Shown: positions 1-64,000 of the stretch, piece after piece
Layout of the letters: every line of letters starts with the position of its first letter
How positions within the stretch are numbered: the first letter of the stretch is position 1
Origin: a virus
Virus record (IMG/VR): IMGVR_UViG_3300032313_001158
Coordinates: 1-64,000 of that record
DNA: 64,000 nt
Direction: 5' to 3' (one strand)
Program-made: the position numbers and the translations under genes
The notes under the pieces: model-generated
Told to the model about the DNA's origin: nothing
The model's input: the letters and a program-made list of their open reading frames with translations, nothing else
Databases searched by the model: none

Positions 1-8
1 CAACCCAT

Positions 9-338
9 TTATTTTTTGGGAATACGATAAATGATACCTTGAGCAGTTGCACGTTTAACAACACCAGCAGCAGCCCAATCAGCTTCTATTGCTGCAAGAT
101 TGCGACGGTCGCGCACAGTAGGGCGATCCACCTTGATTGCAATAAAACGATCGCGATAATTGAGATGAAAGGCTCTTGCAGAATAAACAAGTTCTAGTGC
201 TAACTTCATGCGCTCTGCACGGGTTTTTTGCTGCTCGGTATAATGAGTGCTGGCAGCATAACTACGCTGGGCAGCATCGCGGGCAGCGGCGTATGCGTAA
301 AATCCTGCGTTTTTGGTATCAAGTTCACGTTCTTGCAT
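9..338 (-). CDS. Small basic early protein, unknown function
   Basis: A 109-residue Ala/Arg-rich protein of unknown function. The N-terminal half is rich in alanine, tyrosine and arginine and looks helical. The C-terminal half contains a DRPTVRDRRNL stretch and ends IIYRIPKK. The ATG at 338 was chosen because AAGGAG lies seven bases upstream; an in-frame longer reading to 416 would run through the promoter at 369-397. It is the last gene seen behind that early promoter, and its 5' leader matches those of the other early operons. No catalytic motif or membrane segment is visible. Confidence 0.75.
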   Translation of the reverse strand: MQERELDTKNAGFYAYAAARDAAQRSYAASTHYTEQQKTRAERMKLALELVYSARAFHLNYRDRFIAIKVDRPTVRDRRNLAAIEADWAAAGVVKRATAQGIIYRIPKK

Positions 339-368
339 TTTGGACTCCTTGTTAGTTACTATACTGCT

Positions 369-397
369 ATTATAGCAAAATGAGCCATTTGGGTCAA
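369..397 (-). promoter_or_regulatory. Early sigma70 promoter P1
   Basis: On the minus strand TTGACC (392-397) is followed by exactly 17 bases and TATAAT (369-374). The spacer ends CATTTTGC, as in six sister promoters in this window. The leader has AGTAACTAA then AAGGAG before the gene at 338. Confidence 0.85.
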
Positions 398-446
398 CCA
401 AAAGAAAATGTTGCAAACGAGCAACAAAAGTTGCTGATCAAGCAAG

Positions 447-650
447 TTATCGAGACAACATACGAGTTAGTTCTGCATGTAGCAGATTCATTTCCTCTTG
501 GTCAACATAGTAATCAGTCAGCGGATCCCAATACTGGCCTTCTTTTGGATCATAGTACAGTACACGACCGGTAGCATAGAAGAACGGACCTTCTAATCCT
601 TTACGCGGCTGCCATTTTGCATCACGCTCGCCTAGTACAGCATATCCCAT
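447..650 (-). CDS. Small conserved phage protein, unknown function
   Basis: A 67-residue protein beginning MGYAVLGERD and rich in Tyr, Trp and acidic residues in the middle (YYDPKEGQYWDPLTDYY). The C-terminal 20 residues are predicted helical. The start has a good ribosome binding site (CAAGGAGACT). It sits between promoter P1 and the gene ending at 666, with only 15 bases to that upstream gene, so it is probably the last gene of the operon started by P2. Function unknown. Confidence 0.7.
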   Translation of the reverse strand: MGYAVLGERDAKWQPRKGLEGPFFYATGRVLYYDPKEGQYWDPLTDYYVDQEEMNLLHAELTRMLSR

Positions 651-665
651 AACAGTCTCCTTGAT

Positions 666-1007
666 TTAGTCTAAGCGACTACCTGCGTATGCTTCAAAGC
701 CGTATCGACGGAACACATCAGCCGCGGCCCTAGCACCCGTTTCTAGTGTATCAATATTCTGTACCGGATATCCTGCTGGATTCCACAGTTGAAATGTCTT
801 GGTGTAGTCTTGACGCACACCAGCTGCCTTTAGCATACGACCGATCTTGGTGTTGCCTTTGACCTTATAGATATTGATCCATGCAAAGCCACAGGCATAC
901 TGGTCTACACCACCCAACTTAACTCGGAAAAATTCATCAGAGGCCGCATAAGCAGCATCTCTGGCTTCACGCACAATAGCGTTGACTTGTTCTTGTGTAA
1001 AGTCCAT
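666..1007 (-). CDS. Conserved phage protein (CGFAW / SRLD family)
   Basis: A 113-residue cytosolic protein. I recognise the general layout from many phages: an N-terminal helix rich in alanine and acidic residues, a CGFAWINIY strand, a WNP motif near the middle and a C-terminal helix ending in AGSRLD. Function is not established. The ATG at 1007 is used because the upstream gene stops at 1009 and GGAG lies just upstream, giving tight coupling; a longer reading to 1061 would overlap that gene without a reason. Confidence 0.75.
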   Translation of the reverse strand: MDFTQEQVNAIVREARDAAYAASDEFFRVKLGGVDQYACGFAWINIYKVKGNTKIGRMLKAAGVRQDYTKTFQLWNPAGYPVQNIDTLETGARAAADVFRRYGFEAYAGSRLD

Positions 1008-1008
1008 A

Positions 1009-1308
1009 TTACATGCTCCAATAAGTTTCGCTCGAAGGAGAACAGAAGCTGGGTGTATCATAACGCTCTTGGAACTCCTTGCCTGACATCATGTTCTTGC
1101 GGGTTACAAAAGTCTCAGACACTTTGGCAAAGTAGCCCTTGGCGCGATATTCTTCAGCCACAGTGTTAATAAAATCCCGGGTAACCGGTGCAAAGTCCTT
1201 GACTTCTACAAAACGCATGCCTACTCGATTACGGCCATAACGTTCGTCTTTTTTAATACGCTTGTCTGCTTTGTACAGTTCAACGGTGTATGCGGTAAGT
1301 TTTGACAT
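1009..1308 (-). CDS. Small conserved early phage protein
   Basis: A 99-residue basic protein. The N-terminal half (YTVELYKADKRIKKDERYG) and the C-terminal tail (ERYDTPSFCSPSSETYWSM) resemble a small-protein family common in T4-like phages of aquatic bacteria; no function is known. It is the first gene behind promoter P2, with a strong binding site AAGGAGCG in a leader nearly identical to that at 42951. Its stop abuts the start of the next gene, so the two are translationally coupled. Confidence 0.8.
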   Translation of the reverse strand: MSKLTAYTVELYKADKRIKKDERYGRNRVGMRFVEVKDFAPVTRDFINTVAEEYRAKGYFAKVSETFVTRKNMMSGKEFQERYDTPSFCSPSSETYWSM

Positions 1309-1340
1309 TTGATACGCTCCTTATTAGTTACTATACCAAT

Positions 1341-1369
1341 ATTGTAGCAAAATGGGTCTTTATGGTCTA
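1341..1369 (-). promoter_or_regulatory. Early sigma70 promoter P2
   Basis: TAGACC (1364-1369), 17-base spacer ending in CATTTTGC, then TACAAT (1341-1346) on the minus strand. It drives the genes from 1308 down to about 447. The leader carries AGTAACTAATAAGGAGCG. Confidence 0.8.
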
Positions 1370-1405
1370 CCGCTTTATTTTTGTTGTTATAATTGCAACT
1401 GTTGC

Positions 1406-1690
1406 TTATTCTGCAACAGACAGCATACTAGCAGGAACATTCCAGGTAGTAAAACCTTCACGTACCTTGACGTTTTTAATGTTAATTTTAACAACATTGC
1501 CCTGATGTGTGCGACCCGAGCGCGGATTTACAAATTTAACAACATCGCCCAGCATAATGGCTCGTTTGGTTTCGCGAGCAATTTGGGTGCGACGATACTT
1601 AACAGCGGCAGCGATGCTTTCCAGTTGCTCATTTGTAAACGAGCCAAACATGATTGCGGAATTAACATCCTGGATAGATAATTGTGACAT
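1406..1690 (-). CDS. Small protein with KOW-like beta domain
   Basis: A 94-residue protein. Residues 1-45 form helices (QLSIQDVNSAI, LESIAAAVKYRRTQIA). Residues 46-90 read as a small beta barrel of the KOW/SH3-like kind: GDVVKFVNPRSGRTHQGNVVKI followed by NVKVREG and WNVPASML. Such domains usually bind RNA or protein; the role here is unknown. It lies alone behind promoter P3, with AGGAG before the start. Confidence 0.75.
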   Translation of the reverse strand: MSQLSIQDVNSAIMFGSFTNEQLESIAAAVKYRRTQIARETKRAIMLGDVVKFVNPRSGRTHQGNVVKINIKNVKVREGFTTWNVPASMLSVAE

Positions 1691-1720
1691 TGTCGACTCC
1701 TAGTTAGTTACTGTTCTAAG

Positions 1721-1749
1721 AGTATAGCAAAATGGGCTATTTAGGTCAA
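1721..1749 (-). promoter_or_regulatory. Early sigma70 promoter P3
   Basis: TTGACC (1744-1749), 17 bases, TATACT (1721-1726) on the minus strand, with the CATTTTGC end of the spacer and the AGTAACTAA leader shared with P1, P2 and P6. Confidence 0.8.
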
Positions 1750-1756
1750 TGGTTGT

Positions 1757-2125
1757 TTAAATTGCAATTTTTTTCTGGGCACCGCGTTTCATTTCACCGC
1801 GGATTACGGTTGCTGCTACCAGTACACCATTGCTTTTGATAAATGGAACGGTAATGTCAGTTTCCAAATCTACTACTTGTATAGAGGATCCTTCGGGCAG
1901 TTCTTGCAGAACCAACTGTTTCTTAAGTAACAATTTGGAAAAGAAATCAACCACTTCACCTAGACCAATAGGTTCTTGATTTCTAGTGTCATTGATTCTG
2001 TCAACGAAATGTGTGGTGACTTTTACAGGTATGCCAGCTGGTTGGAATCTGGTATTGAGAGCATCGGTATAATGCCTGGCTAATTGGCTATTAGTTTCTT
2101 CGATTAAAAATTCTGTTAGTCTCAT
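1757..2125 (-). CDS. Virion-associated protein with head-targeting-like N-terminus
   Basis: A 122-residue protein starting MRLTEFLIEE, which looks like the T4 capsid targeting peptide with an LIE cleavage motif. The rest matches a family I have seen in T4-like phages: a FVDRINDTRN helix, then EVVDFFSKLL, then VDLETDITVPF and a final TVIRGEMK segment. That fold resembles small toxin/nuclease-like proteins, but no catalytic residues can be assigned. Seen: N-terminal motif and family pattern. Inferred: packaging into the head. Confidence 0.65.
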   Translation of the reverse strand: MRLTEFLIEETNSQLARHYTDALNTRFQPAGIPVKVTTHFVDRINDTRNQEPIGLGEVVDFFSKLLLKKQLVLQELPEGSSIQVVDLETDITVPFIKSNGVLVAATVIRGEMKRGAQKKIAI

Positions 2126-2135
2126 TTGTGATCAT

Positions 2136-2924
2136 TTACACTAGTAAAGCAAAAGTTCCCGAGGTGGTAAATGTATGCACAACGTATCCTGGTCTTGACA
2201 AGGTACTTATTGTTCCGCCAGTGGCTCTAGCCACGGTTCCTGGATAAGCAACAATCACAACACCTCTACCACCAGAACCGGCCGTTGCACCAGCTGGACC
2301 ACCGCCTCCACCGCCTCCAAGTCCGTTCGTTCCTGCAGTTCCGTTACCGGCACTTCCCCCGGCTCCGCCACCGCCTAGACCGCCACTGCCGCCACCAAAA
2401 GAGTTCAAACTAGCGCCGCCACCGCCACCGGCATAGTATGTAGCAGTTCCGGTAATACTATATAGTAAACCAATACCACCGGCACCACCATTGCCTCCGG
2501 CAGCTGCACCATTTGCACCAGCTCCGCCGCCACCGCCACCTGGGGTGTATGCTCCGCCATTGGCACTACCTCCGTTGTTACCTTGTGTGGGTGCAGTGCT
2601 GGACTGACCGCTGGGATAGTTTGTACTGTTACCACCGCCACCTGATCCAGCTGCACCACCGGCCACTCTATTACCACCTCCAACAGCAGTGTAACCAAAT
2701 CCAGTTGTGTCCTGCCCCCTGGTGTTTTGTGCACCGCCATTGCCAACTGTGATTGAGTAGGATCCAGTGCCAAGAGAAATAGTTGGGAAATATAACAAAC
2801 CACCAGCGCCACCGCCACCACCACCGTCGTCACCTGAGCGGCCACCACCACCGCCGCCAGCAACTAATAATATTTCTGCTGACAGTGCCGGCGAGCCAGC
2901 AAAAAGCAATGATACCATTGTCAT
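2136..2924 (-). CDS. Glycine-rich tail tip / adhesin protein
   Basis: A 262-residue protein dominated by runs of glycine (GGGGGG, GGAGG, GGSGG blocks) from residue 22 to about 215, with a C-terminal beta section that ends TFTTSGTFALLV. This is the composition of the polyglycine-sandwich tip domains found at the ends of phage fibres, where they determine receptor binding. It starts one base after the stop of the 648-aa fibre gene (TAATATG), so it is coupled to it and probably assembles on its tip. There is no separate ribosome binding site. Confidence 0.8.
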   Translation of the reverse strand: MTMVSLLFAGSPALSAEILLVAGGGGGGRSGDDGGGGGGAGGLLYFPTISLGTGSYSITVGNGGAQNTRGQDTTGFGYTAVGGGNRVAGGAAGSGGGGNSTNYPSGQSSTAPTQGNNGGSANGGAYTPGGGGGGAGANGAAAGGNGGAGGIGLLYSITGTATYYAGGGGGASLNSFGGGSGGLGGGGAGGSAGNGTAGTNGLGGGGGGGPAGATAGSGGRGVVIVAYPGTVARATGGTISTLSRPGYVVHTFTTSGTFALLV

Positions 2925-2925
2925 A

Positions 2926-4872
2926 TTAGGTTAATCCGGCTCCGGTAATAACAAATTGATTGCTGGCAATACATAATATGGTGCAAAGTCCATATCCAGC
3001 AAGTGTACGACTGCCCGTTAAACCAGTGACCACTTGCCGCATGGTAACACTGGTTCCTTGTGTAATTGTTTGACTTGAACTGGAGTTGTTATAAATTGTT
3101 ACAGATTGCCCTGCACTAAACACTCCAGAATTTAGCGTAACTCCACCCGAAGTAATAGAAATTACCTGTCCAGAATCTGATACTAAAAGGCTATAACTTG
3201 ATCCTTTACTTTGCACCGGCAAATTACGAAGATTACCAACACTGTCGGCCACACTGGTCATGCCAGACATTGTACCGCCAGTGATAGTTACATTATTGTC
3301 GTTCTGAATTGACAGGTTGCCTAAACTACCAGTAACTGCGGTTACAAAAGCAGTTGTTGCTACCGCAGTATTTGATGTACCAGTTGGCATGGTCAAGGTA
3401 GTTACAATTCCGCCTACACTTAGATTGCCGGCTATGCCTGCACCGCCCGACAATACCATTGCTCCTGTAGTAGTTGACCGACTGGCAGTGGTTGCTGTTG
3501 ATAATAGGTTACCAGCGACATGTATGTTTGCACCTATAGTTGCTTGTCCGCTCGTTGAGCTATTACCGCTGATAACAACATTACTACCAATTGTGGCTGT
3601 TGTACCAACGGTTAACGCACCAGACAATGCAGCAGACCGAGTGTGTATGGTGTTAAATCGCATACCAGAACTGCCGATGTTTGAACTAATATTAGCAGTT
3701 GGAATTATATCTGCACCAAGATACATGGTTGCTACATTGCTTAAAGTAGAAAATGTATTAGCCGCGTTTATATTTCCTACCAATATACTTTCAGAAAAAA
3801 TATTGGTCCAACGATTGGTGGTGTTCCCTAGAGTGTAAGTTAAATTTGCACTGGGTGTCACATCCCCGAAGAAATTGGCTGTGCCGTTTACTGACCCAGA
3901 TAATGTATCAACATAATTTTTTGTGGCCACAGATAAAGCAGGCGATGATGCTATAGGGTGACTGTAGACTTCAGCTAATCCGGTGGTAGAATTTCCTCGC
4001 AAGAAAGCAGTTTGTAGACCTCCAGATTTAACACTGAGAACAAGGTCTCTATTATTAGTCTGATTTCTTAAAGTGACTACACCGCTGCTAACTGATCCAA
4101 CGAAGTCACTTGCAGCGCCAAATGTGATGCCGCCATCATTGGTCAATGATAACGAGCCATTTACAGTGCCAGACTGATCATTTCGTAAAAAACTAGCTCC
4201 AGCAACGGCTACACCACTCACATACAAACTGCTGGCAACTTCGCTGTTGCCCCAAAATGTGTGTCCTAGTGTGCTGTTGAGATTTAGTCCTTTTTTGATA
4301 GTAGCAAATCCAGATATGTCTGAAGCAAATGGACCATCCTTGCTCCAAATTCCTACCAAAATATCGTTAATAAGAAATTTGATCACCACAAAAGTTGTGC
4401 TGGGTGGTGCGTCAGTAATAACGTCAGGTATGGCTCCTGAATTACCAGTAGCTGTTCTACTCAATGGGCCAATAAGTTGCCAAACTGTACCGTTATATAG
4501 TTTTAATTGGCCGTTGGTGGTATCATACCACTGCTCACCTGTGTAAGCATTCAATGGGGTGCTGGCACTCAATGTCATTCCAGCAACAGTTTTCCAAATA
4601 GCACTAGCTGTGCCTTTGGTGGTAGCTATATTTACATTTAATAATTTTGTTGTGCTATTGAACCAAAGTTGTCCAGGAACAGGTGCAGTGGGTGCTGTGC
4701 CAAGTGCAAAGTTTTCCATTAATCTTACTACATTTTGATTTAGAAAAAGCCCGTATCCTTTGTAGTTTTTTCCTACCAAAGTGAGGCTTGAGTTTGTACT
4801 GTCTGTGGTATTATCTAATAATCCACCTGCAATTAATTCTGTTCCGTTGGTTAATGTTATATTATATGCCAT
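2926..4872 (-). CDS. Long tail fibre / virion structural protein
   Basis: A 648-residue protein rich in Thr, Ser, Asn and Gly with short beta repeats (for example SLTNDGG, GNLSVGG, ATIGANIHVAGN). The first 90 residues (AYNITLTNGTELIAG, then PVPGQLWFNSTT) resemble the N-terminal attachment part of fibres in T4-like aquatic phages. Later residues contain TTAFVTAVTG and YVDTLSG fibre signatures. It is preceded by a late promoter and AGGAAC, and followed by the coupled glycine-rich tip gene. Exact fibre type (tail versus other appendage) cannot be decided. Confidence 0.8.
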   Translation of the reverse strand: MAYNITLTNGTELIAGGLLDNTTDSTNSSLTLVGKNYKGYGLFLNQNVVRLMENFALGTAPTAPVPGQLWFNSTTKLLNVNIATTKGTASAIWKTVAGMTLSASTPLNAYTGEQWYDTTNGQLKLYNGTVWQLIGPLSRTATGNSGAIPDVITDAPPSTTFVVIKFLINDILVGIWSKDGPFASDISGFATIKKGLNLNSTLGHTFWGNSEVASSLYVSGVAVAGASFLRNDQSGTVNGSLSLTNDGGITFGAASDFVGSVSSGVVTLRNQTNNRDLVLSVKSGGLQTAFLRGNSTTGLAEVYSHPIASSPALSVATKNYVDTLSGSVNGTANFFGDVTPSANLTYTLGNTTNRWTNIFSESILVGNINAANTFSTLSNVATMYLGADIIPTANISSNIGSSGMRFNTIHTRSAALSGALTVGTTATIGSNVVISGNSSTSGQATIGANIHVAGNLLSTATTASRSTTTGAMVLSGGAGIAGNLSVGGIVTTLTMPTGTSNTAVATTAFVTAVTGSLGNLSIQNDNNVTITGGTMSGMTSVADSVGNLRNLPVQSKGSSYSLLVSDSGQVISITSGGVTLNSGVFSAGQSVTIYNNSSSSQTITQGTSVTMRQVVTGLTGSRTLAGYGLCTILCIASNQFVITGAGLT

Positions 4873-4891
4873 TTTCTGTTCCTATACCCTG

Positions 4892-4899
4892 TATTTATG
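4892..4899 (-). promoter_or_regulatory. T4-type late promoter
   Basis: CATAAATA on the minus strand, 20 bases upstream of the fibre gene start at 4872, leaving a short leader with AGGAAC. Confidence 0.7.
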
Positions 4900-4925
4900 C
4901 TATTTTTACGGGGTAGTATTTGATA

Positions 4926-5603
4926 CTATTTTTGGCGCCCTGACTTCATGTTAGCACACCAGTGATACATTTTGGCTCGTTCACCACCGGCGTTCTTGGC
5001 ACGAGCACGTAAATCAGTGACTGACCCGTTGCAACTGGCACCCGAGCGTTTTACACGACCAGGGCGACTTCGGCCTTTAACTTTACCGTCTGCAAAGTTT
5101 TCCCATACATTCTGTTCAGGACGATGTTTGCCCCAGAAGCCAGCCCCTGCATCTGTTTGCTGACCACTACGGCGTATCTTGTAGCCTTTGCTTTTAACAT
5201 AGTCATACATGGCAGCAGCAATACCTTGTCCTTGGAAGCGTTCATCCACTTCTAAATCTTGTGGCATCAAGTATCCGCCTTCGTCTACAAACAACACATG
5301 ACCTAGTTCACGACCATTGGCTATGGCTCTAACCATGATTTCATCGCCTTCTATGTCCATGTCAATATCTATACCACCGAATGAATCTTCTGTTACTTTT
5401 ATTTGTTCTTGATCTTTGATCCACTCGTCCGGAGTCATTCCGTGTTTTTCAACAAAACGATCATGTAATTGTTTTGGGGTAATGTCTTGCTCTTTAGCAA
5501 TTGTCTGCATCATATGATCTATTGCATCGTAGCTGTGTGGGTTTTTTAGATCTTTTTCTAAATCTTTAACAGCATCCTCGTTTAAAAATTCACTTGCTCT
5601 CAT
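4926..5603 (-). CDS. Putative head-packaged GNAT acetyltransferase
   Basis: A 225-residue protein in three parts. Residues 1-10 (MRASEFLNED) look like a T4 capsid targeting peptide with an LNE cleavage site. Residues about 75-165 match the GNAT fold, with the acetyl-CoA loop in LEVDERFQGQGIAAAMY. The C-terminal 50 residues are basic (KRSGASCNGSVTDLR, then MYHWCANMKSGRQK), a tail seen on other phage proteins and possibly metal- or nucleic-acid-binding. It is the last gene of a five-gene operon and overlaps the preceding gene (TAATG). The acetyl acceptor is unknown. Confidence 0.65.
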   Translation of the reverse strand: MRASEFLNEDAVKDLEKDLKNPHSYDAIDHMMQTIAKEQDITPKQLHDRFVEKHGMTPDEWIKDQEQIKVTEDSFGGIDIDMDIEGDEIMVRAIANGRELGHVLFVDEGGYLMPQDLEVDERFQGQGIAAAMYDYVKSKGYKIRRSGQQTDAGAGFWGKHRPEQNVWENFADGKVKGRSRPGRVKRSGASCNGSVTDLRARAKNAGGERAKMYHWCANMKSGRQK

Positions 5604-6892
5604 TATGAGCCTAACCGATCCATCCAGTGTACAAAAGGATCATTAACTACAATAGTGCCATCAGGTCGTTGCATATAATTACTACTGTGTAAATCAAGTG
5701 AATATCCGTGTTTCCTACCAAACGTATGAACAGTATGCACTGTTTTCAATAATCTTTCGGCACTTTGTCTACCGCCTAGATATCTTACAACTGCTTCAGC
5801 ATCTGTACCCAATTTACTAAATATCTGATCAAAATCTTTCTTGCCAATTTGATCAGTGAATTGATCTATGTAATGAACAATGCGTCTGAGATCAGGCGAT
5901 AATTCTTGCAATGCTTCCATTCGGGCCTGAATATAGTTCTTGCCTTGGAATTCAAAACTTTCAAATCCCGAAAAACGTGGTAGGCTAGGATTGTTTTTAT
6001 TGGCATTGCAATAATTAATCCAATCAATGAACATGCGTTGGTCGGGACTAAAATTTTCTCTATTTCCCGGGCGATAACCAAATACAAGTAATACTTGCCC
6101 TGTATCGGGCTCGAGCCATGCTTGTTTATCAATACCACTACCAAGATATTGGTAGCCTTTGTCCCGTAATACTTTTCTTATGCCGCCGTGGACCTTGCCG
6201 GCCATTTCAGTTACTTCATTATTACGACTAGGGCCGTAGATAAATGCCGATGGATTTAGTCCAAACTTGGCAGCAACTTTTTCAATGAAAGCATGGACTA
6301 TACTGTTAGGAATACGTTCAGCCACTTTCTTTTGAATTATTTGATCGTAGTGTTTACCTTTGAGATAAACGTCAACTAATTCTCTGTCACTGATGATTTT
6401 ACCTTCTTCAATATCGGCATCTTCTTCAAATTGTTTTGAATAACCTACATTAAATTGTGGGTCGGCGCCGGCCCATGTTCCTTTACTGACACCTGCATTG
6501 AATCCACCTTTTTGGTAGTTTAGGCCATAACTTTGAATTCCTTGGTCTTTTTGTCCTGCTGCATTTAACGATACAGAACTATCATTTCCTACTGGTATAT
6601 TATAAGACCCCGACACCGCACCTCGATCACCCAAATATAAACTAGCAGGACCTTTGGCTATGTTTACACCTCGTTGTGGCATAAATGTAGCACTAGCACC
6701 AGGTTGGTCTGCTGCTATAGATAGATTTAAGCCGCCTGGCAAGTTTCCTGATGCTCGTTGATACCCTTGACCAGCATCCACCCCAATTTCTTGATGCCAA
6801 TTTGGTTCAAATTCAGTTCCGCCGCCGGACCAAGTGTCTTTGCCCAAGTCAGGAAGTTCACTGTCGTCTTTTAAAAACTCGTATGCTCTCAT
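5603..6892 (-). CDS. Putative head-packaged protein with kinase-like C-terminal domain
   Basis: A 429-residue protein. Residues 1-10 (MRAYEFLKDD) fit the head-targeting pattern. Residues about 40-155 are Gly/Ser-rich beta repeats (SYNIPVGNDSSVSLNAAG and similar). From about 215 a protein-kinase-like fold can be read: a glycine-rich loop GSGIDKQAW, and a catalytic-loop-like LDLHSSNYMQRPDG followed by VVNDP in the place of DFG. The usual lysine of strand 3 is not obvious, so activity is uncertain. It overlaps both neighbours in the operon by 1-4 bases. Role unknown. Confidence 0.6.
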   Translation of the reverse strand: MRAYEFLKDDSELPDLGKDTWSGGGTEFEPNWHQEIGVDAGQGYQRASGNLPGGLNLSIAADQPGASATFMPQRGVNIAKGPASLYLGDRGAVSGSYNIPVGNDSSVSLNAAGQKDQGIQSYGLNYQKGGFNAGVSKGTWAGADPQFNVGYSKQFEEDADIEEGKIISDRELVDVYLKGKHYDQIIQKKVAERIPNSIVHAFIEKVAAKFGLNPSAFIYGPSRNNEVTEMAGKVHGGIRKVLRDKGYQYLGSGIDKQAWLEPDTGQVLLVFGYRPGNRENFSPDQRMFIDWINYCNANKNNPSLPRFSGFESFEFQGKNYIQARMEALQELSPDLRRIVHYIDQFTDQIGKKDFDQIFSKLGTDAEAVVRYLGGRQSAERLLKTVHTVHTFGRKHGYSLDLHSSNYMQRPDGTIVVNDPFVHWMDRLGS

Positions 6893-9204
6893 GTCACAGG
6901 TACTATGGTAAATGGACCACGGTCTCTAACTTCAGCTGGTGCAGTATTAATCATCCAATTTCTTGCATACTGATTGGCATCACTTTGTGCCGTGGTATTG
7001 ATAAACGAATACACTTCTTGGTCATTGCGATCTAGTATGAGCCATCTGGCATTGCCTGGTGGTAAGTTGTCTGAACCACGAGCAGATTGTTGCTGTACCT
7101 GAGAAGCTGCTCCCGGTGTTGTTCTTAGATTGAATCCTTCTCTAGGTAAGCCGGGATTTCTAATAGCATCCTGCCAGATTCTAAATGCTTGCACCGCTTG
7201 TTCTTCAGTGTTGGCCGTAAATCTATAAACGGTATTTTGACTGGATATGTTATATATTTCCCAATTACCGTCGGCAGTATCCAGTGCAGGCATTTGCGCT
7301 GCCAGTCGTTGACGCTGTAGATCTTGTGTACTGCCTGACACAGCACCAGCTGGCACTGGTTCTCCTGATCTAGCTTGTATAGGTCTCATCTGTGGGCGAA
7401 CATACACACGATCATCAAACCCTGTTTCCTCCTGCCATCTTGCAGCATGGCGTTCGGCATCAGCAACAGCATTGCCTATTCCACTTATAGTATGCACGAC
7501 TTCGTCGGTAGCTCTACTAACAACTTCCCAAGTTCCAGTAAATTCTTGATCTCTGCTGGGCGTCTGCTGCGGAGTTTCTTCGTATGGACGAATAGGTTCA
7601 GCTTTAACATCATCCTTGCCACGCCATTCTGCATACCCATTTGGGCCGCTGGTTCCTTTTTCAATGGCCTCTTCGGCACTTGTGGCCACAACTTCTACAC
7701 TGGCCCAAATACTGGGTCTATATACACGCCACCAATAGCGTTTACCATCGCCTGGCTTTTGTTTTGTAACTTCACGCTTGGTTTGTATTTGTCTAATAAA
7801 ACTCTTTAGTGCTGATGTAGGCAATTCACCTGCTGCGTACCGGGCAAAGTACTGAATACTGTCATCGTCACCTTTTGGATTTAAAGTTTTGTACAACTTT
7901 TTGTAGTATTCTTGTTTGAATGCGTCAGGTTTGGTAGCAACATCCAGTGCAACTACAGCTCGTAATAATGTGTTCTTTACAGGACCAAGGTCATCACCCA
8001 ACCAGTCTCCGCCCGGACTACGAAACTCAATCCAGTCGCCACGATTGTTAATGCTGACAAATTTTTCTGTTGATCCGGTGTGAATCATCTTGCTGGCCAA
8101 TTGATTAAGACCATTCTGAAACTGACGCATCATTTCTGTGACTTTATCAGGATTACTGCCTGCTTGTGTTCTAATTTTCTGCAATGCAGATTTGCAATAG
8201 TGGTTGCCTTCACGACCAAATTGTTTTAAGATGTACTCGTCGCCTAGGAACATGGCCAATTTTACATAGTCAAGATTCTGTTGATCAGGTACGCTCACGT
8301 TCATGTGTAGTCCAGTGCTGCTGTTGGTATAAGCACCAGCCTGGCTGGCCCATTTTGCTACCTTGTCTATGTCCTCTAACATCTCAGGAACAGTTAGTAC
8401 AGGACTAACAAACTCCAAGCCTGTTTCACCTTCATCTCCTTGCAGACTGCCGTCAGGTTCTACCACATAGTGTCCAGCTTCTCTGCGACCGCCATGATAA
8501 CTAGATGCAGCATTTACTGGTCGACCTATTGCTTGACTAAATTCGTCAGCCACAGCATCAATGCTGATTGCGCCACCACCACCGCCATAATATTCCGGAT
8601 AGGTCCAGTAAGGCCAGTCTAGATTGTATTGATTAGCAAATTCACTCATTGAGCTAATGTCTTGCTCATCTAACCAGCGTTCAAAAAGTGTGTCGGCATC
8701 ATCTCTGAATTCTTGACCAATTTCATCACGGATGTCGTCCTCATTTTGGTCAATGTAGTCTTGAATAGCTTGTTGCAGTTCTCGTTCTGAATCTTCATCG
8801 TAGTCGCTGGGATCAACATTGTCGATAGCAATTTCTCTTATTCTTTCTTGTCCCGCAGGCGACGCAATGAAGTCTTGCTCGGCTTCGTCTATCCAGGAAT
8901 AGAAATCTTCGTTCAAGCTGTCTATTGCTCGTTGTATAGTGCTGGTGCTGTTGCCCATGTCGCCGCCACGGAAGAACGAAATAATGTCACGTTGCCAACC
9001 TCTACCAGTAGGAAAACTTTCATCTGCATCATAGTCAGGTTCTGAATCGTATTCCTCTTCTTCCTTCTCAACACCGGGCACTATTAGCTCAAATTCCATA
9101 CCTGCTCTGGCATCAATGTTCTTGACCATTTTGCTCAAGTTAGTTGGGCTCATATTGAGCTCAAACAATTCATCTTCGGTTAGTTCAAATTCTCTGTATC
9201 TCAT
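6889..9204 (-). CDS. Putative amidoligase with C-terminal repeats, head-packaged
   Basis: A 771-residue protein. It starts MRYREFELTEDELFEL (head-targeting-like). An amidoligase-type fold (glutamine-synthetase/ATP-grasp-like ligases making amide bonds) is split by an acidic insert at about 50-190: the GMEFELIV motif near residue 37, then GHYVVEPDGSL, TGLEFVSPVL and STGLHMNVSVP around 255-310. From about residue 560 there are three roughly 50-residue repeats, each starting W-[EL]-[VI] and containing a conserved AxxxAxxW helix and a closing VxP. Overlaps both neighbours by four bases. Substrate unknown. Confidence 0.65.
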   Translation of the reverse strand: MRYREFELTEDELFELNMSPTNLSKMVKNIDARAGMEFELIVPGVEKEEEEYDSEPDYDADESFPTGRGWQRDIISFFRGGDMGNSTSTIQRAIDSLNEDFYSWIDEAEQDFIASPAGQERIREIAIDNVDPSDYDEDSERELQQAIQDYIDQNEDDIRDEIGQEFRDDADTLFERWLDEQDISSMSEFANQYNLDWPYWTYPEYYGGGGGAISIDAVADEFSQAIGRPVNAASSYHGGRREAGHYVVEPDGSLQGDEGETGLEFVSPVLTVPEMLEDIDKVAKWASQAGAYTNSSTGLHMNVSVPDQQNLDYVKLAMFLGDEYILKQFGREGNHYCKSALQKIRTQAGSNPDKVTEMMRQFQNGLNQLASKMIHTGSTEKFVSINNRGDWIEFRSPGGDWLGDDLGPVKNTLLRAVVALDVATKPDAFKQEYYKKLYKTLNPKGDDDSIQYFARYAAGELPTSALKSFIRQIQTKREVTKQKPGDGKRYWWRVYRPSIWASVEVVATSAEEAIEKGTSGPNGYAEWRGKDDVKAEPIRPYEETPQQTPSRDQEFTGTWEVVSRATDEVVHTISGIGNAVADAERHAARWQEETGFDDRVYVRPQMRPIQARSGEPVPAGAVSGSTQDLQRQRLAAQMPALDTADGNWEIYNISSQNTVYRFTANTEEQAVQAFRIWQDAIRNPGLPREGFNLRTTPGAASQVQQQSARGSDNLPPGNARWLILDRNDQEVYSFINTTAQSDANQYARNWMINTAPAEVRDRGPFTIVPVT

Positions 9205-9653
9205 GTTCTGTACTTTTCTTTTTCAATGCTAGGTAACAATGCATTAGATTTATTTTTTGTTGGTTGTTCCTTGGGTTCGAACCAGTCAATGTTTTTGCTT
9301 TTTTCAGCATCTAGTTCCACGTCTCTAGTGGGTATTCCTTTCAAATCTCGTACTGGAACCTTACCGCCTCGCGACTTAGGTGCTGCTGCCCAATATTCAT
9401 CACGTGGTGCATTGGTGTATATTTTTCTGGGATCAATCGATTTTTTTGTATCAACGGCGGGCTTTGATGGTGCCCATGGTGTATCTGGTACAGTGTATCT
9501 TGGTCCTGTGTTGGTTGGTTGACTGGCAGCAAAAGTTGATTCTGGCCCACTTTTTATATCTTGTACTCGCATTTGTTCGCGCCACTGGACAATTTCTCGT
9601 GGATCCATATGCACCCAGTCTTCGCGCTCTGTTATGAATTCTTGAGCTCTCAT
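9201..9653 (-). CDS. Disordered basic protein with head-targeting-like N-terminus
   Basis: A 150-residue protein, largely disordered, rich in Pro, Lys, Arg and Asp. It begins MRAQEFITERED, close to the T4 targeting peptide with an ITE cleavage site. The remainder has no hydrophobic core: repeated short motifs such as RYTVPDTPWAPSKP and DPRKIYTN look like linear interaction segments. It overlaps the genes on both sides by four bases. An internal head protein or a DNA-condensing partner are possible; function not established. Confidence 0.6.
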   Translation of the reverse strand: MRAQEFITEREDWVHMDPREIVQWREQMRVQDIKSGPESTFAASQPTNTGPRYTVPDTPWAPSKPAVDTKKSIDPRKIYTNAPRDEYWAAAPKSRGGKVPVRDLKGIPTRDVELDAEKSKNIDWFEPKEQPTKNKSNALLPSIEKEKYRT

Positions 9654-10651
9654 TCAATGATCTCCGGATGCATTTTTCCGTACAACTTCATAAGATATCC
9701 GGCCATGGCATCGGCTTCTTGTTCAATAGGCGATCCTGGGTAGGCCTGATCACCAATGATCCGGTTGTCTTCGTGTTGTTTACGATGTGTCAATTCATGC
9801 GCCACAGTACGCATGATATCAATCATGTTTCTATTGCCAGTGTAGATCCACATGATATCTTTGTTGTTGTTATAGTATCCAGTATGATGTTGATCTGGAC
9901 CTTCTTTGTCATCCTGGAATCTGATACGTGGTAATTCTTGTCGGATGTCGAGTTTTTCAACGCACCATGCAACGAAGTCACGCAGTTGCTCTTCGTGTTC
10001 TTGGAAGGTGCTTTCGTTTATTTTTTTGTCTGGTGCAACTGCAACTGGTAATCCTCGATTCAAACTGGGTGTCAATTCCAGGCGATCTGGTTCGCGAAGT
10101 CCTTTAAGAATTTCTAGCGCACGTCGTAACCCTGCGGCCACAACATCTAGTCCATTCTCGTCTGCTTGATATTTGATACCAATTCCACCAGCAGCTTCCC
10201 ATTTGATGATGTTGTCTTTGCGATCATCAATTAGTATGTTGGGTGTACCGTCTGGCTGTGTTGCATGTCGTTCTTTGCGTGATTCTATCAAGATCCGATT
10301 GGGTTGCGGATTCAAGTTGGCCTGTATCCACCGTGTTTTTTGTACGCCCGAGTTTTCGTGATCACCACGCAACGGACTGGAACAAATGCTGTAACCACCA
10401 AAAATTTTAACCACCATGGCAACTAGTTTATCTGCACTAGCAAACTTGGGTAATCTATAAAAGAAGTCGGTGCCTACCATTTTGTTCAGGGTAGGATCAT
10501 TTTTGGCTGGTGGAACGTCTCTATAGCTGCTACCCGGGGGTAACCCTGCAAGTACAGCATATTCTGCAAAGAAGTCAGCTAGTACTCCGTCCATGTCCAG
10601 GAATATTTCTGTGCGACCTCTGGGTTTTTGTTCAATTTCAAATAAGCGCAT
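9650..10651 (-). CDS. HAD phosphatase fused to zincin-like HExxH domain
   Basis: A 333-residue fusion. Residues 1-8 (MRLFEIEQ) resemble the head-targeting start. Residues 15-195 are a HAD-family 5'-nucleotidase-like domain: FLDMDGVLADFF gives nucleophile Asp19 and acid/base Asp21, SSP supplies motif II and LIDDRKDN supplies motif IV. Residues about 210-333 are a metallopeptidase-like domain with HELTH (His285, Glu286, His289) and a downstream EQEADA supplying a third ligand at about 310-314. First gene of the five-gene operon; the late promoter is only five bases upstream, with no ribosome binding site. Confidence 0.7.
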   Translation of the reverse strand: MRLFEIEQKPRGRTEIFLDMDGVLADFFAEYAVLAGLPPGSSYRDVPPAKNDPTLNKMVGTDFFYRLPKFASADKLVAMVVKIFGGYSICSSPLRGDHENSGVQKTRWIQANLNPQPNRILIESRKERHATQPDGTPNILIDDRKDNIIKWEAAGGIGIKYQADENGLDVVAAGLRRALEILKGLREPDRLELTPSLNRGLPVAVAPDKKINESTFQEHEEQLRDFVAWCVEKLDIRQELPRIRFQDDKEGPDQHHTGYYNNNKDIMWIYTGNRNMIDIMRTVAHELTHRKQHEDNRIIGDQAYPGSPIEQEADAMAGYLMKLYGKMHPEIIE

Positions 10652-10655
10652 TTTG

Positions 10656-10663
10656 TATTTATG
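10656..10663 (-). promoter_or_regulatory. T4-type late promoter of the packaged-enzyme operon
   Basis: CATAAATA on the minus strand; transcription expected about six bases downstream, at or next to the ATG at 10651, giving a leaderless or near-leaderless mRNA. Confidence 0.7.
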
Positions 10664-10665
10664 GG

Positions 10666-11529
10666 TTAAGAAAAATCAACTGCTTTTACAAATTGTCTAG
10701 TTTCTAAGTTTTTCAAGACGTTGACTGGGTATTCTAAATCAGCTACAGGTATGCTTCCTATACTTTTTGCTAAACTATTCCAAGTATATCCTATGGACAT
10801 AAAAAAATCTTGATGTTGGTCATAATATGTTCTTAACTGATTTTCTAAATTGTTATCATCATCCCAAAAACGTACAACAAAGTCTGCAGAATAATGCCAG
10901 AAAGGTTGAAATGCTGCAGGCTCTATATACGAGTCGTTGTCCATCATCAAATCAAACAATGTTTTACCAATTTCTACATAGTTAATATATACTGTTCCAA
11001 ATTTGACACTTGGTTCAAAGTATTTGTAATCATCCAACTCGAGCGTTTCTGTTTTAGGAAGTCCAAAATAGGTGACAACATGCCTTGGATGTGCTCCTCT
11101 GGCAATACTTTCGCAGCGATGTACCAACAAATTCAAATCACACAAGGCTTGTTTGTATTCTGTATTGGGATCTGTTTTATCCAACAATCCATGTTCAATT
11201 TCGAATATGTGATGTAATTTGTTTAATGTGTCCTGATCGCTGACGCATTGTAAACCATAATCAATCGTAGTCCAACGGTTTAACTTGTCTATTAGAGCAT
11301 TTATGTCAGTTAGTGCGTTGTTGATCTGTTCTTGTATGCTGCCAAACCCGTAGAATCTAGCAGGATCATCAATTGGGTAGCCTATTTTTTGCGCTGTTAA
11401 TACTCGCTCCGCCCACTTATAGGCAATTTGAGTATTTCTTAGGCAAAAAGTTAACACCATCTCGTCGGATTTATCCAATGGGTTTGCATAAGTTATATGC
11501 AGATATTTTAAACTTTGAAAATTTAACAT
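10666..11529 (-). CDS. Conserved phage protein, unknown function
   Basis: A 287-residue soluble, mostly helical protein, rich in Tyr, Asp and Leu. Recognisable segments include TFCLRNTQIAYKWAERV, LNLLVHRCESIARG and a C-terminal FFMSIGYTWNSLAKSIG. It resembles hypothetical proteins from T4-like aquatic phages, without a known function. Start at 11529 has an AT-rich leader and no clear ribosome binding site. It ends just before the late promoter of the next operon and is preceded by the terminator at 11571-11608, so it must have its own promoter in 11530-11570, which I could not identify. Confidence 0.7.
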   Translation of the reverse strand: MLNFQSLKYLHITYANPLDKSDEMVLTFCLRNTQIAYKWAERVLTAQKIGYPIDDPARFYGFGSIQEQINNALTDINALIDKLNRWTTIDYGLQCVSDQDTLNKLHHIFEIEHGLLDKTDPNTEYKQALCDLNLLVHRCESIARGAHPRHVVTYFGLPKTETLELDDYKYFEPSVKFGTVYINYVEIGKTLFDLMMDNDSYIEPAAFQPFWHYSADFVVRFWDDDNNLENQLRTYYDQHQDFFMSIGYTWNSLAKSIGSIPVADLEYPVNVLKNLETRQFVKAVDFS

Positions 11530-11570
11530 TTATTAAAAATTTGATATTTGAAACAACTTGCATCTTGACG

Positions 11571-11608
11571 TAAAAAAACTCCCGTAGTATTTAACTAGGG
11601 GAGTTTTG
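11571..11608 (-). terminator. Rho-independent terminator
   Basis: On the minus strand the stem CTCCCCTAG / CTACGGGAG with a short loop is followed by seven T. It ends the lipoprotein operon. Confidence 0.8.
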
Positions 11609-11626
11609 GATGAGTTTTATTTAATA

Positions 11627-12184
11627 TTAATTTTTATCTAAGGCATTAAATGCACGTTCCGATCGCTCTGCTGTATTTTTACCGGCTTGCAGTTGATCCT
11701 TGCGAGTCTGTAGTTTGTTGGCATCGCCGGTTGGTAATGCAACCAAAACATAAGTCCGGAATCGACCGTTTTCTGAAACACGTACAGTATCAACAGTTTC
11801 TGCACCAGTGATATCAACTCGGCGGCACATGCTGCGAATTGCCACTTCACTGTTTTCTGTGCTGGCTGATTCTGTATCGTTCATGTACACTTTGCTGCTC
11901 TTGTCAACTTCACCACCTGCTGCCATACAAATCTGACTGTATGCAATAGTTTTTGCCTTCATGTCCGACATAGCAAAATCTCTACTGATGGCAGAACCAT
12001 TGGCATAAACTGCATTATTGGATTTAGGCAGTTCGGTCATCCACTTGGGTGCCCGATCAATTGCTCGGTCTACGGCCTTTTCTTGACGCTCACGCTCGTA
12101 GTCAGCACGTTTATCATAAGTGTTAGTTGTACCGCAAGCAGTAACAAGTGCAATTAACGGAACTACAAAAAGAAGCTTTTTCAT
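11627..12184 (-). CDS. LPP20-like outer-membrane lipoprotein
   Basis: A 185-residue lipoprotein. Signal peptide MKKLLFVVPLIALVTAC with lipobox LVTAC (lipidated Cys17). The mature part resembles the LPP20 lipoprotein family: PKWMTELPKSNNAVYANGSA, an alpha/beta section with conserved cysteines, and YVLVALP. Such proteins are usually bacterial, and their role on a phage is probably envelope modification or superinfection exclusion (inference). It has AAGGA before the ATG, lies 8 bases after the entericidin-like gene, and is followed by a terminator. High similarity to a host gene is likely but not tested. Confidence 0.75.
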   Translation of the reverse strand: MKKLLFVVPLIALVTACGTTNTYDKRADYERERQEKAVDRAIDRAPKWMTELPKSNNAVYANGSAISRDFAMSDMKAKTIAYSQICMAAGGEVDKSSKVYMNDTESASTENSEVAIRSMCRRVDITGAETVDTVRVSENGRFRTYVLVALPTGDANKLQTRKDQLQAGKNTAERSERAFNALDKN

Positions 12185-12192
12185 ATCAATCC

Positions 12193-12315
12193 TTATTTAG
12201 ATTTAATCCAATCACCGACGCGACTAAGATCACTACCAGCACCACTTATAGTCCCGCCCACTGTACCACAACCTGTCAAGGCTGCTACCAACAACAAAAC
12301 AATTAAAGTACGCAT
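12193..12315 (-). CDS. Entericidin-like small lipoprotein
   Basis: A 40-residue lipoprotein. Signal sequence MRTLIVLLLVAALTGC with lipobox LTGC (Cys16), then a short mature peptide GTVGGTISGAGSDLSRVGDW of the entericidin/EcnAB kind. In bacteria these form small amphipathic membrane lipoproteins linked to toxin-antidote behaviour and envelope stress. AAAGGG lies upstream of the ATG. Sits between the secreted 201-aa protein and the LPP20-like lipoprotein, within the same operon. Confidence 0.75.
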   Translation of the reverse strand: MRTLIVLLLVAALTGCGTVGGTISGAGSDLSRVGDWIKSK

Positions 12316-12344
12316 ATTATACCCTTTCTATTAGAATTTGTCAA
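12316..12344 (-). promoter_or_regulatory. Possible internal sigma70 promoter
   Basis: TTGACA (12339-12344), 17 bases, TATAAT (12316-12321) on the minus strand. The match is perfect, but the -10 box touches the ATG of the entericidin gene, so a transcript from it would start inside that gene and mainly serve the LPP20-like gene. Could be chance. Confidence 0.35.
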
Positions 12345-12936
12345 CCACAGTCCATTCATCCCGGATTATACATCCAACAATTTGCCACTGCATCAAATTA
12401 TTGGTTCGAGTATCTATATCCGATTCCAAGAAATATCTGCACATGGCGCCTTTGTACTCAAACGGTTGACTGTTCGGTACAGATTTCAATTCGCTAATTT
12501 TAAAGGTATCAAATTTTTTGAGTCCTTTTCGCAATTGAGGAGTTTGAAAGTCATTGCAGTACAAGGTTTGACTGGACTGTACCGCTGTACCTTCTACCTT
12601 CTCCAAAATTTTAGTTCTACCCACTTGCATGGCCTGCGAACATATTTGATCTGTACTGTCTGTTATTGGTCCTTGGCTTTCGCCTCGGCCATCATACCAT
12701 TTGTTGTTGATACGAGCACGAAACATAACTGTACATACCTGCTGTCGCGAATCCACAGTTTTAACAAATTTTTGTAAATCAACTATTTCTCGTATCTCGG
12801 ATCGGGCCTGATTGACTGTAACTGCTTCTTGATAACACTCAGCTGCTGCTGTCAAAGGCAGAACGAGCATCAGCGCAAATTTAATCGCCGTTGTTGTTCT
12901 TCCAGGTATCTTCGATCTGCATCTTGTATTGGACAA
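12331..12936 (-). CDS. Secreted periplasmic protein, unknown function
   Basis: A 201-residue protein with a Sec signal peptide: basic n-region (RCRSKIPGR), hydrophobic KFALMLVLPLTAAA and cleavage before ECYQ. The mature part has six or more cysteines, suggesting disulphides, and mixed alpha/beta character (VCTVMFRARINNKWYDG). The start is set at TTG 12936 because GAGGG stands five bases upstream and the signal peptide needs this n-region; an internal ATG would remove it. It overlaps the end of the preceding lipoprotein gene by 67 bases. Confidence 0.65.
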   Translation of the reverse strand: MSNTRCRSKIPGRTTTAIKFALMLVLPLTAAAECYQEAVTVNQARSEIREIVDLQKFVKTVDSRQQVCTVMFRARINNKWYDGRGESQGPITDSTDQICSQAMQVGRTKILEKVEGTAVQSSQTLYCNDFQTPQLRKGLKKFDTFKISELKSVPNSQPFEYKGAMCRYFLESDIDTRTNNLMQWQIVGCIIRDEWTVVDKF

Positions 12937-13247
12937 TTTTCCCTCAACTCTCTTTGTGCATGTTTAATCATGACTTCATGTTTTGAATCCATTGTATCGG
13001 CACTGTCTTGCATAGTACCATTATACAAATTTAATGCTATGCCCGTAATGCCAGTCATTTGAAGTGCCACTTTTAGTCTATCCGTTTGACTGTATTTTTG
13101 GCTTTCCAAAAATTTATACTGCTCTTCTCTTCGATTGCAATCCACTTTGAATGTTCTTAACTCATCAAAACTCATTCTAGTAGGTGTTATTGTACTAGCA
13201 CAAGCACACTGAGAAAAGCAAATAGCAACAATCAATAATTTTTTCAT
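12870..13247 (-). CDS. Small lipoprotein
   Basis: A 125-residue lipoprotein beginning MKKLLIVAICFSQCAC; the lipobox is SQCA/C-like around Cys14-Cys16. The mature part is helical and charged (REEQYKFLESQ, ADRRYLEEQQRRLNLR), possibly a periplasmic coiled coil. The ATG at 13247 overlaps the stop of the upstream gene (ATGA); an alternative ATG two codons earlier (13253) is possible. Function unknown; belongs to the envelope operon. Confidence 0.7.
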   Translation of the reverse strand: MKKLLIVAICFSQCACASTITPTRMSFDELRTFKVDCNRREEQYKFLESQKYSQTDRLKVALQMTGITGIALNLYNGTMQDSADTMDSKHEVMIKHAQRELRENCPIQDADRRYLEEQQRRLNLR

Positions 13248-13456
13248 TGACATTCTTTCTGTAGATTCCAGAATATCTGTCTTATGCGTCTGCGCCCTTC
13301 AATGTCGTCAGCTGACAATTGTGCTTCAGACCGAGCTAGCAAGGACTCTTGATGCTTTTTGTTATAACAGTCAGCATACCAAGTTGATGTGTCAGGTGCA
13401 TGTCTGGTAGCACACGCCGACACAATCAAACAAACCAAAACAATTAGCAATTTCAT
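13244..13456 (-). CDS. Small lipoprotein
   Basis: A 70-residue lipoprotein: MKLLIVLVCLIVSAC with lipobox VSAC (Cys15). The short mature part is charged and helical (ESLLARSEAQLSADDIEGRRR) and ends QKECQ. It overlaps both neighbours by four bases (ATGA), so translation of the run of genes from 13608 downward is coupled. No homologue recognised. Confidence 0.75.
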   Translation of the reverse strand: MKLLIVLVCLIVSACATRHAPDTSTWYADCYNKKHQESLLARSEAQLSADDIEGRRRIRQIFWNLQKECQ

Positions 13457-13608
13457 TTTTGCTTTTTAGGCATAACTGCTGCCTTGAACACTGACATAGC
13501 AGTTGGTTCGTTGCAACCTGCATTGCGTTGAATATACCTAACTGCATCTCGGCTGTTAAGTTGCAGGATAAAAACTGCTTCGTCGGCGAATCGTTGCGCT
13601 TGTGTCAT
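13453..13608 (-). CDS. Small protein, unknown function
   Basis: A 51-residue protein, MTQAQRFADEAVFILQ at the start and KAAVMPKKQK at the end. AAGGAAAAG precedes the ATG at a suitable distance, and the stop overlaps the next gene's start (ATGA), which supports its reality despite its size. No signal peptide; probably a cytosolic first member of the lipoprotein operon. Function unknown. Confidence 0.65.
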   Translation of the reverse strand: MTQAQRFADEAVFILQLNSRDAVRYIQRNAGCNEPTAMSVFKAAVMPKKQK

Positions 13609-13620
13609 ATTATCTTTTCC

Positions 13621-13995
13621 TTACCAAGATGAGTTGTAAAAAACTTTTAAACCTGTAAAAATCTCTGCTCGTGCTTTGCGAACAAATTCCAAATCTTGCT
13701 CACGATAATACGCATCGCTATCGTCACCAAAGAAGAAACCTCGTGTGGCTGGAAGATGTCCGTTTTTAACATCTGCTTCCAGTCTATCCAAATCTTCCCA
13801 GGTTAGTTCAATTTCAACACCGTTAAACATAGGGTCGTCAGAGTTAGCAAGCGGAAAACCTTTCTCGTGCCACAGTTGTTCCATCCAACCATGCAGATTA
13901 GGATGTTTACGCCAGTAAGCCAATTCACGACTGTCAGATTCTGATGTGTGATCATAAGGTTTGGCAGCTACATACGCATACATGTCAAGTCCCAC
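13621..13995 (-). CDS. Conserved phage protein (WRKHPNLHGWME family)
   Basis: A 124-residue acidic protein starting at GTG 13995 (M)GLDMYAYVAAKP, with GGAGG upstream. Typical blocks are AYWRKHPNLHGWMEQLW, IELTWEDLDRLEADV and ATRGFFFGDDSDAYY. This family is widespread in phages and bacteria; no biochemical role is known to me. It follows early promoter P4 by about 30 bases, so it is probably expressed early, and may lead transcription into the lipoprotein operon downstream. Confidence 0.8.
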   Translation of the reverse strand: MGLDMYAYVAAKPYDHTSESDSRELAYWRKHPNLHGWMEQLWHEKGFPLANSDDPMFNGVEIELTWEDLDRLEADVKNGHLPATRGFFFGDDSDAYYREQDLEFVRKARAEIFTGLKVFYNSSW

Positions 13996-14026
13996 TACAA
14001 CCTCCGTTGTGTTATTCAGTTTTTAA

Positions 14027-14055
14027 ATTATAGCAAAATGAGTCTTTTTGGTCAA
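14027..14055 (-). promoter_or_regulatory. Early sigma70 promoter P4
   Basis: TTGACC (14050-14055), 17 bases ending CATTTTGC, TATAAT (14027-14032) on the minus strand. The -35 box overlaps the last codons of the upstream gene. Confidence 0.85.
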
Positions 14056-14327
14056 TCTTTTTTTGGCTTTAGTTTGACTACTGTGAGTTTTGCATGTTTG
14101 TTAACAAGTTGGGGACGAATTCTGTTAAATTCTCTGTTTACATAATATTCACAAAGACGATGGCGGCACATGGTAGGTACGTCTTCAAACCCGGGTTCAA
14201 GTATAAATTGATAAGGACTTCGTCCCCAACTTGAGTTGGTAATAAAAGTATGATATGCTTTGCGATGCTCTTTGTTGTTAGCATCAAACACAGTGCCAGG
14301 GCGGCAGTTTAGAAGTAGTTTATTCAT
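14052..14327 (-). CDS. Small basic protein, unknown function
   Basis: A 91-residue basic protein: MNKLLLNCRPGTVFDANNKE, a central YHTFITNSSWGRSPYQF, a CRHRLCEYYVNREF segment with paired cysteines, and a Lys-rich end KLTVVKLKPKKD. The ATG at 14327 was preferred because a longer reading adds a hydrophobic stretch with no ribosome binding site; AGG precedes this ATG. Family not recognised with certainty. Its 3' end carries promoter P4. Confidence 0.6.
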   Translation of the reverse strand: MNKLLLNCRPGTVFDANNKEHRKAYHTFITNSSWGRSPYQFILEPGFEDVPTMCRHRLCEYYVNREFNRIRPQLVNKHAKLTVVKLKPKKD

Positions 14328-14373
14328 TATTATACCTATTAGATTAGTCAATAACGTAGTGAGTATAACATAA

Positions 14374-14398
14374 AGAAAAAGCCCTGTCAAGCAGGGCT
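14374..14398 (-). terminator. Rho-independent terminator
   Basis: Stem AGCCCTG / CAGGGCT with a five-base loop, followed by TTTTTC on the minus strand. It ends the phasin-like gene. Confidence 0.85.
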
Positions 14399-14424
14399 CG
14401 TAAGTGTTGTATTTCTACAACTGT

Positions 14425-14643
14425 TTACTTTTTAGCAACAGTTTGCTTGGGAACGAAACTGATTGCTGATTCTGCAACGGTCTTGGCAATGTCAGTGGTC
14501 GCAGCAACTACTGTCTTGGTGTAAGCGGCTTGTGCATCAATTAGTGTTTCAAATCCGTTGCGAATTTCTTCGTTTGGGATATAAGTAAAAACTGATTTGG
14601 TTTGTTTGACTGCGGTGTCAACTAAGGTATCTACTGTAAACAT
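14425..14643 (-). CDS. Phasin-like small helical protein
   Basis: A 72-residue amphipathic helical protein. TLVDTAVKQTKSVF and GFETLIDAQAAYTKTVVAATTDIAKTV resemble the phasin fold (proteins coating polyhydroxyalkanoate granules), ending in SAISFVPKQTVAKK. This resemblance is by pattern only. It has a strong AAGGAG site and its own terminator, so it is a single-gene unit; a promoter-like TATAAT lies at 14673-14678. Many betaproteobacteria store polyhydroxybutyrate, which would give a phasin mimic a target (inference). Confidence 0.6.
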   Translation of the reverse strand: MFTVDTLVDTAVKQTKSVFTYIPNEEIRNGFETLIDAQAAYTKTVVAATTDIAKTVAESAISFVPKQTVAKK

Positions 14644-14672
14644 TTGAATCTCCTTAAAAGTTAATGTTCTGT

Positions 14673-14702
14673 ATTATACTATAATTTATTGTTGCATTGC
14701 AA
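14673..14702 (-). promoter_or_regulatory. Probable sigma70 promoter of the phasin-like gene
   Basis: TTGCAA (14697-14702), 18 bases, TATAAT (14673-14678) on the minus strand, about 30 bases before the start at 14643. Confidence 0.5.
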
Positions 14703-14747
14703 CATAGAATATGCCCATATAATGATTTTATTCTGCCATTTTTAATC

Positions 14748-14755
14748 GCTAAATA
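14748..14755 (+). promoter_or_regulatory. Late-type promoter on the plus strand
   Basis: GCTAAATA on the plus strand, 29 bases before the start at 14785, with AAGGAG in the leader. A TATAAT at 14718-14723 may give an additional start. Confidence 0.5.
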
Positions 14756-14784
14756 TTTTACATACTTTTCAAGGAGATTTTAAA

Positions 14785-15078
14785 ATGGAATTAGTAATTC
14801 TATTAATTGCAGTAATTGGTGTGTTGGGTTGGTTTTTGTGGCAAGATCGCAAACATGATGAAGCTGGTTCGCATCCGCTTGATGGTGCTACTAAACACTC
14901 AGTGCTTGATGTTAACAACGACGGCCGAGTTGATATCAAAGATGCAGTAGCAGCAGCCGAAGTAGTTGTTGAAGAAACAAAGAAAACAGCGTCTAAAACC
15001 AAAGCAGTGGCCAAAGCCACTGCCGCCAAGGTAAAAACTGTTGCGGAAAAAACCGTCGCTAAAAAACCTAAGAAGTAA
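14785..15078 (+). CDS. Membrane-anchored protein with EF-hand/dockerin loop and H1-like tail
   Basis: A 97-residue protein built of three unlike parts. Residues 1-19 are a transmembrane helix (MELVILLIAVIGVLGWFLW). Residues 42-53 form a calcium-loop pattern D-V-N-N-D-G-R-V-D-I-K-D as in dockerin/EF-hand repeats. Residues 60-97 are a Lys/Ala/Thr tail like histone H1 (TKAVAKATAAKVKTVAEKT and similar). It has a strong AAGGAG site and is one of only three complete plus-strand genes here; the next gene follows within four bases. Function unknown; a membrane-nucleic acid tether is one speculation. Confidence 0.7.
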   Translation: MELVILLIAVIGVLGWFLWQDRKHDEAGSHPLDGATKHSVLDVNNDGRVDIKDAVAAAEVVVEETKKTASKTKAVAKATAAKVKTVAEKTVAKKPKK

Positions 15079-15081
15079 TTG

Positions 15082-16167
15082 ATGCTGTATCCACATGTCG
15101 GAGTCTATTACGACTCCGACAGTATTCGTTATCATTATTCCCAATTTAAACAAGTTAATCCGCTAACTGATTGTGCCAGTTACAACAATTTAGAAGAATT
15201 TTTAAATTCCAAACACACAATAAAAATAGCCGGGTTACATGTCCCGTATCCGTTTGATCAAGAATTCCAAAATCTAGTACTAGATCTAAGTGCTCGATGC
15301 ACACATATTTTCGTTGTTGCCACAGAAGTACATCCAGAAATTGTCAGTTTTATTCGAGAAACAGATTTGCCGAATATAACTTATTACATTTGTGGATCGC
15401 TTAACTTTGAATTGCAACATGCACAAGCAAAACAATTTATGGACTGGTTTGAAACCAGTACATATTTTTATCGGCATTGGTTACCTGAGATTTTGACTAG
15501 GCTTCGACCGTTTGATATAAAATATCGAGCATTTGATATTTTACTTGGTCGTAAAAAATTACATAGAGATGAACTGTACCAATACACGCAAAAAAATCCC
15601 TATCTTGGTATTGTGACCTATTTCAATGATCATGGTACCAAAATAGATAATGATCCAGAAAAATGGATATGGGAACACACCGGAGTCAAAGTGACCGTCG
15701 CGCCAGAATGGACTGTTGACCGAGTTGACTATTACGGGTATCCAATAAGCCTAAGCCAAATTATCCCGATTAACGTGTATAATCAAACTGCTTATTCAGT
15801 AGTAGCAGAAACTTGCTTCCATGACAATTTTGCTTTCTTTACCGAAAAAACCAGTAAGCCAATTATAGCAAAGAGATTGTTTGTTATGTTTGCTGGACAA
15901 AATTATCTTGCCAACTTGAGAAAGTTAGGATTTCAAACATTCGGGAATATCATTGACGAAAGTTATGATCAAGAATCGGATGCATTAATTCGATGGCGTC
16001 GTGCTTGGGAACAGATGCAATGGTTAGCCGATCAACCACAAGCGGAAATACTAGAAAAGATTCGCCCAATCGTAGAACACAATTTTAATCATGTTATGAC
16101 TACTAATTGGGCTGAAAAGTTTAGGCAGGAATTTGAGCAAGACTTTGTTCGTATAACTGCTGGCTAG
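15082..16167 (+). CDS. Glycosyltransferase-like protein
   Basis: A 361-residue protein. The C-terminal half has FFTEKTSKPIIAKRLFVMF, LRKLGFQTF and IDESYDQESD, the donor-binding pattern of fucosyltransferase/GT10-like enzymes that is common in T4-like aquatic phages; the plus-strand gene at 25310 shares the same block. The N-terminal half is a Rossmann-like domain with HIFVVATEVH. ATG 15082 follows the upstream stop by three bases; a TTG one codon earlier is less likely. Its last 47 bases overlap the convergent uvsE gene. Probable role: glycan or virion modification. Confidence 0.7.
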   Translation: MLYPHVGVYYDSDSIRYHYSQFKQVNPLTDCASYNNLEEFLNSKHTIKIAGLHVPYPFDQEFQNLVLDLSARCTHIFVVATEVHPEIVSFIRETDLPNITYYICGSLNFELQHAQAKQFMDWFETSTYFYRHWLPEILTRLRPFDIKYRAFDILLGRKKLHRDELYQYTQKNPYLGIVTYFNDHGTKIDNDPEKWIWEHTGVKVTVAPEWTVDRVDYYGYPISLSQIIPINVYNQTAYSVVAETCFHDNFAFFTEKTSKPIIAKRLFVMFAGQNYLANLRKLGFQTFGNIIDESYDQESDALIRWRRAWEQMQWLADQPQAEILEKIRPIVEHNFNHVMTTNWAEKFRQEFEQDFVRITAG

Positions 16168-17146
16168 CAAGATTTTTACCCTTGGCTTCAACCATGATGT
16201 CAGCCCACAAATTATGCTCTAGTGCCCATTCATTGCAGGCACGATTCCAAGCAAAGTCACTGTGTGCCCGAAGCTTTTGTTTTTTGTAACTCGCTGCTAG
16301 AAGTGTATCAAGTTCCGGACGACAGGTACTGTCATGATCCACCAAAACATCTTCGCGACTAGTGCTAAAATGAACAACAGGACGCACACCACGCCAGCTA
16401 TCCATGATCCTCTTAACACGATCGTCTCTATGGTCAATATATTCTCCTGTACGAATCCAGTGATGATGCAGATCTAGCACCAGCGCGACGTCGTTGACCA
16501 ATTCAAGACTGGCGTCGAGTCCCCAAGACATTTCGTCGTTTTCGATCGTGATGCAATTTCTTGCTTCGGGGCTGAGTCTTGTGAGCGCACTGCGGATACC
16601 GGCTGGACCGCGTTTACCCGAGATGTGGACATTGATTTTAAAGTCCTGGAACGAAGTGCCATAGCCCATCCATCTGACCATATCTGCATGATATTCAAAC
16701 TCCTCTATACTTCTATTTACGATGTTATCATTCTCGCTAGCCAACACACAGAACTGACCTGGATGAAAGCTGAGGCGTACATCTAGTCTACGTGCAGTCT
16801 CACCAATGGGTGCAAAGATGCGTTCTAAGTGCCGTTGTACATCAGTCTGTTGCCACCATGTCTGCCAATCCTTCTCAGTGTAGCCTTGCAGCATTTCCGA
16901 TCCAAGACGTACCATTCTACGTTCTGGGGGTAATGTGGCCACACGTTCAATCATCTTGACAGCAGCAGCAGTATTGTGATTCATGATATCCCATTGGCGC
17001 TGTTCAGCTTCGTCTTTGTGTTCGCGGAGCCAACGCATAGTGGTACTGCGACCATTTAGGTCTCTATCCACGGCATTCACTTTCATGCCGCCACATTCCG
17101 ACGGATCGTTTAGCCATTTGCAGGCAAAGCCAATGCGTTTAATCAT
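16121..17146 (-). CDS. uvsE: UV damage endonuclease UvsE
   Basis: A 341-residue TIM-barrel endonuclease of the UVDE/UvsE family, which nicks DNA 5' of UV photoproducts to start repair. Diagnostic motifs: RIGFACKW at the start, SFHPGQF (126-132), INVHISG, IENDEMSW (201-208) with metal ligands, and LVLDLHHHW (223-230). Length is normal for the family. It overlaps the preceding gene (ATGA) and converges with the glycosyltransferase. Likely protects phage DNA in sunlit water. Confidence 0.9.
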   Translation of the reverse strand: MIKRIGFACKWLNDPSECGGMKVNAVDRDLNGRSTTMRWLREHKDEAEQRQWDIMNHNTAAAVKMIERVATLPPERRMVRLGSEMLQGYTEKDWQTWWQQTDVQRHLERIFAPIGETARRLDVRLSFHPGQFCVLASENDNIVNRSIEEFEYHADMVRWMGYGTSFQDFKINVHISGKRGPAGIRSALTRLSPEARNCITIENDEMSWGLDASLELVNDVALVLDLHHHWIRTGEYIDHRDDRVKRIMDSWRGVRPVVHFSTSREDVLVDHDSTCRPELDTLLAASYKKQKLRAHSDFAWNRACNEWALEHNLWADIMVEAKGKNLASQQLYEQSLAQIPA

Positions 17147-17441
17147 TTGTTGAATTTACCTTCTCTGACGATTTTTCAGGAATGTTATATTTGCGTTCAT
17201 ATTGTGATTCAATACTCCACCTAGGATCCACAGCTGGATATTTTATATTGCTTTCCACTGTTAACCCAAAACGCTTTCGAATATTTTTAGAATCAGACTG
17301 ACTGCCACATTGCTTTGCACATTCTTCTATTATTAGTTGAGCGAATTGTTCGTTGTAAGTTTCAATCCATTGATCAACTGACAATCCTGCCGGAACCATA
17401 TTTTTAGCTTGTGCAGCAAATTCTTGTATTTGTTTGTTCAT
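17139..17441 (-). CDS. Conserved phage protein (NEQFAQLIIEECA family)
   Basis: A 100-residue protein. NEQFAQLIIEECAKQCG is a motif seen repeatedly in small phage proteins, followed by a basic KNIRKRFGL and a polar tail. No function is known to me. It follows promoter P10 and overlaps uvsE by eight bases, so the two form one operon. There is no convincing ribosome binding site before the ATG at 17441. Confidence 0.7.
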   Translation of the reverse strand: MNKQIQEFAAQAKNMVPAGLSVDQWIETYNEQFAQLIIEECAKQCGSQSDSKNIRKRFGLTVESNIKYPAVDPRWSIESQYERKYNIPEKSSEKVNSTND

Positions 17442-17476
17442 GTGTTTTTGTTTTGATATGCCAAAGTCATAATGTA

Positions 17477-17505
17477 ATAATAGCAGTTAATTCATTAAGT
17501 GTCAA
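17477..17505 (-). promoter_or_regulatory. Sigma70 promoter P10
   Basis: TTGACA (17500-17505), 17 bases, TATTAT (17477-17482) on the minus strand. The spacer ends CTGC rather than TTTTGC, so it is a divergent member of the early set. Confidence 0.65.
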
Positions 17506-17766
17506 TTATGCAAACCTCAAGGCAAATTCAGTAGCAATCCGTTCGTCTTTGAAAAGAAACACAACATCGGTTTCGGCTAACTGATTCTCTTCCTGAGCGA
17601 ATTCCGAATAGTATAACCAATCATCTCCGTTGAGCCAATGACGAATTGTGCCTTCACGGCCACCAAATCTTGCGGATCCTGTTCCGGCGTTAGTGCGTAG
17701 CCATTGATCAATATCTTCGCGGCGATCTTCTAACTTGTTGTACTTGATTCTTATTTCAGCTGACAT
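17506..17766 (-). CDS. Small tandem-family protein (FxLRF end)
   Basis: An 86-residue protein starting MSAEIRIKYNKLEDRR. It ends VVFLFKDERIATEFALRFA, a terminal motif (hydrophobic-F, acidic residues, A-x-x-F-x-L-[RK]) shared with the genes at 17766, 18198, 18763 and 35990. The ATG at 17766 overlaps the upstream stop (TAATG); a start at 17778 would only overlap more. Function unknown. Confidence 0.7.
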   Translation of the reverse strand: MSAEIRIKYNKLEDRREDIDQWLRTNAGTGSARFGGREGTIRHWLNGDDWLYYSEFAQEENQLAETDVVFLFKDERIATEFALRFA

Positions 17767-18005
17767 TAACCATCCCATCGTAATAAAAAATTACTTGCAT
17801 CAGCTTCGTTTTCGATAATTACTACCATACCTTGTTGATGTTTCCTACCTTGTGGTAAACACTCGTCCATCCAGGCATAGATTTCAGTTTCATTATTGGT
17901 CCACCAGCGATAATCAGCAATAATAATGTAGTGATGCGGCATGTCATTGTCAAATGGACCAGTAGCAATAAATCTACCTTTATCGGCTGGAAATACTACG
18001 CTCAT
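17766..18005 (-). CDS. Small tandem-family protein (FLLRW end)
   Basis: A 79-residue protein. A central HHYIIIADYRWWTNNETEIYAW is followed by a second beta part ending VVIIENEADASNFLLRW. The final motif places it in the same small family as its neighbours. Start overlaps the upstream stop by four bases (ATGA). Unknown function; likely early. Confidence 0.75.
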   Translation of the reverse strand: MSVVFPADKGRFIATGPFDNDMPHHYIIIADYRWWTNNETEIYAWMDECLPQGRKHQQGMVVIIENEADASNFLLRWDG

Positions 18006-18196
18006 GGATTTTTTTTATCTTGATCGTCTATGGGTTTAACTGAACACAAAGCCACAAGCCCTTTGTTGTCCCATTCTTTTCTAGCCTCCATACACGCTTG
18101 ATAGTTGGGATATTCTTTTTTGAAAACGAATTTTATTTTAGGTGGCGGATCAGTCCAAAGTTGAACTATAAGTAACCAGGGCATCAAATCTAACAT
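18002..18196 (-). CDS. Small membrane protein with Cys-Ala-Arg motif
   Basis: A 64-residue protein. Residues 3-14 (DLMPWLLIVQLW) are a short hydrophobic anchor or uncleaved signal. The rest reads KKEYPNYQACMEARKEWDNKG and ALCSVKPI; two cysteines could pair outside the membrane. This pattern recurs in phage proteins of similar size, as in the gene at 41377. It overlaps the downstream gene (ATGA) and lies one base from the upstream one. Confidence 0.65.
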   Translation of the reverse strand: MLDLMPWLLIVQLWTDPPPKIKFVFKKEYPNYQACMEARKEWDNKGLVALCSVKPIDDQDKKNP

Positions 18197-18197
18197 G

Positions 18198-18419
18198 TTA
18201 ACTCCACTTTAGTAAAAATATTGTAACTTCTTGTTCATTACGAAATCGAAATATTTCAAAACTGGTTCTTCTACCACAGCGATTTTGTACGCACCAATCT
18301 TGCACAGGATTTAGATCGTCTGAGCGTAATCCAGTTGGTGTAATTGCGCCATGACTGTATGACATTCTGGCATGCAATGTCAGCGGGTGCGTGGTATCTC
18401 GTTCCCAAACAATTTTCAT
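18198..18419 (-). CDS. Small tandem-family protein (FLLKW end)
   Basis: A 73-residue protein: MKIVWERDTTHPLTLHARM at the start and FEIFRFRNEQEVTIFLLKW at the end. The terminal motif is shared with the neighbouring small genes. Start overlaps the upstream stop (ATGA). Unknown function; probably an early host-interaction protein (inference). Confidence 0.7.
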   Translation of the reverse strand: MKIVWERDTTHPLTLHARMSYSHGAITPTGLRSDDLNPVQDWCVQNRCGRRTSFEIFRFRNEQEVTIFLLKWS

Positions 18420-18766
18420 ACAATCCGAACACGATTCTTTTCTGCACGAGCACTGTATAGTCGATGCCCGCGGCTTCTAAATAAATCTGCTGCCGTTTGA
18501 GGATCATCCTCAAACATTTGTTCTATATCTGTTTTTTGAATACTGTGATCACAGTCTATAGCATAAAGTTCATAATGCCTCTGACTATTAACACGAGCTC
18601 TAAGCAGCATGTTTTGTATCAATTGGTTAAGTGGATTACGCATCGGCTCTTGATTATTTAACACTCTAAATGTGTTATCTCTATCATAGTGTTCGTATTC
18701 AGTAATAGGAATCACACTTTCCAGGCCTTCATTGCACCAGTAAACAAGATATGCATTAGTAGTCAT
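18416..18766 (-). CDS. Conserved phage protein (RARVNSQRHYE family)
   Basis: A 116-residue protein. The segment IQNMLLRARVNSQRHYELYAI is a recognisable block of a conserved small phage family, followed by acidic DIEQMFEDDPQTAADLFR and a basic end. Function unknown. It overlaps both neighbours by four bases. Confidence 0.7.
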   Translation of the reverse strand: MTTNAYLVYWCNEGLESVIPITEYEHYDRDNTFRVLNNQEPMRNPLNQLIQNMLLRARVNSQRHYELYAIDCDHSIQKTDIEQMFEDDPQTAADLFRSRGHRLYSARAEKNRVRIV

Positions 18767-18993
18767 AGATATTTCAATCTAAAAAATGTAGCAGCGTCTT
18801 CGTCGACAAAGTCCAAACGTATATCATTGACCCAATGCCCATTAATTGGATTATGCCCTTGGTGACGACGTACAGTAAATCCCAAAGTTTCTTTAAGACG
18901 CCACGAAACCAAAGTTGTCACCTGACCATAGTCGTGATCTATCTTGTGCCGAATTACGGACCATCCGTAAGCATCGAGTACAATTGTAGTCAT
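18763..18993 (-). CDS. Small tandem-family protein (FFRLKYL end), leaderless
   Basis: A 76-residue protein. It starts MTTIVLDAYGWSVIRHK and ends LDFVDEDAATFFRLKYL, the motif shared by this small family. The -10 box of promoter P5 ends six bases before the ATG, so transcription should begin at the start codon, and no ribosome binding site exists. First gene of the early operon running to 17506. Confidence 0.75.
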   Translation of the reverse strand: MTTIVLDAYGWSVIRHKIDHDYGQVTTLVSWRLKETLGFTVRRHQGHNPINGHWVNDIRLDFVDEDAATFFRLKYL

Positions 18994-18998
18994 ACTAC

Positions 18999-19027
18999 AT
19001 TATAGCAGCATATTTAGATTAGGTCAA
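18999..19027 (-). promoter_or_regulatory. Early sigma70 promoter P5 (leaderless type)
   Basis: TTGACC (19022-19027), 17 bases, TATAAT (18999-19004) on the minus strand. The -10 box is followed by GTAGT and ATG, so the mRNA should start at or within a base of the ATG at 18993. Confidence 0.8.
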
Positions 19028-19377
19028 GCTGTCCAGCCTTGTCCGGTTATCTCATGATACCAGGGATAAAATGGCGCAGGGACTACAAATTCCCAATCAG
19101 TGCTGATCCAATTGGTTGCAGGTTTAGCAAGATGCTGATATACAGGTAGCACTTCATGACCATTTATTGTTATTTTTGCAACTTCTACAGCACCGTTGCT
19201 GATTTTACAACAAAATTGCAATTCAGCTAACAAACAAAAAGCAAATCGCATACTACGTACTATAGGTAAATCATTTACAGTAAATTTATATTCTGGATTG
19301 TCATGCTCACGTAATTCAACCGCAACTTCCAATTGATTTTCAATATCAATAACTGTAACTTCGTAAAAATTTTTCAT
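19024..19377 (-). CDS. Conserved phage protein, unknown function
   Basis: A 117-residue mixed alpha/beta protein: MKNFYEVTVIDIENQLEVAV, a cysteine-containing helix AFCLLAELQFCCK, and a C-terminal aromatic region (PAPFYPWYHEITGQGW). The family is not recognised. Its first 32 bases overlap the end of the radical SAM gene; its end carries the -35 box of P5. Confidence 0.65.
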   Translation of the reverse strand: MKNFYEVTVIDIENQLEVAVELREHDNPEYKFTVNDLPIVRSMRFAFCLLAELQFCCKISNGAVEVAKITINGHEVLPVYQHLAKPATNWISTDWEFVVPAPFYPWYHEITGQGWTA

Positions 19378-20656
19378 AGTTTGGTAAATGGTCTAATATA
19401 CTATTACCTCTAACGCTTTCAAACGCTTTGATAAAATTAACAAGATCGTGTCTTGATTGTTCTGCATCCTGGGGCAATTGATAGGTGCAAATAAATTGAT
19501 AGTAATCTAATATTACGTTCGAAATCACTTGATCGATCTTGTCTGTTCTTCTAATATTGATTACGGATTCTTTTGACAACTCATAATAATTAATTAGATT
19601 TTCTAATTTTTGTTTGATTTCAATACGTATGTTATCCGGAATCAGTTCCATACGTAAATGTTTTGGATCATGCAGTATATTACAACTTTCAGCAATAACT
19701 TGATTTTCTATCATGTAAACAAAAAGTTTATCTATTTCCCATATTGTAAACACATTAGGCGTAACACGTAAAGAAACATATAAACCAGAATTAAATTCTC
19801 TGAGGGTTAAAAATTTATCAATATTGGACAATATACTATCAATACGTCCTGGCCAGCGAACATAATCGTTTAGTTTGGTCACAGACTCAATACTGATACC
19901 CAAATGAAATTGTTTAAAACTTTCAATGAACTTCTGTATACGCTCGTTGTATATTGTGCCGTTTGTGGTTGTACCTATAATTATATCTTTGGCAAGATCA
20001 TGTTTGATCAACTGTTCACATATGGTGTAAAACGATTCTTCATACAAAGTTTCGCCGCCCAAGAAATGTATGTATTGTATATTAGGAATATCAACTAGTT
20101 CGTCAACAAATCGTTGTACTAATTTTGGGTCTTGTGTCCATTGTGTGTATGCCGTGGGCTTGATGAACAACTGTGGATTGATCAAATTTAGTTTATGATA
20201 TTCAGATTCAAGACGACTACTGGCTTCTGGACCACACATGATACAGGCGCTGTTACAGGTGTTACCCAGTTCTATTTGTAAATCAACCGGTGCCATGTTG
20301 GCCAGACCATTGTTGTCTAGACTGTATTTAAAATTTTTATAATGAGGACTGCTTCTTGTTGTAAGAGCAAAATTTTCCGTATCAATTGCACTTTTAAGCA
20401 GTTGTCGACGACGTCCGTTAAGTTTGCCAAAAGATTCTTCATAGTAACAGGTCGAACAATGATCAGGCTTTTCCCCAGCGAGTAACTGTTGTCTTAACGA
20501 ACGCATTTGCTCACTGTTGTAGTATTCCATTACGGAACAATTTTGAAATGATTCAATTCTTTTGGGATTTTTGGCCCAGCGGCACGATTCAAAACTGCCG
20601 TCGTATGTGAGCCTTACATGAAACCATGGGCTAGAACAAAAAGTTTTTTCGAACAT
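19346..20656 (-). CDS. Radical SAM protein with twitch/SPASM-like N-terminal cysteines
   Basis: A 436-residue radical SAM enzyme. The cluster motif is GNTCNSACIMCGP (Cys134, Cys138, Cys141). GGETLYEE follows as the SAM-binding GGE. The N-terminal 90 residues hold a separate Cys set (SSPW, ESCRWAKN, HCSTCYYEE) like a twitch domain for a second cluster. Similar proteins are common in T4-like aquatic phages, and their substrate is unknown. It overlaps the downstream gene and adjoins a fibre gene upstream (stop/start at 20656). Confidence 0.8.
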   Translation of the reverse strand: MFEKTFCSSPWFHVRLTYDGSFESCRWAKNPKRIESFQNCSVMEYYNSEQMRSLRQQLLAGEKPDHCSTCYYEESFGKLNGRRRQLLKSAIDTENFALTTRSSPHYKNFKYSLDNNGLANMAPVDLQIELGNTCNSACIMCGPEASSRLESEYHKLNLINPQLFIKPTAYTQWTQDPKLVQRFVDELVDIPNIQYIHFLGGETLYEESFYTICEQLIKHDLAKDIIIGTTTNGTIYNERIQKFIESFKQFHLGISIESVTKLNDYVRWPGRIDSILSNIDKFLTLREFNSGLYVSLRVTPNVFTIWEIDKLFVYMIENQVIAESCNILHDPKHLRMELIPDNIRIEIKQKLENLINYYELSKESVINIRRTDKIDQVISNVILDYYQFICTYQLPQDAEQSRHDLVNFIKAFESVRGNSILDHLPNYEKFLRSYSY

Positions 20657-21915
20657 CAGTCAATGATGCCAAAATTAGCCCAATTGGCGCCACCTAGACA
20701 TATCCAGCCCAGCGGACCGCCAGGATTGGGATTGGTATTCCATACCACGTGGCATCGTTCGCTAACAAAATTTGGAGGTGCACTACCGGTAGTAAATTGC
20801 ATACTGCCTATTTTTAAATGATCTATTTGTGCAGAACCGTCATCCGATAATACAATGTTGTCTTTGTTGTTTGAAGTTAATACTAATTTTTGTTGCCTAG
20901 TAGTTCCCAACATACCTACGTCTCGAGATTTTTTCTTAACTACAACTTCTATTTCGTCATCCCATACACTTAGTGCAGCCGATGGTTCGATAGTATTGAC
21001 ACCCACACGACGTGGAGTGACGTAGAGTGTTTGTGCCAATAAGCTTTCGCCACTTACTCGTAATTCTTGTAGTTCGCCCAATGTTTGTAAGTTGCTGCTC
21101 ACAATGCTGCTACCCAACGAGCTGCCACGAACTACTTCAGTTCCATTTATTGTTATTCGATTTAGATCTAGTCCATCTTGATTTATTTTATTAAAAATCA
21201 AGGTACTGTATCTGTCAAACAGAGTATTATCAAGTGTACCTAATGTGTTTGTTGTTGTTGAAGCCACCAATGTTTTAAAAAATTCAGTATCTTCGGGCAC
21301 AGTTCCATTTACAACAAATTTGCCATTGATCGTCATTGATCCATCAACTGTTAAATTTTTAGTTAATAAATTATTTTCGATTACAGTGTTGTCATCTAAA
21401 ATTGTCAATGCAACTTGCGTGGCTCGATCATCAATTCCGGTGCTACTAAAATTTTCAATAATACCACCACTGACATTGTCTCCGGTAATTTTAAGATCTA
21501 ACAATTTTAGTGCTTTGGGGTCAATACTGTTGAATGGAAAAACAAATTCATTCATTCTATCAGCGACCAATGTACCAACTGAATCTGTAATTGCTCGCTG
21601 GAAATCAACTGTTGCCAATCGCTCTTGTACCTGAGTCTCAACTAATGTTTTAGTTTGTTCTTGTGCTGAGTCAATTGTTTCGTTTATTTTATTTACAATT
21701 CTATTTTCTAATCGTTTTGGGTCAACAGTGTACTCGCCAACTCTGCGTTCAAATGCCACAGATGCAGCTTCTTGAATATGGGCAGCATAATCATATGCAG
21801 CCAATCTATTGTTGATAGCAGCACTGATAGCACTATCTACCCTTACCAATACATTGGAAGTGATATCTGCTACAAGGCCTTCAACTATTTTTGCTAAATG
21901 TGTGTTAAGATCCAT
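20656..21915 (-). CDS. Virion fibre-like structural protein
   Basis: A 419-residue protein. Residues 1-130 are helical and coiled-coil-like (HLAKIVEGLVADITSNV, VQERLATVDFQRAITDS). Residues 130-330 are short beta repeats with Asn-Gly turns (NLTVDGSMTINGKFVVNG). The C-terminus has a Trp/Gly-rich tip (GPLGWICLGGANW) of a kind seen in virion proteins of aquatic myophages. ATG 21915 was preferred over an upstream TTG. It overlaps the preceding gene by 11 bases. Confidence 0.7.
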   Translation of the reverse strand: MDLNTHLAKIVEGLVADITSNVLVRVDSAISAAINNRLAAYDYAAHIQEAASVAFERRVGEYTVDPKRLENRIVNKINETIDSAQEQTKTLVETQVQERLATVDFQRAITDSVGTLVADRMNEFVFPFNSIDPKALKLLDLKITGDNVSGGIIENFSSTGIDDRATQVALTILDDNTVIENNLLTKNLTVDGSMTINGKFVVNGTVPEDTEFFKTLVASTTTNTLGTLDNTLFDRYSTLIFNKINQDGLDLNRITINGTEVVRGSSLGSSIVSSNLQTLGELQELRVSGESLLAQTLYVTPRRVGVNTIEPSAALSVWDDEIEVVVKKKSRDVGMLGTTRQQKLVLTSNNKDNIVLSDDGSAQIDHLKIGSMQFTTGSAPPNFVSERCHVVWNTNPNPGGPLGWICLGGANWANFGIID

Positions 21916-22642
21916 TATCAAATTGAATACTAATTACATGCTCGTAATTTTTCTTGATCAAGCTTTTATACATTAAATTTTTGTGTACGTTAAATCCTAC
22001 TGCACCTGCATCATGACTAAATTTTGCCAACTGCTTAAAAAACATTGTTCTTCTTGAATATGGGCCGCTAGCTGTCAATTGGTTATCAGTTATTTGATAC
22101 ACATGACTTTGCCAACTATTTCTATCGGTCATATTATGGTCATGGAATTCTAAAAATATATTGTTTGAACCGGCATTTTTTATCAGGGCCGGAATTGAAA
22201 ACTCTTTATCTTTGAAATCTTGATTTTTATAATCCCTACAAGTAGTTATCACATATTCCACAGCCAGGTCACAAATTTCTAAAACTTTTAATCGTTGATT
22301 GTTGTCGTTATCCGAAAAGGTAAAATACTCGTCCAGGGCAATAACTGAATCAAATTTCTTTTTGTACGAAGTCAATTTGTCACGAGATATATGGGTAAAC
22401 TTGACACCTGCTTGTTGTAAATAATCTTGTACATCTTTTGATATTTCAGTGATATATATATTTTGGGTAGTATCTACTAGAACGGCAGGATTGAATCCAA
22501 CGTATAGTACGCTCGCTGGTGCAAAATTATGAAAGAAAGCAATTTCATCAATTATTTCTTTTTTTCTTTTTAGAACTTCCGAGGGTTTGCTGTGTATCAA
22601 AAAAGCATTTAATAAACAATTGGTATAACTTTCAAAGCCCAT
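21905..22642 (-). CDS. Methyltransferase-like Rossmann protein
   Basis: A 245-residue protein. APASVLYVGFNPAVLV (about 41-56) resembles the SAM-binding first strand and loop of class I methyltransferases, followed by IYITEIS, FDSVIALDEYFTF and VEYVITTCRDYK as later strands. The glycine motif is reduced (VGFNPA rather than GxGxG), so methyltransferase activity is not certain. Late promoter AATAAATA at 22668 and an AAAGG site precede it. Member of the modification cluster; substrate unknown. Confidence 0.6.
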   Translation of the reverse strand: MGFESYTNCLLNAFLIHSKPSEVLKRKKEIIDEIAFFHNFAPASVLYVGFNPAVLVDTTQNIYITEISKDVQDYLQQAGVKFTHISRDKLTSYKKKFDSVIALDEYFTFSDNDNNQRLKVLEICDLAVEYVITTCRDYKNQDFKDKEFSIPALIKNAGSNNIFLEFHDHNMTDRNSWQSHVYQITDNQLTASGPYSRRTMFFKQLAKFSHDAGAVGFNVHKNLMYKSLIKKNYEHVISIQFDNGS

Positions 22643-22667
22643 AGTAACCTTTTTATTTTTATATAAT

Positions 22668-22675
22668 TATTTATT
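22668..22675 (-). promoter_or_regulatory. T4-type late promoter
   Basis: AATAAATA on the minus strand, 26 bases before the start at 22642, with AAAGG in the leader. Confidence 0.5.
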
Positions 22676-23588
22676 GAGGTTGACGTATTAAATCCAAAGT
22701 AACGCAATGAAAGCCGCCGCCCAGTGTACGAGAATGACGTAATTCTAACGGAATCACGGTAAAATTATACATTTCTAGCATATTCATTAGGTTTGTTTGA
22801 TGTTTGTCTACAATAACAGTTTCAGGGTTTACTACCAACATGTTCATTGCTATCCATTTACTAGCATAAGGATATTCATAGAAGTTCTGTGCTACTACAT
22901 CAGAAACCCAAACGACTTCCCAATTGTCAAATACCCGGGGTAAATTATCTGCATTGACCCTACTGGCATTAACCATTACCAATCCTTCGCGTAATGGGAC
23001 TATTGTGCTGTCAATGTGTACTCCAGAATAAAAATTACAAACTTCGATTGGAACATCGGGAAACTTTGTCTTTAACCATTTATATGCTTGTTGATTTCCA
23101 CTGGCACTTTGTAAGTATAACATACTTTCGTTAAGACGTAAAACATTTGCGGCATCTAACGTCATGCCCGCATCTCTAGGCATACGATGTACTGTATCAG
23201 CACGATAGATAACTTGTTGTAATGCTTCACTCTCCATGTCCCTACAAGGATACATCATGGCAGGATCAACTATGGTATTACCATATATCAACAATCGATC
23301 ACGTGGGCAATAATTGTACATACCGCCACGCTGTTGAAAGTCAATTACATCAGGTCTGTGTACTGTAGCGCCACACATTTCAAGTGCGGATGCTAATAAA
23401 TCTAAATCTTCATTGGCTTCGTCTATAATCCAGTCCGGTACCGGTCCACTGGGCACCGGAGTTTCTCGCCATGTAGTCTTTTCACTTTCTTGACTAAACA
23501 CAGGATCATTGCTGGGCCAATTGGCAAAATCAGCACGACCCACAACTACTTCTCGTAGTGAATCCCATTCGTTGTAACTATGAATCAT
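22671..23588 (-). CDS. Amidinotransferase-family enzyme
   Basis: A 305-residue member of the amidinotransferase/GME fold (glycine or inosamine amidinotransferase, arginine deiminase relatives), which act on arginine guanidine groups. Catalytic pattern: NYCPRD (92-97), DAANVLR (145-151), SGVHIDST (His191, Asp193) and the nucleophile Cys295 in GGGFHC. ATG 23588 overlaps the upstream stop (ATGA); a longer reading would run through the neighbour. Known in aquatic T4-like phages. Substrate not determined, possibly arginine-derived metabolites. Confidence 0.8.
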   Translation of the reverse strand: MIHSYNEWDSLREVVVGRADFANWPSNDPVFSQESEKTTWRETPVPSGPVPDWIIDEANEDLDLLASALEMCGATVHRPDVIDFQQRGGMYNYCPRDRLLIYGNTIVDPAMMYPCRDMESEALQQVIYRADTVHRMPRDAGMTLDAANVLRLNESMLYLQSASGNQQAYKWLKTKFPDVPIEVCNFYSGVHIDSTIVPLREGLVMVNASRVNADNLPRVFDNWEVVWVSDVVAQNFYEYPYASKWIAMNMLVVNPETVIVDKHQTNLMNMLEMYNFTVIPLELRHSRTLGGGFHCVTLDLIRQPQ

Positions 23589-24100
23589 ACATGTCCAGTG
23601 ATCTGAAGTGTATAGCGAGGAGCAAATCCCATGTTGTATGCACCGTGTAGTGCATTCCATGGCCATACCAAAGTAAATCCTGCAATCCAGTCCGAATATC
23701 CTTTACCGTCGCATTCAGCAAAGTGACCAGGAAGTCGATCTTCTAAGAAAATAACTGCACGTCTGATAGTGCTTTCTTTGCCTTTTAGATTGAAAAGTTC
23801 AATGTACTTACGGTATGTGTCAATATGATTGGGTAAACTACTACCGGGATCCATGCGATAATAACTTGTACCAATATCTTGCCAATGCTCGTACCGTTCA
23901 AAGAAGTCTATGAATTGTTGATTCCATGAGGGCTGTGGACTACGCATATCGCACATCCACCCGCCAAACGGTCCTCTAAATCCTCGATCTTCCCATTCAA
24001 TTTGTGTAACAGGATCATTGAATTTTTCTTTTATATAGTCAAGACTTTTAAATTCATCGTCCCAAAATCGTGCAATATTAAACGAGTCGTGTGTTGCCAT
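23585..24100 (-). CDS. 2-oxoglutarate/Fe(II)-dependent oxygenase-like protein
   Basis: A 171-residue double-stranded beta-helix protein. The iron ligands fit HxD (His92, Asp94 in NHIDTY) and His152 in ALHGAYN, with Arg162 in PRYTLQITG as the likely 2-oxoglutarate anchor. YRMDPGSSLPNH precedes the HxD as in asparaginyl/prolyl hydroxylase-like families. ATG 24100 was preferred, as longer readings extend into the next gene. It overlaps that gene by 23 bases and the amidinotransferase by four. Substrate unknown. Confidence 0.75.
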   Translation of the reverse strand: MATHDSFNIARFWDDEFKSLDYIKEKFNDPVTQIEWEDRGFRGPFGGWMCDMRSPQPSWNQQFIDFFERYEHWQDIGTSYYRMDPGSSLPNHIDTYRKYIELFNLKGKESTIRRAVIFLEDRLPGHFAECDGKGYSDWIAGFTLVWPWNALHGAYNMGFAPRYTLQITGHV

Positions 24101-25307
24101 AGTGTATAACCTTATATTTGATGTGGTCTTTGGGATACTTCCTCCACGGATCAACAATCACACTGTCGGTCTCTAGATCGCAGTAAAATTCTTGATCAGT
24201 TTGATTACCAGTATATCCATAGGTAATTTCTCTATTGTGAGCTAAAAAAGCAATAACAGGCACACCAATAAATGGTGGCTCATCTCCGGTAAGCGGATCA
24301 ATGTAAAAATACTTTGCTTGGATTTCTTCCAAGTAGTGGCCAATAAGCAAACTGTAACTGCCGTCGCAGTAATCAACATCAGGCTTGTATGCTTTGCCCA
24401 TTATATAGATAGGTAAGTTGTTTTCAATTTGTATTCGTTTCAAATATCGAGCCAAATTCTTTGCCTGTTGTTCTCTGGCATGCATCACGGTATCAAAAAT
24501 ATCGTATCCAAGATGTAGATTCTCTGCTAGCCACCGTAGTGCAATGTTATCACGTGGATGACAAGGTCCTGCATCTCCCATGCCCGCAGTCATGTACTTG
24601 CTGCTCATGATACGTGTGGTGCTTGCTGCCAGTGCATCTGTGACTACATCTACATTGATATTACCGTTTTTCATGGCAACATCTTGTATCATGTTAACCA
24701 AGCCAATCTTGGTACTGATAAATGTATTGTAGAATATTTTAATTGACTCTGCTTCGTCCCATGTACCTACTACGTAGCGTGGATCGTTTTGCATTATGGG
24801 TCGATAGAAGTCTACTAGAGTTTTAGCATCACCTGTTTCGCTACCATCTTCTGTACCAATAATAACCATCTCCGGATTGACCATGTCCCATTCTACACTG
24901 CCCATAGCAATAAGATAAGGATTATATATAAAACGTGGTACAGTAATGCAATCTCTAAGTTCTCTACGAACTGTGCCAGGTAATACTGTGGATATAAGCA
25001 CTACAAGTTGATCAGGTCCGGCCCAGGTATCAATATCTCGTAATACATCTTTAACTGTGGTATAGTTAAAATCTTTGTTGGGCAAGTGTGTAATTGGTTT
25101 AGATCCATCGTAGTCAGGATCATGTGGTGTTTGTACCGCAACAAATACAATGTCTTTACCTGCAACTGCACCGCGTAAACTATCTGATATTTTAATTCTG
25201 TTACTAGTTTTTGAGTAAATATCATACCCGGTGACAGAATAGTGATTGGCCATTGCTTCGGCACACGGCAATCCTAATTTACCTAATCCAATAAAACCTA
25301 CTTTCAT
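24078..25307 (-). CDS. UDP-glucose/GDP-mannose 6-dehydrogenase family protein
   Basis: A 409-residue nucleotide-sugar dehydrogenase-like enzyme. NAD-binding IGLGKLGLP (6-14), EAESIKIFYNTF with Lys190 and Asn194, and a catalytic-type Cys249 in AGPCHPRDN correspond to the Glu/Lys/Asn/Cys set of UDP-glucose dehydrogenases. Oxidises a sugar nucleotide to a uronate in known relatives. CGGAG precedes the ATG. Divergent from the plus-strand glycosyltransferase, with only two bases between the starts; together they suggest a glycan-making function. Confidence 0.8.
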   Translation of the reverse strand: MKVGFIGLGKLGLPCAEAMANHYSVTGYDIYSKTSNRIKISDSLRGAVAGKDIVFVAVQTPHDPDYDGSKPITHLPNKDFNYTTVKDVLRDIDTWAGPDQLVVLISTVLPGTVRRELRDCITVPRFIYNPYLIAMGSVEWDMVNPEMVIIGTEDGSETGDAKTLVDFYRPIMQNDPRYVVGTWDEAESIKIFYNTFISTKIGLVNMIQDVAMKNGNINVDVVTDALAASTTRIMSSKYMTAGMGDAGPCHPRDNIALRWLAENLHLGYDIFDTVMHAREQQAKNLARYLKRIQIENNLPIYIMGKAYKPDVDYCDGSYSLLIGHYLEEIQAKYFYIDPLTGDEPPFIGVPVIAFLAHNREITYGYTGNQTDQEFYCDLETDSVIVDPWRKYPKDHIKYKVIHYGNTRLV

Positions 25308-25309
25308 TT

Positions 25310-26563
25310 ATGATCTCCGTTGAAAAATTTGTTAATGTAATTCATGAGCAATTACTTGATCCGTTATTAATTACGTCTTTTGGTTTCAGTCCCCGATATT
25401 CTACTGATCCAAAAAATTTTAGTAGCGCATTTCTTCATACCAAATCATCTAGCGGAATGGGGAAAATGAATGGAAGATGTATTTGGTGGCATGAAGAACC
25501 TTTAAATTATATTGACTTAGATGGTATTCGATATCAAGATGTTTATATGCCAGAAATGGAAATGTTATGCTATCGTTCAGCTGAATATACCGTTGCTCCC
25601 GGTCCACCTAGTCAACCCGGAATGCTTGCTCAGGCATATACTGTCAATTTTCATGTATTTGCTAACTCCGAAAAAAGTCCGTTGAAGAAACAATTTTTAA
25701 AAGATTGGCAGGTATACGATTGGTATTTCTTTTTTCACGGATTTGCTGCATTAAATTGGTTTAATGACTACAAGTACTTGAACTTTTCAAATTATAATCT
25801 AAGTAAAGTATTTATTTGTTTAAATTACCTAATAACGAATAATAGAAGTTATCGATTAAATTTGTTATCACACTTAAGACAAGCCAAATTAGAACCATAT
25901 GGTTTTGTATCTGCTCCTCTGCTGAATAAAGATATAATTAAACAAGAGTTATTTGATCCAAATACTAAACTATCAGTGCCAGCTAAAAAACATATACTAA
26001 ATCATTTAACAACAACTGCTGCTCCTATTGTTCTTGATGTTTGTAATTACAAAAGTGCCAGTGCTGATGTCATTGATCCTAAGTTCCAAGTTGAATCCTT
26101 GTGGAGTGTAGTCACAGAAACAGTATTTTATGAAGATAAACTGCATTTAACTGAAAAGATTTTTAAGCCTATTGTGACTCGACGACCTTTTATCCTAGTA
26201 GGCGGTTTTGGAAATCTAGCGTATTTAAAAAGCTATGGGTTTAAAACATTCGATCGCTGGATTGACGAAAGTTACGACAACGAACAGGATCCCGACATTC
26301 GTATCAAATTGATAACAGATCAATTGAAAATACTCTGTTCCATGCCATGGACAGATTTACTAAAAATGTACGAGGAAATGCAAGAGACTCTAGAGTTTAA
26401 TCATCATCATTTTTATAACAAATTTAAAGAAATTATCGTCAATGAGCTGGTTGATAATTTCGAGATTTGTACTAAACAATACAACATGGGCTTGTCTAAT
26501 AGGTTTAAACTACCCACAAAATACATTAATTTTGAATCTGTTAAAAAACTTTTATTAAAATAA
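25310..26563 (+). CDS. Glycosyltransferase-like protein
   Basis: A 417-residue protein sharing its C-terminal block with the plus-strand gene at 15082: TEKIFKPIVTRRPFILVGG, LKSYGFKTF and WIDESYDNEQDPDIR, the GT10/fucosyltransferase-like donor site. The N-terminal half is different. There is no ribosome binding site before ATG 25310, and the promoter must lie inside the divergent dehydrogenase gene. It ends five bases before the convergent D,D-carboxypeptidase gene. Confidence 0.7.
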   Translation: MISVEKFVNVIHEQLLDPLLITSFGFSPRYSTDPKNFSSAFLHTKSSSGMGKMNGRCIWWHEEPLNYIDLDGIRYQDVYMPEMEMLCYRSAEYTVAPGPPSQPGMLAQAYTVNFHVFANSEKSPLKKQFLKDWQVYDWYFFFHGFAALNWFNDYKYLNFSNYNLSKVFICLNYLITNNRSYRLNLLSHLRQAKLEPYGFVSAPLLNKDIIKQELFDPNTKLSVPAKKHILNHLTTTAAPIVLDVCNYKSASADVIDPKFQVESLWSVVTETVFYEDKLHLTEKIFKPIVTRRPFILVGGFGNLAYLKSYGFKTFDRWIDESYDNEQDPDIRIKLITDQLKILCSMPWTDLLKMYEEMQETLEFNHHHFYNKFKEIIVNELVDNFEICTKQYNMGLSNRFKLPTKYINFESVKKLLLK

Positions 26564-26568
26564 TATGG

Positions 26569-27321
26569 TTATGAATTAATCGAAGACAAGATCAGCTGTT
26601 CCATGTCTCGGATTCTGGTTCTTGTGCTGTTGCTGTTCAACACAATAAACAGTCTTTTTTTTCCGTTTACAAAAACACTCATTATTAAACAGCCGCCACT
26701 GGCGCGAACATATCCAGTTTTACTAACAATCACATTATATTTAGCGACCAGCGGATTTGTATTAGCATATTTCCATTTTAAGATTTTTCTTTTAGTAGGT
26801 TGTAGTAATTCTCCTACATACTGATTACTGGCATGCACTATATGAGGATACTTTTCTGCCGCCATGAGTAATTTTATTAAATCTTTTGGAGTACTGACAT
26901 TGCGATTATCAAGCCCGCTACTATCTTCAAATTTGGTTTCTAACATACCCAATGTCAATGCTTTGTGATTCATATCATCAATGCAAGACTTATAACCCCT
27001 ATGATAACTTTCGCACAACATCTGGGCAGCTTGATTGTCAGATTTTATTATCGCTAAATTGAGCAGTTGTTCTCTGGTGACAGACAGTCCTCTAAATTTT
27101 TTGCCAAGTGGTTGTTTAAGATTTTCGTTTGCATCAAGAATAACCATCACAGTCATAAGTTTGGTTATACTAGCAATTGGTTGTTTTATTTCAATATTTT
27201 CTGAATCAAGTATATTGCCTTCACCATCGGCTATCAGCCAAGACTTGGCTAAAATGTTTGCTGAATGAACAGGCAATGAAACAGCTACGAAGACTATAAA
27301 AGTAAATAATTTTTTTAACAT
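26569..27321 (-). CDS. D-alanyl-D-alanine carboxypeptidase-like protein (family S11)
   Basis: A 250-residue periplasmic serine peptidase homologue. Signal peptide MLKKLFTFIVFVAVSLPVHSA; the three penicillin-binding-protein motifs are complete: SITK (51-54), SDN (94-96) and KTG (201-203). Relatives (PBP7/PBP5 type) trim or cleave peptidoglycan crosslinks. There is no C-terminal membrane anchor, so it resembles PBP7 endopeptidases. A late-type box lies at 27336-27343. It likely modifies the host wall late in infection (inference). A S11 enzyme on a phage is uncommon. Confidence 0.85.
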   Translation of the reverse strand: MLKKLFTFIVFVAVSLPVHSANILAKSWLIADGEGNILDSENIEIKQPIASITKLMTVMVILDANENLKQPLGKKFRGLSVTREQLLNLAIIKSDNQAAQMLCESYHRGYKSCIDDMNHKALTLGMLETKFEDSSGLDNRNVSTPKDLIKLLMAAEKYPHIVHASNQYVGELLQPTKRKILKWKYANTNPLVAKYNVIVSKTGYVRASGGCLIMSVFVNGKKRLFIVLNSNSTRTRIRDMEQLILSSINS

Positions 27322-27335
27322 TGATTCTAAAATAC

Positions 27336-27343
27336 TATTTAGT
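27336..27343 (-). promoter_or_regulatory. Possible late promoter
   Basis: ACTAAATA on the minus strand, 15 bases before the start at 27321. It overlaps the stop codon of the next gene, so a chance match is possible. Confidence 0.4.
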
Positions 27344-27500
27344 GGTAGTCTTTTGCCAGATCTTCACAAAAGTATTCCATTATCAAAAATCCTGCAACAG
27401 ATATAATTGTCCCAAACAGGCTAGGAATATTAAAACTCAAGAGTAACAGGCAATAGAAATAAATTCTCAAGCCCCAGGTAAGTAAATTAGGTATATCCAT
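27339..27500 (-). CDS. Small membrane protein
   Basis: A 53-residue protein with two hydrophobic helices: LRIYFYCLLLLSFNIPSLFG and TIISVAGFLIMEYF, then a polar tail CEDLAKDYH. It overlaps the end of the HTH-like gene by 14 bases. ATG 27500 chosen; GTGATTAAC upstream has little ribosome binding character, so coupling is likely. Function unknown; holin-like or immunity roles are only guesses. Confidence 0.55.
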   Translation of the reverse strand: MDIPNLLTWGLRIYFYCLLLLSFNIPSLFGTIISVAGFLIMEYFCEDLAKDYH

Positions 27501-27618
27501 TGATAATGTTAATCACTTCCTCTATATGAAGATTGAGTGTCTTTGCAATTTTTACCATACTGTATCCCTGATTGTGGAGATCAAGTACCAATTTAATCAT
27601 TGAACTATGCGAACCCAT
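27487..27618 (-). CDS. Tiny helix-turn-helix-like protein
   Basis: A 43-residue protein. MIKLVLDLHNQGYSMVKIAK followed by TLNLHIEEVINIIN fits a homeodomain-like helix-turn-helix (helix, turn GYSMVKIAKTL, recognition helix). Overlaps both neighbours (14 bases on each side). Too short for ordinary gene finding, but the frame is open and nested between real genes. Possibly a small regulator; not certain to be expressed. Confidence 0.5.
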   Translation of the reverse strand: MGSHSSMIKLVLDLHNQGYSMVKIAKTLNLHIEEVINIINGYT

Positions 27619-27775
27619 TTTCTACTTTATGCCTTTCAATGATGCGTTTTACCTCGTCAATGTCGTATCTTAGATTTAGGCATATATGTTCTGCCAGATA
27701 ACTGTGTTCAAAATACATACGTACAACCAAGTCCGCATTTGCTGCAAATGTATATTTAATTTCTTTATCTTTCAC
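27605..27775 (-). CDS. Tiny helix-turn-helix-like protein
   Basis: A 56-residue protein starting at GTG 27775 (M)KDKEIKYTF. FAANADLVVRMYFEHSYLAEH and NLRYDIDEVKRIIERHK look like an HTH pair similar in layout to the next gene, and the two may be paralogues. The start overlaps the stop of the 255-aa gene by 11 bases. Its expression is inferred from context. Confidence 0.5.
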   Translation of the reverse strand: MKDKEIKYTFAANADLVVRMYFEHSYLAEHICLNLRYDIDEVKRIIERHKVENGFA

Positions 27776-28532
27776 AATCAACCCATTTTAAATTATTGTA
27801 TTGCTTGTAACCCCAAGAACCTTTTGGTATTAAGCATGTTCCTAATTCGGGACGTTCAACTTTACGAAGTTCTATTACACTCCAAATCAATACACAAAGA
27901 TAAAGTATAGATATTACTACAATACCCCAGGTTGTGATTTTTTCTTTTATGATCTTAATTCGCCCGGCTTTTCTTTCTGCGGCTTTTTTATCGTTTATTT
28001 TTTTTGCAGCCCACGCAGCAGCCTGTTGCTTTTTCATCTGCTGCATCATCTTCTCAACTCTGCCGTAAAGATCGCCTAACTCTTTGGGACAGTTATAGAC
28101 CATGAGCTCACGCAATTCGGCCTGCATGGCAACTAATTTACTTTCCATGAGAACCCGTTGTAAAGCTCTTTTGCCTAGACTGACTTCTCCAGTATAAACT
28201 TCATTGTCGTGTTTTGCTTCTTCCTCAAAGATAGCAGAACATTTGGCATAGTTTTCAAAGTACGCACCAAGTTCTTCGCCGATCATTGTATAAATATCAT
28301 CAGGTTGCTTTTTGCTAAGTTCAATGATTCGATTTTTTTCTTCTACATACTGATTTTTTTCAGTTACAGTAGGTCTTTTATCTTTGAACTTTTCATTAAA
28401 TTGCTGATCTAAATCTGCAAGAACGCCTTTGACATCGCCGGCGACACTTTGTATTTCTTTATATAAGGCACAGCCTTTTTTGACAGCAGCAACGGCACCA
28501 TTGGCCAGGGCGAAGAGGGTTAATGGATCCAT
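27765..28532 (-). CDS. Conserved T4-like phage membrane protein
   Basis: A 255-residue protein widespread in aquatic T4-like phages. The opening MDPLTLFALANGAVAAVKKG is strongly conserved in the family. Residues 20-200 are coiled-coil helices rich in Lys, Glu and Gln. A transmembrane helix lies at about 205-225 (WGIVVISILYLCVLIWSVI), then a short cysteine-bearing tail. Function unknown. The leader has GGGGG just before the ATG and a TATAAT at 28557-28562. It heads the four small genes that follow. Confidence 0.8.
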   Translation of the reverse strand: MDPLTLFALANGAVAAVKKGCALYKEIQSVAGDVKGVLADLDQQFNEKFKDKRPTVTEKNQYVEEKNRIIELSKKQPDDIYTMIGEELGAYFENYAKCSAIFEEEAKHDNEVYTGEVSLGKRALQRVLMESKLVAMQAELRELMVYNCPKELGDLYGRVEKMMQQMKKQQAAAWAAKKINDKKAAERKAGRIKIIKEKITTWGIVVISILYLCVLIWSVIELRKVERPELGTCLIPKGSWGYKQYNNLKWVDCER

Positions 28533-28679
28533 AACCCCCGCCCCTTATGTGATACTATTATAACCCTGTTTATCGGGCTAAACATTTGTGATCCTTTGTA
28601 ATTATTTTTGATGGACCAATAGTAATCGAACTTATTATTACTTATTTTGATTAAAGTAAAAAAGCTCTTAGGGGGCGGA

Positions 28680-28754
28680 TTACATTCTATGCGGTGGAGT
28701 TACTGGACTGGGTCGTGGTGGATTTCTTGGGGGACGGTGTGCAAACCAACTCAT
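28680..28754 (-). CDS. Proline/arginine-rich micropeptide
   Basis: A 24-residue peptide: MSWFAHRPPRNPPRPSPVTP followed by PHRM. A strong ribosome binding site (AAAGGAG, seven bases before ATG) and the regular proline/arginine pattern argue for a real gene despite its size; similar peptides sit at this place in related phages (by memory, not tested). Located between a terminator and the 255-aa gene. Function unknown. Confidence 0.6.
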   Translation of the reverse strand: MSWFAHRPPRNPPRPSPVTPPHRM

Positions 28755-28778
28755 AATATTCTCCTTTACATGTCATAA

Positions 28779-28802
28779 AAAAACCTGGAAATTCCAGGTT
28801 AT
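28779..28802 (-). terminator. Rho-independent terminator
   Basis: Stem AACCTGGAA / TTCCAGGTT followed by seven T on the minus strand. It begins at the stop codon of the gene ending at 28799. Confidence 0.85.
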
Positions 28803-29140
28803 TTGTAAATTGTTCTAACTCCTAATCCTACACCTTTTTTGAGTGGACTTTCGTCTGGTATATAAATTTTATTACCCACTCCTAACATACAGTATTCATC
28901 TGTTTGCAAATCGTGTATAAACCAGCTGGTAGTGTGGGTTTCAAAATTAGCATATACCAAATTAACAGTTCGCTCGTTAGGACTCTGGGTGGCCATGATC
29001 AATTTTTCACCATACTTCTCCATAGTCACTTCAACATCTTCAAAACTGCCACACATAAAGCGAATCTGTTTTGAATTAGGTTCGGCTGTAGCTGCCATGG
29101 CTATTGTAGCCAGTAAGATGGCAGCTAATAAGTTTTTCAT
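28799..29140 (-). CDS. Secreted protein, unknown function
   Basis: A 113-residue periplasmic protein with signal peptide MKNLLAAILLATIAMAATAE (cleavage ATA-E likely). The mature domain is small and beta-rich with two cysteines (MCGSFEDVEV, EYCMLGVGNKIYIPDE). ATG 29140 was preferred for its classic n-region; a GTG at 29155 that abuts the upstream stop (TAAGTG) could also serve. Last gene of the operon from 31670. Function unknown. Confidence 0.7.
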   Translation of the reverse strand: MKNLLAAILLATIAMAATAEPNSKQIRFMCGSFEDVEVTMEKYGEKLIMATQSPNERTVNLVYANFETHTTSWFIHDLQTDEYCMLGVGNKIYIPDESPLKKGVGLGVRTIYK

Positions 29141-29151
29141 ACTAATATATA

Positions 29152-29784
29152 TCACTTATTTGCTAGCGGATTATCTAATGCTTTTTTAATTTTATCATCT
29201 AATTCGCGGCGCAATTGTTTAATTTCTTGCTCATTTTCTTTTTGCAACTGTCTTACTGCACCATCAACTTGACGTTGTAATTCTTTATTCTGCTGAGTGG
29301 TATCTTTTTCTAATTGGCGAGTTATTTTGTCTACTTCTTGTTTGGTTTCACGTACATCTTTACGTGCATCTTGTACACTTTTATCTGTATCGCGCTGTGC
29401 TACTTTACTATCACGTTCCACTGATTCAACCACGGTCTCAAGTCGACGTATATCGCTTTTTAGATCATTTTTAATATCTTGGCTGTATTCCACTGTTTTA
29501 TTAGTGTTTGCTTCTAGCACTTCTAGTTTCTTGTAGACTTCTCCTAGATCAGGAGTAACATAGTCGGCAATCTTTTGCTTCATGTCCATGTAGTCTTTAT
29601 AAACTTCAAAAGATCCGTAGAGGCCGCCCAATACAGAGGTAACAATGGTGCCAGCTATCATGAGCTTGGCTGGAGTAAATGCATAACCGCCAATGCTGAT
29701 AACTGTGTTTTCGCTAAGATATTTTTCCTTAGCAGCTTCTAAATCTTCTACTTTTTCGTCGATGTTTTTGTTTTTGTCTGACAT
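29152..29784 (-). CDS. Membrane protein with long coiled coil
   Basis: A 210-residue protein. Residues 42-62 are a transmembrane helix (IAGTIVTSVLGGLYGSF region). Residues 75-205 form one continuous charged coiled coil (DIRRLETVVESVERDSK, REELDDKIKK type heptads). The N-terminal 30 residues are acidic and soluble. Family common in aquatic T4-like phages next to the following gene; role unknown. Confidence 0.75.
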   Translation of the reverse strand: MSDKNKNIDEKVEDLEAAKEKYLSENTVISIGGYAFTPAKLMIAGTIVTSVLGGLYGSFEVYKDYMDMKQKIADYVTPDLGEVYKKLEVLEANTNKTVEYSQDIKNDLKSDIRRLETVVESVERDSKVAQRDTDKSVQDARKDVRETKQEVDKITRQLEKDTTQQNKELQRQVDGAVRQLQKENEQEIKQLRRELDDKIKKALDNPLANK

Positions 29785-31218
29785 TTATTTTTCTCCTAAT
29801 TGGTATTGTTGTTCTATCATCTGTTGATGACGGGCTTCACTTGCACCACTCAACAATCTTTGTGCATTTCTATTGTCCACAGATTTTTGATTGGCGTATA
29901 TTTCTCGTGATTTGTAAAATTGTGTATCTGGTACTGCGTTATACTGGTAAGCTTCGAAGCCAGGCAATATGCCCATGCCCGATACTATGATATTTTGAAC
30001 TGCAATAATGTCTTCTTGTTTTTTAGATTTTGCAATTTCTTTAATTGCATTCTCAGCATTCTTTTTATTTTCGGTATTCTTTTTAGCAATCGCTTCACGT
30101 TTTTCTTCCTTTGGAGGTGTACGTGTTTCTGGATTACTAACTGTTTCACGTTTTTCTTCTTTTGGAGGTGTGCGTGTTTCTGGATTTGGTTCTCGTACTG
30201 CAGAATTCACGGCAGTCACTGATGTTGGCGATGTGGTTGCGGTTGGTGTGATTGCTTGCGATTCTGCTTGTTTCTGTAACGTTGTTGGGCTGCTAGATGC
30301 AGTTGTTGCCAGTGATTGATTAATTAAACTGCTGTTAACATCTAGTACTACTAAATTTTTTATTGCATAGGCAGTAGCATATCCTTCGCATTGACGATCA
30401 AACAAACTATCTTTTTTACATTGTTCTAGGAAATAGGCTTGTTGATAACCCGGGCATCCTATATCAAATAACGGACTAACTGTACACTGATATACATAAT
30501 ATCCAGGGCAACTTGGACTGTATCCGGGGCTTATCGAACACTGACGTGTCAAGTATGCGGCTTCATAGCCCGGACAACTGGTTGAACTTAATGGATCGGC
30601 TGTGCAGGTATCTCCTTGTGCATAAACTGGACGTGAGTATGCATTACGTATATTGGGTCCATAATTGCCTCCCCAAAAACCAGCATCCATGCCTGTAATA
30701 CCCATGGTGAAATTACCCATGTTGGCCAGATCATATGGACTAGCAAATCTTTGTTCTGTGGCCACATTCTGCCACGTTGGATTGTAGGCGCTGTTACCAT
30801 CAGCAGCATTTTTTGCTCCCAACCCGTAGTACTGTGAATATATTGTACCACCACTACCATTGGTAATCGTAATGGTAGCATTCAATGTGTCCTGCTTGGA
30901 ATTGCTAGTACAATCAGATCCAATTTGTTGACCACAGTTGAATCGATATTCAAAACCGTAGTTAAATCCATAAATTTGAATACCTGACCCTTGTAGTGCC
31001 TGATTGATAGCATAGGTTTGAGCTATAGTACCACTTTGAAAGCTGAATGTATATCCCGGACCACCGGCACCGTCAACACCACCAGCCATACCGCTTCGAG
31101 TCCATCCTGTTGCATTGCCGTTTAACTCACCATTGACCAGTGCGTTATCTCCAACAGTGGGTTCCACAGCAAATGCCGGAAGTGTTATAAATGCCAGTGC
31201 CGCCAAAAACTTTTTCAT
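29785..31218 (-). CDS. Secreted protein with Cys-Pro-Gly-Tyr repeats
   Basis: A 477-residue protein with signal peptide MKKFLAALAFITLPAFA. Residues about 20-200 are a beta-rich domain (WTRSGMAGG, FNYGFEYRFNC). Residues about 203-290 hold four repeats of roughly 22 residues built on C-x-GY-x-x-AY-x-x-x-QC (SCPGYEAAYLTRQC and similar), each likely with one disulphide. Around 345-375 the segment PETRTPPKEEKRE occurs twice, followed by a Lys/Glu-rich coiled segment. The architecture is shared with aquatic T4-like phages; function unknown, perhaps a periplasm-spanning or virion component. Confidence 0.75.
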   Translation of the reverse strand: MKKFLAALAFITLPAFAVEPTVGDNALVNGELNGNATGWTRSGMAGGVDGAGGPGYTFSFQSGTIAQTYAINQALQGSGIQIYGFNYGFEYRFNCGQQIGSDCTSNSKQDTLNATITITNGSGGTIYSQYYGLGAKNAADGNSAYNPTWQNVATEQRFASPYDLANMGNFTMGITGMDAGFWGGNYGPNIRNAYSRPVYAQGDTCTADPLSSTSCPGYEAAYLTRQCSISPGYSPSCPGYYVYQCTVSPLFDIGCPGYQQAYFLEQCKKDSLFDRQCEGYATAYAIKNLVVLDVNSSLINQSLATTASSSPTTLQKQAESQAITPTATTSPTSVTAVNSAVREPNPETRTPPKEEKRETVSNPETRTPPKEEKREAIAKKNTENKKNAENAIKEIAKSKKQEDIIAVQNIIVSGMGILPGFEAYQYNAVPDTQFYKSREIYANQKSVDNRNAQRLLSGASEARHQQMIEQQYQLGEK

Positions 31219-31670
31219 TAGTCTTTGCTCTTAACTTTTTGTGGTTGACGCTTGGGGTCTGATTCCCAGATATCACGAGCTTCTTGTCCAATTTTACCAT
31301 CAACCGGACAAGGTGTTCCGGCATTCATCATAGCAGTGAATACACGTTCGTCTTGACACAGCGTAGCTACCGCTGCCACTTTCATTCCCATATCAAATAG
31401 TGTCTTAGATAATTTTAAGCGTTCGCAATTTTTGTCTACAAAAGTACTACCAATTGCAATACCTAGAATTTGTGTTTGTGCTGCTCCACTAACCCCCACA
31501 GCACATAAATCGCTGTTCATGCTGTTGATTCCTGGCGCTATTGCAGTAGGGGGCGGGGATTTGATTGTTGTTTCCGTTGTACTACGACTGGTACTATCAG
31601 TTACAATAGGATCTGCAGCATAAGCCGAGATTGACGATAGAATCAAAACTGATAATAATACTTGTTTCAT
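31218..31670 (-). CDS. Secreted protein with conserved Cys
   Basis: A 150-residue protein with signal peptide MKQVLLSVLILSSISAYAA. A Ser/Thr/Pro linker (STTETTIKSPPP) follows, then a helical domain SDLCAVGVSGAAQTQILGIAIG with cysteines at CERLKL, LCQDERV and PCPVDG. It overlaps the next gene by one base. This pair is conserved together in related phages. Function unknown. Confidence 0.75.
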   Translation of the reverse strand: MKQVLLSVLILSSISAYAADPIVTDSTSRSTTETTIKSPPPTAIAPGINSMNSDLCAVGVSGAAQTQILGIAIGSTFVDKNCERLKLSKTLFDMGMKVAAVATLCQDERVFTAMMNAGTPCPVDGKIGQEARDIWESDPKRQPQKVKSKD

Positions 31671-31732
31671 GTTAGCTCCTTGGGCATTATTGCCTCTTTT
31701 TAGTTCGGAGTCGTGATTGAAAACTGTAATAG

Positions 31733-31767
31733 AAAAAAGCTCCTTTGTTTTATTTAAGGAGCTTTTG
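31733..31767 (-). terminator. Rho-independent terminator
   Basis: Stem AAAAGCTCCTT / AAGGAGCTTTT with a ten-base loop, followed by T-rich sequence on the minus strand; it ends the operon that stops at 31775. The symmetric A and T runs may let it work in both directions. Confidence 0.8.
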
Positions 31768-31774
31768 AAAAAAA

Positions 31775-32098
31775 TTAACTGCTTGGTTCTTCTTTGTATT
31801 CAAACCGTCCGCAAACAATATCGTAGAATTCGTCTAATTCTCCGCCCCATTTGCCTTTAAGGTAGGGACGTAAATCATGACACAATTTTGCGTTTTTTTC
31901 TTTATTGGCATTTACAAATTCGTTGTGCAGTTTTTTCCAGTGATCCAATTTAACTACTTCTTCTATTGGTATTCGATCACCAGGAACTACACAAAATGTT
32001 TCTAGAACTTTACCTTCAACGTCAAAAGTTTCTAATTCTAAAACTGTATATCTTTCACTGAGTTCATCAGCTGCTTGTCTTGAAAAAATAATGTCCAT
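31775..32098 (-). CDS. Conserved phage protein, unknown function
   Basis: A 107-residue acidic protein. MDIIFSRQAADELSERYTVL, LETFDVEGKVLETFCVVPGD and LDEFYDIVCGRF are recognisable blocks of a family found in T4-like aquatic phages; its role is unknown. Last gene of an operon with the exonuclease (shared base at 32098) and the nucleotidyltransferase upstream, and followed by a strong terminator. Confidence 0.75.
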   Translation of the reverse strand: MDIIFSRQAADELSERYTVLELETFDVEGKVLETFCVVPGDRIPIEEVVKLDHWKKLHNEFVNANKEKNAKLCHDLRPYLKGKWGGELDEFYDIVCGRFEYKEEPSS

Positions 32099-32652
32099 TA
32101 TTTGTTTGCACTTTCATATGTTCTTTTCTTTATACCCGCACTGTTATATATCTGCTGAACAGCCCGGGCTTGATAATAACAATCAATTAAGGCATTGTGA
32201 GCACCGTGTCTGTCTTTTTTCCTAGGATCACCGTGTACCCCAAACAGGGTACGACTATCTCGTATTTGCCAAAATTGCCATGGTGTTGGACGTTCCATTT
32301 GCCTATATAAATCTTCCAGTATAACAATATCAAATGCAGGACCTTGACACCAGATATTATCTGCGCCAACGAGAAATCTGTTTAGATCATCTAGCATGGT
32401 GTTTAGGCTGATTCTGCCTTCGACACCCATTGCTTCTTCACGAACCTCTTCGGTTTGTGTCCCCCACCATTCAACAGTTAGATCTTGAACGTGTCTATCT
32501 AAAGCAATTTGTTCATCCACATTGGGTTTTAGATATAATCCATGTTCGGTGTCGACATCCTCATCCCATGGACTGAATTTAACTGCACCCAGAGTGAGTA
32601 TGACTGCCCAAGGTCTTGTACTCAGTGTTTCCAAATCCAACATCACATCCAT
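32098..32652 (-). CDS. DEDDh 3'-5' exonuclease
   Basis: A 184-residue exonuclease of the RNase H-like DEDD superfamily (Rv2179c-like, related to T4 DexA). Acidic catalytic set: Asp6 and Glu8 in MLDLETL, Asp108 in GPAFDIVIL, and His152/Asp157 in AHNALIDCYY. It degrades DNA or RNA from the 3' end in known relatives. It overlaps the next gene by one base and follows the nucleotidyltransferase (shared base at 32652). Confidence 0.85.
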   Translation of the reverse strand: MDVMLDLETLSTRPWAVILTLGAVKFSPWDEDVDTEHGLYLKPNVDEQIALDRHVQDLTVEWWGTQTEEVREEAMGVEGRISLNTMLDDLNRFLVGADNIWCQGPAFDIVILEDLYRQMERPTPWQFWQIRDSRTLFGVHGDPRKKDRHGAHNALIDCYYQARAVQQIYNSAGIKKRTYESANK

Positions 32653-33128
32653 TATTGACTCCTTAGAGCTTTCTCGGCTTCGGCCGCTGCAACTCGTTTA
32701 CGTAGACTGCTGCTACTAAAGCTATGATCACGTCCGTTGAATATCAATTCAATTTCACGATCCCAACATTCTTTCTTGCCAGTGAAGTCCTTGTTTTCGT
32801 ATTCTACACCCAGTATTCTAACATCAACTGGCAATATGAGCAAGAGGTCAATGAGATCTTGTTCAGTTTGATACACAACTATTTCATCCACGAAACGGGT
32901 AGCACTTAGTTGTATTTGTCGTTCCACAATACTCTGCACCGGAGGATTTTTACTATCTGGACGATCAATTGTGGGATCTGTTTGCAAGCCAGCAATCAAG
33001 TAATCGCAATGATTCTTTGCTTCACTTAACATGGCAATATGTCCGGCATGTAGCATATCAAAGGTAGAGAAGGTGATACCAATCTTAAGGCCCTGTGCCT
33101 TAAGCTCTTTGATTTTATTAAATATCAT
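32652..33128 (-). CDS. Cytidylyltransferase-like nucleotidyltransferase
   Basis: A 158-residue HIGH-superfamily nucleotidyltransferase. The HAGH motif is at 27-30 (STFDMLHAGH), and the second signature SSSSLRKRV lies near the C-terminus in place of ISSTxIR. Relatives activate sugar phosphates or glycerol-3-phosphate with CTP/ATP (TagD, RfaE N-terminal type). With the dehydrogenase and glycosyltransferases elsewhere it could supply an activated sugar. Length is normal. Confidence 0.8.
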   Translation of the reverse strand: MIFNKIKELKAQGLKIGITFSTFDMLHAGHIAMLSEAKNHCDYLIAGLQTDPTIDRPDSKNPPVQSIVERQIQLSATRFVDEIVVYQTEQDLIDLLLILPVDVRILGVEYENKDFTGKKECWDREIELIFNGRDHSFSSSSLRKRVAAAEAEKALRSQ

Positions 33129-33440
33129 TTAGGTTGCTGGTTCTAGTTTGACGTTGAGTGGAAAGCCATTGTTTCGAGCAAGCAATGTGGCTTCTACACC
33201 TTTTTGTTCTGCAATTTCATATGGCAATGTGCTTACTACACTGCTTCCTTCTTCGTGAATTTTCACAGTAATTTCGTGTGCAGTTTCTTCGGTGTGATGA
33301 AAAATATTCTTTAGACTTTCAATAACAAATTCCATAGTAGTTATATTATCATTAAGATAGATGACATTAAACAAACTGGGAGGCTGCACATTTGTTTTAA
33401 CCTGAATTCGAGGTTTTACTACGATGTCTGTTTTGCTCAT
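33129..33440 (-). CDS. clpS: ClpS-type protease adaptor
   Basis: A 103-residue ClpS homologue. The fold signature is clear: LFNVIYLNDNITTMEFVIES, LKNIFHHTEETAHEITVKIH and EEGSSVVSTLPYEIAE, as in bacterial ClpS, which binds N-degron substrates and the ClpA N-domain. The substrate pocket residues Asn-Asp and Met are kept. It starts one base after the next gene ends and lies with Hsp20 and DnaK. Inference: redirects host ClpAP proteolysis. Confidence 0.85.
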   Translation of the reverse strand: MSKTDIVVKPRIQVKTNVQPPSLFNVIYLNDNITTMEFVIESLKNIFHHTEETAHEITVKIHEEGSSVVSTLPYEIAEQKGVEATLLARNNGFPLNVKLEPAT

Positions 33441-33488
33441 AATCTTATTGGGTAAAGTAGGGGAAGAATTTCCCCTACTGTTATTATA

Positions 33489-33926
33489 TTACTTAGCGAA
33501 AGTAATTGCAATTTTTTTGGCTTTTTGTTCTTCAGGAACAATATGCTCAAGACTAATTGCCAAGATACCGTTAATTACAGTTGCACCTTTTACTTCCACA
33601 TTGTCAGCCAAAGTAAAATGGCGAACAAAAGTACGAGCACTAATTCCTCGGTGCAGGTATTCGTATTCATCCTTTTGCTTTTGTTCGCCGTGAATCGTTA
33701 GAACATTTTCTTTGTATTCAATGTCCAATTCATCTTCACTGAAGCCAGCAACTGCAAGTTGGATGGCATAGTGATTTTCGTCGATCTTTACAATGTTGTG
33801 TGGTGGATAGTTATCGGTTTTGCTATTGGCAAAAGTGCGTCCTAGCTCATTGAATAATCTATCAAAGCCCACAGCGTGGCGATGTAGAGTAGGTAAATCA
33901 AAAGTGCTAATTGTATATGTTGTCAT
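33489..33926 (-). CDS. Hsp20 small heat-shock protein
   Basis: A 145-residue alpha-crystallin-domain chaperone of the IbpA class. PHNIVKIDENHYAIQLAVAG opens the domain, ENVLTIHGEQ is the central strand, and the closing ISLEHIVPEE contains the terminal motif region. It binds unfolded proteins as an oligomer. Hsp20 is frequent in T4-like aquatic phages. A strong AAAGGAG site precedes the ATG, and a stable hairpin lies in the interval before dnaK. Confidence 0.9.
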   Translation of the reverse strand: MTTYTISTFDLPTLHRHAVGFDRLFNELGRTFANSKTDNYPPHNIVKIDENHYAIQLAVAGFSEDELDIEYKENVLTIHGEQKQKDEYEYLHRGISARTFVRHFTLADNVEVKGATVINGILAISLEHIVPEEQKAKKIAITFAK

Positions 33927-33965
33927 AGTCGTCTCCTTTCATATAAGCAAGTTATGACATATATG

Positions 33966-33994
33966 AGAGTAGACCCCACCTGGGCATCTACTCT
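33966..33994 (-). other. Stable hairpin between dnaK and hsp20
   Basis: AGAGTAGA pairs with TCTACTCT (8 base pairs) and an inner CCC/GGG adds three more. There is no T-run on the minus strand, so it is not a standard terminator; an mRNA stabiliser, processing site or attenuator is possible. Confidence 0.6.
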
Positions 33995-34003
33995 GCATAT
34001 TCT

Positions 34004-35890
34004 TTACTTCTTTTCTGTAAACTCAGCGTCAACTACTGTGTCGTTTGTGTTGGGCTGTACAGATTCCTCAGCAGCGGGTGCTTGGGTTACTTCATTAATT
34101 ACCTTAGCAGCTACAAACAATTCTGAGATCTTGGTCGTGATCACTTCCTGGTCTGTTTCTGCTATTGCCTTTTTGAGGTTGGCAATAGCCTCATCAATTT
34201 GTTTCGTCTGATCTTCCGAAAGCTTGCCTTCTACTTCCTTCATGTCAGTTTGAACCTGGTGGATTACAGAATCCGCTTGGTTACGTACTTCAATTAATTC
34301 ACGTTGCTTTTTATCAGCATCAGCATTGGCTTCGGCATCGCGAATCATTTCTGCAATCTGCTCCTGGCTTAGGCCACTATCGCTCTTGATAGTAATCTTG
34401 TTTTCTTTGCCAGTTTGTTTATCTCGGGCACTTACTTTGAGAATACCATTTGCGTCAACATCTAGGGTGACTTCAATCTGTGGTTGACCACGTGCAGCAG
34501 GATTGATTCCTTCTAGGTTAAATTCACCTAGTAGCTTGTTATAAGAGGCCAACTCACGTTCGCCCTGGAACACCTTGATAGTAACAGCAGGTTGATTGTC
34601 TTCTGCGGTCGAGAACACTTGGCTATGTTTGGTTGGAATAGTAGTGTTCTTTTGTATTAGTTTGGTCATCACACCGCCCATGGTTTCAATACCAAGGCTT
34701 AGTGGGGTCACATCAAGTAGTAGAACGTCTTTGCGTTCACCGCCTAGTACAGCACCTTGCACTGCTGCACCAACTGCTACTGCTTCATCCGGATTGACAT
34801 CACGACGTGGTGCCCGTCCAAATAACTTTTCAACTTCTTCTTGTACACGAGGCATACGTGTCATACCACCAACAAGGATAACTTCATCAATGTCCGTGGC
34901 AGTAACACCTGCATCACGCATGGCAACACGACATGGTTCAATGCTGCGTTGGATCAGCTCATCAACCAATGACTCTAGTTTAGCACGAGTAATCTTGATG
35001 TTGAGGTGTTTGGGACCTGTGGCATCTGCTGTGATGTATGGCAAGTTAACATCTGTTTGTGTGCTATTACTTAATTCAATCTTGGTGCGCTCGGCTGCTT
35101 CTTTTAGGCGTTGTAATGCCATGACATCTTTGCCAAGATCAACACCCGATTCTTTACGGAATTCGTCAATCAAGAAATCCATAATACGTTGGTCAAAGTC
35201 TTCGCCACCTAGGAATGTATCACCATTGGTGCTAAGTACTTCAAATTGCTTATCACCGTCCACGTTAGCAATATCAATAATGCTGATGTCAAAGGTACCA
35301 CCACCCAGATCGTACACAGCGATCTTGCGATCAGCCTTTTCATTTTTGTCCACTCCATATGCCAAAGCTGCTGCTGTTGGCTCATTGATAATACGTAGAA
35401 CTTCTAGACCTGCAATTGCTCCTGCATCTTTGGTTGCTTGACGCTGGCTGTCATTGAAGTAAGCAGGTACTGTGATAACTGCCCGAGTAACTTCATACCC
35501 AAGATAGTCTTCGGCAGTCTTTTTCATTTTGCGAAGAACTTCGGCACTGATCTGTGGAGGTGCTAGTTCTTTACCATCTGCCTGTACCCATGCATCGCCA
35601 TTCTTGGCTTCCATGATTGTGTAAGGCATGAGGTCAATATCTTTCTGAACAGCTTCTTCCCGGAACTTGCGTCCAATTAGTCGCTTGCTAGCATAGATTG
35701 TGTTTCGTGGATTGGTTACTGCTTGACGCTTGGCGCCGGCTCCCACAATAATCTCCTCTGCGGTGTAAGCCACGACGCTGGGAGTAGTACGTGCACCTTC
35801 TGAATTTTCAATTACTCGGGGGATTCCGTTTTCGACAACTGCTACGCAGCTATTGGTGGTACCGAGGTCGATACCAATGATTGTACTCAT
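34004..35890 (-). CDS. dnaK: Full-length Hsp70 chaperone DnaK
   Basis: A 628-residue, complete DnaK. Nucleotide-binding domain motifs: [13 protein letters not shown] (5-17), [45 protein letters not shown]. The linker is [13 protein letters not shown]. The substrate domain includes [10 protein letters not shown], and the end [12 protein letters not shown] matches bacterial DnaK (about 635 residues). No DnaJ or GrpE lies in this window, so it must use host co-chaperones or ones encoded elsewhere. Strong AAGGAG site, with both a sigma70 and a late promoter upstream. Confidence 0.97.
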
Positions 35891-35947
35891 AGTTTTCTCC
35901 TTAAATTAAGCAAGTGGTTGCAGGACCCTTGCGGCATCCTACACAAT

Positions 35948-35955
35948 TATTTATA
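35948..35955 (-). promoter_or_regulatory. T4-type late promoter of dnaK
   Basis: Perfect TATAAATA on the minus strand, 58 bases before the dnaK start. Confidence 0.75.
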
Positions 35956-35960
35956 CCTGT

Positions 35961-35989
35961 ATTATAACAATTTTTTTGTTTTAGAACAA
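35961..35989 (-). promoter_or_regulatory. Sigma70 promoter of dnaK
   Basis: TTGTTC (35984-35989), 17 bases, TATAAT (35961-35966) on the minus strand, just upstream of the late promoter, giving dnaK two expression phases. Confidence 0.6.
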
Positions 35990-36235
35990 TTATTTTGGAT
36001 TTTTAAATTCAAAATATGTTGAAGCCGAATATTGGGGATTCCATGTAAGCGCAAATTGTGTGTAGTCTTTGTCTGTGGCCAAACACAATCTATAGGTGTA
36101 TTTGTGCAATTTTGTTTTGTGATGCTCAATATTGAACTTATTTACCCAGTCGTTGATGTCAATGTTGATATGTGTGAGAGCATAGCCAGCAGCCGCTCCA
36201 CCTGCACCAGACGGCAAACGGAATTCTATATACAT
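35990..36235 (-). CDS. Small tandem-family protein (FALTW motif)
   Basis: An 81-residue protein: MYIEFRLPSGAGGAAAGYALT, then YRLCLATDKDYTQFALTWNP, where the last part matches the motif that ends the small genes at 17506-18993, here followed by a further 20 residues. Start overlaps the bS21 stop (TGATG), so it is coupled to bS21. Function unknown. Confidence 0.65.
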   Translation of the reverse strand: MYIEFRLPSGAGGAAAGYALTHINIDINDWVNKFNIEHHKTKLHKYTYRLCLATDKDYTQFALTWNPQYSASTYFEFKNPK

Positions 36236-36471
36236 CAGTACAATTTTTTAGGTAGCTGCTCGTCGGTGAGTTTTTTCTTCCAACGACGACGAGCTGCTGC
36301 TTTGGCTTTTTTTCTGCGGGTGGTGGGTTTTTCGTAAGTTTCGCGTTCACGTAGATTTTGCAGCAGGCCTGATTCGGCCACTTTCTTCTTGAATTTGCGT
36401 AAGGCTTTTTCCACGTTGTCGTGTTGCACAACAACTAGATTACCTGTGATTTTATTTGATTTAATGTACAT
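36235..36471 (-). CDS. rpsU: Ribosomal protein bS21
   Basis: A 78-residue bS21. Core segment VEKALRKFKKKVAESGLLQN (20-39), RERETYEKPTTRRKKAKAAA (41-60), basic RRRWKKKL and a C-terminal LPKKLY, as in betaproteobacterial S21. The N-terminal 18 residues differ from host forms (MYIKSNKITGNLVVVQHD). bS21 sits on the 30S platform next to the anti-Shine-Dalgarno region of 16S rRNA. There is no ribosome binding site; a late promoter box ends seven bases before the ATG, so the mRNA should be leaderless. Confidence 0.92.
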   Translation of the reverse strand: MYIKSNKITGNLVVVQHDNVEKALRKFKKKVAESGLLQNLRERETYEKPTTRRKKAKAAARRRWKKKLTDEQLPKKLY

Positions 36472-36476
36472 AGCAG

Positions 36477-36827
36477 CTATTTATCTGAATTGACTTGTGC
36501 AGCGAAAAAGTGCAGGGGATCTGGAATTTTTCTTGTATTTTCTAGATAAAATTGATCACCGTAATAATAAGTTTTATCCAGTAAACATAATTTTTTGTAA
36601 TTGTTAGATTTTGAGTTTACAATAACCGCGTCACATGCAGTAACAGCTTGGTCCAGCCAGGCCAAGTTCTCCATGTTTGATGTATAAACATACACATTAA
36701 ATGCACGTTCTGCATATTGGCAAAACTTGATTACAGCATCCAACTCTGATTGTTCAGGATCCACTATCAAAACAGAATACAGGTCATTCGAAACAATGTC
36801 CGGTGGAGTAACTAGATTACTAACCAT
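36477..36827 (-). CDS. Receiver-like conserved phage protein
   Basis: A 116-residue alpha/beta protein with a Rossmann/receiver-like pattern: LYSVLIVDPEQSELDAVIKF, AERAFNVYVYTSNMENLAW, TACDAVIVNS and DKTYYYGD as successive strands. The DPEQSE segment resembles the acidic pocket start of response regulators, but a conserved phosphorylation Asp cannot be assigned. Found in related phages. Overlaps the upstream gene by eight bases. Confidence 0.65.
   Translation of the reverse strand: MVSNLVTPPDIVSNDLYSVLIVDPEQSELDAVIKFCQYAERAFNVYVYTSNMENLAWLDQAVTACDAVIVNSKSNNYKKLCLLDKTYYYGDQFYLENTRKIPDPLHFFAAQVNSDK
36478..36485 (-). promoter_or_regulatory. T4-type late promoter of rpsU (leaderless type)
   Basis: GATAAATA on the minus strand, ending seven bases before the bS21 ATG; predicted transcription start at 36472. 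Confidence 0.65.
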
Positions 36828-38439
36828 TTTTATTTTTTAAAATTTCTTCAATTTGTTGTTCAACTTGTGCCTGTTCAGCATCGCTGAGATCTTCAATTTC
36901 GTATTCGCCGGCTTCGAGCTTTTGAATCAAATGCTGTATATATGCTTGATTGTAGGTGTAACTGTCAGTGGTGTTTTTGTCTACTTCGATCCATTTGGTT
37001 CCGTTCCATTTAAACAAACGGTCGGGCAAATAGTCTGTTCTAATAAACATGTCACCCTTCATTGGACTGTTTGGGAATTGATCACCAAACCCACATTGAC
37101 TGGCAGCTTCCAGTTTATCGTTATCAGCGCGAATGGCCATGTCAGGATGTAGTGCATTAAATGCATCTAGGTTATAAACTTTACCTTTGTATCTGACAGC
37201 GTAATCGGCGCCTCGACGAATAGGTGTGTTGTATTCGTCGACGGGTTTTGTTTCTTCAACTGGTTCAACTTCTTTGGGAGCGTTGTCCTGGAACAATTTT
37301 ACTAGTGCTTCGTGCGAAGCTTGTTCTTCGGCTTCTTCTTTGTGTTCATCAATCACACGCTGTGCCCACATTTCTTCGTTTTCAAGAACTGGAATATCCA
37401 GCTCTGGTGCTTGATATGTACCTGCATTAATTGCTTGTGCTGTGGCCTGTGCGTTGGCAAAGAACTGCTCTACTTCAGGCTCTATTACCTCAACAACAGG
37501 CTCGGGCTTTTCTAATTTGTCTACCGCAGCATTGGCTGCAACGGCACGTATCTGTTCTAGCTGTTCTTCAGTTAGTTCAGGATAAGGTTCATCATGAGGT
37601 GGCGACTCTACTAGTGGTTCCTCTGTCGCAGTGGCTACAGGAACCGGTTTTTCTTCCTCATCATGCACCCAACCTCCACGGCCTTGCCTTGCCCATTCCA
37701 ACTGTTTGTTAGCGGCCAGGATCAGGCACAATGCCAAGGGATCAAACACAATCACAATTAGAATAATAACCCAACGTACTGCTGCTTCAAGTAAATTTTG
37801 ATCAGGATTGTCGCCGTATATCAAGGCAGCGATATACTTGATAGGACCAACTTCGGCTTCAACTTTTCTAAATTCAGCTGCCAGTGGAGCACGTTCTTCT
37901 TGTAATTTTTGTATTGCTTTTTGTGACCGGGTAATTTCTGCTTGTAATGCGCTACGTTCCTTGGCCTGTGCTCGACGAATATTAACGGCACGTTGAGCAC
38001 CGGTGTCCGAATCAGTACGACCCATCATCTGGTCTACTTGTGCATTCATTTGCTCAAGTGCTCGTTTGGCCTGTGCAATATTATCTTTTTCTGTAGCAAT
38101 CTTTTCGTCGTAAATGGCAACTTTACTCATTGAATCGCCACTCACAATACTTTGATCAGCGTGTCCTTTTGACAGGAAACCAAAGATGCCCATACTGGTC
38201 AGCAGCATGAGAAACACAATGGCCGGAATCAGATAAGTTTTGTATGCCCAGCTGACTCGTTGCCAATTGTTGTGCAACCAAACAGTGGCCACAATCTTGC
38301 CAGCTTCAAGGGCACCGCCCATTATAATCACAGGAATGACCGCTGCGGCAAAGATGGCAGCAAGTCCAGCAACACTGTACCAAGCAGCGATTGCAGAAAT
38401 GGTGATCGCTATCACCAACATTAGGTATCCGAATATCAT
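36820..38439 (-). CDS. Large membrane / virion protein with coiled coil
   Basis: A 539-residue protein. Three transmembrane helices in the first 90 residues (YLMLVIAITISAIAAW; IFAAAVIPVIIMGGAL; YLIPAIVFLMLLTSMGIFG) and one at about 220-240, flanking a coiled coil at 105-200. The long acidic region 260-400 is disordered. The C-terminal domain (GDMFIRTDYLPDRLFKWNG then IEVDKNTTDSYTYN) is a conserved module in T4-like aquatic phages. A late box ends seven bases before the ATG and a sigma70 promoter lies further upstream. Role unknown; structural or membrane-associated. Confidence 0.75.
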   Translation of the reverse strand: MIFGYLMLVIAITISAIAAWYSVAGLAAIFAAAVIPVIIMGGALEAGKIVATVWLHNNWQRVSWAYKTYLIPAIVFLMLLTSMGIFGFLSKGHADQSIVSGDSMSKVAIYDEKIATEKDNIAQAKRALEQMNAQVDQMMGRTDSDTGAQRAVNIRRAQAKERSALQAEITRSQKAIQKLQEERAPLAAEFRKVEAEVGPIKYIAALIYGDNPDQNLLEAAVRWVIILIVIVFDPLALCLILAANKQLEWARQGRGGWVHDEEEKPVPVATATEEPLVESPPHDEPYPELTEEQLEQIRAVAANAAVDKLEKPEPVVEVIEPEVEQFFANAQATAQAINAGTYQAPELDIPVLENEEMWAQRVIDEHKEEAEEQASHEALVKLFQDNAPKEVEPVEETKPVDEYNTPIRRGADYAVRYKGKVYNLDAFNALHPDMAIRADNDKLEAASQCGFGDQFPNSPMKGDMFIRTDYLPDRLFKWNGTKWIEVDKNTTDSYTYNQAYIQHLIQKLEAGEYEIEDLSDAEQAQVEQQIEEILKNKNG

Positions 38440-38445
38440 AGAGTG

Positions 38446-38453
38446 TATTTATT
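38446..38453 (-). promoter_or_regulatory. T4-type late promoter (leaderless type)
   Basis: AATAAATA on the minus strand, ending seven bases before the ATG at 38439. Confidence 0.65.
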
Positions 38454-38468
38454 TAGAATAGTCTTGCC

Positions 38469-38497
38469 AGTATAGCAGTTTATTGCTGGCGTGTCAA
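38469..38497 (-). promoter_or_regulatory. Sigma70 promoter
   Basis: TTGACA (38492-38497), 17 bases, TATACT (38469-38474) on the minus strand. Gives a leader of about 23 bases to the gene at 38439. Confidence 0.7.
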
Positions 38498-38506
38498 ACT
38501 TTTTGG

Positions 38507-40213
38507 TTAGGTGATTTCTTGCCAGCCTATTTGCGCTAGTACATCAGCGTTGTTTGATGTTGCTGCCATAGCTAAGGTAATTATATCACTAACTCCAGCT
38601 AATGTTCTGCCTATTTGAAAAGCAAAAGCATCTGCACCTAACTCTGACAATTCTCTGCTACTAACATAGCCAGCTTGTAGTTCTATTCCACCTGATATAG
38701 CGGTTGCGGCCGTGTCATATTCAACAGTTCCTGATGAACTGGTTCCTGCCCAATTGGCATTGGTTAGGGTAGGGTTCAACACTAATTTCCAACGATAATA
38801 GTTTACAGTGGGACTTAACACATCTACTTGTCTGGGCAGTACTATGGCATCTAATCTTGTGCTCGCCAACCTAATGCTTACTACAGGATAATATGTTCCT
38901 GCCGTTCCCAATCTCAGTACTGAAGTACCACGTCCTGCTGTTTCACTGTAGGTAAACGCATTATATCCACCTTCGCTGATAACTGTGGCACAGATTTGAC
39001 GCATCATACTAGCTTCTGTGGTACCTGCTGTATTTGTTATTTCATAACGTACAGGTAATGTTGCGGTGGTCATGTATGTAGTAGTATTGCCTGCAACGTT
39101 GGCGTGATGAAATGTATGACACAGCACATAAGCACCATTGATCACAAAGCCGCAACGAACAGATCCTACTCCCAACCATTCTACATCTGTCCAAAATATC
39201 TGTGTTCTATCTACTTGTAAAGCAAGTAATGGATTGTCCCAGGCATCTTGTCTTTTTCTTTCCTCAACTAAAGCACCACTACTATAACTTCTTATTACTA
39301 GATAGTTATAAGTTCCATCATTTTCAAAGTAGATACCGTTGTTGGTAGTAAAGTATCCCGCACGTTGACGTAGATTAGTTTTAGGTGTGTTCATGCAGAA
39401 AGTTGTTAGCACTAACAGACTCTTACCTGGTTGATAAGGAAATACTCTTTTTGTTTCTCTTATCACACTAGAACCGTTGGCGTCAGTTACATTCAATTCA
39501 AAGGTAGAACTATTAGCATCATATACTACTGTTCCGCCGGTGGTATTGACATTACTGAATTCATTATGATCGTAGTATCTTAATTTACTATCATATAATG
39601 TATATGGTTCACTTACCCTAAGCCTACCAAACGCATCAGTAGATCCTGTACCTAGAGTAAATGTATTAGTGCCTGTTAGTGTGGCAGTTACATTGCCATC
39701 TATGGTGATACTTCCACCACCATCTGTGATAGATACGTTACCAGTAACACCTGGCATCTGTTCTATTTTAACATTGCCACTAACTCCAACGTTGCCTGTT
39801 ACACCAGGCATGTCGGTAATACGAATGTTGCTGGGAAAGTTTGTAACAAACACGCCCGGCATGTCAGTGATGCGAACATTGCCTATGCTGTTTGTTCCTG
39901 CATCTAAAGTTACATTACCAGCAATGGGTAACCAAGGCACTTGCAAGTTGCCACTGGTGCCTACTTCGGTGGTGTGATTATGTATTGGATTATCAGGATC
40001 AGAAAAGACTTGAACAATACCAGGGATAAGAACATTGCCCGAAATTACAAAAGCATTTGGTCCAAGGTTAACACGCAGTTCGGGCTCACCGGTTAGGTAA
40101 CGATATTGTAAAGCACGAGCTACATCAAGTAAATTGGTTTCTTGCGGGTGTTCGTAGTTGGTAGTGTTTAGTCTACGGTCGCCTCGACCCTGTGATGGCG
40201 GGGTATATCCCAT
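38507..40213 (-). CDS. Virion structural protein with ITDMPGV repeats
   Basis: A 568-residue protein. Residues about 105-170 contain a repeated element IRITDMPGV / IEQMPGVTGNV (four copies) of short beta hairpins, then a large beta domain beginning GTGSTDAFGRLRVSEPYTL, typical for structural proteins in aquatic T4-like phages. The N-terminus (MGYTPPSQGRGDRRLN) is polar. It ends two bases before the previous gene and is followed by a promoter. Likely part of a tail or neck appendage. Confidence 0.75.
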   Translation of the reverse strand: MGYTPPSQGRGDRRLNTTNYEHPQETNLLDVARALQYRYLTGEPELRVNLGPNAFVISGNVLIPGIVQVFSDPDNPIHNHTTEVGTSGNLQVPWLPIAGNVTLDAGTNSIGNVRITDMPGVFVTNFPSNIRITDMPGVTGNVGVSGNVKIEQMPGVTGNVSITDGGGSITIDGNVTATLTGTNTFTLGTGSTDAFGRLRVSEPYTLYDSKLRYYDHNEFSNVNTTGGTVVYDANSSTFELNVTDANGSSVIRETKRVFPYQPGKSLLVLTTFCMNTPKTNLRQRAGYFTTNNGIYFENDGTYNYLVIRSYSSGALVEERKRQDAWDNPLLALQVDRTQIFWTDVEWLGVGSVRCGFVINGAYVLCHTFHHANVAGNTTTYMTTATLPVRYEITNTAGTTEASMMRQICATVISEGGYNAFTYSETAGRGTSVLRLGTAGTYYPVVSIRLASTRLDAIVLPRQVDVLSPTVNYYRWKLVLNPTLTNANWAGTSSSGTVEYDTAATAISGGIELQAGYVSSRELSELGADAFAFQIGRTLAGVSDIITLAMAATSNNADVLAQIGWQEIT

Positions 40214-40215
40214 TC

Positions 40216-40509
40216 TTAGTCTAGATCAAGTATACTCATTTGACTTGCAGCGACGCTGGCAGTGGCAACTTTGTTCCCAGGTCTAAAATTAAAAATCATT
40301 TGTGTGTTACTGGGAATAACAAAACCATTGCTGGTGGTCACACCGGGTGCTGTGCCAAACTGCACACTTTGAGCCACATTGCCTGTGGTTATCAAAATTC
40401 TGCGTCCGGCGATCACTGAACTTACTGTTGCGGTAGTAGTTGTTTGTAATGTTTGAAATTTTACGGTGTCTACGCCGTCGATTGTTTGTATTGTGTAATA
40501 TTGACTCAT
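40216..40509 (-). CDS. Small virion-type protein
   Basis: A 97-residue beta-rich protein: YYTIQTIDGVDTVKFQTLQT, RRILITTGNVAQSVQFGTAP and FVIPSNTQMIFNFRPGN. The pattern resembles small head or tail decoration proteins that present a jelly-roll; not assigned to a named family. AAGGAAAAC precedes the ATG. Immediately upstream of the ITDMPGV structural gene. Confidence 0.65.
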   Translation of the reverse strand: MSQYYTIQTIDGVDTVKFQTLQTTTTATVSSVIAGRRILITTGNVAQSVQFGTAPGVTTSNGFVIPSNTQMIFNFRPGNKVATASVAASQMSILDLD

Positions 40510-40518
40510 TGGTTTTCC

Positions 40519-40824
40519 TTATTTGGTAGCTTGCCAGCTTGGGTACATGCTGGGTGCATTGGTTCTAATATCTGCGGGATTCTTACTGTGATGTACATCA
40601 TCACCTGCTGGAAATGCTGCTCCAATAGGTGCTACAATTTCCACAGGAGCATTAGCATATTCAGGTTCTTCAAAATCAAGTAAACCGGCCAAACGCTGCA
40701 TATCAGCTAGTTCCGCAGCAGGTTCAACTTCAAGTTCAACGGCTGCTACAACCGGTTCTTGCTCGGGCTCTTCTGCGCGGTCAATAACATCTAGTACGCC
40801 GCGAATAATATCTGTGATCTTCAT
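40519..40824 (-). CDS. Head-associated protein with targeting-like N-terminus, leaderless
   Basis: A 101-residue acidic protein. MKITDIIRGVLDVID resembles the head-targeting starts of other genes here. The middle is Glu/Pro/Ala-rich and disordered; the end HHSKNPADIRTNAPSMYPSW is conserved in related phages. The late box ACTAAATA ends six bases before the ATG, placing the predicted transcription start exactly on the A of ATG, and there is no ribosome binding site. Confidence 0.65.
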   Translation of the reverse strand: MKITDIIRGVLDVIDRAEEPEQEPVVAAVELEVEPAAELADMQRLAGLLDFEEPEYANAPVEIVAPIGAAFPAGDDVHHSKNPADIRTNAPSMYPSWQATK

Positions 40825-40829
40825 ATGAA

Positions 40830-40837
40830 TATTTAGT
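40830..40837 (-). promoter_or_regulatory. T4-type late promoter (leaderless type)
   Basis: ACTAAATA on the minus strand, ending six bases before the ATG at 40824; it directly follows a terminator. Confidence 0.6.
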
Positions 40838-40842
40838 CAAAA

Positions 40843-40864
40843 ACAAGCCCGCACTAGGCGGGCC
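40843..40864 (-). terminator. Rho-independent terminator
   Basis: Stem GCCCGC / GCGGGC with a five-base loop, followed by TTGTTTTT on the minus strand. It ends the early operon from 42951. Confidence 0.75.
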
Positions 40865-40888
40865 AAGTTCTTCTGCGGGATTTTTTGA

Positions 40889-41173
40889 TTACTGTATTAC
40901 GTAGTTTTCTAGTTCAAAATAACTATTGCCACGGGCCATGCTAGCTTCAATGGTTTCGTCCCAATCACCCGACTCTTGGTGAACAAAACGAATTTCTGCG
41001 GCATCTTCGATCACATCCACAAGTTGCAACAATGCTTCGCTTAGATCCTCATTGGACATAGTGGAAATATGATCGCGCATGAAATCAATTACTGCTTCCA
41101 TTTGTTGGATATCAAGATCTGCAATTGCAATTTTGTCAGTGAGAATATTATCTACCAGTGTTTCGATATCCAT
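40889..41173 (-). CDS. Small acidic early protein
   Basis: A 94-residue acidic helical protein: MDIETLVDNILTDKIAIADL, MEAVIDFMRDHISTMSNEDL and EALLQLVDVIEDAAEIRF. Family unknown. Start overlaps the upstream stop (TAATG). Last gene of the early operon begun at P6, just before a terminator. Confidence 0.7.
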   Translation of the reverse strand: MDIETLVDNILTDKIAIADLDIQQMEAVIDFMRDHISTMSNEDLSEALLQLVDVIEDAAEIRFVHQESGDWDETIEASMARGNSYFELENYVIQ

Positions 41174-41367
41174 TATAGTGTCCGAATACGGTTGATCACT
41201 TCGTTAGCTTCGGGAAAGCCAGCATATTCTTTTGCCAAAACTGCGGCGTCAATCATGGCCATTTGCATGGCATGCAATTCTTCAAGAGTTTCGTTAATGA
41301 TCTGACGCTTGCGGCTTAGGCTGTACCTAACAGGGCCATACGAATTGTCACTGTAATCTGGGTTCAT
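41173..41367 (-). CDS. Small early protein, unknown function
   Basis: A 64-residue helical protein with SRKRQIINETLEELHAMQMA and AKEYAGFPEANEVINRI. TAAGGAGATC is a strong ribosome binding site. Coupled to the downstream gene. No family recognised. Confidence 0.65.
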   Translation of the reverse strand: MNPDYSDNSYGPVRYSLSRKRQIINETLEELHAMQMAMIDAAVLAKEYAGFPEANEVINRIRTL

Positions 41368-41376
41368 AAGATCTCC

Positions 41377-41583
41377 TTAATCTAGTGCTACACCGGGATC
41401 AATATCGCGGCCTTCAAAATGTGCTTGACTCACACAAACCTTTTCCAACCTGAATCGTTTGAGACCATCAATTCGTGCTGTTTGACATTGTTGCTTGTTT
41501 GCAAACGGTCCAATGGCTACTTTTTCTACGAACTTGCCACTGGTTGTATTGATCATAATAATTAGAATCCAACCGGCAGTCAT
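41377..41583 (-). CDS. Small membrane-anchored protein
   Basis: A 68-residue protein. An N-terminal hydrophobic segment AGWILIIMINTTSG (anchor or signal) is followed by KQQCQTARIDGLKRFRL and VCVSQAHFEG, with paired cysteines. Same general plan as the gene at 18002 (anchor plus two-cysteine tail). AGGAGG precedes the ATG and lies inside the stop region of the upstream small gene. Confidence 0.65.
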   Translation of the reverse strand: MTAGWILIIMINTTSGKFVEKVAIGPFANKQQCQTARIDGLKRFRLEKVCVSQAHFEGRDIDPGVALD

Positions 41584-41733
41584 TTAGGCCTCCTGATTAC
41601 GATGTTTAGCATTACGCTTGAACTCGCGTTTTTTGTTTTCTACCGTACGGCTTTTAAACGGACTGCCTGCTTCAAACAGAACACGATGTGCTCTGGTCTT
41701 TTGTTGGTACGGTATTTTTACTATCTTTTTCAT
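41584..41733 (-). CDS. Small basic protein
   Basis: A 49-residue, very basic protein: MKKIVKIPYQQKTRAHRVLF then SPFKSRTVENKKREFKRNAK. The charge suggests nucleic acid or ribosome contact. The stop lies next to the following ATG, and this gene's end provides the next gene's ribosome binding site. It is two bases from the upstream gene. Function unknown. Confidence 0.6.
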   Translation of the reverse strand: MKKIVKIPYQQKTRAHRVLFEAGSPFKSRTVENKKREFKRNAKHRNQEA

Positions 41734-41735
41734 GA

Positions 41736-42122
41736 TTACATATTTACTGCTTGTCGATTAATAACAAAGCGATGCAAGGCTTCACACTCTCGGATGAAGT
41801 CACCGCTCACATCCATGCTCACATAGTTGCCGCCTTGCATACCGGCTTCGCTATAACCAATGTCAGCAAGTGCTTGAACACTAAATCCCATAGTTGCCAT
41901 ACAACTCAAGAACGAACTCATCCAGGCCTTGTCGGTATAAATCAAGCCGTTGTTGTCTGTATCCCATTCTTGAGGGTCAAAGTAGGCACGAAGTTCACCA
42001 AAATCACCCTCGTCATTGACATACGCAAGACGAACACGATTAATGCTCACGAACTTCTCTGTTGCGCTCCAAAGACCGCTACCGTTGGTTCGAGTACGGA
42101 AATTTACAGTTTGATCAAACAT
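41736..42122 (-). CDS. Conserved early phage protein
   Basis: A 128-residue protein starting MFDQTVNFRTRTNGSGLWSA. It has aromatic and acidic strands (AYVNDEGDFGELRAYFDPQE), a cysteine-containing helix SSFLSCMATMGFSVQALADIG and a closing MDVSGDFIRECEALHRFV. The ATG at 42122 is chosen because TTGGAG precedes it and it overlaps the upstream stop by eight bases; an in-frame extension to 42200 would be a misread. Unknown function, resembling a conserved phage family. Confidence 0.7.
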   Translation of the reverse strand: MFDQTVNFRTRTNGSGLWSATEKFVSINRVRLAYVNDEGDFGELRAYFDPQEWDTDNNGLIYTDKAWMSSFLSCMATMGFSVQALADIGYSEAGMQGGNYVSMDVSGDFIRECEALHRFVINRQAVNM

Positions 42123-42270
42123 TGGCAGTCTCCAATTCAAGAATTTGTGCCATGAGTTTACGACGCTGATCATCAATGAAACGATTAGTTTCTTCATCAA
42201 AGCAACCAGCCTGCTCGTCCAAATTGATCAGTTCGTTGTACAAGCAATCAAGTAAAGTTTGGTCAGACAT
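42115..42270 (-). CDS. Small acidic protein
   Basis: A 51-residue helical protein: MSDQTLLDCLYNELINLDEQ, then FDEETNRFIDDQRRKLMAQI and LELETANV. TAATG overlap with the upstream gene makes its start coupled. Looks like a short helical hairpin. Function unknown. Confidence 0.65.
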   Translation of the reverse strand: MSDQTLLDCLYNELINLDEQAGCFDEETNRFIDDQRRKLMAQILELETANV

Positions 42271-42473
42271 TACACTGCCTCCAGGTCTTGGTAATTTGCA
42301 ACAGCAGTATTGAACTGCTCCAGTGCTTCGTAGTATTCGGTCTCGTGGAACTTTAGACTCTTCTTGTAGATGCCTGTGCCAATCTCCAGTTCGTACTGGT
42401 AATCACCGTGACGCCAAAGTACCACACGCTCACCACGTCCGTTACGACCATCTGCAATAAATTGAATACTCAT
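42270..42473 (-). CDS. Small early protein
   Basis: A 67-residue protein: IQFIADGRNGRGERVVLWRH, YQYELEIGTGIYKKSLKF and a helical EALEQFNTAVANYQDLEAV. A two-strand beta unit and helix; family not known. Starts and ends with TAATG overlaps. Confidence 0.65.
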   Translation of the reverse strand: MSIQFIADGRNGRGERVVLWRHGDYQYELEIGTGIYKKSLKFHETEYYEALEQFNTAVANYQDLEAV

Positions 42474-42676
42474 TACGCTGCCTCTTTTAATTTAGCAACC
42501 AACTCTTCGGCACAATCACGTGCATTGGTAATCGCATAGTCATCTGATATTTCATGAAACGATCGAACCCTGGTCCAACCTTGCTCATTGTATTCTACAA
42601 ATTGCTGAACTATCAGCTCGTACCCTTCGGAAACAATTCGAACGTTTCCGTAGTCCTTGTACACACGAGCACTCAT
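42473..42676 (-). CDS. Small early protein
   Basis: A 67-residue protein: VYKDYGNVRIVSEGYELIVQ, FVEYNEQGWTRVRSF and DCAEELVAKLKEA. A beta-alpha layout like that of its neighbour at 42270, so the two may be distant paralogues. TAATG overlap with the upstream gene. Confidence 0.65.
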   Translation of the reverse strand: MSARVYKDYGNVRIVSEGYELIVQQFVEYNEQGWTRVRSFHEISDDYAITNARDCAEELVAKLKEAA

Positions 42677-42951
42677 TATGCAACCTCCCCAATTACACGA
42701 CCATCGGAACTTACCAAAACCATTTCTTCTTCACGCTTGGCATCCATCATTTCACTCAGGATGAACTTGGCAATGTTCATCTGCTTGCGAGCAGCTTCTT
42801 TGCGATCCATTGCCAGCAATTCTTGTGCATCTGACAACACACCCATTGCAACCATTTCCAGTCCGCTCAGTCGGGCGGTGATTGATTGCATGTACTGTTC
42901 ACGGATATCTGCTTGGCTCATACCGTAGCAGTTTTTTTCGAATTCTGTCAT
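42676..42951 (-). CDS. Small early protein
   Basis: A 91-residue helical protein: TEFEKNCYGMSQADIREQYM, SITARLSGLEMVAMGVLSDA and KFILSEMMDAKREEEMV. It is first in the operon begun by P6, with AAGGAGCG in the conserved early leader. Function unknown. Confidence 0.75.
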   Translation of the reverse strand: MTEFEKNCYGMSQADIREQYMQSITARLSGLEMVAMGVLSDAQELLAMDRKEAARKQMNIAKFILSEMMDAKREEEMVLVSSDGRVIGEVA

Positions 42952-42983
42952 TTGTTACGCTCCTTATTAGTTACTGTACATAC

Positions 42984-43012
42984 ATTATAGCAAAATGGGT
43001 CTTTTTGGTCTA
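42984..43012 (-). promoter_or_regulatory. Early sigma70 promoter P6
   Basis: TAGACC (43007-43012), 17 bases ending CATTTTGC, TATAAT (42984-42989) on the minus strand; leader AGTAACTAATAAGGAGCG as in P2. Confidence 0.85.
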
Positions 43013-43032
43013 CCAAAATAAATGTTGCTAAA

Positions 43033-43116
43033 TTAACAATGATGATTGTCGTTGTCGTTGTGGGCCAAATAACCCCAAATAGCAACTATTGCAAAAACAA
43101 TAACTATCCAAATCAT
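43033..43116 (-). CDS. Membrane micropeptide
   Basis: A 27-residue peptide. MIWIVIVFAIVAIWGYLAH is a single transmembrane helix, followed by the polar tail NDNDNHHC. Start overlaps the upstream stop (ATGA). Its small size makes expression uncertain, but the composition is clearly membrane-like. Function unknown. Confidence 0.5.
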   Translation of the reverse strand: MIWIVIVFAIVAIWGYLAHNDNDNHHC

Positions 43117-43340
43117 AACAATTTAACAACTAGTCCCACAGTGTAGATTAGCAACAATGTTGCATTAATTGTAATAAGACTCCATTCGCGCCATCGTATT
43201 GCTACAATGAGCCATAAAAATGCACCTACATTAAGTAGGGCAGGGCCTAGTGGGTAAAGATTAATACTGGTACAAATGGCTCCAACAATTGTTACTAAAG
43301 TTGCAAGCCATTTAAGATAAAATGTGGTGTCCTTTTTCAT
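43113..43340 (-). CDS. Small membrane protein, leaderless
   Basis: A 75-residue protein with three hydrophobic helices: WLATLVTIVGAICTSINLYP, LLNVGAFLWLIVAIRW and ITINATLLLIYTVGLVV. The family occurs in aquatic phages. The -10 box of promoter P7 ends seven bases before the ATG, so the predicted start of transcription is the A of ATG, and no ribosome binding site exists. Function unknown. Confidence 0.7.
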   Translation of the reverse strand: MKKDTTFYLKWLATLVTIVGAICTSINLYPLGPALLNVGAFLWLIVAIRWREWSLITINATLLLIYTVGLVVKLL

Positions 43341-43346
43341 GCTCTT

Positions 43347-43375
43347 AGTATAGCAAAAAGGATCTTTTGGGTCAA
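43347..43375 (-). promoter_or_regulatory. Early sigma70 promoter P7 (leaderless type)
   Basis: TTGACC (43370-43375), 17 bases ending CTTTTTGC, TATACT (43347-43352) on the minus strand, then AAGAGC and the ATG at 43340. Confidence 0.8.
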
Positions 43376-43378
43376 CCG

Positions 43379-43603
43379 TTAATGAATTGTTAAGTCATTG
43401 TTAAATTGTGCTAGATCAATAACACCCAAGATCTTCATTATTTTAGCAATATTTTTTGGTGGTTTGTCGGGAACGACCTCGGGGATAAACGCAAATTTTA
43501 AATTACCATCTGCGTCGAAGACAAATCCATAATCTTCTTCCCCAATTTCGTCTTCGATACTGTACGCTAGTTCTTCTACTTCGATTTCGGCACGTTTTGT
43601 CAT
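43379..43603 (-). CDS. Small acidic protein, unknown function
   Basis: A 74-residue acidic protein: MTKRAEIEVEELAYSIEDEI, EEDYGFVFDADGNLKFAFIP and PPKNIAKIMKILGVID. The FDADGNLKF strand turn resembles small conserved phage proteins. ATG 43603 has AGGAGG five bases upstream; a GTG directly before it is less likely. A late box is at 43625-43632. Confidence 0.7.
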   Translation of the reverse strand: MTKRAEIEVEELAYSIEDEIGEEDYGFVFDADGNLKFAFIPEVVPDKPPKNIAKIMKILGVIDLAQFNNDLTIH

Positions 43604-43624
43604 CACTGCCTCCTGTTCTACGAG

Positions 43625-43632
43625 TATTTATG
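43625..43632 (-). promoter_or_regulatory. T4-type late promoter
   Basis: CATAAATA on the minus strand, 22 bases before the start at 43603, with a normal ribosome binding site in between. Confidence 0.6.
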
Positions 43633-43634
43633 GA

Positions 43635-44003
43635 TTATTTGAACAGGATCAATGCCATTAAAACTGCTTGCACAACAAAGCCAAGTCCAATAGTCACAAT
43701 GTTAAGCAAGTCTCGAAGAATAACTGCACGACCGAATAAAAACACCAGTCCCAACCACATAAACAGTACAACATCTACACTGGGTGTAGTATCTGTTAAT
43801 CCAGTTAGTAGTGCAAGCAAAGTGGGAATGGTAGCAGCATGTAATGCAATAGCTGCCATCCAACCCATGGTCTCTGCAGAGATTTTACTAAAATGGGCGT
43901 GGAAGAATTCCACGGCTACATTTTTAATTTGATCAAAGTCAATTTTTTTTGGAAAATTCATTTTTGTAGATTTAAGTTTAGATGTTGAAGTTGAAATCGG
44001 CAT
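43635..44003 (-). CDS. Small membrane protein
   Basis: A 122-residue protein. The N-terminal 45 residues are polar and helical (FDQIKNVAVEFFHAHFSKIS). Three membrane segments follow: GWMAAIALHAATIPTLLALL, VVLFMWLGLVFLFGRAVI and IVTIGLGFVVQAVLMALIL. Occurs in related phages beside the cell wall hydrolase, which makes a holin-like role possible but unproven. Confidence 0.65.
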   Translation of the reverse strand: MPISTSTSKLKSTKMNFPKKIDFDQIKNVAVEFFHAHFSKISAETMGWMAAIALHAATIPTLLALLTGLTDTTPSVDVVLFMWLGLVFLFGRAVILRDLLNIVTIGLGFVVQAVLMALILFK

Positions 44004-44017
44004 TTGTATCGTCCTGC

Positions 44018-44572
44018 TTAACTACCATAAAAAATATGGCGTCCAATCTTGGCTATAGGTTTTTTACCCCACCCTGGTTGAACATAATCAGCATGATAAT
44101 ACATTGCATTCTTAATACTAGGTAAACGAAATCCTTCTAGTAAAACTTTTTTAGCAACTTCTGCACTTTCGTTGTACAGGGGTTGATGTATTGGTCTTAC
44201 TCGATGAGTACCTTCACAGTACCAACTGAACTGACAAACTACTCGTGAGTAGATCACATTCTTCTGATAAACTACTGCACAGATGTCATTGGGGAACTGG
44301 TTACTGTTAGCGCGATTGAGTGTTACTTGAGCCACAGCGACTTTGCCTTCAAATGATTCGCTGGCAGCTTCCCAATAAATGTTCTGCGTGAGGCAACGTA
44401 GCTGGCGAGATCTTTCTTCTCCAGTTACCGGATGCACGGCAGCCATTTCGGCCTTCTCGGCCTTGAGTGATACAAATTTGTTTTTGGTGACCTCTACCAG
44501 GGTGTATGTGGCCAACCACATACCAAAAACGATCGATACAAATTTTGCTAGGTTTGGCAAATATTGTTTCAT
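44018..44572 (-). CDS. SleB-type cell wall hydrolase
   Basis: A 184-residue membrane-anchored peptidoglycan hydrolase (Hydrolase_2 / SleB family). Anchor at about 9-26 (AKFVSIVFGMWLATYTLVEV). The catalytic domain has the family signatures CLTQNIYWEAASES with Glu68, AVAQVTLNRANSNQFP, CQFSWYCEG and AMYYHADYVQPGW. These enzymes cleave glycan strands. AGGAGG before the ATG. Likely acts in lysis. Confidence 0.88.
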   Translation of the reverse strand: MKQYLPNLAKFVSIVFGMWLATYTLVEVTKNKFVSLKAEKAEMAAVHPVTGEERSRQLRCLTQNIYWEAASESFEGKVAVAQVTLNRANSNQFPNDICAVVYQKNVIYSRVVCQFSWYCEGTHRVRPIHQPLYNESAEVAKKVLLEGFRLPSIKNAMYYHADYVQPGWGKKPIAKIGRHIFYGS

Positions 44573-44660
44573 CTATTTTTCCTCCTTCTTTAAGGTTGTA
44601 GTTTTATATAACTATGATATTTTCGAGAAAACAACTGCTATTACCCCATTCAGTGAGTAT

Positions 44661-44689
44661 ATTATAGCATTTTTTCTGGTTTTTTACAA
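44661..44689 (-). promoter_or_regulatory. Sigma70 promoter P8
   Basis: TTGTAA (44684-44689), 17 bases ending AATGC, TATAAT (44661-44666) on the minus strand; about 90 bases before the hydrolase gene. Confidence 0.6.
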
Positions 44690-44714
44690 GTAATACGAGT
44701 AGTTTATGAATGTA

Positions 44715-45002
44715 TTAGCCGGCAATCACATCCGGAGAACCTTGTGCCACTGAAGTGCATCCTGACACTGCATCACCAACTCGACCGCAACCTTTACCAT
44801 TTATGATTACGGTTGAACTACCGGCTGCAATTGGTGCTGCATGTGATGGACAGGGGCTTCCTGGGAGTAGATGAGTAGTATTGTTGTCACCTTGTCTGCT
44901 CACTCCTAGACCATTTACAATAACATCCGCCGAACCTCCTGCCCGGACCATTCCGCTACAGTGAGCAACATCTGCATCTCCGATTCTAGTTACTGCGGGC
45001 AC
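44715..45002 (-). CDS. PAAR-domain spike tip protein
   Basis: A 95-residue PAAR protein that caps the baseplate spike and pierces the outer membrane. Repeats are visible: VTRIGDADVAHCSGMVRAGG, ADVIVNGLGVSRQGD, SSTVIINGKGCGRVGD and the end SPDVIAG; conserved His and Cys can bind the metal at the tip. It overlaps the upstream gene by 17 bases. Confidence 0.9.
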   Translation of the reverse strand: MPAVTRIGDADVAHCSGMVRAGGSADVIVNGLGVSRQGDNNTTHLLPGSPCPSHAAPIAAGSSTVIINGKGCGRVGDAVSGCTSVAQGSPDVIAG

Positions 45003-45192
45003 GTTCTATCTCCATTAATTTTTGGAATTTACCGTTCCAACTTTCAATTTCCTCATGTTGTTCTTCAGTATGAGGACCTGGTGGTATTTCTGGAATAAAG
45101 GCTATCACATGTTCGAAGTCCAATGGTATACTATTGTAGTCGCTAAATTCTTCTACTCTACCATTACGAAAGACTCTAAACACATGTGGCAT
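44986..45192 (-). CDS. Small protein, unknown function
   Basis: A 68-residue acidic protein: MPHVFRVFRNGRVEEFSDYN, FEHVIAFIPEIPPGPHTEEQ and a helical KFQKLMEIERARS. Found between PAAR and the Sm-like gene in related phages. Start shares a base with the upstream stop (45192). Function unknown; possibly baseplate-related. Confidence 0.65.
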   Translation of the reverse strand: MPHVFRVFRNGRVEEFSDYNSIPLDFEHVIAFIPEIPPGPHTEEQHEEIESWNGKFQKLMEIERARSN

Positions 45193-45503
45193 TAGGTTAT
45201 GATACTTCCTCTAGTGACAGGCTCGATACCAGTTGTAGTTTTGATATAATGTTTTTGCATTTGGTCTATACTAGGAGCATGCATAACGACATGTTCTTTT
45301 TGTAGCACAACACCAACATCAGCGTCGGCAGTGAATAAACTTTGAATAAGTCCCATCCCTTGCGGGCTAGGCATTACTGTGCATGGCTTTTCGATTTCAA
45401 ATCCGTTAGGACCGGAGTCAACGATTCTTGCTACAATTTCGTCTCCGGTTATTAATTTGAAACTGACGATATCGCCTTTTTGATAACCTTTTGATACTAA
45501 CAT
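45192..45503 (-). CDS. Small Sm/Hfq-like beta protein
   Basis: A 103-residue protein. GDIVSFKLITGDEIVARIVD, GFEIEKPCTVMPSPQGMGLI and VVLQKEHVVMHAPSIDQMQ form the strand pattern of Sm-like folds common in aquatic phages. ATG 45503 overlaps the glutaredoxin stop (TGATG). RNA binding is possible but not shown. Confidence 0.65.
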   Translation of the reverse strand: MLVSKGYQKGDIVSFKLITGDEIVARIVDSGPNGFEIEKPCTVMPSPQGMGLIQSLFTADADVGVVLQKEHVVMHAPSIDQMQKHYIKTTTGIEPVTRGSIIT

Positions 45504-45748
45504 CACGATCCTTTAAGTTTATTGAAAAATTCTTGTGGTTGTTTATTTAAACCATCAAATCCACCTGGGATAATTTCGTATCCATGAAAAATTTGTGGCA
45601 CACTTCTTAATCCTTTATCTACTAGCATCTGTCTTGATTCTGGATCTTTTTCTATATTAACTTCTGTGTACTCGACACCCTTGCTTTCTAGTAATGCCTT
45701 TGCTCTGTCACAGAACGGACAATTATTTTTTGAATACACTGTTAACAT
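45503..45748 (-). CDS. Glutaredoxin
   Basis: An 81-residue glutaredoxin with redox motif CPFC (Cys10, Cys13), the glutathione-site motif SVPQIF with cis-proline and a C-terminal GGFDGL. It lies directly after nrdB (shared base 45748) and is the expected electron donor for the ribonucleotide reductase, like T4 NrdC. Confidence 0.92.
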   Translation of the reverse strand: MLTVYSKNNCPFCDRAKALLESKGVEYTEVNIEKDPESRQMLVDKGLRSVPQIFHGYEIIPGGFDGLNKQPQEFFNKLKGS

Positions 45749-46875
45749 TATAAACTAAATCCTTTGAATGTGTTACTGTCTACGTCCTGCTTGGTACCAC
45801 CTATTACATAACTTGAAATTTCTGTTTCTTGTGGTGCCACTTGAACTTCTGCACCCGCGATCCACTTGGCTGTCCAAGGTAGTGGATTTGATCCTGGCTT
45901 GATACCACAGTCCAGTCCCACTGCTGTCATACGCTTACAGGTCAACCAATCCACATACTGTGCCAACAATTGCTCGTTAAGACCAATCATGCTGCCGTCC
46001 TTGAACAGGTAATGTGCCCAAGCTTTTTCTTGTGCTGCTGCTGCTAAAAACATCAATTCACATTCGGCACGAGTTTCTTCTTTAATACGAATGTAATCTG
46101 GATCATCCTGAGGTAGCAGTTTAAGTAGGGTCTGCGTGGAACCTAAATGTACGTTTTCGTCTCGTGCAATCAGTTTAATGATCTTGGCATTGCCTTCCAT
46201 CTTCTTTAGTTCTGCAAATGCCCACGAACAGGCAAAGCTAACATAGAAGCGGATTCCTTCTAATGCGTTTACGTTGTTCAAACATAACCACAACTTCTTT
46301 TTAAGCTCATATCTGTCAATAGTAACAGTGTTTCCGTTAACAGTATGAACTCCATAACCTAACAATTTATAATATCCAACATAATCAATTAGATCATCGT
46401 AATACTTGCTGATATCTACTGCACAATCAAGTATCTCTGGTATTTCTGTTAGCTCATCAAATACAACGCTAGGGTCGCTATAAACATTACGGATAATGTG
46501 AGTATAGCTACGGCTATGTATCGTTTCATTAAAGCTCCAGGTTTGAATCCAAGTTTCGAGCTCAGGAATAGTAGCGACGGGAAGAAAAGCAAGATTGGGA
46601 CTACGACCTTGAACACTATCCAATAGGATTTGTCGCTTGAGATTACTTGTAAAAATATGCTGTTCATGTTCTGTTAATTCCTTGAAGTCTTTGCTATCTC
46701 GAAGTACATCAACTTCTTCTGGTCTCCAGAAGAAGCCTAACTGTTTGTCTGTCAGTTTGTCAAACTGTCTATATTTTAGTACATCATAACGCTGTATTGG
46801 TGTTGCCCCAGACTCATCTAAAAATGCCAATGCTTCTGTGTGATTTTTTTTATTATTAATATTGAATACGCTCAT
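45748..46875 (-). CDS. nrdB: Ribonucleotide reductase class Ia beta subunit NrdB
   Basis: A 375-residue NrdB. Diiron ligands Asp86, Glu117 and His120 and radical tyrosine Tyr124 in [16 protein letters not shown]; second half ligands in [12 protein letters not shown] and ARDENVHLG. Length and motifs are as in E. coli NrdB. Together with NrdA it makes deoxynucleotides for phage replication. The C-terminal segment ending FKGFSL is the subunit-docking tail. Confidence 0.96.
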
Positions 46876-46885
46876 TGTTTCTCTC

Positions 46886-49180
46886 TTAAATTACACAACT
46901 GTCACAATCCATCTCATCGGTTGATTCTGCTAATGGTTGTGACTCCATTAACTTATCAATATTGATTTCTCCTTGACCATCAAATGTGTTGAAGTAATAT
47001 AACTGTTTTAATCCGTACTTGTAACACATTAGTATATGTTGTAACATTTCTGACATCGGAATCTTTTCATCCGGGTAGTGTTGTGGATTGTAAGAAGTAT
47101 TTACACTAATACCTTGATCAATATATTTTTGTAGTACCGCACATAGCTTCAAATAACCTTCGGGGCTAGTTTGGTCCCAAAGTAGTTCATATCGGTTCTT
47201 TAACTTGCGATATTCAGGCACAACCTGCTTCAATTGGCCATGTTTTGAACCTTTAATGCTGACATAGCTTCGCGGTGGTTCTATACCATTGGTGGCATTA
47301 CTAATTTGTGCGCTTGTTTCTGCAGGCATTAAGGCCATTAGTGTTGCATTGCGTTGACCAGTGCGTTGTACTTGTTCACGTAAGGCTTGCCATGGCATAC
47401 GTTCTTGATGTGCGACTAGTTCATCCACATCCGACTTACGTGTGTCTACGGGCAATATACCCCGTGCTGATTTCAAGTCTTGCCATCTGGTACAGGCGCC
47501 TTGTTCTTGTGCGAGGTCCGCAGAAGCCTTGATCAAATAGTACGACCAGGCTTCTGCATACTCATCTACTAAAGGTAATGCACGTGGATCACTGTAACCG
47601 ACATCATTTTTAGCTAGGAAGTAGGCAAAATTAATAATTCCAACCCCAATTGGCCTAAACTCTTCTGTAGCTAACTGTGCTGCAAGAATTGGATAGTTCT
47701 GATAACTTAATAGAGCGTCCAATCCTCTTACCGCCAACCGACACATCTTTTCGAAGTCATGTGGGCTTTTTACATTGCCCCAATTGATCGCTGATAGAGT
47801 ACACAGGGCGATCCTACCATCCTCGTCGTTGACATCTCGTAACGGCACAGTTGGCAAATCTATTTCAGCGCAAAGATTACTCATCTTGATTGGTGCAACT
47901 TTCTCATCAAATGGACTATGCGTATTGGCATGGTCCACATTCTGTAGATAGATACGACCAGTATCCTTGCGTTCCTGCATGAATCTACTAAACAACTCAC
48001 TAGCCTTGAAAGTTTTCTTTCTCAGCTTGGTATTACGCTCTGCTCGCTCGTAAAGCTCTTTGAATCGGTCTTGGTCATTGAAAAAAGCAGAGTACAGCTC
48101 AGGTACATCATGCGGACTAAAGCAGGTAATGTCGCCACCTGTAATTAGTCTTTCGTACATCAACTTGTTAAATTGCACGCCGTAATCCATATGACGCACA
48201 CGATTATCTTCGGTACCTTTGTTATTTTTTAATACAATCAAGTCCTCAATCTCGAGGTGCCAGATTGGGTAGTACAATGTAGCGGCGCCATTACGTACAC
48301 CCCCTTGCGAACAACTCCGTGTTGCGCTTTGGAACAACTTGTAAAAAGGTATAACCCCGGTGTGGTAAGCATCTCCGTTTCGTATTGGGGAGCCAAGTGC
48401 TCGTATTCTACCTGCTCCGATACCAATTCCGGCTTTTTGACTAACGTACTTAACAATACTAGCGGTAGTGGCATTGATACTATCCAGACTATCATCAGAC
48501 TCGATGAGCACACAAGAAGAAAATTGTTTTTGAGGCGTTCGGACACCAGCCATAACAGGAGTAGGCAAGCTGATATCGTGCAAACTAATAGCGTCATAAT
48601 AATCTTTTACCCATTGTAGTCTTGTTTCTCTAGGATAGTTTTGAAATAATGTTGCTGCAATTAATAGATAGGCCACTTGTGGAGTTTCAAATATTTCTCC
48701 AGTCACACGATTTTGTACAAGATACTTGCCTCGCCATTGTTCCATGGCCACATAAGTAAAATGTTCGTCTCTCCCATGATGCAGAATAGAATTTAACTTG
48801 TCCCATTCTGCATCGCTATAAGCATCAAGTAATTCTTTATCGTAGAAACCAGATCCCACATTTTGTCTTACAAGATGCAATAGATGCCAGGGCTCATAGT
48901 CTCCGTATACCTGCTTACGCAAATGGTAGTTGATCAATCGACCGGCTACGTACTGATAATTGGGTGTTTCTTCGCTAATAAGATCAGCTGCACTTTTGAT
49001 CAGGGTTTCTTGAATATCTGCTGTTTTTATTCCGTTGTAAAACTGTATGTGACTTTTAATTTCTACTTCGCTTGCACTTACTCCGGTTATCCCTTCGGTA
49101 GCCCACATAACTACTCGGTGCATTTTTTCTATATCCAGTGATTCTTTACTGCCGTCTCTTTTAGTAACTTGAATTTGCAT
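46886..49180 (-). CDS. nrdA: Ribonucleotide reductase class Ia alpha subunit NrdA
   Basis: A 764-residue NrdA closely patterned on E. coli. The N-terminal ATP-cone is present ([28 protein letters not shown]-like [10 protein letters not shown]), so dATP feedback may be retained. Active-site region: [49 protein letters not shown]. The redox C-terminal pair is DCDSCVI. AAAGGCG precedes the ATG. The start codon precedes nrdB in the same operon. Confidence 0.96.
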
Positions 49181-49191
49181 TGTTCACGCCT

Positions 49192-49641
49192 TTAGTATTG
49201 TTCTAATTTTAAATTGATCGCTGTATAGCGATATTTTAATTTTAATTGTTGATTAATGTGTTCTTTATTTACAATCTCACCTTCAATCAAATTAAGAACA
49301 TATTTCCCATGACACAGATAAGCTATATGATAATAGTATCTGGTATTTTGATCAAAATACACTCGTAATTCTGGAAAAAGGGTATCTTTGTGAGTTGTTA
49401 GATGTAAAGTATACAACATTCCTAATGATTTTGCAAGATCGCAGTAATAATTTTCTGTAATCAATTGCCAGGGATCCGGCCAGGTATCTACTTCGTTGTA
49501 ATCTAGAAAAAAAGGTATAAACGGACACTTCTGCCAAAAGTCATTGACTTCCTGCACAGCTTGATCAAGAGACAATGAGCTGAGTTCTTCTCGAAATTTT
49601 TTCCATTGGCCCAATCTTGAACTGGGCTGAGCATTGAACAT
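49192..49641 (-). CDS. Conserved phage protein near tailspike
   Basis: A 149-residue protein: WKKFREELSSLSLDQAVQEV, a Trp-rich DTWPDPWQLITENYYCDLA, LYTLHLTTHKDTLFPELRVY and HIAYLCHGKYVLNLIEGEIV. Resembles proteins encoded beside tailspikes in aquatic T4-like phages; an assembly helper is possible. It ends 11 bases before nrdA. Confidence 0.65.
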   Translation of the reverse strand: MFNAQPSSRLGQWKKFREELSSLSLDQAVQEVNDFWQKCPFIPFFLDYNEVDTWPDPWQLITENYYCDLAKSLGMLYTLHLTTHKDTLFPELRVYFDQNTRYYYHIAYLCHGKYVLNLIEGEIVNKEHINQQLKLKYRYTAINLKLEQY

Positions 49642-49644
49642 TAA

Positions 49645-51009
49645 TTAAATAAATCTAGAAATATTGAATACAAATTGAGCTGTACCGCTGTTTACAGAAG
49701 CCAACAACGAAGTTGTATTGGCAAATAAGTTGGCGCCAACTCCGGTTGCTGTCTCTATGTAATCGTCGTCAAATTGAGTTGCTGCAAGATTGTTAGAAAC
49801 TTTTAAAATTCCTTTTCGATGATTATTTCCACTGGTTATTTGATAGTCAGTATGAACTCCGGTATTTGAAATTAGTTGTATGACTAATGGTGTAGTTGAC
49901 AGTGTGTACTGGTTCGTGGGGGAAATTTGAAGATTTCCTAAATACAGACCTGCACTTAGAAGATCACTTCCAATATTCAACGACATATTCAAGCTGTTAC
50001 CAAAAAATAATTCTTGTCTACTAGTGTCAACGTAATTTCCGATTCCTACAAATCCCAAACTACTGCCAAGGTGTGCGGTAATATTTGATTGATTATTGAA
50101 TCCGCTATTTAATATCCTTACTGCACTTACTGTGGTACCAATACATGATATTCCGTTTCCGCCACCAATGAACTGACAACCGTCAAAAGTTATTTTTGAT
50201 GTGGCACTGTTTGTACTCAATATTGCTACCAAATTGGGATAATATCCTGGTTGATTATTTGCATAAAAAGTACAAGAATTAATTTTTAAATTACTGGTAC
50301 TGTCAATGACCAAAATTGGTTGTGCAATGTTGCTGTTTGAATTGAAGAAATTGATTCCGTTTAGTTCGATCCCGGTTGGTAGCACTGCAGAACTGGTTCC
50401 GATCAACGACCCTGACTGAAACGAAGAATCGCAAATATTTGCCACTGATCGATTGCCGTTTACCTGTTTTATTATTGTACTAGATAATCCGTCACCGACT
50501 AGACGAGCGTATGTGGGAATCAATACTGTGTCTGAAGTTAAATACGTGCCACCTGGAAAATAAATTGTGCGTCTAGCCCTGGGCTCGGTTGGACTAACTG
50601 TTGATTTGTAAATTTGTTGTATTGCTCGATTTAATGCCAAAGTATCATCAGTTGTACCATCGCCCGTTGCGCCAAAATCTCTAACGTTTATAACATCATC
50701 AAATTTTTGTTGATAACTTCTAATTACAGGAGCCAAAGAGCTTGGACCAGTTTGAGCTGTATATCCAGCAGCATTGCCAACAAAAGTATAATTGGTATAA
50801 AAACTGGTATTTGATGTTATATCAGCAATGTCGTGTTCAGTTAAAACTCTTGTTACCCCAACAATTGGAGCACCTTCGTCTAATGTACCATTTCCAATAT
50901 ATAATTGTCTAGTATCCACGCTCCAACCTAGTTCAGCTGAAGCCAATTGTGGTAAATCTTGTTCTAAACCTCTTCGATGTTGAATTCTAGAAATTTGTGT
51001 AACAGCCAT
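49645..51009 (-). CDS. Tailspike / pectate-lyase-fold protein
   Basis: A 454-residue tailspike-like protein. N-terminal virion-attachment part: QISRIQHRRGLEQDLPQLAS and SVDTRQLYIGNGTLDEGAP. A Pectate_lyase_3 beta-helix begins INVRDFGATGDGTTDDTLAL, then TIYFPGGTYLTSDTVLIPTY and LVGDGLSSTIIKQVNGN, followed by repeats with asparagine ladders. Such proteins bind or cleave host surface polysaccharide. A late box is at 51030-51037, with TTGAGG before the ATG. Confidence 0.85.
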   Translation of the reverse strand: MAVTQISRIQHRRGLEQDLPQLASAELGWSVDTRQLYIGNGTLDEGAPIVGVTRVLTEHDIADITSNTSFYTNYTFVGNAAGYTAQTGPSSLAPVIRSYQQKFDDVINVRDFGATGDGTTDDTLALNRAIQQIYKSTVSPTEPRARRTIYFPGGTYLTSDTVLIPTYARLVGDGLSSTIIKQVNGNRSVANICDSSFQSGSLIGTSSAVLPTGIELNGINFFNSNSNIAQPILVIDSTSNLKINSCTFYANNQPGYYPNLVAILSTNSATSKITFDGCQFIGGGNGISCIGTTVSAVRILNSGFNNQSNITAHLGSSLGFVGIGNYVDTSRQELFFGNSLNMSLNIGSDLLSAGLYLGNLQISPTNQYTLSTTPLVIQLISNTGVHTDYQITSGNNHRKGILKVSNNLAATQFDDDYIETATGVGANLFANTTSLLASVNSGTAQFVFNISRFI

Positions 51010-51029
51010 GCTAAATCCTCAATTATTGT

Positions 51030-51037
51030 GTATTTAG
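51030..51037 (-). promoter_or_regulatory. Late promoter of the tailspike
   Basis: GCTAAATA on the minus strand, 21 bases before the start at 51009; overlaps the last codons of the nuclease gene. Confidence 0.5.
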
Positions 51038-51732
51038 CTTGAGAGATAGTAGAGCTCAACTCTACGCATCCACTGGTCGCTCCAGTAAGCAAAATCTTTA
51101 GGTTCTAGCACAAATTCCTGATATTCTGGGGTGGTATTTTCGTCAGCTGGTTTAGCACACATGAGAATAACTCCCGTGTTAATGCTCGTTCCGTGTGTGT
51201 CGTTGTGAGCTGCCGCATACGCTGCGAGCTGCAAAAAATAATCGTCGATCCATTCGCGTTTCTTAGGTTTGTTCGTTTGTTTAAAATCCATGATTGCAGG
51301 CTGTCCTTTCCACACCCCGATACAGTCAGTAGTACCAGCGTAGAGCCCAGAATAATATACAGGAACCTCGCAACCCCAATATTCATCAACATGTTGTAAT
51401 CCTTCTAGTATAACTTGTGCAGCCATAAACCACGACGGTTGTGCAAATGGATTTGTGGGCAGTTCTCCTAGATCGTCATTCTTTACATAACGTTCAAGAT
51501 AGGTGTGCATCCTGGTGCCACGATTGGCTGCTTCTGTAGTAATCTGTTGAGCACGTTCGTGCCCTACTCTGTTGCGCCATTCCTGCAATTTCTGCTTGGC
51601 TTCTGCGGGTTTTGTTCGATCTAGAATTGTAGTGACACTAGGAACACGGCTACCGTCTGGCAATGCATAATGGCGCTTGCCCTCTATGCTTTCTCTGGCT
51701 AGAGGGGTATAGTCAAATTTTGGTATAATCAT
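51034..51732 (-). CDS. PD-(D/E)XK nuclease
   Basis: A 232-residue exonuclease-like protein of the RecB/Cas4-type PD-(D/E)XK fold. Core residues: Glu122 (CEVPVYY), Asp136 (AGTTDCIGVW), Asp149 and Lys151 (AIMDFKQTNK), Gln168 (YFLQLAAYAA). The N-terminal helical part has PSVTTILDRTKPAEAK. A role in host DNA degradation or recombination is likely. Overlaps none; abuts the Fe-S carrier gene (51732/51733). Confidence 0.85.
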   Translation of the reverse strand: MIIPKFDYTPLARESIEGKRHYALPDGSRVPSVTTILDRTKPAEAKQKLQEWRNRVGHERAQQITTEAANRGTRMHTYLERYVKNDDLGELPTNPFAQPSWFMAAQVILEGLQHVDEYWGCEVPVYYSGLYAGTTDCIGVWKGQPAIMDFKQTNKPKKREWIDDYFLQLAAYAAAHNDTHGTSINTGVILMCAKPADENTTPEYQEFVLEPKDFAYWSDQWMRRVELYYLSS

Positions 51733-52059
51733 TTAAACTCGAAAACTTTCACCGCAACCGCAGCGGTCACGTTCATTGGGGTTGACGAACTCAAATCCTT
51801 CGTTGAGTCCTTGTCTTTTGTAATCCATTGTTAGTCCGTTTATATACGGTAGATCTTTGCCGTTGATATAAATTTTAACACCATTACTGTCGTATGTCAT
51901 CCAATCTCTAGTAGCAGGCGGAGTGTCAACATATTCTAATTTGTAAGCAAGACCCGAACAGCCTGTTGTTCTTACACCAATCATTATGCCTTCACCTCGC
52001 CCACGTTTATCTAGATGTTGTTTTACTTTTTTGGCTGCTATTTCTGTTAAAGTTATCAT
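51733..52059 (-). CDS. A-type iron-sulphur carrier (IscA/ErpA/SufA family)
   Basis: A 108-residue A-type carrier. The three conserved cysteines are present: Cys34 in TTGCSGLAYKL, Cys100 and Cys102 in RCGCGESF. Such proteins deliver Fe-S clusters to target enzymes. ATG 52059 overlaps the upstream stop (TAATG), which is why the longer reading to 52080 is rejected. Sits in an operon with the radical SAM enzyme and IscU. Confidence 0.92.
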   Translation of the reverse strand: MITLTEIAAKKVKQHLDKRGRGEGIMIGVRTTGCSGLAYKLEYVDTPPATRDWMTYDSNGVKIYINGKDLPYINGLTMDYKRQGLNEGFEFVNPNERDRCGCGESFRV

Positions 52060-53777
52060 TAGAAGTTCTCCGGAAACCAAGATTCTAAAGGCTGATATTT
52101 GGTAATTTTAGTAACAAGAGTAGAGGTGTTGATGCTGTGTAATGTTGATTTAACTAACATTTTTTTAAATTCAATCGAGTTAGACCAGTGATACGCAGCC
52201 TGTGCCATATGGCAAGCAGGAATATTTTTTTCATTCAAATTGAAATCTATTGTGTAAAAAAACTTATCGTTAGTTACCCAATTGTTGTATAAATTCTCTG
52301 TCAATAATTGATATTGTTTAGAATTTAAAAAAGTATCTACTAGAATGTCAATATTCAATATTGACGTTAATTCTGTGTAGTTGATTTTTTCTTTAAAATC
52401 AGAAATACCTGTCATAAACGAAACAAGTACTACCATTTCTACAAACTCTTTTTGAGTAAACGAAACACAGCTCTGGGGGAATTTTCCACGAAAAATAAAA
52501 CCGGTATCGTTGATTCTTTCACTGGTGCTGTAGGTAAATTGAAACTTTTGTTGATATTCAGGATTCAATCCTGCAGGACTTGCAGGCAAAAGTTCGCTTA
52601 TAAAAGGACACAGTATCACACTGGGCAATGAAATTATTTCTTTTAGAGATTTTTTTATCGTGGTTGGGGTTTGTCCTGGCAGTCCAACAATAAATTGAAC
52701 TTTTGAAATATACTGAGGATGACATTCGTAAAGCTCTTGTATCATTTTTTTATGTATGGGCCATCCAACATCTGGACGTTCAATATTTTTTAAAACATTT
52801 TCATTTATGTCCTGAACACTGAATGTAAATCCCCATCCCTTGGCAACCAAGTCACCTTTGGCAAACAGGTGATAAATTTTTAAATTATTATCTTTACGTA
52901 ATTTACTCAGATTACCATCAGTTTTAAACTTTGCATTTTCATGAAGATTTTTATGTACCATATACTCAACAAGATCAATATCCTCTTCATACTGTCCAAA
53001 ATTTGCATCAGAAAAGTAAATATTTCTGATTCCCAACTGTTGAAAAAGATCTATTTCCTCTTTATAGGTATTTTTTCTCCTGGATACTTTGTTTGATAAT
53101 CCGCTATTCCAATCACAGAAAGTACATGCATAAGGACAACCGCGAGTTAATTCATACGGCAAAATGACATTGAGCTTGTTGTGATTGATTTCATGTTCTA
53201 CCATATCTTTAAAAAACTCTTTATTGGACAAAAACGGACTGATCTGTGATTGAGGAACATTTTTGTAATCGGCCACAATTAATTTATCTTTAGCGGTGTC
53301 GTGCCAGGCCAAATTTGAAACGTTGAATGCAATAAGATTTTTTTTATTGACCAAATTTGTAACTAAATCTGTAAAGGCAGCTTCGCCGGGACCGTATACT
53401 GCAAAATCTGCATAACTATTTTGTTGAAAAAATGCAGAGTTTATGTTTACATCAATACTGGGACCTCCTACCACAATTTTACATTTTGAGTGAAGTCTTG
53501 ATCTGATTCGCGACAGTTGCTCCCGTAAAAAGTCTGCATTCCAGAGATACATAGATATACATAACAGATCTATGTTGTTGCTGTTGCAATAATCAACCAG
53601 TTCATCGTCGTCTATCTGTTTTTGTATAGGTCTTAACCATTGAAGATTTGATGCAGCTTCAGGTGAATGAGTTTCTAAATGTGTTTTAAAGTAAAGTGCT
53701 GCAACAGACAAAAACAAACTATTCTGAAGATCTTCAAAGTAAAGCGTGTTAGCATGATAGAATAAAATTTTAAACAT
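52059..53777 (-). CDS. B12-binding-type radical SAM protein
   Basis: A 572-residue protein. The N-terminal Rossmann domain has KIVVGGPSIDV and VYGPGEAAF, as in cobalamin-binding radical SAM enzymes, but no DxHxxG motif, so base-off B12 binding is doubtful. Radical SAM motif CPYACTFCDW (Cys214, Cys218, Cys221), then IRNIYFSDANFGQYEEDI and VQFIVGLPGQTPTTIK. The C-terminal 150 residues are unassigned. ATG 53777 overlaps the iscU end by eight bases, so the two are coupled. Substrate unknown. Confidence 0.8.
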   Translation of the reverse strand: MFKILFYHANTLYFEDLQNSLFLSVAALYFKTHLETHSPEAASNLQWLRPIQKQIDDDELVDYCNSNNIDLLCISMYLWNADFLREQLSRIRSRLHSKCKIVVGGPSIDVNINSAFFQQNSYADFAVYGPGEAAFTDLVTNLVNKKNLIAFNVSNLAWHDTAKDKLIVADYKNVPQSQISPFLSNKEFFKDMVEHEINHNKLNVILPYELTRGCPYACTFCDWNSGLSNKVSRRKNTYKEEIDLFQQLGIRNIYFSDANFGQYEEDIDLVEYMVHKNLHENAKFKTDGNLSKLRKDNNLKIYHLFAKGDLVAKGWGFTFSVQDINENVLKNIERPDVGWPIHKKMIQELYECHPQYISKVQFIVGLPGQTPTTIKKSLKEIISLPSVILCPFISELLPASPAGLNPEYQQKFQFTYSTSERINDTGFIFRGKFPQSCVSFTQKEFVEMVVLVSFMTGISDFKEKINYTELTSILNIDILVDTFLNSKQYQLLTENLYNNWVTNDKFFYTIDFNLNEKNIPACHMAQAAYHWSNSIEFKKMLVKSTLHSINTSTLVTKITKYQPLESWFPENF

Positions 53778-54150
53778 TATTTTTCTTTTTGTAATCTGCC
53801 AGTGCAGCCTTGATTGCATCTTCGGCTAATATAGAGCAATGTATCTTGACAGGAGGAAGTGCAAGCTCTTCAGCAATCTGGGTATTTTTAATTGTACCGG
53901 CTTGGTCAAGAGTTTTGCCTTTAAGTAATTCTGTTACCAGCGACGAACTTGCAATTGCTGAACCGCAACCATAGGTCTTGAATTTGGCATCTGTAATAAC
54001 ATTGTTTTCTACTTGAATTTGAAGTTGTAGTACATCTCCACAAGCAGGTGCGCCCACTAATCCTGTGCCCACACGAGAATCGTCTTTGTCCATTTTACCT
54101 ACATTACGGGGGTTCTCATAGTGGTCCAGAACTTGACCTGAATAAGCCAT
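53770..54150 (-). CDS. iscU: Iron-sulphur scaffold protein IscU
   Basis: A 126-residue complete IscU. Cluster ligands Cys37 (APACGDVL, with Asp39), Cys62 (YGCGSAIASSS) and Cys105 (IHCSILAEDAI). It keeps LPPVK (98-102), the Hsp70 (HscA) recognition loop. It builds Fe-S clusters with IscS, here presumably from the host. AAAGGAG precedes the ATG. First gene of the operon leading to the B12-type radical SAM and the A-type carrier. Confidence 0.95.
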   Translation of the reverse strand: MAYSGQVLDHYENPRNVGKMDKDDSRVGTGLVGAPACGDVLQLQIQVENNVITDAKFKTYGCGSAIASSSLVTELLKGKTLDQAGTIKNTQIAEELALPPVKIHCSILAEDAIKAALADYKKKNNV

Positions 54151-54180
54151 TTAAGTCTCCTTTGGATTATTATAAATTAA

Positions 54181-54606
54181 TTAACTACGTTTTGCAAGAG
54201 CTGACTTAGCCATCGAATCCACAGTACGCTCAGGAGCAGTTTTAAATCCTTCTGGGCCTTCGGAATCTTGTGCAAATTCTACATCATCGGCAAAAGGTTC
54301 TAGATAAGCATATTTGACACCCGATGCATCATCTTTTATCTCTTTGATTAAATTTTTTACATCAGGATTATTTTTGTAGGCTGCTAATAGGTTTTCTAAA
54401 TTGAACTGTTGTTCACCGGTACCTTGTACCAAGTTAATTAAACTGTCAACTCGGATTCTTGGTTGAATGTGAGTATCGTGTGCTCTATTACGTAAGAACT
54501 CTAGCGTGGTAAGCAAATTAGCATCACCACGCCCGTCAGCTTCATCTTCGAGAACTTCGTCAATGTACTTGTCAAAATTCTCTACTATAATGTCACGAAT
54601 ACGCAT
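54181..54606 (-). CDS. Head-associated protein with targeting-like N-terminus
   Basis: A 141-residue acidic, helical protein starting MRIRDIIVENFDKYIDEVL, which fits the head-targeting pattern with an IVE cleavage site. The rest has LLTTLEFLRNRAHDTH and FNLENLLAAYKNNPDVKNLI. Coupled by TAATG to the upstream gene. Probably an internal head or core protein; identity with T4 proteins is not clear. Confidence 0.6.
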   Translation of the reverse strand: MRIRDIIVENFDKYIDEVLEDEADGRGDANLLTTLEFLRNRAHDTHIQPRIRVDSLINLVQGTGEQQFNLENLLAAYKNNPDVKNLIKEIKDDASGVKYAYLEPFADDVEFAQDSEGPEGFKTAPERTVDSMAKSALAKRS

Positions 54607-55295
54607 TACCGTTTTTCTCTACCAACAACATTTGGTCCTGCTGCTGCATCTGTTGCAGCAAACTCGTCTGTGTCAAGATCACTTTCTGTACCATCCGGTG
54701 CTGACATTCCTGGTGGTGCCATTCCTGGTGCACCAGCTGCTGGACCCATGCCCATTGGTTGTGCTACCTGCTCACCGGCTAAAGATCTAGCCGCATTATC
54801 AGCTGTACCTCTTGCTGAACTCAGTTGCTGTGACATATTTGCTAACAATGGTTCTACTGCTGCTTTGAATGCATCAGCTTGTTCCATGCCAATTTGATCG
54901 CGGATAGTGTCCAGCAGTGCTGGCATTTGCTCGTTTTGCATTTTGCTAACTTCTTCTAGCATGTCCTGAATACTGTCAACCATATCCTTAGCAGCAAGGA
55001 TAGCTTGACTCTTGCCCATTTCGCTTTCCATGATCAGCTGTTGCTTGTTTTCTACCATCCAACGATGTAGGCCTTCACGCACCATCAAAAGCTGCATGTA
55101 TTTGGAATTTGTTTCTGCTACATGAATGCCATGGCTACGTTTGATTTGATCTAAACTTTCAGTTAGTTCACGAGCCAAAACGAATGCTTTTGGAAAATTC
55201 AGTTTGTCGTAATCAATCGTGACTCCGAAGCGACTTTCCATAACTTTATTAATTTTTTTGCTAGTTGGCTTAACGCCCATTTCAGTTAATCTCAT
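54606..55295 (-). CDS. Putative prohead core / head protein
   Basis: A 229-residue helical protein: MRLTEMGVKPTSKKINKVME, FPKAFVLARELTESLDQIKR, YMQLLMVREGLHRWMVENK and a long helix AKDMVDSIQDMLEEVSKMQ. The C-terminal 55 residues are Gly/Pro/Met/Ala-rich and disordered. The layout suits a scaffold or core protein of the prohead. Late box at 55320-55327. Exact role is inference. Confidence 0.6.
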   Translation of the reverse strand: MRLTEMGVKPTSKKINKVMESRFGVTIDYDKLNFPKAFVLARELTESLDQIKRSHGIHVAETNSKYMQLLMVREGLHRWMVENKQQLIMESEMGKSQAILAAKDMVDSIQDMLEEVSKMQNEQMPALLDTIRDQIGMEQADAFKAAVEPLLANMSQQLSSARGTADNAARSLAGEQVAQPMGMGPAAGAPGMAPPGMSAPDGTESDLDTDEFAATDAAAGPNVVGREKR

Positions 55296-55810
55296 AGTGG
55301 TAATTTCCCAAAGTTTAAGTATTTAGCCGAAATTAAAGTTTTTTTCAAAATGTTTAATACAGCCTTACGTTGTAATTTAGCATCTATGCATCTATTTAAT
55401 ACCGCAGCTGATTTAACTAAATCTTGGGTTTTTGATAGTGTATATTCATACTGTACAATATTCAAATCTAAACGTCCGAGCTTTGTATCTAAATCTAATA
55501 GTGTTTGTGCTGATTCGTATTTTTGCCGTACTTCGCTAACACAGTAAATGATAGCTGAAGCTTTTGATGTAAAATCGTGTATGTGGCGTCCATCAATTTT
55601 TTCTACAGTCCAGCAAGCAGAATGTACTCCGGTGATACGAAACTCCCCAACAAAAAACCCATGATCATTGATTGGAATGACCACGGGTTTGTTACGGTAT
55701 TTTTTAAGTTCTTGTTTGGTCCAGTTTTTAAGATATGATGTACTAAAATCTACAAATGCATTTTGTACCTTTATGAAATCAGCTTTTTTTCCTGTAGTAG
55801 ATTTTCCCAT
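55292..55810 (-). CDS. Phage protein, unknown function
   Basis: A 172-residue protein starting MGKSTTGKKADFIKVQNAFV. A central beta part PVVIPINDHGFFVGEFRITG and CWTVEKIDGRHIHDF is followed by helices (VSEVRQKYESAQTLLDLDTK, CIDAKLQRKAVLNILKKTL). Start at ATG 55810, overlapping the end of the upstream gene by 32 bases; the longer reading to 55834 is unlikely. Similar proteins occur in related phages; function unknown. Confidence 0.65.
   Translation of the reverse strand: MGKSTTGKKADFIKVQNAFVDFSTSYLKNWTKQELKKYRNKPVVIPINDHGFFVGEFRITGVHSACWTVEKIDGRHIHDFTSKASAIIYCVSEVRQKYESAQTLLDLDTKLGRLDLNIVQYEYTLSKTQDLVKSAAVLNRCIDAKLQRKAVLNILKKTLISAKYLNFGKLPL
55320..55327 (-). promoter_or_regulatory. Late promoter
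   Basis: GCTAAATA on the minus strand, 25 bases before the start at 55295. Confidence 0.5.
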
Positions 55811-55985
55811 TTTCGTTTTTTCTAAATAAAACATCTTTGTTTACCAATTGGTTAGCTATCAAAGACTGTCTGTGTGACATGTCTTCTTTGGCAATTTGCT
55901 TTTTTTCGTCAAATTGCCCCAAAACATCTGCTTCTTCGTTGGTAATTGGTATTCTAATTTTATTTACTAGTTCTACAATCTTCAT
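55779..55985 (-). CDS. Small protein with targeting-like N-terminus
   Basis: A 68-residue protein: MKIVELVNKIRIPITNEEAD, then a helical LGQFDEKKQIAKEDM and a basic end with RKNENGKIYYRKKS. N-terminus loosely follows the head-targeting pattern. Two bases from the upstream coiled-coil gene and overlapping the downstream one. Function unknown. Confidence 0.6.
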   Translation of the reverse strand: MKIVELVNKIRIPITNEEADVLGQFDEKKQIAKEDMSHRQSLIANQLVNKDVLFRKNENGKIYYRKKS

Positions 55986-55987
55986 TA

Positions 55988-56254
55988 TTATTTTAAAATA
56001 AGTTGTACAAATACCATTATCAAGCCAGTTAACATTGCTACGCCAAATGCGGTGCCAACGGTAATCAATTGTCCGCTACTTTTATTGGTAACCTCAACAG
56101 CTGATTCTGATATTTTTGTTCGTATGATGATGATATGTTCTTCCATCGCGGTCATACGATGTTCTAGTTTATCTAATTTATCTTCCAAGCTTCGGTATCT
56201 TTCAGCACATAAATCCACGTGCGCTCCGAGGCTGGTTCTTTCGCTTTCTGCCAT
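55988..56254 (-). CDS. Coiled-coil protein with C-terminal membrane anchor
   Basis: An 88-residue protein. MAESERTSLGAHVDLCAERY is strongly conserved in a family from aquatic T4-like phages. Residues 20-60 are a coiled coil (SLEDKLDKLEHRMTAMEEH), and 63-86 are a transmembrane helix (ITVGTAFGVAMLTGLIMVFV). A lysis-related function has been suggested for similar layouts, but nothing here proves it. Confidence 0.7.
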   Translation of the reverse strand: MAESERTSLGAHVDLCAERYRSLEDKLDKLEHRMTAMEEHIIIIRTKISESAVEVTNKSSGQLITVGTAFGVAMLTGLIMVFVQLILK

Positions 56255-56338
56255 ATCACTCTTTCGTAAAAGTTAGAGGGTTCTGTGTTGTTGTCTAGAT
56301 TGTGTGCCATGAAAAAATGCCTTAATGATGCCAGTGGG

Positions 56339-56773
56339 TTAGACAGTATTTAAGTTGATACGACCTTTCATAAAACATATGTTTTTTATGGCACCATATG
56401 GGTAAAAGATTGGAAGCATAAATCTGGCAGTTTCTTCTAATCCGCATATAACAGGCACTTTTGTAAAGGCTTGATCCAGTCCAGCAACAGGATCATCATC
56501 AACTTGAAAAACGTCCTCGTGGTCAACACCAAAACTAAAAATCCAACATCGCTGTTCTCCATGGTACATTTCAGGAAAAACGGTTGTTTCGTCAATTACG
56601 ACTGTTTTACAGTATGGCCCTTCAACTAACTGAGGTTGAGCTTTGATTCCTATACACTGTAAAACTGTTTCCCAATTGCGCTGCTGGTTCCTTGGAATTT
56701 CGTCAGCAGTGGTGTGTCGAATAACTCCGGTTGCAGTAATATCAACTAATGTGATGCCGGTATAAAAGTACAT
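56339..56773 (-). CDS. Conserved virion-associated protein, leaderless
   Basis: A 144-residue protein: MYFYTGITLVDITATGVIRH, RNQQRNWETVLQCIGIKAQP, CWIFSFGVDHEDVFQVDDDP and a C-terminal PIFYPYGAIKNICFMKGR. The NQQRNWET block marks a family in T4-like aquatic phages. A perfect late box TATAAATA ends six bases before this ATG, so the transcript should start on the ATG, and a TTG upstream (56794) would lie before the transcription start. Confidence 0.7.
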   Translation of the reverse strand: MYFYTGITLVDITATGVIRHTTADEIPRNQQRNWETVLQCIGIKAQPQLVEGPYCKTVVIDETTVFPEMYHGEQRCWIFSFGVDHEDVFQVDDDPVAGLDQAFTKVPVICGLEETARFMLPIFYPYGAIKNICFMKGRINLNTV

Positions 56774-56778
56774 ATAGA

Positions 56779-56786
56779 TATTTATA
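56779..56786 (-). promoter_or_regulatory. T4-type late promoter (leaderless type)
   Basis: Perfect TATAAATA on the minus strand; six bases from its last A to the A of the ATG at 56773. Confidence 0.75.
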
Positions 56787-56791
56787 GTCAA

Positions 56792-56820
56792 CAAAAAAGG
56801 CAGAACAAGTCTGCCTTTGT
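56792..56820 (-). terminator. Rho-independent terminator
   Basis: Stem AAAGGCAGA / TCTGCCTTT with a five-base loop, followed by TTTTTTG on the minus strand; it ends the gene at 56841. Confidence 0.85.
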
Positions 56821-56840
56821 TTGTACTAATTTATATTAGA

Positions 56841-57206
56841 TTAGCTAACTACAAAACTTGTACCGTTAGTTACTGTGGCGCTGCCTAGGTTAACTGACCC
56901 TTTTCTAGTACCAATTGCTTGGATGGCTGTTTGTAATACGCTTGCGTCTGGCGCATTGACACCATCGCAGCACAAGCTGATAGCGCCCGATGTTGGGTGT
57001 GCGTAGTAAGCTAGTACTGGTGGAAACACTTGAATGATTGCTTCAAATGCTTCGTTGGCTGCATCATCTTCAGACGAAAGGTTCACACCTGCAGCGACAA
57101 CATAAAATACCACACTCTGGCCAACTTCGGTATATTGAATACCGTTTAGTACGCCAGTTAAACCTGCATAGTTGTAGCCTGCGCTACGATCAATTCCGAT
57201 TGCCAT
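56841..57206 (-). CDS. Virion-type protein, MAIG paralogue A
   Basis: A 121-residue small soluble protein: MAIGIDRSAGYNYAGLTGVL, QSVVFYVVAAGVNLSSEDDA, FEAIIQVFPPVLAYYAHPTS and a C-terminal IQAIGTRKGSVNLGSATVTN. The second half aligns with the product of 57304 (VLAY, VLQxxIxAIG, GSxNLG, TxG), so the two are paralogues. It has its own late promoter, a strong AGGAGAAAC site and its own terminator, suggesting high expression; probably a decoration or abundant virion protein. Confidence 0.7.
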   Translation of the reverse strand: MAIGIDRSAGYNYAGLTGVLNGIQYTEVGQSVVFYVVAAGVNLSSEDDAANEAFEAIIQVFPPVLAYYAHPTSGAISLCCDGVNAPDASVLQTAIQAIGTRKGSVNLGSATVTNGTSFVVS

Positions 57207-57244
57207 TTTGTTTCTCCTAAATTATTTGCGTGACCGCATGTTAA

Positions 57245-57252
57245 TATTTATC
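57245..57252 (-). promoter_or_regulatory. T4-type late promoter
   Basis: GATAAATA on the minus strand, 39 bases before the start at 57206; the leader contains GCATGCGGT and AGGAGAAAC as in the paralogue. Confidence 0.75.
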
Positions 57253-57260
57253 CTGGCCAT

Positions 57261-57286
57261 AAAAAAAGCAGCCGAAGCTGCTTTTT
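57261..57286 (-). terminator. Rho-independent terminator
   Basis: Stem AAAAAGCAGC / GCTGCTTTTT with CGAA-type loop, flanked by A and T runs; it ends the gene at 57304. Confidence 0.9.
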
Positions 57287-57303
57287 AAACACTCAATGTT
57301 AAA

Positions 57304-57753
57304 TTAAGCTAGTTTGATACCGCCGGTGCTAGTTACTGCAGCAGCCGATGGGCAAACATTACCATATGCTCCGATGTTACCAGCACTACCAACTGGACCT
57401 AAAGCACGAATAACATTTTGTAGACTTGTATCGCTGTCCCAACCACTGCGCTCAGTGATAACGCTTAACTGTGCTGTTGCACCAGTTGCGTCAACTTGAT
57501 ATGCTAAAACTGTGGCATTTGCTGCAACTGCTTTTAGTAGTGTGTCAACTGCACCAGTAACACCTGCTCCGCTTGGGCCTTTTAGTTCGTTTGCTAGGTT
57601 AGCTGTAATACCTAGTGTAGTAATTTTGTAAGCCTGGATTGGGCTGTTGATACCTGTGTTGATAATTTGTGCATTTGCATTTTTTGTGTAGCCATCACCA
57701 ACGTTATTAACTAATTGGGTATCGCCGCTTACTCTTGTGACTCCGATTGCCAT
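57304..57753 (-). CDS. Virion-type protein, MAIG paralogue B
   Basis: A 149-residue protein: MAIGVTRVSGDTQLVNNVGD, NAQIINTGINSPIQAYKITT, a central LLKAVAANATVLAYQVDATG and the end GNIGAYGNVCPSAAAVTSTG. Paralogue of the 56841 product and expressed from an equal promoter and leader. Family occurs in aquatic phages; role unknown, probably structural and abundant. Confidence 0.7.
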   Translation of the reverse strand: MAIGVTRVSGDTQLVNNVGDGYTKNANAQIINTGINSPIQAYKITTLGITANLANELKGPSGAGVTGAVDTLLKAVAANATVLAYQVDATGATAQLSVITERSGWDSDTSLQNVIRALGPVGSAGNIGAYGNVCPSAAAVTSTGGIKLA

Positions 57754-57792
57754 GTTGTTTCTCCTTAATAATTTGCGTTTACCGCATGCTAA

Positions 57793-57800
57793 TATTTATA
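57793..57800 (-). promoter_or_regulatory. T4-type late promoter
   Basis: Perfect TATAAATA on the minus strand, 40 bases before the start at 57753; the leader matches that of paralogue A. Confidence 0.8.
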
Positions 57801-57815
57801 CCAAAGAGAAAAAAA

Positions 57816-58910
57816 TTACAATCTTCCTTGCACATTTGCGGTAGAAAATACACCACGATTTACTAGTTTTATAAATCCGCTGGGAGTGTTAACGACAAAA
57901 CCTTCGCCTTTTGGTACGCCATTTACATACTGCTCAACACCTTGCACTTGAGGTTCTAGTTGTTCTAAAATAGCCAGTTTTAATGCATAAATTGCCACAT
58001 AAGCAGCATCCATTGCTTCCATAACTGGACGATTTTCTTCTGCTGCAACAATAGCAAACTGTGGTTTTGTAATGTTATTTGCTAACCAATTGGCGTCCGC
58101 TGCTTGGCCGGTGTATTTTCGATTATAGTATGTTTGTAACTTGGCCACAGTTGTTTGAGTTAATTTACTCAAAAAATCGTCGCCGTTTAATTGTGCGAAT
58201 CGTTGTACTGCTGCTTGAGCCGCTCGAACCTGTTGAACCGGCTCTCGAAGTTTGAACCTGTTTCCCATAGTGCCAGTTAGCACTGTTATGTATTGATTGG
58301 TCTTTGCCAATCCTCCTGATCCTTGCATGGATGTTTTGCCAACTAGTTCTGTTCCCTTGGTTGTCTTTTCTACATCAGTACCAACGGTATGCACTGCCAA
58401 ACCAAATGATCTACCTTGAATTTCTTTCCCAACTGGGCTATCAATTTTTACTCGATACTGAACTCCGTAGGGATTGGCTTGAAACACAAAATATCCGTTA
58501 TCCGTTGATACTGGTTCAGTCCACATAACATCGGCCTGTACAAACCCTTTAAAACCAGCTGGGACTATACTTGCTACTGCATCGAACATGTTGGCTAATT
58601 TTTGACCAACATCCATATTCTTGCCGTTTTGTGCAAAAAAGTTTAGTAAGTCTTGTCCCGAAGTCGCTTGTCCGCCAGGCATGGCAATATATTCTTTGTA
58701 ATTCATTGTGAACATGCCGTTGGCTGTTCTGCGTCCAAATATGATAGACGGGCTTCCGTCCCATTTGATGCTGACAATAGTGGGATTGGATATTGCTGCC
58801 AACATACCGGTTATGGCATCCGTGGCAGCTTGACTGCCGTTGAGAATAAAATCTTCCGGGTGCGGTGTTCTGATACCTTCAGTTAGTGTTGTTATAAATT
58901 CTAATAGCAT
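57816..58910 (-). CDS. KxDG nucleotidyltransferase/ligase-like protein
   Basis: A 364-residue protein. Residues 49-52 KWDG (SIKWDGSPSIIFGR) match motif I of DNA/RNA ligases and capping enzymes, where the lysine takes AMP or GMP. GFKGFVQADVMWTEP (119-133) resembles motif IV, and YRVKIDSPVGKEI may supply motif V. The N-terminus MLLEFITTLTEG fits the head-targeting type. Coupled (TAATG) to the pol-beta-like nucleotidyltransferase gene. Similar pairs occur in related phages without assigned function. Activity is inference. Confidence 0.6.
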   Translation of the reverse strand: MLLEFITTLTEGIRTPHPEDFILNGSQAATDAITGMLAAISNPTIVSIKWDGSPSIIFGRRTANGMFTMNYKEYIAMPGGQATSGQDLLNFFAQNGKNMDVGQKLANMFDAVASIVPAGFKGFVQADVMWTEPVSTDNGYFVFQANPYGVQYRVKIDSPVGKEIQGRSFGLAVHTVGTDVEKTTKGTELVGKTSMQGSGGLAKTNQYITVLTGTMGNRFKLREPVQQVRAAQAAVQRFAQLNGDDFLSKLTQTTVAKLQTYYNRKYTGQAADANWLANNITKPQFAIVAAEENRPVMEAMDAAYVAIYALKLAILEQLEPQVQGVEQYVNGVPKGEGFVVNTPSGFIKLVNRGVFSTANVQGRL

Positions 58911-59653
58911 TATACAAACTTATTTGAGTATTTCCTAAACCACCTGGCAGTTCCCGGTAGTGGTGCTGCTTCTGGTAACTGAATATTACTTTTAGATAAT
59001 GTTTCTCTTGCTGCTGCAATCAGCTGGTCGTAGTTGGGTCTTTTACTAACAGCGTCCAGAATATCGTCGGCTGTGTTTAACTTGGCAACTGGTATGCCAG
59101 TAACATCACTTAGTTTTTTAGCTGATCGTCCATCTTCAATTGTTTGATTGGTTACCCTATCAACCAATCCATGTTTGTAACTCCATTTTAATCCTGGTTG
59201 TAATGCCGATACAATGCTGGCCAAAATAACATGTCTACTCATGCCAGTTAACTTGCTTTCTTCTGGTGCTCCTGACATGCTGAATGCTTGCCAAGCAGGA
59301 TCGCCAAACATCAGATCGGCTTGCACAAAACCGTTGCTGGGGTTGCCGGCAATGGGTGCTTTTACATGAACACTGTCTCCGGATTTTTTGATATCTTTGG
59401 CGTCTACACCTTTTGCTAGTAAAACTTTGATTAGATCTTCTTTGGTTGTGCTGGTTTCATCTACTGCTAGGTCAAGGTCACCAGAACTGGATTTTCTACC
59501 TGTAGTACCTAGCCAATTTTCTGTAGGAAAGGCAATTCCGGTCGCAGATTCTATCCATTTTATTGTGCTGGCAACGTCATCACGATTGATGCGTTGCGTC
59601 AGCGGTGTACCATCTGCGGCTTTAAAAATATTTCCGCCTTCGTTGAGTTGCAT
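58910..59653 (-). CDS. Polymerase-beta-like nucleotidyltransferase
   Basis: A 247-residue protein. LGTTGRKSSSGDLDLAVDE (48-66) is the hG[GS]x..DxD signature of pol-beta-like nucleotidyltransferases, and Asp113 in GFVQADLMFG is the third carboxylate. The C-terminal half is helical (VILASIVSALQPGLKWSY). Short head-targeting-like start MQLNEGG. ATG 59653 overlaps the upstream stop (TGATG). Substrate (nucleic acid, protein or small molecule) unknown. Confidence 0.65.
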   Translation of the reverse strand: MQLNEGGNIFKAADGTPLTQRINRDDVASTIKWIESATGIAFPTENWLGTTGRKSSSGDLDLAVDETSTTKEDLIKVLLAKGVDAKDIKKSGDSVHVKAPIAGNPSNGFVQADLMFGDPAWQAFSMSGAPEESKLTGMSRHVILASIVSALQPGLKWSYKHGLVDRVTNQTIEDGRSAKKLSDVTGIPVAKLNTADDILDAVSKRPNYDQLIAAARETLSKSNIQLPEAAPLPGTARWFRKYSNKFV

Positions 59654-60279
59654 CACTTTTTCTTTCTCGTGTATCCAGGTAAGTCAACTGGGGTATTTTT
59701 AGTAGTGGCCATCTGGGATTGACCCGACGGTCCACGTGCCATACGTTCCAGGCGGTCAACATCTCCGGGTATAGCAATTCTTGCTCCTGTTTCATCGTAC
59801 CAATTACCGCCATATTTTGTCACGTATTGACCTGATGGCATTCGTACTTGAGCAGGGGCCGGCTGAGCTGCGGCAGGACGAGCAGGTGCCGGTTGAGCGG
59901 GATCACCAAACACATCTCTTGCTAACCGTCGTTTGCCTCTAGTGACACTAGCTTGTTTAACTTTTGCCTGTTCTTTTCGTCTAAGTTCTACATCTTGTTG
60001 CTGGGCTATCTTTGCCTTATAGTCTACTAGAGCTTTCTGTTGTTGCGGGGTTAACCACCCCAATACACCTGGTAAGATTGATTCCGGATTATCTCCATAT
60101 TTTTCTTGTGATGCTTTAGCAAGCTCTACTTCGTCAGGCTCTAGTTTGGTTCTTTCTTTTGGATCTAAAGGTCTCTTTGTTTGCTTTAAAGTCTGTAGTG
60201 TTGTTTGCAATTGCGAAGGCAACAAAGCCTTGCCAAAACTTGACGCAAACCCTTCATGTACGATATCTTTAATTTTCAC
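59653..60279 (-). CDS. Head-targeted disordered protein
   Basis: A 208-residue protein starting at GTG 60279 (M)KIKDIVHEGFASSFG, which fits the head-targeting peptide with VHE-G cleavage. The rest is basic and Pro/Ala/Gln-rich: QLQTTLQTLKQTKRPLDPKE, KLEPDEVELAKASQEKYG, a PAQPAPARPAAAQPAP linker and a YDETGARIAIPGDVDRLERM segment. AGGAG precedes the GTG. Overlaps the upstream gene by 11 bases. Likely an internal head protein. Confidence 0.6.
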   Translation of the reverse strand: MKIKDIVHEGFASSFGKALLPSQLQTTLQTLKQTKRPLDPKERTKLEPDEVELAKASQEKYGDNPESILPGVLGWLTPQQQKALVDYKAKIAQQQDVELRRKEQAKVKQASVTRGKRRLARDVFGDPAQPAPARPAAAQPAPAQVRMPSGQYVTKYGGNWYDETGARIAIPGDVDRLERMARGPSGQSQMATTKNTPVDLPGYTRKKK

Positions 60280-60517
60280 GCTTGAATCTCCTAACACCGC
60301 GAGCGAATTTGGCAGGATCTTGTGCTCTGATACTGTTAAGCAATCTGCGCTCTAGTTCAGCTGCTTGCTCACTATCATAGTTTTCTTTGATATAGTTGAT
60401 CAAATTGATAGCACCCGAGATAACATGCCCAGCACGACTTTCCACCAAATTTTCACGATCTTTCGTGACTGGCATGTGTGCAAGTTCATCTAAGATACTA
60501 CGGGTACGCTTTTGCAA
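60269..60517 (-). CDS. Small helical protein
   Basis: An 82-residue helical protein starting at TTG 60517 (M)QKRTRSILDELAHM, with TTGGAG six bases upstream. SRAGHVISGAINLINYIKEN and ELERRLLNSIRAQDP follow, with a basic end RRFKREN. A late-type box lies at 60537-60544. Family not recognised. Confidence 0.6.
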   Translation of the reverse strand: MQKRTRSILDELAHMPVTKDRENLVESRAGHVISGAINLINYIKENYDSEQAAELERRLLNSIRAQDPAKFARGVRRFKREN

Positions 60518-60536
60518 GATTTACTCCAATATTATC

Positions 60537-60544
60537 TATTTATT
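60537..60544 (-). promoter_or_regulatory. T4-type late promoter
   Basis: AATAAATA on the minus strand, 20 bases before the TTG start at 60517; overlaps the end of the helicase gene. Confidence 0.5.
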
Positions 60545-61955
60545 CAGCTTTGGACTTTAATCCTGCTAGCATCTGCTTGAGCTTGGTACTGTCAACATTA
60601 CCAGCAATTTTGCTCTCGATGTCAAATCCAGCTTTGGGTTTAGCAGCAATCATCGGACTAACTGAACTTGTGCTCTTGATTTGATCCATAATTGCTGACG
60701 GTTTAGCTCCATATCCGCCGTCATTGCTGTCTAGTCCCGGGTCAGTGATACGCATGGTTTCGATGTTGTATTCTAAATCCACTTTCATGCCCACGCCTGT
60801 ACTGCTACGACTTTTCATACATTGTATTTGATAGCGGCCACGCTCTTTCATGGCCCTGCTTGTAAAGATACCAAACACGTTATCTGCTGTGTTAATCTTG
60901 GATATACCACCTGAAATATGACTATGGTCAAATTCCACTTCTTCCACTGCACTACGATTCAACTGCGAAGCAGTTACCATTAACATACCCAGTTCTTTGG
61001 CCAAGTTACGCAGTTCTTCACTCACATATTTGTCTTTGACAAACAGGTCATTTGGGCTTACTTTGGCACTTACTGGCATCAACAAGTCCAAGTAGTCAAT
61101 CATGATAAAGTCAACAGTACGTCCTGTTTGGATTTGATATTCTTTTAAATATGCACGGATATCATTGATGTTGCTTTGTGCCGGTAATCCTTTGACTTGA
61201 TATGTGCCTGACTTCTTGCCTACCATTTTTACTTTAAGTGTAGTAGTGTCAATGTCCTTGCGAATGTCTTTGGTACTCATGTTACTCAACATGGCATCAG
61301 TACGAAGACTAGTTAGCTCTTCACTCAGTTCCAGTGTAATATAAACACCATTCAATCCTGCTTGTAGCCAGTTCAGGGCAATGTTCATCATCACAAGCGA
61401 TTTACCAGATCCTGAGCCTCCGGCAAAGATGTTTAGTTCTCCTCTACTAAACCCACCGTACAACAGTTTGTCAACGCTGGGCCATCCTGTACTCACTTGT
61501 CCACCTGCATTAAAGTATTTGTTAATACGTGCCGCTGGATCTGCAAAATAATCTGTACCCATATCCTTGGTCAAACTGATATGTACTGCATCCTTGATCA
61601 ACTTTTCTACAGGATCATATTCGCCTTTTTCGATCATGTCCGCTGCTTGAAGAATTGCTCGTTCTAATTCTTGCCTACGACTAAAACTTTCAAATTCAGT
61701 CAGGAACCAATCGTGATGTCCTCGATCTAGATTTGGTATTGATCGCAATTCTGTACCAGTTACTGCTTGAATTTGATCACGTGTGGGTAATGTGCGATGA
61801 TCATCACTGTGCCGCTTGATGAACTCAGCAGTAGAACGCAAACTACGATCAAAATTTTCTGCGTTAAATATGTTCTGAACACGCACATAGGTGCTGGCGT
61901 CTTCCAACATCATTTCTAAAAACAGTTTCTGAATATCAGTGTTATAATCTTTCAT
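60540..61955 (-). CDS. Replicative DNA helicase (DnaB / T4 gp41 type)
   Basis: A 471-residue hexameric helicase. Walker A GGSGSGKS (179-186), Walker B VDFIMIDYLDLL (281-292), and SQLNRSAVEEVEFDHSHISG with an arginine-finger-region pattern further on. The N-terminal 150 residues are helical and bind the primase in known homologues. It unwinds DNA ahead of the polymerase. Lies after the radical SAM gene, with primase upstream. There is no clear ribosome binding site. Confidence 0.93.
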   Translation of the reverse strand: MKDYNTDIQKLFLEMMLEDASTYVRVQNIFNAENFDRSLRSTAEFIKRHSDDHRTLPTRDQIQAVTGTELRSIPNLDRGHHDWFLTEFESFSRRQELERAILQAADMIEKGEYDPVEKLIKDAVHISLTKDMGTDYFADPAARINKYFNAGGQVSTGWPSVDKLLYGGFSRGELNIFAGGSGSGKSLVMMNIALNWLQAGLNGVYITLELSEELTSLRTDAMLSNMSTKDIRKDIDTTTLKVKMVGKKSGTYQVKGLPAQSNINDIRAYLKEYQIQTGRTVDFIMIDYLDLLMPVSAKVSPNDLFVKDKYVSEELRNLAKELGMLMVTASQLNRSAVEEVEFDHSHISGGISKINTADNVFGIFTSRAMKERGRYQIQCMKSRSSTGVGMKVDLEYNIETMRITDPGLDSNDGGYGAKPSAIMDQIKSTSSVSPMIAAKPKAGFDIESKIAGNVDSTKLKQMLAGLKSKAE

Positions 61956-61964
61956 AGGGGCTTT

Positions 61965-62864
61965 TTATAGTAATTTAGGACAAACAAAAGTGCAATATCT
62001 TAATTTTTTTTCTTCGATAGTTTCGTAAAATTCTTTTAAATTTTCCAAAACTTGTGTAATTGTTGTTTTACTTATATCGTATTTGTCTTTATTTTTGTAA
62101 AATTCGCTAGAGTAATAAAATCTACTATCGGCTACTACACAGCAAGGAACATAAAATCCATCTGCCATGATAAAATGTTCGTTGTTATTTTTTTTACACT
62201 TTGCATCAATTTCTATATTTGATGTTGTGGACCATTGCAAAACATGTTCAGATCTTTTATCAACCAAGGAAGTTGGTTTCAAGGGATCATCGTCTCCGCT
62301 CCATCTGCTGCTGGGGTCTAAATAAAATTTATACATTCCCAAATCTGTAGATATTTTTTTTGCTTGTTGTATATTATTTTCATTAAAAGCAAAAGGTATA
62401 AATTTCCAAACTGATCTGGTTGTCTTGACTGTTTCTTCTATTCCAACTTTGATAGATTGCCAGTCAGCATTAATTCTGTATTTTGTAAAATTTTCAGGAA
62501 TTCCATCTATAGCAAATACAACTGCATCGTTTTTATCTAATAGCGAACATATTTTCTTCCACCAGTCTCTGGATTTATAACTGCCATTGGTTTCAATTGT
62601 GACCAATCCTCCATTTTGTTTGATCCACAAAACTAATTCAAATAAATCATTGTAGTATATTGGATCTCCTGAGGTTCCGCTAATTATAAACATTTTTTTG
62701 TTAATATCAACGTCAATAAAATTTTTTAAATGATCCAAATTTAATTGTTTATTGACCCATTTACTTGGAAATTTATCAATAAAGACTGTCCTTGGACATT
62801 TTGAACATTTTAATGTGCATATATTTGTTGGTTCTAAAACAAAGCCAGTAAGTTGTTCAAGCAT
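61965..62864 (-). CDS. Radical SAM protein
   Basis: A 299-residue radical SAM enzyme. Motif EPTNICTLKCSKCPR (Cys16, Cys20, Cys23), SGTSGDPIYYN in place of GGE, VTIETNGSY and a C-terminal cysteine group (ADGFYVPCCVV, LRYCTFVCPK) that may bind an auxiliary cluster, as in SPASM proteins. It is inserted between helicase and primase and overlaps the primase end by eight bases. Third radical SAM protein in this window; substrate unknown. Confidence 0.8.
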   Translation of the reverse strand: MLEQLTGFVLEPTNICTLKCSKCPRTVFIDKFPSKWVNKQLNLDHLKNFIDVDINKKMFIISGTSGDPIYYNDLFELVLWIKQNGGLVTIETNGSYKSRDWWKKICSLLDKNDAVVFAIDGIPENFTKYRINADWQSIKVGIEETVKTTRSVWKFIPFAFNENNIQQAKKISTDLGMYKFYLDPSSRWSGDDDPLKPTSLVDKRSEHVLQWSTTSNIEIDAKCKKNNNEHFIMADGFYVPCCVVADSRFYYSSEFYKNKDKYDISKTTITQVLENLKEFYETIEEKKLRYCTFVCPKLL

Positions 62865-63882
62865 ACAATTTTTTCTTTTTAAGTTCAATTTTAAGACGAC
62901 TAGTTTCTCTTGCAGCAAGAATACTTTTTAATACAAACAATTTACCATACTTGACAACTGCTTCATTGATATCTTTGCAAGTTTCCTGCCATACAGGAAA
63001 ACTCACAGTCCATCCTGCTTCAACAGCACGATCAACAAGTTTTCTACCTGCACGGTCAGTGTCCGGAACAATGATCACTTCACGCTGTAGTCTGTCAATT
63101 TGATCAACCTGCACATCAGATATTTCAGCACCACTGACACTGACTCCATCAATGCTCATGGCATCAAATGGTCCTTCACATACTATAACAAATTTACTGT
63201 CAGGCCGTTGCATGTCTAGATTAAACACAAAATCTGCAGGATGACTGCTCCAATACTTGGGCTTTATACCATCTGCAATTGATCTAGCAGTGTAACCTAC
63301 TATTTCTTTTTTATAATAATATGGTATTACAATTCTGCGATGCAAGTTGTATGCTTCTTCCGGAGTCCAGAAAAAATTGTACCGGTTGGGATCAATTGAT
63401 CTACGGTGTACATATTCTATACCGGCCAATAACTCAGCAGGTACATTGTTGTAGTCGCCGATGCTGTAAAAATTTGCTAGTTCGACTACATTTTGTGCTT
63501 GCTCAGGTAATGTCCTGGCTTCATATTTTATTTCTTCTTCTGGAACCCGTTCAAGTTCTTCAGGTGCCACTAGTTCTCGTAATCTGACTGCTTCAATTAC
63601 TAGTCTGCGTACAGTTAGATCATCTGCTCCTAACCAGGCGAGAAATTTACGAAACTTGAAAGTTAAATGACGTCCAGGAACAAAACTGGCTTTGAATTGG
63701 CAATTAAAGCAATGATAACTTACAGCGCCTGCGTTTGTTTTGATACCACCTCTACCTCTGGTGTCCGCACTTTCGCCATTATGTACACAGCAAGGTGCAT
63801 TAAAACTGGTCCAGCCGTTCTGGCCCGTTTTTTTGCGGGCAGGTAACAACTGCAAAACTGTTTGCTGGATAGAATCTAACAT
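62857..63882 (-). CDS. DNA primase (T4 gp61 type), leaderless
   Basis: A 341-residue primase. Zinc-binding part near 31-61 (CCVHNGES and YHCFNCQF), and a TOPRIM domain with VIVCEGPFDA (Glu236) and VPDTDRAG (Asp274, Asp276). It lays RNA primers for the lagging strand with the gp41-type helicase. Perfect TATAAT ends seven bases before the ATG at 63882, with no ribosome binding site, so the mRNA should begin at the start codon. Confidence 0.9.
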   Translation of the reverse strand: MLDSIQQTVLQLLPARKKTGQNGWTSFNAPCCVHNGESADTRGRGGIKTNAGAVSYHCFNCQFKASFVPGRHLTFKFRKFLAWLGADDLTVRRLVIEAVRLRELVAPEELERVPEEEIKYEARTLPEQAQNVVELANFYSIGDYNNVPAELLAGIEYVHRRSIDPNRYNFFWTPEEAYNLHRRIVIPYYYKKEIVGYTARSIADGIKPKYWSSHPADFVFNLDMQRPDSKFVIVCEGPFDAMSIDGVSVSGAEISDVQVDQIDRLQREVIIVPDTDRAGRKLVDRAVEAGWTVSFPVWQETCKDINEAVVKYGKLFVLKSILAARETSRLKIELKKKKLYA

Positions 63883-63888
63883 CGTGTT

Positions 63889-63917
63889 ATTATATACTAA
63901 ACTTTGACTTTTGCCAA
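63889..63917 (-). promoter_or_regulatory. Sigma70 promoter of the primase (leaderless type)
   Basis: TTGGCA (63912-63917), 17 bases, TATAAT (63889-63894) on the minus strand; then AACACG and the ATG at 63882. Confidence 0.7.
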
Positions 63918-63922
63918 ACGCA

Positions 63923-64000
63923 ATGAAGTCAAAATTTGAATATACATCCAGCCAATATCAAACTCAAACCAGCGACGACTTAATCTTGCACTGGCTGGAT
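63923..64000 (+). CDS. Start of a possible plus-strand gene (partial)
   Basis: An open frame of 26 codons from ATG 63923 to the window end, MKSKFEYTSSQYQTQTSDDL continuing ILHWLD. It would be divergent from the primase, with its promoter in the same interval. No ribosome binding site is seen, so the call rests only on the open frame and its position. Confidence 0.35.
   Translation, partial: MKSKFEYTSSQYQTQTSDDLILHWLD

Follow-up and report, generated by a model that had tools for sequence, protein, structure and literature searches.

The internal proteins of T-even phages are diverse and have the leader alone in common (PMC3012670, PMC12373910). In T4 IPIII, residues 4 and 7 serve targeting and residues 8 and 10 serve processing, and an Asp at position 10 stops processing while leaving targeting unaffected (PMC9026906). 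The T4 sequences fetched here start with MKTYQEFIAE/A (IPII and IPIII) and MKTFKEF..ITE/A (IPI), slashes marking cleavage sites or positions aligned with them. Polyvalent proteins, which carry disparate enzyme domains on one polypeptide and frequently include zincins, are predicted to be injected (Iyer et al., 2017, PMC5512222). In phages of the phiKZ/SPN3US type, the cited sections describe ejected head proteins whose propeptides are cut after xxE by the prohead protease (PMC5694885, PMC10052503), and ejection of proteins with the DNA has precedent in T4 and giant phages (cited sections of PMC5694885 and PMC12373910).

The locus described here lies in a 64,000-nt stretch of DNA (the window), which covers almost the whole of a 64,330-base IMG/VR virus record, itself a fragment. 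Its gene content is T4-like, with a DnaB helicase and a primase recognised by PHROG profiles and the other genes assigned by reading. An initial annotation had placed five genes overlapping by 1-4 bases at 4926-10651 on the minus strand, each product beginning with M-R-x-x-E-[F/I]; the ORFs are at these positions, the overlaps measure 4, 4, 4 and 1 bases, and all five starts show the motif (MRASEFLNED, MRAYEFLKDD, MRYREFELTE, MRAQEFITER and MRLFEIEQKP). At the DNA level the operon has no match among GenBank phages, and the nearest proteins by sequence are those of Methylophilales phage Melnitz (HAD), Agrobacterium phage Atu_ph07 (amidoligase) and cyanophages (helical module). Scans of IMG/VR found the same locus on contigs L041, L042, L044 and L045 and on a 355-kb contig (L008/G001). 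The features, with the basis of each assignment, are given below (CTS, capsid-targeting sequence, as predicted).

10656..10663, minus strand: T4-late-promoter-like octamer CATAAATA; position kept in L041, L042 and L044.
9650..10651, minus strand: HAD 5'-nucleotidase-like and zincin fusion, start MRLFEIEQKP; profile matches, halves separate in L042 and L044.
10013..10021, minus strand: junction triplet I-N-E ahead of the zincin (INE/STFQEH); aligned with the CTS end of stand-alone zincins.
9653..10012, minus strand: zincin metallopeptidase module (HELTH, third ligand E); alignment.
9201..9653, minus strand: 150-aa protein, CTS MRAQEFITE/R; ORF, with no relative among the fetched loci.
6889..9204, minus strand: amidoligase, Amidoligase_2 at residues 214-400, CTS MRYREFELTE/D; Pfam.
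5603..6892, minus strand: module X and kinase-like fusion, start MRAYEFLKDD; PHROG and structure model.
6206..6214, minus strand: junction triplet V-T-E ahead of the kinase (VTE/MAGKVHGG); stand-alone kinase starts.
5606..6205, minus strand: kinase-fold module; fold search of the model.
4926..5603, minus strand: helical module, GNAT and basic C-terminal module, CTS MRASEFLNE/D; profiles and model.
5388..5396, minus strand: candidate triplet V-T-E at the border of helical module and GNAT (VTE/DSFGG); weaker than the other junctions, few relatives.
5100..5108, minus strand: junction triplet V-W-E ahead of the basic module (VWE/NFADG); alignment of contexts.
4929..5099, minus strand: 57-aa basic module NFADGK..HWCANMK, net charge +12; stand-alone copies.
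1757..2125, minus strand: sixth tagged gene, MRLTEFLIE/E, beyond the tail-fibre-like gene; homologs in L042 and L044, the tag being seen in L042.

The E-F core of the T4 targeting peptide, which has 10-19 residues, is matched by E-F or E-I in all five operon genes and in the sixth, whose strong tag (MRLTEFLIEE) lies just outside the range covered by the initial annotation. M[RK]xx[ED][FI] starts eight of the 77 window genes in a hand-made list, five of them in one run (permutation P 0.0002), and weaker forms stand at 40519, 54181 and 59653. Whether cytosolic proteins carry the motif equally often had been raised at the outset; only 3 of the 72 other listed genes have it, and the helicase and primase genes are without it. 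Over seven contigs, the pattern occurs at 37 of 1299 gene starts versus 8 of 4768 internal Met. A triplet of the [ILV]xE type closes the tag in MRASEFLNE, MRYREFELTE, MRAQEFITE and MRLTEFLIE; the tag end is altered to FLKD in the kinase gene (MRAYEFLKD), and the gene starting with MRLFEIEQKP is without a fitting cleavage triplet at the usual place.

In the relatives, the locus holds different passengers, several of them tagged per relative, and nearly all start with MRAxEF[ILV]xE or something near it. It lies downstream of lipoprotein-like genes in L041, L042 and L044 and upstream of a tail-fibre-like gene in L042 and L044, and whole-contig scans show that tags concentrate at this one locus. 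The 355-kb contig has five consecutive tagged genes and also carries gp21 (236252-236698) and gp23. Both are absent from the 64-kb record of the window, where they were searched for, which we attribute to the record being a fragment. A gp21-type prohead protease (PF03420) is found in 5 of 16 relatives' records and in 15 of 19 records selected for carrying these modules, mostly large ones, the 355-kb contig being counted in both sets. In five relatives, an LxE/[SAT] site of the capsid protein (YLAE/S, YLSE/S, YLAE/A, HLME/T and YLSE/S) occupies the alignment column of T4 gp23 E65 (SFLTE65/A).

With a shared tag, one exchangeable locus, modular joints and matching protease and capsid sites in relatives, the operon probably encodes T4-type head-targeted cargo, partly in the form of polyproteins cut by the prohead protease, as judged from sequence. 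The initial proposal is partly borne out: head targeting is strongly and independently backed by the same tag on exchangeable passengers of relatives, a gp23-like [ILV]xE end and gp21-type proteases, which most of the large relatives carry, while we infer injection and host modification; packaging, cutting, ejection and a function in the host are predictions.

The passengers had been read as a HAD phosphatase plus zincin, a disordered protein, an amidoligase, a kinase-like protein and a GNAT acetyltransferase; the enzyme identities hold with unequal firmness. The amidoligase is solid (Pfam Amidoligase_2, PF12224, 1.7e-12, 48.2 bits versus a gathering cut-off of 22); it has a net charge of -51 and five IMG/VR relatives, and its N-terminal start is retained in L041-L044. 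HAD and zincin are supported, the first by a PHROG match (3e-20), the second by its HExxH, by DUF3920 (1.5e-5, slightly below its cut-off) and by an alignment in which H72, E73, H76 and E97 are invariant. The kinase-like domain matches the T7 gp0.7-type PHROG_15752 (1e-10). A fold search with its model (pLDDT 79) returned protein kinases and FN3K/APH (E 6e-5), at low TM-scores near 0.4. For GNAT, the sequence match is weak (0.0019); among the matches of the model (pLDDT 87) are GCN5 and further GNATs (E 1.6e-3, TM 0.5-0.6). Structure prediction, suggested initially as a check and run on these two proteins, thus favours both predicted folds. A PDB sequence search with the kinase and zincin profiles returned nothing useful. 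The passenger list was also incomplete, in that several products are fusions with cleavage-like sites between modules.

Among 111 tagged proteins, matches comprise the gp0.7-like kinase PHROG (11), GH19 lysin-like proteins (7), DUF6321 (7) and superoxide dismutase (2), as well as GNAT, NUDIX, HicA, nucleotidyltransferase and DUF6267; this spread suggests that the cargo is enzymatic and varied, beyond anti-restriction. The tagged GH19 lysin-like proteins and superoxide dismutases of relatives are not obvious effectors, which counts against a host-effector role. PADLOC gave scattered single matches only. The tagged passengers are mutually unrelated (A5 mean column identity 4%). Since the HAD homolog of Melnitz has no tag, HAD proteins are not cargo in every case. 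In Atu_ph07, the amidoligase is gp196, encoded near the portal and starting with MRWQDI..LTE/L; the main text of the publication on the virion proteomics does not name gp196. Among cultured relatives, gp258 of Synechococcus phage S-SRM01 also has such a tag (MKNFHQFITE/A). More than 580 matches to the 57-aa basic module occur in IMG/VR, whereas the 50,697 GenBank phage records contain no match.

Three joints between modules are seen in the window (HAD/zincin INE, X/kinase VTE, GNAT/tail VWE), and a fourth is a candidate. Where a stand-alone tagged module has a fused copy, homology between the two ends precisely at the last Glu of the tag: the INE/STFQEH joint corresponds to the stand-alone zincins MRAREFVVE/STFQEH and MRAQEFITE/STFRDH, and VTE/MAGKVHGG to the stand-alone kinases MRAADFTTE/MAGSIHRG (L041) and MRAHDFTLE/MAGEIHAG (L272). 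In L042 and L044, the two halves of the HAD-zincin protein are encoded apart, each with its own tag. The basic module stands alone behind a tag in MRANEFIIE/NFADG (L035) and MRASEFIVE/NFADG (L030) and also follows many unrelated upstream sequences. In all 97 distinct contexts the residue directly before it is E, and 69 of them have V, I or L two residues ahead of that E.

A first general test of the joints relied on BLAST starts, which are open to bias from the E itself, and HSPs beginning after E, a subset biased in the opposite direction, had E in 4 of 52; the test was therefore redone on 314 representative tagged ORFs, with junctions defined solely from columns +4 to +33 of the stand-alone partner, which kept the tested column from swaying the choice of junction. 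The counts for the resulting 108 junctions are descriptive, because the sequences are kin and phylogenetically non-independent, which makes binomial P values unsuitable. E stands at the exact column in 69% (1-19% at other columns within 12) and [ILV]xE in 48% (at most 10% at other columns within 12), leaving about 30% of the joints without E. Identity to the stand-alone partner is 49-64% at +1 to +3 versus 3-13% at -1 to -5. By module family, E is the majority in 25 of 39 and [ILV]xE in 19 of 39; with the basic module excluded, E is found at 50 of 83 junctions and [ILV]xE at 37.

These data allow a first alternative to be weighed, namely that the proteins are plain T4-style internal proteins, targeted by a tag that is then removed, and that the inner [ILV]xE triplets are uncut fusion scars within multidomain enzymes. 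A tagged gene fused with the gene upstream would indeed retain a remnant of the tag, and polyvalent proteins (PMC5512222) are known examples of multidomain phage proteins that are injected, but a scar should retain the rest of the tag as well. Its targeting half is near background at the joints (M 2-4%, R/K 11-20%, and F 17% versus a background of 16% in the set of the first, BLAST-based test), and only the triplet is kept; the residue between I/L/V and E shows no conservation (6%). Because descent alone would keep M, R and F equally, these sequences are more simply read as reflecting selection on the triplet, and we regard uncut scars as unlikely.

Somewhat less likely again, the tag could dock its proteins to another part of the virion or to a scaffold (tail, neck or core), making them structural or assembly factors instead of injected effectors. 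The locus adjoins a tail-fibre-like gene (2926-4872) with this promoter-like octamer ahead of it as well, and cyanophage proteins near gp16/gp17 contain the helical module too; against such a role, the tags close with the capsid-maturation triplet and the passengers are enzymes that vary among relatives. Cutting of polyvalent proteins by their own zincin domain, as proposed for that group (PMC5512222), would suit the abundance of zincin modules in the tagged set, but it is improbable given that the same triplet joints occur in zincin-free proteins (kinase, GNAT, basic module) and that the triplet equals the gp23 maturation site. Hardly credible is a shared start arising from translational coupling or recent gene duplication with no targeting role: ATGA overlaps do favour a second codon starting with A, and R2 is AGA in 98 of 111 tagged genes, but only R2 could stem from the overlap, which cannot account for E, F, [ILV] and the final E, the tag codons differ synonymously (GCA/GCT/GCC, GAA/GAG, TTT/TTC), so that the constraint acts on the protein, and the passengers are unrelated.

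In the preferred reading, head-targeted cargo matured by the prohead protease, products made late would carry the capsid-targeting sequence MR-x-x-E-F-[ILV]-x-E, which would direct them into the core of the prohead, and a gp21-type prohead protease would cut after [ILV]xE, taking off the tag. The modules of polyproteins (HAD, zincin, kinase, GNAT, helical and basic 57-aa tail) would be separated at the joint triplets; as the triplet is the same, the same maturation step would release separate mature enzymes in the head. DNA would then be packaged around the mature proteins, which would leave with it into the host and there modify host proteins and nucleotides. Targeting, cutting and DNA packaging are modelled on T4 by analogy. 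Given the FLKD tag end and the Asp rule of T4, the kinase product is predicted to be targeted and to keep its tag, with VTE still cut. Several observations count against the cargo model: the missing gp21 and gp23 of the window record, the FLKD and MRLFEIEQKP tag ends, the acidic passengers and the joints without E.

The initial annotation had also placed a late promoter at 10656-10663. The octamer CATAAATA is kept as [ac]ATAAATAcaaaATG in L041, L042 and L044; it is only 4 nt from the ATG and is not enriched in the window, where the late-promoter octamer with one mismatch occurs 129 times versus 118 expected by chance and NATAAATA on the coding strand 12 times versus 8.05 +/- 3.0. With its count at chance, the putative late promoter was left out of the evidence.

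More broadly, we lean slightly towards combinatorial cargo in uncultured T4-related, often jumbo, phages, in which single-tagged genes and tagged polyproteins would exchange modules, the head protease would act as universal separator and one maturation step would yield many ejected enzymes. If true, the tag and the [ILV]xE joints together would form a sequence rule by which the head-loaded proteins of such phages, and their mature form, could be read from metagenomes, and this would point to many unknown enzymes as candidates for host takeover or anti-defence. This would, moreover, be a DNA phage with polyproteins cut by a capsid protease, which the sections of the related phage-head literature drawn on here do not report.

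Compared with the known systems, the operon is closest to T4 IPI, IPII, IPIII and Alt in its short M-[RK]-..E-F-[IL]-x-E peptide, variable locus and, in four of the six tagged window genes, cleavage-type triplet at the tag end and, as in T4 capsid-targeted proteins, in exchangeable, unrelated passengers with the leader alone in common. It differs in being longer and made of enzymes, in its many multi-module products with the triplet repeated at inner joints, in R instead of K at position 2, and in its mostly acidic passengers; among the window modules, only the 57-aa tail is strongly basic. T4 internal proteins are typically basic, although basic charge is not known as a requirement. As the passengers are not basic, we describe them as working like T4 internal proteins and do not class them as IPI-III members. 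The likeness to phiKZ/SPN3US-type proteins, ejected from the head after xxE-type processing, is predicted here from sequence; there, in the cited sections, the cuts remove propeptides and release of several functional modules per chain is unreported (PMC5694885, PMC10052503). With polyvalent proteins, the locus shares at least two disparate enzymatic domains per chain in HAD+zincin only, the other fusions having one recognised enzyme each, and it differs from them by a defined N-terminal tag, prohead-protease-like triplets at module borders and, in the window, small products of 2-3 modules. Finally, the kinase module of 5603-6892 matches the T7 gp0.7-like kinase (PHROG_15752) but lies behind a tag and module X, and the prediction for it is packaging in the head instead of early synthesis.

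The basic 57-aa module encoded at 4929-5099 of the window, which forms the C-terminal part of the product of the minus-strand gene 4926-5603, has 580+ matches in IMG/VR. The 50,697 GenBank phage records gave none, and against Pfam the module stays below the cut-off of every family.

A second group of tag-like gene starts, that is, starts resembling the T4-type head-targeting peptide, lies within 54181-60297 of the window:
MRIRDIIVEN
MRLTEMGVKP, virion structural PHROG_14154
MLLEFITTLTEG, DUF6267
VKIKDIVHEG

Putative genes for ClpS, Hsp20, DnaK and Fe-S cluster (IscA/IscU-like) proteins, judged by eye only, lie at 33129-35890 and 51733-54150 of the window.

Outside the window, small tagged proteins of 60-99 aa (loci L017, ~12000; L112, ~4071; L165, ~7538; L127, ~3459; and others) carry SATAGATSAGNIA.. 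directly after the tag. This stretch resembles the mature N-arm of these phages' capsid protein (YLAE/SATAGATAASN.., the slash marking the expected prohead protease cut), and on this sequence likeness the small proteins are possibly capsid N-arm mimics. Among the aligned tagged proteins of relatives, the tag precedes superoxide dismutase domains in some and GH19 lysin-like domains in others.

A test case is at hand in a cultured cyanophage, S-SRM01, whose gp258 (locus L281, 9572-10894), annotated as a cytidyltransferase, begins with MKNFHQFITE/A, a start similar to the T4 tag.
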